This document shows positions 1 to 20,694 of a stretch of DNA of 20,694 nucleotides, piece after piece. A program made the position numbers and the translations under genes. The notes under the pieces were generated by a model. That model had not been told where the DNA came from. It was given only the letters and a program-made list of their open reading frames with translations, and searched no databases. The stretch is from a virus. The DNA is taken from IMG/VR virus record IMGVR_UViG_3300042691_048283, positions 1 through 20,694 of that record; one strand, 5' to 3'. Position 1 is the stretch's first letter, and each line of letters opens with the position of its first letter.

Positions 1-1
1 A

Positions 2-73
2 ACTGTTAGTGAGAGCGAAACTCCAACGCCAACACCAACTGTTAGTGAGAGCGAAACTCCAACGCCAACTCCA
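2..73 (+). repeat. 36-bp tandem repeat encoding a PT linker
   Basis: Two adjacent 36-bp units (2-37 and 38-73) differ at one base and encode [12 protein letters not shown] twice. The last 33 bases of this block (43-75) are identical to 4231-4263 in the paralogous gene downstream. Confidence 0.85.
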
Positions 74-541
74 ACGCCAGATTTCGGCAGCGGAAGTGGT
101 AGCGGAAGCGGAAGTGAAGGCGTTACTCCAACACCAACCGAAACACCATCGCAAACAGAAAGTCCAACGCCAACACCAACACAAACTTGTGCTGATCTTG
201 ATCCAGATGCTAAAATTTTACTTAGTGGATATTTAAATGATGTTATATTAGATCCTACTGGTATGTATAATGATAAGATGTCATATATTTATATTGGTAT
301 AGGTAATGATTTTAGATATATTAAGTGGGTTGAATTTGATCCTGATCAATATCCAGGTGCTTATAGATGGCAAGTAGAAATCTATCCTAATACTCCCATT
401 GCATACAGCCTACAAAATAACCCATATCCCTGGGATCCATTGGGTTTCGCTTGGACATCTATTCCTGTTGGTGGAAGCGGCAGTGGAGATGGTTTATACT
501 ATACTATTTCGACAACAAGAATTTCCTCATGTGCTGGTTAA
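2..541 (+). CDS. C-terminal part of a PT/SG-linker virion surface (fibre-like) protein, 5' truncated by window edge
   Basis: The reading frame is open from the window start and ends at TAA 539-541, giving 179 residues of a longer protein. About 60 residues of low-complexity linker come first ([11 protein letters not shown] blocks, then [10 protein letters not shown], then more PT), followed by a compact domain of about 115 residues that begins with Cys and ends in ISSCAG. This final domain aligns by eye with the C-terminus of the 786-residue protein at 2363-4723: Cys at the start, LSGY near the beginning, RYI, W...IY, YPW, a GSGSG loop and a final IS-x-C. The two genes are therefore paralogues. 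Proline/threonine and glycine/serine linkers ending in a small beta-rich domain are typical of phage fibre or decoration proteins, so a receptor-binding or capsid-surface role is inferred. Nothing enzymatic is visible. Confidence 0.8.
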   Translation, partial: TVSESETPTPTPTVSESETPTPTPTPDFGSGSGSGSGSEGVTPTPTETPSQTESPTPTPTQTCADLDPDAKILLSGYLNDVILDPTGMYNDKMSYIYIGIGNDFRYIKWVEFDPDQYPGAYRWQVEIYPNTPIAYSLQNNPYPWDPLGFAWTSIPVGGSGSGDGLYYTISTTRISSCAG

Positions 542-547
542 ATTAAT

Positions 548-751
548 ATGAAATCATATATTAATCATAATAATAAAATTATAGTACCAAACAAACTATC
601 TATTATTTTAAATGGATCAACTACCATACACACCTATACAGAAAAAACTCTTAACGCCGGATTAAGAATCTATAGCTTAGATAACACAAACTCTACAAAT
701 AACACCATAAATTTATCTTGTGGTGCTAATAATATTGTAAGGGGATTATAA
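548..751 (+). CDS. Small protein of unknown function, 67 aa
   Basis: The ATG lies six bases after the stop of the preceding gene, and its own stop overlaps the next start as TAATG (749-753). This packing suggests translational coupling inside the fibre-gene operon. No clear Shine-Dalgarno sequence precedes it. The product is polar and Asn/Thr-rich with one Cys, and has no membrane segment, signal peptide or recognisable motif. Alternating hydrophobic residues suggest a small beta-rich fold. It could be a structural accessory or chaperone for the flanking fibre proteins, but this rests only on position. Confidence 0.6.
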   Translation: MKSYINHNNKIIVPNKLSIILNGSTTIHTYTEKTLNAGLRIYSLDNTNSTNNTINLSCGANNIVRGL

Positions 752-2133
752 TGCCTATAAGACAACCATATTGTTTACAATCTGTTAATTATATGCTGGG
801 TTATTTGGCGTGGAAAAAATTACGACTAGCTGAAGAAACATTAAATAGACCAAGACAATATAGTGATGCTATAGAACATCATAGATTAAAGGATACATTT
901 TACTGGAAAGAAATAAGATACATGGATGGCCACAAATACGACTGCAATATTAGTGATAAGTATCACCATTTCTATCTATATAATAACTTTAATAATCCTT
1001 CATTGTCATATACTGAAACCGAAAGAAATTTATCAACTGGCTTAGAAGAGACCGTTACATATCAAATAGTATCAGAAGACGATAATTTTGAAAAAACATT
1101 GATAGAAATCGCAGAAAGAGCATCTGGTACTGGTCTCTCTGGAAGTTCCTCTTTCGAAGAATTAGAAGATAAAAGACCCGTTCCGTTACCATTCAGAACT
1201 TGGGAAGTACAGTACTCTAATCCCCCATACCCATCATACACACAGAATATAGTTGGTAGATTAAAAAACTCATCTGGAGGTAATATATCACTAGAAGTTC
1301 TTTCTTGTAGAGAAAGTGGTGTGTTTGCGTATACAACAAGATCATATGATAGACTAAGACTAGGACCATCAGATATACCATATATTAGAGCTAACGAAGA
1401 TACGCTTACATATAATCAAAAACAATCACATATTATTATACCAGAATTATATATAGCTGACACTTATAATAAAGAAAAAAAAGATAATAAATCTAGTATT
1501 ATTAGAGTATATCGATACGACTATAATTCACTAAGTCATAGTTTTAGATTAAAATCAGCCAGCGAGAAAAAAGATTTATCTTGGCGCAATAAAGACCTTA
1601 AAGTGGCAACAGTTAATAAAATTGATGGAGAAAGAAAAGAAGTTAAAGCGAAAGTTAAAAGAATATCGGAAGACGGATGCTACGCCATTATACAAATGAA
1701 TATAGGTTACTCCATAACATATCAATATGATGCCGCATATTATGTAATTTTACCAGACTCTAAAGAGTGGTTACCAAAAGCTGAGTCTTTTAGTCAAAAT
1801 AAATCTTTATGCTTCAAAACTGATTTTTTTAGTAGTATTCCAAATAATTTAGACCCATATTCAAATGCTTTTAGAGGGTATTTAGATAGTATTATACCGA
1901 TACAAGTATTTGATAAAAATGGAGCTCCAAGAAAAATTGTAATATTTGGTGTGCAAAACGCTACTAATAATGAAACCCCAGATAGTAACAATTTAGAATT
2001 ATTTCAAAATAAAAAAGAAATAGATATACCACTTGTACAACCAATACCTCCAGAAGACTTTTCAGACTTCGGATTTGGAATAACTAATGGACTAAATATT
2101 TTAAATGATGGCTGGATAACAGAAAATTATTAA
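751..2133 (+). CDS. Unknown structural-type protein, 460 aa
   Basis: The start overlaps the stop of the preceding gene (TAATG). The protein has no signal peptide or membrane helix and is rich in Tyr, Asn, Ser and charged residues. The N-terminal 30 residues contain a helix-like YLAWKKLRLAEE segment. The rest looks beta-rich with long polar loops, and the C-terminus ends in a Pro-rich segment (PLVQPIPPEDF) and a GFG-containing tail. Four isolated cysteines show no spacing pattern. It lies between two PT/SG-linker genes on the same strand, so a virion or tail-associated role is likely. I do not recognise the family. The start is supported only by the overlap with the upstream gene. Confidence 0.7.
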   Translation: MPIRQPYCLQSVNYMLGYLAWKKLRLAEETLNRPRQYSDAIEHHRLKDTFYWKEIRYMDGHKYDCNISDKYHHFYLYNNFNNPSLSYTETERNLSTGLEETVTYQIVSEDDNFEKTLIEIAERASGTGLSGSSSFEELEDKRPVPLPFRTWEVQYSNPPYPSYTQNIVGRLKNSSGGNISLEVLSCRESGVFAYTTRSYDRLRLGPSDIPYIRANEDTLTYNQKQSHIIIPELYIADTYNKEKKDNKSSIIRVYRYDYNSLSHSFRLKSASEKKDLSWRNKDLKVATVNKIDGERKEVKAKVKRISEDGCYAIIQMNIGYSITYQYDAAYYVILPDSKEWLPKAESFSQNKSLCFKTDFFSSIPNNLDPYSNAFRGYLDSIIPIQVFDKNGAPRKIVIFGVQNATNNETPDSNNLELFQNKKEIDIPLVQPIPPEDFSDFGFGITNGLNILNDGWITENY

Positions 2134-2134
2134 T

Positions 2135-2139
2135 AAGGA
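2135..2139 (+). promoter_or_regulatory. Shine-Dalgarno AAGGA for the 2149 gene
   Basis: AAGGA lies 9 nt before ATG 2149. A TTG six bases further upstream would be only 3 nt away, so the ATG is preferred as the start. Confidence 0.7.
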
Positions 2140-2148
2140 TTATTGATT

Positions 2149-2352
2149 ATGATTTTTATATACAGTAAAAATTTATATTCCGAAAAAGATAACTATAAAA
2201 GCACAAGCATGCAACAAGATCAATCTAAATTTTTTAGTATTGCAAATAATTTAAACTTCTCTAATATAGAGGATAATCCTATAAATTTCTATAATCCAGA
2301 AATAGATGATCCAATTCCAAATGACGATATGCCACTAGAAGAACCAGATTGA
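2149..2352 (+). CDS. Small acidic protein of unknown function, 67 aa
   Basis: The ATG at 2149 is chosen because of the AAGGA at 2135-2139. The product starts [13 protein letters not shown] and ends in an acidic, Pro-rich tail ([15 protein letters not shown]). It has no Cys, membrane segment or known motif. It ends 10 nt before the next gene, so the five genes from 2 to 4723 are probably co-transcribed. Like the 67-residue gene at 548 it directly precedes a large structural gene, but the two small proteins are not obviously alike. Its function is unknown. Confidence 0.6.
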
Positions 2353-2362
2353 GACTAATTCA

Positions 2363-4723
2363 ATGAAAAGATTTAATCCACCATCTGTTAGACAAGAATT
2401 ATCGGATGCTAGCCCAAAACCTATTGTTTTTGAACAAAGAGAGGCTAGACAATTATACATTGTAGCTAATAGTATGTGGCACACATATCCCGATACTCCA
2501 TATAGTCCACAAAGTTTTGTAGACGGTAAATTACAAATTGCTAAATTATGCTCATGCCCACCGGGCACTATTCCATATACCGAATTTGAAAAAAATAATC
2601 CATACTTTGGTACTGGCACTAATTATGGAATAAATCCTTTTGAGCATATTAAAACTAAAATTAATCAAAAATATTTTAATGGATCAGCATCGGAAATAGA
2701 AAAAGAAGATTTATGTATTTGTGAAAAAATTAATACAGTATATAATACATTGGATAAAGAATGTAAATGCATATTTAGAGACACAGATGATCCTGGTGAC
2801 ACCGTGTCGGAATCTGGTGAGTGTCAATGTCCAGATATTAAAATACCATATTATGATATAGTAGATGGTTTAATTGTGAGCAACGCTATATGTCGCTGTC
2901 CAGATCCAGCTGATATTGAAATTGGAGAAGGAGCCAATGAAACATGTGGATGTTTTGATAAATACTATACGGTGCAACCAGAGATCCATACAAATCCGTT
3001 TGCAATAGCTGATTTTCATGAAAGAAAAGCAGCCAACCCAACACTGGTCGAAGGTGAAGAATATATTGATATTTATGGAAATGCTGTTGTTTATGAATGT
3101 GTAAGATTAACACCAACTCCAACTCCCACAGCAACTCTAAAGCCGTCACCAACTCCTAGCATAACACCAACATCAACACCGTTTCCTTGTAGCAAAGGAA
3201 GTTGTTATTACTACTATGCACCAGATGACGACTACGATTGCATAAATGATATATCCGAGCATGATTGCAATATAAGAGATGAAACAGTCAATGGAACATA
3301 CTATCCAGCCTATTTTGACTGTTCCTTATGCGGCCCAGCTAGAACGAAGCCACCAAAACCAACTAAAACACCAACACCGACACCAACACTTACTCCTACT
3401 ATAAGCAAAACACCAACAAGAACTCCTACTCCAACACCAAATGCTGGTAGCGGCAGTGGTAGCGGCAGTGGAAGCGGTAGCGGTAGTGATAGCGGAGAGC
3501 CCCCAACACCGACTCCCACACCAACAATAACGCCATCTCCAAGTCCGGTTTCACAGGCTGTTTGGGAATTTAATTGTGACAATGTTGTTGCTATAATCGA
3601 AGAAAAAGCAGTAAATGGAGGTAAATATATAGATAGCATACATCCAGAAAGAGGTGTAAATGTTGAATTTGATCCTAAAACCGATCCTGGTTGGAAACTT
3701 TCCTTAAAGAAGTGTTGCTGTATTAATCTTGACGGTGCATTAAGAAATATTCCAAACATTTGTGGAACTAATGATTTACCAGGAGAAGAAAACGATTCAG
3801 AATTTATAAAAGCTGGATTAACAGCAGCAGATTGCGAAGAAGGATCAGGAAGCGGCAGTGGAAGCGGTGACGAAGGTAGCGGAAGCGGACCAGATGTTGA
3901 TCCTAACTGTACTTCAGCAAAATTACAAGAATATGCTACAGAGAATAATCATAATGCAATTCTAGATTGTTGCTGCGATAAGGGTAGTGGTATCAAGGGC
4001 AATATTTTAGATTGTGGAGCTGCACTCTCAGGCGAAGAATTGTCGTGCGAAGAAGGAAGCGGAAGCACACCAGCAGAAAGTAGTAGCTCAAGTTCGTCCA
4101 CGACCTCATCTTCATCAAGCAATGGCGGTTCGGAAACACCTACTCCAACACCGACAATCAGCACTACAGAAACTCCAACTCCCACCCCAAGTATTAGTGA
4201 GAGTGAAACACCAACACCAACGCCAACAGCTAGTGAGAGCGAAACTCCAACGCCAACTCCAACACCAGACGCTGGTAGCGGAAGTGGTAGCGGAAGTGGT
4301 AGTGAAGGTGAAACACCAACACCTACTCCAACAATAACCGAAAGTGAAACACCTACTCCAACTCCTACGTGTGACAGCTCAGATGAGGTTTCTAATCTTA
4401 GTATATCCGGATACGGAGATCCATCTTCTGTTACTATGATGCTTAATCCAGGTCTTCCAAGATCATATACTTATATAAATAGCAATAACAATATGGATAT
4501 AAGATATATTACTTATAATTCTTCAGAATCTAAGTGGGAATTAACAATTTATGGATCGTCCTTTAAGTTACGAAGTCCATATGGCGGTGACTATCCTTGG
4601 CCGGTAGAAGGCACAATTACAGCATCTTGGGAAATAATAGATAACGGAGCCGGATCAGGATCAGGGTCTGGCATTGGATCCACTATAGAAATAACCATCA
4701 CAAAAATATCTCCGTGTATTTAA
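2363..4723 (+). CDS. Cys-rich PT/SG-linker virion surface (fibre-like) protein, 786 aa
   Basis: The modular architecture is, in order: N-terminal region 1-60; a Cys-rich region of about 63-246 with spaced CxC and CxCP motifs resembling EGF-type disulfide repeats; PT linker ~249-273; a small Cys module ~274-328; a PT plus (GS)n linker ~328-396; Cys module A (C405, C451-453, C467, C491); a GS linker; Cys module B (C516, C536-538, C551, C562); Ser-rich and PT/GS linkers ~568-672; and a C-terminal domain of about 112 residues ending IS-x-C. Modules A and B share the pattern C-x(n)-CCC-x(12-13)-CG-x(n)-C and look like a duplication. The C-terminal domain is a paralogue of that at 2-541. There is no secretion signal, as expected for a virion protein. 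An extended flexible surface fibre is inferred. The disulfides would have to form outside the cytoplasm or in lysate. Confidence 0.8.
3343..3552 (+). repeat. PT / (GS)n low-complexity linker
   Basis: The codons spell [12 protein letters not shown]-type repeats, then about nine Gly-Ser pairs, then PTPTPT again. The DNA is degenerate (ccaacn and ggtagc/ggaagc units). A minus-strand reading of the same stretch gives a spurious VGVGV and PLPLP open frame. Confidence 0.85.
4129..4371 (+). repeat. PT / [11 protein letters not shown] / GS linker sharing 33 identical bases with 43-75
   Basis: Repeated ETPTPTP blocks are separated by SxSES and a [11 protein letters not shown] segment. Positions 4231-4309 align with 43-121 without gaps and with about nine mismatches in 79 bases. 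The first 33 bases are identical. Confidence 0.85.
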
Positions 4724-4726
4724 ATA

Positions 4727-4762
4727 AAAAAAGCTAATCAAAAACTTGACTAGCTTTTCTTT
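4727..4762. terminator. Intrinsic terminator between convergent genes
   Basis: The stem arms are AAAAGCTAATC (4729-4739) and GACTAGCTTTT (4748-4758) around an 8-nt loop. Read leftward the RNA stem has 11 pairs including one G-U, followed by a strong U tract (TTTTTTATTT). Read rightward the same position is an A-C mismatch and the tail is the weaker TTTTCTTT. It therefore fits best as the terminator of the leftward HTH gene (stop at 4786), and may also work for the fibre operon ending at 4723. Confidence 0.75.
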
Positions 4763-4785
4763 GGAGTCGGATTTTAGATTAATTT

Positions 4786-5001
4786 TTATTCCTGATTATT
4801 AGGAACCGAAACGTTCTTTTTCCTACGACCTCTTGGCTTAACAACACCAAACTTGCGTCTTTGGCGACGAATCATAGCGGTGCTAATATTTTCGCCCGTC
4901 ATTTGACTTAATTTTGCAGCTAGTTCCATATCGCTATAAGAATTAACATTATCTCTAATAAAAGCTTTTTCAGCATCGCTCCATTTTTTATAATTAGCCA
5001 T
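4786..5001 (-). CDS. Small HTH (SANT/homeodomain-like) DNA-binding protein, 71 aa
   Basis: The start ATG at 5001 has an AAGGA box 7 nt upstream (5009-5013), so the longer TTG reading from 5022 is rejected. Residues ~5-50 form a three-helix HTH pattern: W-S-D-A-E-K-AFI at helix 1, SDMELAAKL at helix 2 and TAMIRRQRRKFGV at the recognition helix. A basic tail KPRGRRKK follows. This layout is common in small phage DNA-binding proteins. It is the only leftward gene in the window and diverges from the sigma-factor operon, so a regulatory role at that junction is an inference. A related helical pattern starts the 270-residue protein at 5857. Confidence 0.75.
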   Translation of the reverse strand: MANYKKWSDAEKAFIRDNVNSYSDMELAAKLSQMTGENISTAMIRRQRRKFGVVKPRGRRKKNVSVPNNQE

Positions 5002-5008
5002 TTTTGTT

Positions 5009-5013
5009 TCCTT
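5009..5013 (-). promoter_or_regulatory. Shine-Dalgarno AAGGA (minus strand)
   Basis: AAGGA on the minus strand lies 7 nt before ATG 5001. It fixes the start of the HTH gene. Confidence 0.75.
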
Positions 5014-5015
5014 TT

Positions 5016-5043
5016 TTGACAAGGTGTATTTAGAACATATTAT
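5016..5043 (+). promoter_or_regulatory. sigma70-type promoter for the sigma-factor operon
   Basis: A perfect TTGACA (5016-5021) is followed after 16 nt by TATTAT (5038-5043, five of six consensus bases). Transcription would start near 5050, ahead of ATG 5081 and downstream of the GTG at 5024. This is consistent with early transcription of the phage sigma gene by host RNA polymerase. Confidence 0.6.
5024..5036 (+). promoter_or_regulatory. GTGTAT motif copy 1 (candidate phage promoter)
   Basis: GTGTATTTAGAAC lies 57 nt before ATG 5081. It falls inside the spacer of the sigma70-type promoter, so this copy may be an overlapping second promoter, an operator or chance. Confidence 0.35.
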
Positions 5044-5044
5044 A
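5039..5044 (-). promoter_or_regulatory. Possible minus-strand -10 box for the HTH gene
   Basis: The minus strand reads TATAAT exactly here, which would give a leader of about 30 nt before ATG 5001. No good -35 box is seen at 16-18 nt spacing. The box overlaps the rightward -10, so the two promoters could not be used at the same time. Confidence 0.35.
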
Positions 5045-5080
5045 TCTTATAACCTTGATCACTTTGAGGCAAGAAAAATT

Positions 5081-5254
5081 ATGAAAATTGATAACTTTGT
5101 AGAAAGTATATTAAAAGTTACCGCTAGTGACAATCTGGATATCTCTTCAGATTTACAATCTTCTCAAACTAAAAATATTAATGAATTAATAGAGGATGAA
5201 AAAAACAAACAAGTCAACGAAAAAAACGTCGAGCAAAAAACCGAAGAAAACTAA
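5081..5254 (+). CDS. Small acidic protein overlapping the sigma gene, 57 aa
   Basis: ATG 5081 is preceded by GAGG (5066-5069) at 11 nt. A GTG start at 5024 is possible on paper but lies upstream of the predicted transcription start. The product begins MKIDNFVES and ends in a highly charged Glu/Lys/Asn segment. Its last 59 bases overlap the sigma gene in another frame. The family is not recognised. In T4 a small acidic co-activator (gp33) works with the late sigma factor gp55. The location here invites that comparison, but no sequence similarity can be claimed, and the ORF may instead be a leader peptide. Confidence 0.45.
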   Translation: MKIDNFVESILKVTASDNLDISSDLQSSQTKNINELIEDEKNKQVNEKNVEQKTEEN

Positions 5255-5864
5255 AACTGTTGATGAAAACACATTACTTAATGTTATAGATATAATAACT
5301 AAAAAATTAGCGTATAAATTTAAATTTGGATATCATGATATAGAAGATATGCGTCAACAAATAAGTATATTTGCTATAGAAGGTCTAAAAAATTACGATC
5401 ACAAGAGACCTCTAGAAAATTTTCTATGGACTCATGTTAGAAATCGCTTATTTAATTACAAGCGAGATAACTATCAAAGACCGGACAAGCCTTGTTTAGC
5501 ATGTCCACTTTATGATCCTCAGCAAAAGGAAAGCTTTAGCGGTTGCAAGAAATACGATAATAAAAATGACTGTGAATTGTATTCTTCTTGGAATAAGAGA
5601 AACTCTAGTAAAAAAAATCTAATGCATTTAACAACAATCGATGAAGTTAAAAATTATTCTAATGCTTTTAAGGACGATAATAACGAGGAACCATTACTCA
5701 ATAGTATAACGAACCAAGAAATTATTCGTATTTTAGAAGAAAAACTTGTTGATGATTATAGAATAATATACTTAAAACTTAAAAGTGGTAGCAAAGTTAA
5801 TAAAATAGATCAAACTAAGCTACTAAATAAAATTAAAGAAATTATTGGAGAACAACATGAGTAA
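5196..5864 (+). CDS. Phage RNA polymerase sigma factor (gp55-like, sigma70 region 2), 222 aa
   Basis: After a Lys/Thr-rich N-terminus (1-20), residues ~30-95 match sigma region 2: a helix NVIDIITKKLAYKF, then HDIEDMRQQISIFAIEGLKNYDHK and FLWTHVRNRLFNYKRDNYQRP. The second of these is the core-binding helix and the third the -10 recognition helix. Next comes an insertion with four cysteines, C100-x2-C103-x13-C117-x8-C126, that could bind zinc. The C-terminal part (~165-222) is a short helical segment with only a weak region-4 resemblance. The length is close to T4 gp55. It would direct RNA polymerase to phage late promoters. ATG 5196 is the first in-frame start after a stop at 5190; GAGG abuts it too closely, so initiation is probably coupled to the overlapping upstream frame. 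The gp55 assignment is by pattern. Confidence 0.75.
   Translation: MKKTNKSTKKTSSKKPKKTKTVDENTLLNVIDIITKKLAYKFKFGYHDIEDMRQQISIFAIEGLKNYDHKRPLENFLWTHVRNRLFNYKRDNYQRPDKPCLACPLYDPQQKESFSGCKKYDNKNDCELYSSWNKRNSSKKNLMHLTTIDEVKNYSNAFKDDNNEEPLLNSITNQEIIRILEEKLVDDYRIIYLKLKSGSKVNKIDQTKLLNKIKEIIGEQHE
5847..5850 (+). promoter_or_regulatory. Shine-Dalgarno GGAG for the 5857 gene
   Basis: GGAG lies 6 nt before ATG 5857, inside the end of the sigma gene. It favours this ATG over the TTG at 5845. Confidence 0.65.
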
Positions 5865-6669
5865 AAAAAGAGGACAGCTAAGTTTAGATGAAGAAAAATT
5901 TATACAAGATAATTTATCACAGTTATCAGTAGAACAAATAGCAGATTCTCTTAATAGAACTATCGAACCAATTAAAAGATATATAAAAGAAAATAATTTA
6001 TACGCAACAGAAGATACCAAAGAGGTAGAAATATTACGACAAAAACTACACTCTAAAACTTTCTGGAGCGAAATAGAAAGACAGTTTGATAAAGATAGTG
6101 GAGAGTTAGAATATTTTGAAAATACGTGGATAGGACTTATCAGACAGTTCAGAGAGGACGTTCTTCCTGCTGAAGAATTACAGATCAAACAATTTATCAC
6201 TATAGATATTCTAATTAATAGAAGTATGAAAGAACGTAAACGACACATAAGCGAAACTGAAAAATTACAAAAACTAGTAGATAAAGAATATGAAAAACCA
6301 GAAGAGCAACGAGATATTCCAAAATTAGCCAATTTAGAAACTCAACTTAGTTACGCTAGAAATAGTATAGCTAGTTATACAAACGAATATACAAAATTGC
6401 TTAATGAGCAACAAAAAATTAGTAAAGATTTAAAAGCTACTCGTGAACAAAGAATTAAAAGAATAGAAGATGGTAAAAGTTCTTGGATAGGTCTAATTAG
6501 AATGTTAGAAGAAGAGGACGTTAGAGAGAGAGAAGGAAAAGAGATGGAAATATTATCTATGGCCACTGACAAAGCAAGAGAGCATCTATATAATATCCAT
6601 ATATACGCAGATAATAAGGCCGATATACCAATACTAAATAAGGACAGTGTCACAAATCCTAATAATTAA
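5857..6669 (+). CDS. HTH plus coiled-coil protein, possible small terminase subunit, 270 aa
   Basis: It overlaps the sigma gene by 8 nt with its own GGAG box. Residues ~8-48 form an HTH-like unit (LSLDEEKFIQDNL, SVEQIADSL, IEPIKRYIKENNL) similar in layout to the 71-residue HTH protein at 4786. Residues ~95-215 are charged heptad-rich helices, predicted coiled coil. Two copies of SWIGLIR/TWIGLIR occur, near residues ~90 and ~209. An N-terminal HTH with a central oligomerising helical region is the classic plan of phage TerS, which recognises the packaging site for TerL. The gene is separated from terL by the giant gene, so the TerS call is a hypothesis. A transcription regulator is the alternative. 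Confidence 0.6.
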   Translation: MSKKRGQLSLDEEKFIQDNLSQLSVEQIADSLNRTIEPIKRYIKENNLYATEDTKEVEILRQKLHSKTFWSEIERQFDKDSGELEYFENTWIGLIRQFREDVLPAEELQIKQFITIDILINRSMKERKRHISETEKLQKLVDKEYEKPEEQRDIPKLANLETQLSYARNSIASYTNEYTKLLNEQQKISKDLKATREQRIKRIEDGKSSWIGLIRMLEEEDVREREGKEMEILSMATDKAREHLYNIHIYADNKADIPILNKDSVTNPNN

Positions 6670-6676
6670 AAAATAT

Positions 6677-6689
6677 GTGTATAATAAAT
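6677..6689 (+). promoter_or_regulatory. GTGTAT motif copy 2 (candidate phage promoter)
   Basis: GTGTATAATAAAT lies 52 nt before the giant gene start, in a 59-nt intergenic gap. It contains a perfect TATAAT (6680-6685), so host sigma70-type recognition is an alternative, but no clear -35 box is seen. Confidence 0.5.
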
Positions 6690-6728
6690 TATCAACTATA
6701 TATATTAGTAAGATTAAGGAGACCATAA

Positions 6729-7700
6729 ATGGCCGTATCCCCCGGACTAAATACAGCAAATTGGAATAATCAAGCAGCATGGAATAATTCCAATATTGTA
6801 CTAAACACATACGGATTCGGCAATGTTACAAGCGTTGGTGGAAATGGAGGACCTAGTGCTTATGGAACATACGATCAAACAGGCAATGTTTATGAATGGG
6901 TAGGTGTAAATCCGGGAGCTACACCAGCAACAGTCAATGCTGTCTATAGAGGCGGAGCATGGAACACTAGCGTCAATAGTGCCGCGCCATACAACGGATT
7001 AACTGCTCAATTATCTAGATATTCTTATTTGGCTAGTTTTCGTAGAGCTTTTACAGGATTTCGAATCTCATCTTCACTTACAAATCCCACATATGGTAAT
7101 TTTGTTAATGTTGGTGATATAAATAATGCTTCGGATACTAATGGATACGGTAGTGTTTCTTATACTTATAGAATATCAACATTTCCAATAACTAATGATC
7201 AGTATGTAGAATTTTTAAACGCTATTGCTACAGCGTCATCTGGTTCGTTATTTTTAGTAACAACAGATGTAAGATATGGTATCGCTAGATCCGGAGTAGA
7301 AGGCAACTACGCATACTCTGTTAAAGCTAATATGGGTAATAAGCCTGTTGTATATGTTAACTGGTTCCAAGCCGCTAGATTCTGTAACTGGTTACATAAT
7401 GGTAGACCAATTGGCCCACAAAATAATAGTACTACAGAAGACGGCGCCTATACATTTACCGGAGCGGTAGATGGTAGAAATCAACCATTAATTCCAGCAA
7501 AGAATATTAATGCTTTATATTATATACCAACAGAAAATGAATGGTATAAAGCAGCATATTATAAAGGTGATAGCACAACTGCTGGATACTGGGACTACGC
7601 TACACAAACCGATAACATTATAGAGCTTCCTAACAAGCCAAGACCTTTTCCTATGCCTGTTAGAGCAAATGGTGTCGGAGATGGTCTTTACAATGGATCT
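6729..7700 (+). other. FGE/SUMF1-type module 1, halves in permuted order
   Basis: [12 protein letters not shown] (~46-57), RGGAW (~75) and GFR (~110), normally at the end of this domain, come first. They are followed by VGDINN (~128), [18 protein letters not shown], the [14 protein letters not shown] motif, [15 protein letters not shown] and YWDYATQ, which normally open it. The catalytic cysteine pair of formylglycine-generating enzymes is absent from the RGG-to-GFR segment, so binding rather than catalysis is expected. Confidence 0.8.
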
Positions 7701-10700
7701 CCTATATTTCCAACCCCCACTCCGACCAACACACCAACCAACACGCCAACCATTAGTATAACTCCAACCAACACCCCAACAATTAGTACAACCCCAACTA
7801 ATACTCCAACTCTTAGTGTTTCTCCAACCAATACTCCAACTATAAGTATTACTCCAACAAATACTCCAACAAAAACAACAACACCAACTAATACGCCTAC
7901 TCTTACGGTCACCCCCACACCTACAAGAGCAGTAGTAACTAATTTAGTTGCTCAACAGCGTCAGATTGCTGCTAGATATGGATTATCTGGCACTATAACT
8001 GGTGATGATATAAATACTATTAAATATTTAAGAAATGTTGAAAGAAACCGCGGATTTATTTTGGAATACCCAGAAACACCAACATTTAGAGATAGTTATG
8101 GTAAAGGAACATTTCCAAGATATTGTTTAGGAACGGAAAATAGAGCTAATTATACAAGTCCAACTGATAATTTTCATTACAAATGGATCGGTTCTCCTGT
8201 TCCTGGCGAAGGAGGAAGATGGGTATCTATTCCAGCAAGTGGTCATCCTTGGATTGGAACAATTAGATTAACAACATTACCACCATCACCACCACCCGCA
8301 CCAAGTCAGACACCAACAGCTTCTAGCACACCAATCCCACCCGCACCATTTCCTCCTGGTGTCAATAGAGCTAATTACATGAGAGGTGCTTCATGGAGCA
8401 CCTATTTCGTAACAACAGTTGGTAGTAATGGAGGACCAAGTTCTTATGGTACTTACGACCAAACAGGAAATATTTGGGAAATTGTGGAATCTGTAGATGT
8501 TCCACTAACTCAGAGGGTTGCAAGAGGTGGTGCTAATGGTAGTCCTCCGGATAGAATAACTTCTTTATACAGACAAGTTCTAGATAGCTCATTTAGAGGT
8601 GGCGGAACAGGATTAAGAATCGCCTCTAGAAATAATAGTATTAACTATCCTAATTTTGTTGTTGTTGGAAACCCAGGTAATATTAGCGATACCAGAACAG
8701 GATTTGGTTCTGTTAATTATACATACTATATCGGCAAGTATTCTGTTACAAATTGTGAATATGCTCACTTCCTAAATGCCGTTGCTAAAACTGATACTTA
8801 TGGCTTATTTAATGTTCCAGATGTCAAGATAAATTTAAGTGGCATAAGAAGAGTAGGAAATAGTGGTTCATATAAATATACTATTGAGGAAAACGCTGAC
8901 GATAAACCAGTAAACTTTATATCGTGGTTCCAAGCTGCAAGATACTGCAATTGGCTTCACAACGGCAAACCAGAAGGTTTACAAAATTCTTCCACAACAG
9001 AAGATGGAGCATATACACTAAATGGAATTATTAGTGGAAGCAGAGTAAGTAAAAACTTAACAGCTCTTTATTACATACCAACTGAAAATGAATGGTATAA
9101 GGCTGCTTATTATCAAAACGGTGCTGTAAATAATAATTATTATCTATATGCAACTCAAAGCGACTCTCCTCCACAAATAGCTAATTGTGATACTAATGGT
9201 GATGCTTTATACCGAACCGGTTATTATTGCGCCGATGTTTCTATGTGTCCACAAGGAACTCTATGGACACCAAGAGAAAAATCCAGAGATTGGCACGAAG
9301 TAGCATCGTCTAATAGTGGTCAAGTTCTTGTTGCCGCCGCTAATAATGATTTCTTATATATAAGTAATGATTATGGCGTTTCGTGGACACCGAGAGCATT
9401 CTCGAATACATGGCGTAGCGTTGCTGTATCATCTGATGGAACAACAATGGCTGCTGTAACATCAGCTAGTGTTCTTGATAGAATATACATTAGTAGAGAT
9501 AGTGGTGTCACATGGACTCCAAAAGCAGTTAATAGAGCATGGCGCAGCATATCCATGTCGGGCGATGGAAGAAGAATCGCAACAACAACAAATATTAATG
9601 GACAAATATTTATTAGCTCTAATTTTGGAGAAACATGGTTACCTACTGGACCATTTAAAAATTGGCAAACTGTAACTGTTTCTGCTGATGGATCAACTAT
9701 TGTAGCCCTTGAACAAAATGGTCAAATATATATTAGCACAAATGGTGGAGCAACATGGGTTGCTAGAGAACAGAGCAGAGACTATAGATACGCAGCTATT
9801 TCAGCAGATGGTTCAGTTATAGCAGTTACAGCCCTAAGAGATCAAGTGTACATTAGTAGAGACAGGGGTACTACATGGACAACATTGCCAATTGGTATTA
9901 GACCATGGGTTGGAATTGGAATGTCTCAAAACGCATCAGTTATTTTAGCATTAGCTTATGGACAACAGCCATGGTTAAGCTTAGACTCTGGAGTAACATG
10001 GAGCAACGAACAGATAACAAATCTGTGGAGAAATGCCAGTGTATCGGGCAATGGAAATAGATTATCTATAACTTCTGGCGATGGTAATATATATACAGCT
10101 TATTGTTTACCAATTACTCCAACTCCAACAGCATCTCCAGCTGCAAGCCCAACACCTACTTCAACAGTGACTCCTACAGTAACATCCACTGCTACTCCAA
10201 CAACTACCGCAACGAACACGCCAACTACTACTCCAACAACTACTATAACAGCAACACCAACCTCTACCGTAACTCCTACAGCAACAACGACACCCACAAC
10301 CACACCCACAAACACAACAACACCTACGAATACAGTTTCTCCTACCGTCACCTCTAGTTTGACTCCAACTCCGACTAACACTCCAACTGTTACTCCGACC
10401 GTTCCTGTTGTAAACGCTGCTAATCACAGTCTATGCGGCGACTGGGATGGATTCAATGGTAACGTAACAACCGTTGGTAGTAACGGCGGTCCAAGCGCAT
10501 ATGGAACTTATGATCAAACAGGAAACATATATGAATGGAATGATTTAGATGGAGCAACATCTCTAGATAGTCCGACCTCCTCAAGTAAAGGAATAAGAGG
10601 TGGACACTGGGCCTTTGGTGCTTCAACATCATTGCAAAGAAATGAAGTTTCTAATTATAATATTAGAAATAATAATACTGGATTTAGAGTAGTATCATCT

Positions 10701-13655
10701 GATAATCCATGGAATTTTTCTAATTTTGTAACAGTTGGAGATATTAATAACACAGCCGATTCTAATAGTGGTTATGGAGCAGTATCATACAACTATAGAA
10801 TATCTATATATCCTGTTACGGTTTGTGAATATACTGATTTCTTAAATGCTATAGCCGCAACAGACACATATTCGCTATACGACACCAGAATGGCGGACCA
10901 AAGATGTGGTATTATTAGAACAGGAACATCTGGATCTTACTCGTATTCAGTTAGAGGATCTTATGGCAATAAACCAATGATATGGGTATCATGGTTTGAC
11001 GCCGCTAGGTATTGTAACTGGCTTCATAACGGTAAGCCAGCTGGTAATCAAGACGAAAACTCAACTGAGCAAGGACCATACTCATTAAATGGAGTAACAA
11101 GCGGACCGGCTCCAAATAGAAATCCTTTCGCATCATATTTTGTGCCAACAGAAAACGAATGGTATAAAGCTGCTTACTACAAAGGATCTGGCACTAATGC
11201 TGGATATTGGACATTTGCAACTCAAAGCGATAACTCACCAACTTGCGTTCAAGCTAATACGAACGGAGACGGACCAATTGGATCGCAATATATTTGCAAC
11301 CCAATATTTGTTCCATCTCCAACTCCAACAAATACACCCACTTTAACAGTAACTCCTACAGTTACTAGTACATCAACAACAACTCCAACAAATACCCCGA
11401 CTAACACGGTAACTCCTACCAACACCTCAACTTCTACAGTAACCCCCACAGCAACTGTAACACCTACAGCAACCACAACAAATACTCCGACTTCAACAGC
11501 CACAAGCACACCAACTAATACTCCAACAGCTACAAACACACCAACTGCTACTCCAACAACAACAGTTACCCCAACAAATACATCTACTCCCACAGTTACT
11601 CCAACAAATACTAGAACTCCAACACCTACCCCAGCACCACTATTAAATACTGCGTTTACTATTGGTTATAATTTAAATGGACAGCTCGGTAACGGAACAA
11701 CAAATAGTGCATCAGCCCCACTATTAATTGATTTCGGAAAACAAATTATGGATATTGCAAATGGCTGGGATCATACACTAGCCGTAGCAACCGACGGAAC
11801 ATTGTGGGCTTGGGGCGCTAACACGAGTAGCCAACTCGGAGATGGAACAACAACCTCAGCATTTAGGCCAAAACAGATTGGCACAGACTCTACTTGGGTG
11901 TCGGTCGCTGCTGGTAGAGGATCATCGTATGCTATAAAATCAGATGGTACGCTATGGGCATGGGGAGCAAATGCCAATGGTCAATTAGGAATAAATAATA
12001 GATTAACAGCCACTGTTCCAACTCTAGTAACCGGAACGGGATATAGCTCAGGATGGACACAAATATCTGCTGGTGAATACCACGTAGCGGGTATTATTAA
12101 TAATAGTTCTTTATGGTGCTGGGGATTAAATGGAAATGGTCAATTAGGAGATGGTACAACAAGTCTTAAACAAATTCCGACCAGAATAAACATGCCCAAC
12201 AATGGAGCTGTAACACATGTTTCTGCCGGAAACGTACACACACTAGCTATATCTAGTGGAGTTCTATACTCATGGGGTAACAATACATCTGGTCAATTAG
12301 GAAATAATTCAAGAACAAATAGTCTAGTTCCAGTCCTAGTCAATTCTCAACAGTCTTGGACAACAACAGCAGCCGGATCGTTGTCTTCTTATGCTATTAA
12401 TAGTAATAATATGTTATATGTTTTCGGATCAGGAGACAATGGTAAATTAGGTAATAATAGTACCGGAATAGTATTGGTTCCAACACCACTATCTGGATCT
12501 AATTGGGTCTCGGTTTGGGCAAAGCAAAATAATGCCGGAGCTATTCAATCTAATGGATCTCTCTGGATTTGGGGCGATAACTCTCAAGGTCAGGTTGGAG
12601 ACGACTCTGCTCCTTTTGATCGCTTAACACCAACATTAATTGCGGACTCTCAGAGTCTAAAAGTTGTTTTTGGAAATCTTCACACTTCATTTATAAGAAG
12701 AGTATCTAGAATTGCTCCTAGTCCAACACCAACCTCTACAACAACTCCGACGCCAACCAATACACCTCAGCCAGCGTCCGCAACAACATTATTTAATAAA
12801 GCATCTTGGGCAAGTATTGTTCCACAGCCATATAGAGGGTACTTGGATCAAGCTGCTGATAGATGGAATAACTATATTAACTATAGAGATGATGTTAGAA
12901 ATCTTATAGTAACTCAATTAACAGGTTTTAGTAATTGGAGAGGATTATCGTTAGCTAGTTATAATCCAACAACAGATAATACAGCATCATGGATAGCGGC
13001 TTGTGGACCGAATCAGATCGTTGATATAAATGGAACAGGGGTTCCAGCAGTATGGATACAACCTCTGGACTTTAATGTTTATGTAAATTTACGATATCAA
13101 AACTCATTTAGCGCTGCCGATTGGGTAAATATTATGACCCATGAACTTGGTCATGCTTTAGGCATAGGAACATTCTGGCAAAATAATACAACTATTATAC
13201 AGTTTGGAGGTGTTCCACCAACAAATAATTTTCTAAGTGGATCAGCTTACACAATAACACAAAATACTTATAATTCATTAACCAGCACAACAAGAACATT
13301 GGTTCCTCTAGAAAGTACCGGTGGGGCAGGAACAGCATCGGGACATTGGGAAGATAGTTTCAGATCATCATCAGCCCCCGGATCTTTGGGACAAAACTAT
13401 ATCGGGGTTTCTGATGAATTAATGGTTGGATACATTTCTCCGGGCAGTAGAAGAGTTTTGAGTCAGCTTAGTCTAAAGTGTTTAACAGATTTTGGATTTC
13501 AAGAGAGAAATCCAGGAGCATCCGAAGGAAATCCTGTTTTAGCTTCTAATATTATTGCTATGAGCCAAGCATCTAATGATATTATTAGATTAGATTGTTG
13601 CTTAGATAAAACTATTAAAGATATCAAAAATCTTGGAACACTTAAATTAGATTAA
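6729..13655 (+). CDS. Giant modular virion protein: FGE-type modules, two beta-propellers, metalloprotease; 2308 aa
   Basis: The start is fixed by AAGGAG (6716-6721) 7 nt upstream. Order by residue: FGE/SUMF1-type module 1 (1-324), PT linker (325-399), unknown globular segment (400-517), Pro-rich linker (518-543), FGE-type module 2 (544-838), Asp-box propeller (839-1126), PT linker (1127-1225), FGE-type module 3 (1226-1525), PT linker (1526-1635), RCC1 propeller (1636-1994), short PT linker (1995-2018), leishmanolysin-like protease (2019-~2270) and a C-terminal tail. There is no signal peptide, as expected for a virion component. The binding modules and protease suggest a host-surface adhesin or tail fibre that can cleave a surface protein. 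It lies between the sigma/TerS-like genes and the packaging genes. The PT linkers match those of the fibre-like genes at 2-4723, suggesting a shared set of surface proteins. Confidence 0.85.
7701..7925 (+). repeat. PT linker 1 with 10-residue (30-bp) repeats
   Basis: About six units of the type TPTNTPTxSx are present. Codons differ between units while the amino acids are kept. Confidence 0.85.
8358..9240 (+). other. FGE/SUMF1-type module 2, halves in permuted order
   Basis: It starts with [16 protein letters not shown] and [11 protein letters not shown], then RGGAN and GLRIAS. These are followed by [57 protein letters not shown] and YATQSD. The order matches modules 1 and 3. The RGG-to-GLR stretch differs strongly from theirs. 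Confidence 0.8.
9241..10106 (+). other. Asp-box (BNR/Ycf48-like) seven-bladed beta-propeller
   Basis: Six clear Asp boxes of form YIS-x-D-x-G-x-TW recur about every 40 residues (~877 to ~1088), each followed by a W-R-x-hydrophobic and S-x-DG pattern. A seventh strand set is supplied by the leading GTLWTPR and the final [10 protein letters not shown], a usual ring closure. This fold is typical of sialidase- and Vps10-like binding propellers. Sialidase active-site arginines were not identified. Confidence 0.75.
10107..10400 (+). repeat. PT linker 2, about 98 residues
   Basis: Almost only Pro, Thr, Ser, Ala, Val and Asn are present (TPT, TVT, TNTPT units). The opposite strand reads as open VGVGV frames, which are not genes. 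Confidence 0.85.
10404..11300 (+). other. FGE/SUMF1-type module 3, halves in permuted order
   Basis: It starts [38 protein letters not shown] and GFRVVS. These are followed by [59 protein letters not shown] and YWTFATQSD. It is the closest of the three to free-standing FGE-type proteins known from planctomycetes and cyanobacteria, but with the two halves swapped. Confidence 0.8.
11301..11634 (+). repeat. PT linker 3, about 110 residues
   Basis: TPTNTPT, TVTPT and TATPT units run without interruption between module 3 and the RCC1 propeller. Confidence 0.85.
11634..12713 (+). other. RCC1-type seven-bladed beta-propeller
   Basis: Seven G-x-N-x-x-GQLG-type signatures are present ([78 protein letters not shown]). 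Each is preceded by a G-x-LWxWG strand and a V-x-AG-x-x-H/S-x-A-I motif. This makes a complete ring. RCC1 propellers bind proteins or DNA; here an adhesin role is inferred. Confidence 0.8.
12783..13540 (+). other. Leishmanolysin-like (peptidase M8-type) zinc metalloprotease domain
   Basis: [10 protein letters not shown] at 2138-2147 is the HExxHxxGxx zincin motif. VPLE, then a [12 protein letters not shown] segment, gives a plausible third zinc ligand at His2206. DELMVG supplies a Met-turn candidate at Met2232. [12 protein letters not shown] closes the domain as in M8-like proteins. All key residues appear present, so it is probably active. It could trim host surface proteins during infection or mature the virion fibre. 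Confidence 0.8.
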
Positions 13656-13661
13656 ATCTAA
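13647..13661. repeat. 15-nt palindrome at stop/start junction
   Basis: TTAGATT-A-AATCTAA is a perfect inverted repeat. It covers the stop codon of the giant gene and the first base of the HNH start codon. It may fold as a short hairpin over the HNH start, or serve as a protein site. Confidence 0.5.
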
Positions 13662-13927
13662 TGAGAAATTATAATGATAAATCTTATACTCTATGGCGTA
13701 AAGCTATAAGAGTAAGAGATAAACATATGTGCCAATGGCCTAATTGTTTATCTAAAAAATATCTACAAGTTCATCATATATTACCATGGAGTCAATATCC
13801 TGGATTACGATACCATATAGATAATGGTATTACTCTATGTAAATTTCATCATAATTTTATTAAAAATGATGAAACTAGCTATGCAAATTTATTTTTGAAC
13901 TTATTATATAAGAAGAAAGCAGAATAA
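13661..13927 (+). CDS. HNH endonuclease, 88 aa
   Basis: The product is a compact HNH protein: zinc knuckle C24-x4-C29, catalytic pair in VHHILPW (H38, H39), an Asn in the DNGITLC segment, C60 and H63-H64 (LCKFHHN). Its length fits free-standing phage HNH nucleases, which in many phages lie beside terminase genes and help cut DNA during packaging. The start lies 5 nt after the giant gene stop with no Shine-Dalgarno sequence, so translation is probably coupled. A homing role is the alternative, but no disrupted neighbour gene is seen. Confidence 0.85.
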   Translation: MRNYNDKSYTLWRKAIRVRDKHMCQWPNCLSKKYLQVHHILPWSQYPGLRYHIDNGITLCKFHHNFIKNDETSYANLFLNLLYKKKAE

Positions 13928-13943
13928 GGATAAGGAGTAACAA

Positions 13944-14543
13944 ATGAAACTAGATCAACAAATAACTATCTACCCACCACCGTATACTGATGCTTCGAAT
14001 AAATTAGTAACACCGGATCCTATAGTTCTAGACTCTCTTGATGTAATATACTCTGATTACCCAAGTAAAAAGTTATACTATGTAAGAATTGATAGAATAC
14101 CAAATCCAGTTTATTTATTTACTAATGAAAACTATGATAATGCCGGAATAATAACAAGAGAGGTCGGAGAAATTAAACTAAAAGAGATAATTGGGAATAA
14201 TCCCGAAAAATTTCTTAGAAGTTTATTTCCCAAAACACTGGAAGAACATCCGAATGGCCCAGGCTCTATTCTTAGTTCCATGATCAAAACTCTTGGTATA
14301 GTTATGACCGCAGGATGTTCGTGTCGTCAACACGCTATAGAAATGAATGAGAAAGGTAACGATTGGTGCGAAGCTAATATTGATACTATTGTTGGTTGGT
14401 TAAGAACAGAAGCCAAGAAACGCAGTTTGCCATTTATTGATGCTATAGGCAAGTTGATGGTTGCGAGAGCTATTAAAAAATCTCGCAGATTATTAGCTAA
14501 TCAACCAGTTCCGGTAAACGACGAAGAATTAGATAATATGTAA
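13944..14543 (+). CDS. Phage protein with CxC / WCxxN motif, 199 aa, unknown function
   Basis: AAGGAG (13932-13937) lies 6 nt before the ATG. The N-terminal ~90 residues are beta-like and polar. Residues ~123-165 carry the striking block AGCSCRQHAIEMNEKG, DWCEANIDTIVGWL and EAKKRSLPF, with C125, C127, H130 and C142 placed to bind a metal. The block is followed by a helical C-terminus with RAIKKSRRLL. I do not recognise a named family. Its stop overlaps the start of the ERCC4-type nuclease gene (TAATG), tying it to the nuclease and terminase genes. A role in DNA processing or packaging is inferred from position only. Confidence 0.7.
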   Translation: MKLDQQITIYPPPYTDASNKLVTPDPIVLDSLDVIYSDYPSKKLYYVRIDRIPNPVYLFTNENYDNAGIITREVGEIKLKEIIGNNPEKFLRSLFPKTLEEHPNGPGSILSSMIKTLGIVMTAGCSCRQHAIEMNEKGNDWCEANIDTIVGWLRTEAKKRSLPFIDAIGKLMVARAIKKSRRLLANQPVPVNDEELDNM

Positions 14544-15016
14544 TGAATTTAAATGATTTCACTATAATAGTAGATACCAGAGAACAAAAACCCTGGGATC
14601 TGGATCATCGCTCCATAGCCTCCAGAAAATTAGACACCGGAGACTATAGTGTCGAAGGACTAGAAAATATATTTGCTATAGAAAGAAAACAAAGTGTAAG
14701 TGAAATTGCTAATAATATTACAGAAAAAAGATTTGTTGATGTATTGGAAAGATTACAAAAAATACCGCATAGATTTATCTTATTAGAGTTTACACTCAAT
14801 AATGTGCTAGACTATCCTATAGGTTCGACTGTTCCAAAAAAACTATGGAGCAGCATCAGAATCACTGGTAAATATATCTTAAAATATCTTACAGAAATTA
14901 ATATCAAATATGGAATACACACCATCTATTGTGGCAATAGAGAAAATGCCGAAATTGTTGCTTTATCTATAATGAGAAGAATGGTAGAACTATATGGCAA
15001 CGGCAAACAACTTTAA
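14543..15016 (+). CDS. ERCC4/XPF-type nuclease, 157 aa
   Basis: The N-terminus carries the ERCC4 nuclease signature: VDTREQKPW with D11, LDTGDYSVEG with D34, and IERKQSVSEI with E47-R48-K49. These are the metal-binding and catalytic residues of the XPF fold. The rest of the domain follows, with an R-x-x-x-x-LERLQ helix and FILLEF strand. There is no obvious C-terminal helix-hairpin-helix DNA-binding domain, so specificity may come from a partner. It overlaps the preceding gene by one base of stop/start and the terL start by 23 nt. It could resolve branched replicative DNA before packaging, as endonuclease VII does in T4. That function is inferred. Confidence 0.85.
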   Translation: MNLNDFTIIVDTREQKPWDLDHRSIASRKLDTGDYSVEGLENIFAIERKQSVSEIANNITEKRFVDVLERLQKIPHRFILLEFTLNNVLDYPIGSTVPKKLWSSIRITGKYILKYLTEINIKYGIHTIYCGNRENAEIVALSIMRRMVELYGNGKQL

Positions 15017-17030
15017 AATATTTGACGATGCTTGGTTAGGACTTGGGGATATAGACTCCATAGTTGTCCAAAACAATCCTATGATTGGACGAGCTAAACA
15101 GGATATAGAAAGACCAGACTTACATCTACTGAGACTATTGAGAAGCCCTAGATATTTAGGAACAACATGCAAATTATTGTTCGATATAGAACTCCACCCA
15201 ATACAAGTCGTTCTGCTTCAAGAATTCTGGACAACAGCATTTCCTATGTTCGTTGCTACTCGTGGTTTTGGTAAAAGTTTTATACTAGCCTTATACTCTA
15301 TGCTTAAATGTATTTTTGAACCAGGAAGTAAGATTGTTATTGTTGGTTCAGCTTTCAGACAGAGTAAAGTAATCTTCGAATATATGGAAAATATGTGGAA
15401 TAATAGCGCTATATTGAGAAGTATTTTTACCGGAGCAAATGATGGTCCAAGACGAGACGTTGACAGATGTACTATAAGACTAGGCGATAGCTGGACCATA
15501 GCTGTACCACTAGGTACTGGCGAAAAGATCAGAGGATTACGTGCTCATATAATTATAGCAGACGAATTTGCATCAATTAGTCCAGAAATTTACGAAACCG
15601 TTGTGTCTGGTTTCGCTGCTGTTAGTTCTAATCCTATTCAAAATGTCAAAGAGGAAGCAAAAAAACAGGCAATGATGGAAGCTGGTATCTGGACAGATGA
15701 ACTCGAAGATTTACAATCAAAGAAAAATAATCAGGCTATAATTGCTGGAACAGCAGACTATAGTTTTAAACACTTTGCTAGTTATTGGAAGAGATATAAA
15801 GCAATAATAGAAAGCAAAGGAGACGTTAAAAAATTACAAGAAATTTTCAATGGAGAAGTACCAAGTAGTTTTGATTGGAAAGATTATAGTATAATAAGAA
15901 TGCCATACGAACTAGTTCCTAAAGGATTCATGGATGATAAACAAGTTAGTAGAGCAAAAGCTACAATACACACTGGTATATACAACATGGAATATGCCGC
16001 GGTGTTTACCGAAGATAGTGATGGTTTTTTTAAGCGAAGCTTGATCGAAAGCTGTGTCGTTAGTGATACTAAGCCCATATTTATAGCTGATAAAATGGTA
16101 CTATTCGATGTTGCAACAACGGGTAAACCAGATTTACAATATGTTTATGGCGTAGATCCGGCTAGTGAAAAAGATAACTTTAGTATTATAGTACTAGAGC
16201 TACATCCTGATCACAATAGAATTGTTTATTGTTGGACTACTAATAGAACTAATTTTAAAGAAAGACAAAAAACAGGACTTGTAACTGAGCATGATTTTTA
16301 TGGTTTTTGTTCTAGAAAAATTAGAAATCTAATGAAAACTTTTCCACCTATTAGGATAGGTATGGATGCTCAAGGAGGTGGTGTAGCTATCGAAGAAGCT
16401 TTACATGATCCAAATAAAATGACAGAAGGAGAACTATTAATTTGGCCTGTTATTGACAACGACAGACCCAAAGATACTGATGACAAAGCCGGATTACATT
16501 TGCTAGAATTGGTGCAATTTGCTAGAGCCGATTGGACTAGCCAAGCAAATCATGGTTTGCGTAAGGATCTTGAAGATAAAGTATTATTATTTCCAAGATT
16601 TGATAGTGTAAGTTTAGCTTTAGCTATGGATAAAGAAAATAAAGATATCATGGAAGCAGATCTTAACAATCTATACGACAGTGAAAGTGAATGTATATTA
16701 GAAATAGAAGAATTAAAAAATGAATTAACCACTATAGTTATGACTCAAACTAGTGGAGGTAATGGAGCTAGAGATAGATGGGACACACCCGATATCAAAA
16801 TGCCCAATGGTAAAAAGGGTAAGCTTAGAAAAGACCGATATAGCGCATTATTAATCGCAAATATGTTAGCTAGACAAATAAATAGAGCAACTCAACCGGT
16901 TGCTTTTGATGTAATAGGATCAAATCTAAGAAATCAAACAGATACTAAATCTAGTGGGGATTTGTATAAAGGACCAAGCTGGTTCACCAACGCTGCGAAT
17001 GATAATATATATAAAGGGATATATCGCTAA
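14994..17030 (+). CDS. terL: Terminase large subunit, 678 aa
   Basis: TerL is the ATP-driven motor and nuclease that packages phage DNA through the portal. The ATPase has a Walker A ATRGFGKS (88-95, with K94) and a Walker B IIIADEF (D190, E191 catalytic). The RNase H-like nuclease has GVDPAS (D388), IGMDAQGGG (D458) and KDRYSALL (D614), the expected three acidic residues. The length is at the long end of the usual 400-700. The start overlaps the ERCC4 gene by 23 nt without a strong ribosome-binding site. Packaging genes follow immediately, in the usual order terL then portal. Confidence 0.93.
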   Translation: MATANNFKIFDDAWLGLGDIDSIVVQNNPMIGRAKQDIERPDLHLLRLLRSPRYLGTTCKLLFDIELHPIQVVLLQEFWTTAFPMFVATRGFGKSFILALYSMLKCIFEPGSKIVIVGSAFRQSKVIFEYMENMWNNSAILRSIFTGANDGPRRDVDRCTIRLGDSWTIAVPLGTGEKIRGLRAHIIIADEFASISPEIYETVVSGFAAVSSNPIQNVKEEAKKQAMMEAGIWTDELEDLQSKKNNQAIIAGTADYSFKHFASYWKRYKAIIESKGDVKKLQEIFNGEVPSSFDWKDYSIIRMPYELVPKGFMDDKQVSRAKATIHTGIYNMEYAAVFTEDSDGFFKRSLIESCVVSDTKPIFIADKMVLFDVATTGKPDLQYVYGVDPASEKDNFSIIVLELHPDHNRIVYCWTTNRTNFKERQKTGLVTEHDFYGFCSRKIRNLMKTFPPIRIGMDAQGGGVAIEEALHDPNKMTEGELLIWPVIDNDRPKDTDDKAGLHLLELVQFARADWTSQANHGLRKDLEDKVLLFPRFDSVSLALAMDKENKDIMEADLNNLYDSESECILEIEELKNELTTIVMTQTSGGNGARDRWDTPDIKMPNGKKGKLRKDRYSALLIANMLARQINRATQPVAFDVIGSNLRNQTDTKSSGDLYKGPSWFTNAANDNIYKGIYR

Positions 17031-17033
17031 ACT

Positions 17034-17046
17034 GTGTATCTAAATA
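17034..17046 (+). promoter_or_regulatory. GTGTAT motif copy 3 (candidate phage promoter)
   Basis: GTGTATCTAAATA lies 48 nt before the portal start, in the only gap between terL and portal. It matches copies at 6677 and 19272 in sequence and position. Confidence 0.55.
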
Positions 17047-17078
17047 TTGTAATACCATTGTAAACCTATTGTAATACT
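17046..17078 (+). repeat. Three 11-bp direct repeats in the portal leader
   Basis: Units at 17046, 17057 and 17068 begin ATTGTAATAC, ATTGTAAAC and ATTGTAATAC at an exact 11-nt period, and a fourth partial unit (ATTATG) runs into the start codon. They occupy the place where a Shine-Dalgarno sequence would be. Confidence 0.7.
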
Positions 17079-17081
17079 ATT

Positions 17082-19298
17082 ATGCCAAGAAAAAAGACCA
17101 AAAATGAACTGATAGAGAAATCTGAGGCGGTTGTGCCCACAGAAGCCTATGTTACATGGGAAGATGCTAATCTTGACGATAAAAGGAGCGCTCTGAAAGA
17201 AGCTAGCAGGGGCTTAGAAGAGTTTGGATTAGTAAATAAAGCATCAGCAGCTACTACTGGTAGATATAGAGATTTTTCTAATCTGGTTGGCCCAATTAGT
17301 GGTCGTCCAGGACTTACAAGAAGCGATTACGATTACTTTAGACCTGATGAAAGTGTTCCTAATCAGATCAAATATATATTCAATAATGCAGATTCTATCT
17401 ATAATAGAGTCGGATTAGTAAAAAATGTTATAGATCTTATGGGTGATTTTGCTTGTCAAGGCATCCGATTAGTACATCCAAATAAACGAATCGAAAAATT
17501 CTATAGAAAATGGTTTGATAAAATCCATGGAGAAGAAAGAAGCGAAAGATTTCTTAATAATTTATATAGAATTGGTAATGTGGTTATTAATAGACAAACG
17601 GCTAAGATTAGTTTAAAGGTAGCCGAAAATCTTTATAGAACAACAGCTAGTCCAGACATTATAGTCAATACAGACGAGGTTCCTGTTGAAAAAAGAGAAA
17701 TACCTTGGAAATATACTTTTATAGATCCTATTTGTGTTGATGTTGTTGGAGGACCATTATCATCGTTTGTTGCTGATAAAAATTATGCCATAACTATGCC
17801 AGCATCTTTACGCAAACTAATAAATGCTCCAAAAAATGATGCTGAAAGAGAAATTATAAATCAATTACCATCAGCAATAATAGAAGCTGCAAAAAGTAAA
17901 AAACCATACCTACTCGATCCATTAAAAACTCTTGTTTTTCACTATAAAAAAGACGACTGGAAAACATGGGCATATCCTATGATCTATAGTATAATGGATG
18001 ATATTAATATTATAGAAAAATTAAAGTTAGCAGATCTTGCAGCTCTAGACGGAGCTATTAGTAACATTCGTATATTTAAACTTGGTAGTTTAGAACACAA
18101 AATTGCCCCAACGGCAGCCGCTGCAAATAAACTCAGTAGCATACTACAAAATAACGTTGGCGGAGGAACAATGGACCTTGTTTGGGGACCAGATATTGAG
18201 CTTATAGAGAGCAAAACCGCTGTTCATCAATTCCTTGGAGAAGGTAAATATACTCCACATTTGAATAGCGTTTATGCTGGATTAGGTATTCCTCCAACTC
18301 TGACAGGCACATACGGAGCTGCTGGAACCACTAATAACTTTATTAGTCTAAAAACACTAACCCAAAGACTACAATATGGTAGAAAAGTATTAACTAATTT
18401 TTGGAAAAAAGAAATCGAGATTGTTCAGAAAGCAATGGGTTTTAAATATGCTGCTAAAATAGAATTCGATAGAATGGATTTAAGTAATGAAGAAGCAGAG
18501 AAAGCATTATTAATTCAATTAGCAGATAGAAATGTTATAAGCGACGAACTATTACAAAGAGTATTCGGATTCGATCCTGATACAGAAAAGACAAGGCTAA
18601 ATAGAGAAAACAGAGAAAGAGACAGTGAAAGAATGGTGCAAAAAGCCGGTCCATTTATTGATGGTAATTTTGAAAATAGTATGAAAAAGATGGCGTTACA
18701 GTTGGGACTAGCAACACCAAGTCAGGTCGGAATAGAATTAGAACCAAAGAAAAAAGGCGAGATGAACGCTGTCGAGGTCAAAACAGCATTTGCCCCGACA
18801 CTACCAAAATTTAATTCTGCTCCACAAATAAATAATACAGAAAAATTACCAGGACAACCAGGACAAGGAAGACCAAAAAATAGTAAAGATTCAACAAAAA
18901 GAAAAACCAAAGAGTTTTCTCCACAAACAGGAGCATCGTTGAATTTATGGGCTTTGTCAGCACAAGATAAAATTAATGATATACTAAATCCAACTTTATT
19001 AGAATTCTTCAATAAGAAAAATATGAGAAGTTTATCTAGTAGTGAATATTCAGAATCAGAAATTATAAAAACTAAAGTTCTTTTCTCACTTAAACCATTT
19101 GATAACATAACTGAAGAAATTGTATCAAATGCTTTTGCAAACGTAGAAAGCGATACATCTCAACAGTTATATGCTCAATATAGAATATTTATTAAAAATC
19201 TGGCTAATAATATAGATAGAGAATTAACAGCAGACGAAGCCAGAATTACTAGAGCATATTTCTACGACGCGGTGTATCAGAATATATCCCAACCCTAA
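17082..19298 (+). CDS. Portal protein, 738 aa
   Basis: The portal is the dodecameric channel at the head vertex. Features typical of portals are an early YDYFRPDES region (~84), a helix with VKNVIDLMGDF, the wing and stem segments with a Pro-rich GLGIPPTLTG motif (~400-409) followed by a helix beginning in NNFISLKTLTQRL, and a core end RLNRENRERDSERM (~505). The C-terminal ~230 residues form an extension: a Pro/Gly/Lys-rich linker (~587-612), then helices. It is longer than most portals (400-550 residues). It follows terL directly and precedes the protease. No Shine-Dalgarno sequence is seen; repeats at 17046-17078 fill the leader. The assignment rests on context plus recognisable portal patterning. 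Confidence 0.8.
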   Translation: MPRKKTKNELIEKSEAVVPTEAYVTWEDANLDDKRSALKEASRGLEEFGLVNKASAATTGRYRDFSNLVGPISGRPGLTRSDYDYFRPDESVPNQIKYIFNNADSIYNRVGLVKNVIDLMGDFACQGIRLVHPNKRIEKFYRKWFDKIHGEERSERFLNNLYRIGNVVINRQTAKISLKVAENLYRTTASPDIIVNTDEVPVEKREIPWKYTFIDPICVDVVGGPLSSFVADKNYAITMPASLRKLINAPKNDAEREIINQLPSAIIEAAKSKKPYLLDPLKTLVFHYKKDDWKTWAYPMIYSIMDDINIIEKLKLADLAALDGAISNIRIFKLGSLEHKIAPTAAAANKLSSILQNNVGGGTMDLVWGPDIELIESKTAVHQFLGEGKYTPHLNSVYAGLGIPPTLTGTYGAAGTTNNFISLKTLTQRLQYGRKVLTNFWKKEIEIVQKAMGFKYAAKIEFDRMDLSNEEAEKALLIQLADRNVISDELLQRVFGFDPDTEKTRLNRENRERDSERMVQKAGPFIDGNFENSMKKMALQLGLATPSQVGIELEPKKKGEMNAVEVKTAFAPTLPKFNSAPQINNTEKLPGQPGQGRPKNSKDSTKRKTKEFSPQTGASLNLWALSAQDKINDILNPTLLEFFNKKNMRSLSSSEYSESEIIKTKVLFSLKPFDNITEEIVSNAFANVESDTSQQLYAQYRIFIKNLANNIDRELTADEARITRAYFYDAVYQNISQP
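19272..19284 (+). promoter_or_regulatory. GTGTAT motif copy 4 (candidate phage promoter)
   Basis: GTGTATCAGAATA lies in the last codons of the portal gene, 42 nt before ATG 19314. Confidence 0.5.
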
Positions 19299-19313
19299 TT
19301 AAAGATCAATATT

Positions 19314-20694
19314 ATGATTATTTATCCAATAGAAACAGATGATGGACTAGCAGAAGCCCTATCTACCAAATCATCTATTACATATGCTTCTTTGGTAGAA
19401 AAATGCCATAGCGCATCGAAAGCATCATACGATTTGGATCTTAAGGCTATCGCTGGAATAGACGATAAAGATCTATACTACACACAATCAATTCTTGTTA
19501 CATCGTCATGGAATAAAAATGATGATATTTTCGATAAAGATGAAGTATGGGCTGCAAAAAATACACCAGCTCATAAACCAACTAATCTAGAGCATGATGA
19601 AGCTATTATAGTTGGCCATATTACTTCTAATTATCCAATAACAATAGATGGTATATTAATCGATGAAAATACTCCAATAAATAATTTACCAGATAAATTT
19701 CATATTTTAACAGGATCTGTTATTTATACGGGTTATACCGATCCTGAATTAGTTTCAAGAGCTAGTAAATTAATAGAAGAAATAGAAAATGGCACAAAAT
19801 ACGTTAGTATGGAATGTTTCTTCAAAGGTTTTGATTATGGCTTAATAGATAAGTCAAGTGGAGAATATAAAGTATTATCCAGAAATAATGAAACAGCATT
19901 CTTAACAAAATATTTAAGAGCTTACGGTGGACTTGGTGAGCATGAAAACTATAAGATAGGTAGAGTTCTTAGAAATATTACGTTTTCTGGTAAAGGTTTT
20001 GTCAATAGACCAGCTAATCCAGAAAGTATTATTTTTACGAAAGATAATATAAAATTTGATAAAAAAGTTGCGACAGTAGAAATTTTGAAAGAAAAAAAAC
20101 TGAATTTTCAAGAAGAAGGTGTATTTTCAAATCAAGCCAATTTACAGGAGAGTGATATGAACTTAGAAAACGAAATAATCGAACTAAAAGCCAAACTCGA
20201 AGAGGCTATTCAAGCTAAAGATGCTATGACACAAGAATACATGAACAAGCTTGGATTAACAGAAGAAGATAAGAAAAAAATGAAAGCCGAGTTTGACGCT
20301 AGTATGGAGCAAGAGATTGCTGCCAAGAAAAAAATGGAAGATGACATGAAAGCCAAGTGCGCAGAGTTAGAGACCGCACTTACAGAAGCTAATGAAGTCA
20401 TCGCCGCTTATAAGAACAAAGAAGAAGAGATGATGAAAAAAGAGAAAAAGATGAAAAGAATGGCCGCATTAGTTGAAAATGGTTTAGATTCAGAACTAGC
20501 AGCTGCTACAGTTGAAAAGTTCGAATCGCTAGATGACGAAGCCTTCGAGGCTGTTTCATCGCTAATAGCAGCTGTTAAACCAGTTAAGGTCGTTCCGGTC
20601 CAAGGTGGCGGCGCTCCGATGAAAGACTGGAAAATGGTCACAGCAGAAGATAATGAAGGTGACACATCAGAAAAGCAAGAAGCTACAGAAACCA
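19314..20694 (+). CDS. Prohead protease fused to scaffold, 3' end beyond window
   Basis: The frame is open from ATG 19314 to the window end (460 residues seen, no stop). Residues 1-~250 resemble head maturation proteases of the T4 gp21/herpes assemblin fold: a beta-rich core, a candidate catalytic His in NLEHDEAIIVGHI (H94, or H102) and Ser in KYVSMECFF (S165). RVLRNITFSGKGFVNRPANPES then closes the core. Residues ~281-400 are highly charged Glu/Lys/Ala coiled coil typical of scaffolds (EIIELKAKLEEA, MKKEKKMKRM). The tail has GGGAPMKDWKMVT. The order portal, protease, scaffold is that of T4 (20-21-22) and of lambda (B-C-Nu3). The protease class and catalytic residues are assigned by pattern and position. 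Confidence 0.8.
   Translation, partial: MIIYPIETDDGLAEALSTKSSITYASLVEKCHSASKASYDLDLKAIAGIDDKDLYYTQSILVTSSWNKNDDIFDKDEVWAAKNTPAHKPTNLEHDEAIIVGHITSNYPITIDGILIDENTPINNLPDKFHILTGSVIYTGYTDPELVSRASKLIEEIENGTKYVSMECFFKGFDYGLIDKSSGEYKVLSRNNETAFLTKYLRAYGGLGEHENYKIGRVLRNITFSGKGFVNRPANPESIIFTKDNIKFDKKVATVEILKEKKLNFQEEGVFSNQANLQESDMNLENEIIELKAKLEEAIQAKDAMTQEYMNKLGLTEEDKKKMKAEFDASMEQEIAAKKKMEDDMKAKCAELETALTEANEVIAAYKNKEEEMMKKEKKMKRMAALVENGLDSELAAATVEKFESLDDEAFEAVSSLIAAVKPVKVVPVQGGGAPMKDWKMVTAEDNEGDTSEKQEATET
20119..20131 (+). promoter_or_regulatory. GTGTAT motif copy 5 (candidate phage promoter)
   Basis: GTGTATTTTCAAA lies inside the protease frame, 38 nt before the internal ATG 20157. Its downstream half departs most from the other copies. 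Confidence 0.4.
20146..20150 (+). promoter_or_regulatory. Internal Shine-Dalgarno AGGAG
   Basis: AGGAG lies 6 nt before the in-frame internal ATG 20157. It is one of the best ribosome-binding sites in the window, although it is inside a gene. Confidence 0.7.
20157..20694 (+). CDS. Nested scaffold protein, internal in-frame start, 3' end beyond window
   Basis: ATG 20157 is codon 282 of the protease frame and starts exactly where the compact protease domain gives way to charged coiled coil (MNLENEIIELKAKLEEA). It has its own AGGAG box at ideal distance and a GTGTAT motif further upstream. In lambda, Nu3 scaffold is made from an internal start in the C protease gene, and assemblin genes of herpesviruses use the same plan. 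Separate production of scaffold in excess over protease-scaffold is therefore likely. The product would be at least 179 residues here and continues beyond the window. Confidence 0.65.
   Translation, partial: MNLENEIIELKAKLEEAIQAKDAMTQEYMNKLGLTEEDKKKMKAEFDASMEQEIAAKKKMEDDMKAKCAELETALTEANEVIAAYKNKEEEMMKKEKKMKRMAALVENGLDSELAAATVEKFESLDDEAFEAVSSLIAAVKPVKVVPVQGGGAPMKDWKMVTAEDNEGDTSEKQEATET

Follow-up and report, generated by a model that had tools for sequence, protein, structure and literature searches.

T4 gp55, the late sigma factor of phage T4, is reported to have a sigma2 domain and, in addition, a helix-loop-helix by which the template strand is held (PMC7892883). Among the promoter-specificity subunits of other phages, AR9 gp226 is reported to retain a counterpart of the first sigma4 helix (PMC9209446). 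Cysteines in a sigma factor are described for the metal-responsive CorE, in which a CXC motif lies between sigma2 and sigma4 and a cysteine-rich domain forms the C-terminus (PMC8999054, partial text). A survey of jumbo phages reports two sigma types in its group 2, one minimal and one RpoD-like, together with gp33, and the available portion of that survey holds no mention of a cysteine-bearing sigma type (PMC7824862). The literature searched, which included few subscription journals and was available in part, yielded no phage sigma factor into which a metal site is inserted and no GTGTAT late promoter of a phage. Here we present a solid case for a phage sigma factor variant that is widespread, has not been described as far as we searched, and has a probable metal site and a promoter box of its own.

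The window analyzed is a stretch of viral DNA of 20,694 nucleotides (IMG/VR record IMGVR_UViG_3300042691_048283), in which the sigma factor gene with its four-cysteine module occupies 5196..5864 on the forward strand (222 aa; ATG at 5196, TAA at 5864). This open reading frame is intact, and its coordinates and frame are as given in the initial annotation, which had also described clear region 2 helices. The latter are borne out by profile and fold searches alike. The Pfam model Sigma70_r2 (PF04542) matches residues 36-92 of the window protein at E = 3.3e-5, its score of 24 bits standing at the gathering cut-off of 24, and is matched by 37 of 37 aligned family members, the window protein included. 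Together with the AlphaFold2 model, this match places region 2 at residues 24-92 (5265..5471, +), with helices at 24-41, 49-64, and 73-92. All 37 members also match phrog_1740 (RNA polymerase sigma factors; best E 1.2e-5) and the NCBIfam model of the sigma70-ECF superfamily, TIGR02937 (best E 2.9e-6); the window protein itself matches the latter at 2.4e-4 with 20.8 bits, under the cut-off of 42.9. The AlphaFold2 model of the window protein has a mean pLDDT of 74.7 and a pTM of 0.45, with block pLDDT values of 85-96 in region 2 except for 69 at residues 41-50, and fold searches with this whole-protein model listed mostly sigma factors, with scores that were modest even at their best (E 0.013 for Foldseek, Z 7.9 for VIA). 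We conclude that the product of this gene is very probably a sigma factor of the sigma-70 family.

Directly after the last region 2 helix, behind a well conserved RP-x-x-PC link, lie the sole cysteines of the window protein, spaced C100-x2-C103-x13-C117-x8-C126. A segment of this pattern at residues 100-126, immediately following region 2, had been proposed from the window alone, and it is now confirmed as a conserved insertion. The module as we delimit it spans residues 96-141 (5481..5618, +) and comprises the four cysteines and a conserved helix (W132, R135, N136, K139, K140, and N141). Two outcomes that would overturn the proposal had been named beforehand, loss of the cysteines in close homologues and a full region 4 in profile searches, and neither came about. 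All four cysteines are kept in 56 of 56 distinct proteins, in 110 of 110 proteins of a larger set, and in each of 124 distinct family cores, that of the window among them, which represent 393 of 393 sigma loci, several of them on the same contigs. Across the 124 cores, the pattern is C-x2-C-x(7-13)-C-x8-C, with a gap between C103 and C117 of 13 residues in 95 cores, 9 in 18, 10 in 5, 11 in 3, and 7 in 3. Behind C126, residues W132, N136, and K139 are present in 110/110 proteins and R135, K140, and N141 in 109/110. These counts for W132-N141 use all 110 proteins, while residues scored as invariant in alignment A3 are flattered near positions 139-143: alignments A2 and A3 were made from the 110 distinct proteins minus the short L052, L238, and L059, thinned at 93% identity to 84, and L183 and L157, which are without the exact K-K-N-type anchor motif, were then dropped.

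Five scans of the viral collection, three of them with divergent members as queries, returned no family member without the cysteines; each scan retains the 80 top-scoring loci and starts from exact matches to short family peptides, and a relative that had lost both would escape it. No significant second copy of the module was present in other frames of the loci examined. A profile search of PDB sequences for a known zinc fold yielded two unrelated matches (E = 0.2 and 0.61), and AlphaFold2 models the region with moderate confidence (block pLDDT 65-78 for residues 91-140), placing a helix at 127-138. Judged from the aligned sequences, the conservation of the cysteines is far beyond chance. Fixed cysteines around a loop of variable length are as expected of a metal site, and on this basis we regard metal binding by the four cysteines as likely; the metal would be a single ion, most probably zinc.

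A cysteine site of this kind could also act as a sensor, through an iron-sulfur cluster or a thiol/metal switch that toggles late transcription in the manner of CorE-type factors, whose CXC motif and C-terminal cysteine-rich domain respond to metals according to the available text (PMC8999054). The window protein, however, possesses only four cysteines and no C-terminal cysteine-rich part, and the invariance of the cysteines in every member examined suggests a fixed structural site, so that a sensory role appears distinctly improbable.

No convincing region 4 had been seen in the initial annotation, and neither profile nor fold searches have since produced a recognizable one. No region 4 model is present among all 24 Pfam families matched at E <= 1 by the 37 members, or among the 25 families listed of 63 for 82 C-terminal fragments. 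In the whole-protein AlphaFold2 model, residues 141-170 are poor (pLDDT 47-50) and the three C-terminal helices score 73-90; predicted alone, the C-terminal fragment forms a helical domain with a mean pLDDT of 82.2 and block pLDDT values of 77-97 across the last three helices. The three-helix domain of the fragment model corresponds to residues 167-221 (5694..5858, +); its fold is not assigned, and it is possibly a shortened region 4. Foldseek found no significant match for the fragment (best E 2.7), and the single sigma factor on the VIA list, 9a7s_A (71 residues, Z 4.6, rmsd 4.3), ranked under an unrelated match (Z 5.1), though proteins can be related without appearing on each other's fold lists. 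Many of the whole-protein fold alignments extend to sigma region 4, but with an rmsd of about 20 Å over two domains this shows little. A shortened region 4 is nevertheless possible because the TIGR02937 alignment, in which window residues 37-193 correspond to model positions 16-128 of 165, enters the start of region 4, not its end. From sequence and models together, we tentatively read region 4 as missing or shortened.

The initial annotation termed the protein gp55-like. This description holds only as an analogy, in that the sigma factor seems in outline to work like gp55. Kinship with gp55 beyond region 2 is not supported. The profile of late sigma transcription factors phrog_234, which we take to be the PHROG of gp55, is matched by one of the 37 members, at E = 0.03; T4 gp55 itself was not run against this profile. 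The profile comparison with gp55 that had been suggested gave overlap in region 2 only, with hhalign against seven gp55-type proteins returning 58% probability (E 9.8e-5 as a single comparison) over 40 columns, all within region 2. These seven proteins are without such a cysteine module. The C-termini of the family vary, and that of T4 gp55 carries a sliding-clamp-binding motif. Profiles of gp45 and gp33 (PF02916 and PF16805) matched 0 of 16 relatives, whose records may be incomplete and whose genes are perhaps too diverged, and T4 was positive with both. The T4 late box TATAAATA is not enriched, with 3 forward and 5 reversed occurrences in 449 regions. A divergent gp55 orthologue working with gp33 and the gp45 clamp would fit the similar size of the protein, a region 2 without recognizable region 4, and late-type promoters without a -35 element. 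Nevertheless, the near absence of late-sigma PHROG matches, the confinement of the hhalign overlap to region 2, the missing gp45 and gp33 profiles, a promoter box that differs from TATAAATA, and the lack of the cysteine module in the seven gp55-type proteins compared all count against it; we consider orthology very improbable and reject it. A phage-encoded polymerase as partner of the sigma factor was also considered and set aside, as the phage RNA polymerase beta' profile (PF04998) matched none of 11 relatives and, in a control set that included no phiKZ-type phage, matched 14 of 14 cellular controls and nothing in T4.

Words that might mark the promoters of these phages were sought by comparing the upstream regions of genes (greedy ORF picks) with the same regions reversed, with no motif assumed. 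In seven large relatives, GTGTAT occurs at 42 sites, versus 4 reversed, within 38-62 nt upstream of 625 gene starts, which is 19-fold over the genome average; its other 59 anagrams reach 16 occurrences at most. Together with the overlapping GGTGTA, it is one of the two most enriched gene-anchored hexamers among those seen at least eight times in these genomes. GTGTAT ranks 1st to 8th of the 1851-2498 hexamers seen in each of the seven relatives, the divergent G016 and G008 included, and in an earlier pass over four genomes the top 25 words listed for G012 contained only the overlapping GGTGTA, not GTGTAT. Its 18 single-base neighbors, counted in four genomes and the window, are near parity except for GTGTAA (11 vs 3). 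In the aligned sites, G is preferred before the box (68%) and A+T after it, and the logo contains no -35 signal and no other conserved box. Longer upstream words, TATAGATA among others, also turned up.

The extended element that had been noted as GTG-TAT is thus real, and in the window it precedes both the gene at 6729 and the portal gene. One copy, at 6677..6682 (+), lies 52 nt before the 2308-aa gene starting at 6729; another, at 17034..17039 (+), lies 48 nt before the portal gene starting at 17082. A third copy, at 19272..19277 (+), lies within the last part of the portal gene and precedes the gene at 19314 by 42 nt. The window contains 16 GTGTAT on both strands, only four of which are at sites described here (5024, 6677, 17034, and 19272).

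A set of 83 loci with 449 upstream regions gave a weaker signal, in which GTGTAT ranks 1 of 3919 with 38 regions versus 13 reversed and lies upstream of some gene in 37/83 loci (14/83 reversed) within the stretch examined. Of its 39 sites in this set, 33 are 45-59 nt before the start, and the reversed word clusters too, with 10 of 15 at 30-34 nt. This test draws partly on the same contigs as the genome tests, many of its sites are likely orthologous, and it is not independent of them. GTGTAT is not enriched in the control phages, which were partial: three T4 stretches (99,002 bases) contain 1 vs 0 reversed (rank 425), and 50 kb of MaeS, half of that phage, contain 0. In the phage literature GGTGTAT was met once, as part of a sigma-70 promoter predicted in Pseudomonas phage pf16 (PMC5587285), which we take as a coincidence.

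The genes behind this box were compared with those behind host-type promoters across 167 orthologous groups present in at least three genomes. GTGTAT is found before a virion-cluster gene of 174 aa in 7/7 genomes, a trypsin-like protease in 5/6, and the portal orthologue in 5/8 (window included), the portal being without the box in 3/8. The gene after the portal carries the box 33-44 nt upstream in 4 of 7 related genomes, its orthology to the window gene at 19314 having been judged by eye. TTGACA-type promoters are absent from all four groups. That class precedes an RIIA-like protein (5/6), a UvdE-type endonuclease (3/7), an Ogg-type glycosylase (5/6), and small unknowns, and three orthologous groups among those listed have mixed promoter types. 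Since GTGTAT is also found upstream of NrdB-like and PhoH-like genes, and of endonuclease-like genes (by eye), its class is not purely structural, and that the genes in it are late is something we infer. We also noticed in passing a recurring GCCGATA in the spacer of TTGACA-type promoters (G009, G012, G010, and G003), which may represent a second phage regulatory element; GCCGAT occurs 13 times in sense versus once reversed in the seven genomes, 6.5-fold over background.

The sigma operon itself begins with a host-type promoter at 5016..5044 (+), composed of TTGACA at 5016 and TATTAT at 5038, with GTGTAT at 5024 in the spacer. A TTGACN-15/19-TANNNT promoter lies upstream of the small ORF and sigma gene in 63 of 82 loci, compared with 16 reversed and a shuffle average of 2.5. 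Of the loci with this promoter, 38 of 63 have GTGTAC (31) or GTGTAT (7) within it, located in the window in the 5022-5037 region, and autoregulation by this route is possible. The small ORF that follows (5081..5254, +; 57 aa) overlaps the start of sigma out of frame and has a counterpart at the same place in 77/82 loci, compared to 9.7 on average and at most 18 of 82 in shuffled upstream DNA. Most versions of it are 45-65 aa long, most begin 106-136 nt ahead of sigma, and the consensus retains the stretches "S-x-L" and "K-x-i-a-e-l-l"; at one locus (L063), a sequence resembling it stands in frame as the sigma N-terminus. The product of this ORF is possibly a partner or regulator of the sigma factor.

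Downstream, the next gene (5857..6669, +) overlaps sigma by 8 bp, and its N-terminal part has a weak match to a D5-like transcriptional regulator (phrog_323, E = 6.4e-5). A second weak D5-like PHROG match at 4786-5022 (-; E = 1.4e-5) lies on the other side, so that the two flank the sigma operon. This arrangement raises the alternative that GTGTAT is bound by another phage regulator, such as the D5-like proteins beside sigma, and that the sigma factor reads a different promoter; the occurrence of GTGTAC or GTGTAT inside the host-type promoter of the sigma operon could be read in the same way. GTGTAT, however, stands alone in the aligned sites with no second conserved box, no gene-anchored element other than the TTGACA class is stronger, and TAT with A+T behind it, at the end of a box, is the kind of sequence that region 2 recognizes. 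We therefore consider binding by another regulator unlikely, and assignment of the GTGTAT promoters to the sigma factor itself probable.

Further along the window are the terminase large subunit (14994..17030, +; phrog_2, E = 6e-23) and the portal protein (17082..19298, +; phrog_2739, E = 1.5e-10). The sigma gene lies upstream of a terminase-portal cluster in the window and in G009 and G003, where the portal was assigned by orthology and the terminase by size and order. Positions 6729-13655 form a single ORF of 2308 aa with TPTPT linkers between repeated domains and a HELGHALG motif near its end. We presume that its repeats resemble folds of the sulfatase-modifying-enzyme type and RCC1-like repeats, and that the HELGHALG motif is metalloprotease-like. 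Positions 2363-4723 hold a 786-aa cysteine-rich ORF with long TPTPT and SGSGSG stretches.

Relatives of the sigma factor are encoded by 471 IMG/VR stretches, as found in one profile-seeded scan. Two short contigs from metagenome-assembled genomes (MAGs), L157 and L158, in alphaproteobacterial and Flavobacteriales bins, also encode family members; these are probably phage contigs in the bins and are at most a hint to the host. Searches with tblastn against 50,697 phage records returned nothing for the window protein or a divergent member, and one insignificant match of 25% identity for a third member. The longest contigs bearing the sigma family are 200-238 kb, and the nearest named terminases among the 12 listed of 41 records have 22-26% identity. 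Taken together, the large contigs, the distant terminases, and the lack of a tblastn homologue place the family in large phages that have no close relative among the records searched. With 471 stretches on one side and no convincing homologue in 50,697 records on the other, a common phage group seems to have its own late-gene switch.

Our best explanation of these data, which we hold as a whole to be somewhat likely, is a late sigma factor, encoded by a family of large tailed phages not yet in culture, that serves -10-only promoters and carries a metal module at the place of region 3.0; for this explanation we infer the metal, the assignment of the sigma factor to the box, the timing, and the contact with the promoter. 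The sigma factor would be made early from its host-type TTGACA/-10 promoter, along with the small overlapping ORF, and would bind the host RNA polymerase core through region 2. The polymerase would then be directed to promoters before the virion genes that have no -35 element and only one -10-like box, (G)GTGTAT with A+T behind it. One metal ion, most likely zinc, held by the four cysteines would fold a compact module where region 3.0 would sit, and this module and the conserved basic helix would probably help to hold or read the upstream GTG, replacing the missing -35 recognition. The GTG would occupy positions -15 to -13, the bases that lie close to region 3.0 and to the end of region 2.4 in ordinary sigma factors. 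Contact between module and GTG is attractive because the module follows the -10-reading helix just where the GTG would lie. The position of the module would allow promoter contact, as would the richness in G+T of the upstream part of the box, but neither says more than that, and the family shows too little variation in module or box for covariation to be used. Holding of the template strand, as by the helix-loop-helix of gp55, would be a second possible role for the module.

The sigma factor could also direct late transcription from GTGTAT while its metal site is structural or binds a partner, be it the polymerase, the product of the small ORF, or an anti-sigma factor, and never touches DNA. 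Conserved cysteine knuckles are often mere folding aids, the length of the C103-C117 loop varies, and the small ORF overlaps sigma in 77/82 loci, all of which would suit such a site. On the other hand, the basic, near-invariant W-x2-RN-x2-KKN behind the last cysteine looks like more than packing, and there is no known partner. We give this reading a substantial chance, somewhat short of even. The most specific version of promoter contact, in which region 2 reads TAT and the module reads GTG, replacing regions 3.0 and 4, so that one box of 6-7 bases would suffice with no clamp or gp33-type coactivator, is offered tentatively.

Were the preferred explanation of a late sigma factor with -10-only promoters correct, this would be a naturally compact promoter system, consisting of one small sigma factor and one box of 6-7 bases with no -35 element, and thereby a test case for how much of a sigma factor is needed. 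Provided that it functions with ordinary polymerases, it might also be turned into an orthogonal expression tool, and the GTGTAT box allows candidate late genes to be predicted in these uncultured phages.

In conclusion, the sigma factor described here shares features with several known systems and differs from each of them. Like AR9 gp226 and phiKZ gp68, it is a phage promoter-specificity subunit with a sigma2-like part; those proteins serve phage-encoded multisubunit polymerases, whereas no such polymerase was detected in 11 relatives of the window. It has region 2 homology to the ECF and sigma-70 family (TIGR02937 and PF04542), with the TIGR02937 match reaching into the start of region 4, but differs from that family in its inserted cysteine module, in having no recognizable helix-turn-helix end of region 4, and in promoters without a -35 signal. 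Like T4 gp55, it is a short phage sigma factor with a sigma2 domain and probably serves late promoters that have a -10-like element. Unlike T4 gp55, it has no late-sigma profile kinship, gp33 and gp45 are not detected in 16 relatives, its box is GTGTAT rather than TATAAATA, and it possesses the four-cysteine module. As for the cysteines themselves, the window protein has C-x2-C and C-x8-C pairs rather than the CXC of CorE, and no cysteine after residue 126; like CorE, it carries its cysteines between sigma2 and the C-terminal part, and CorE, as described in the available text, is the nearest precedent that we have met for cysteines in a sigma factor.
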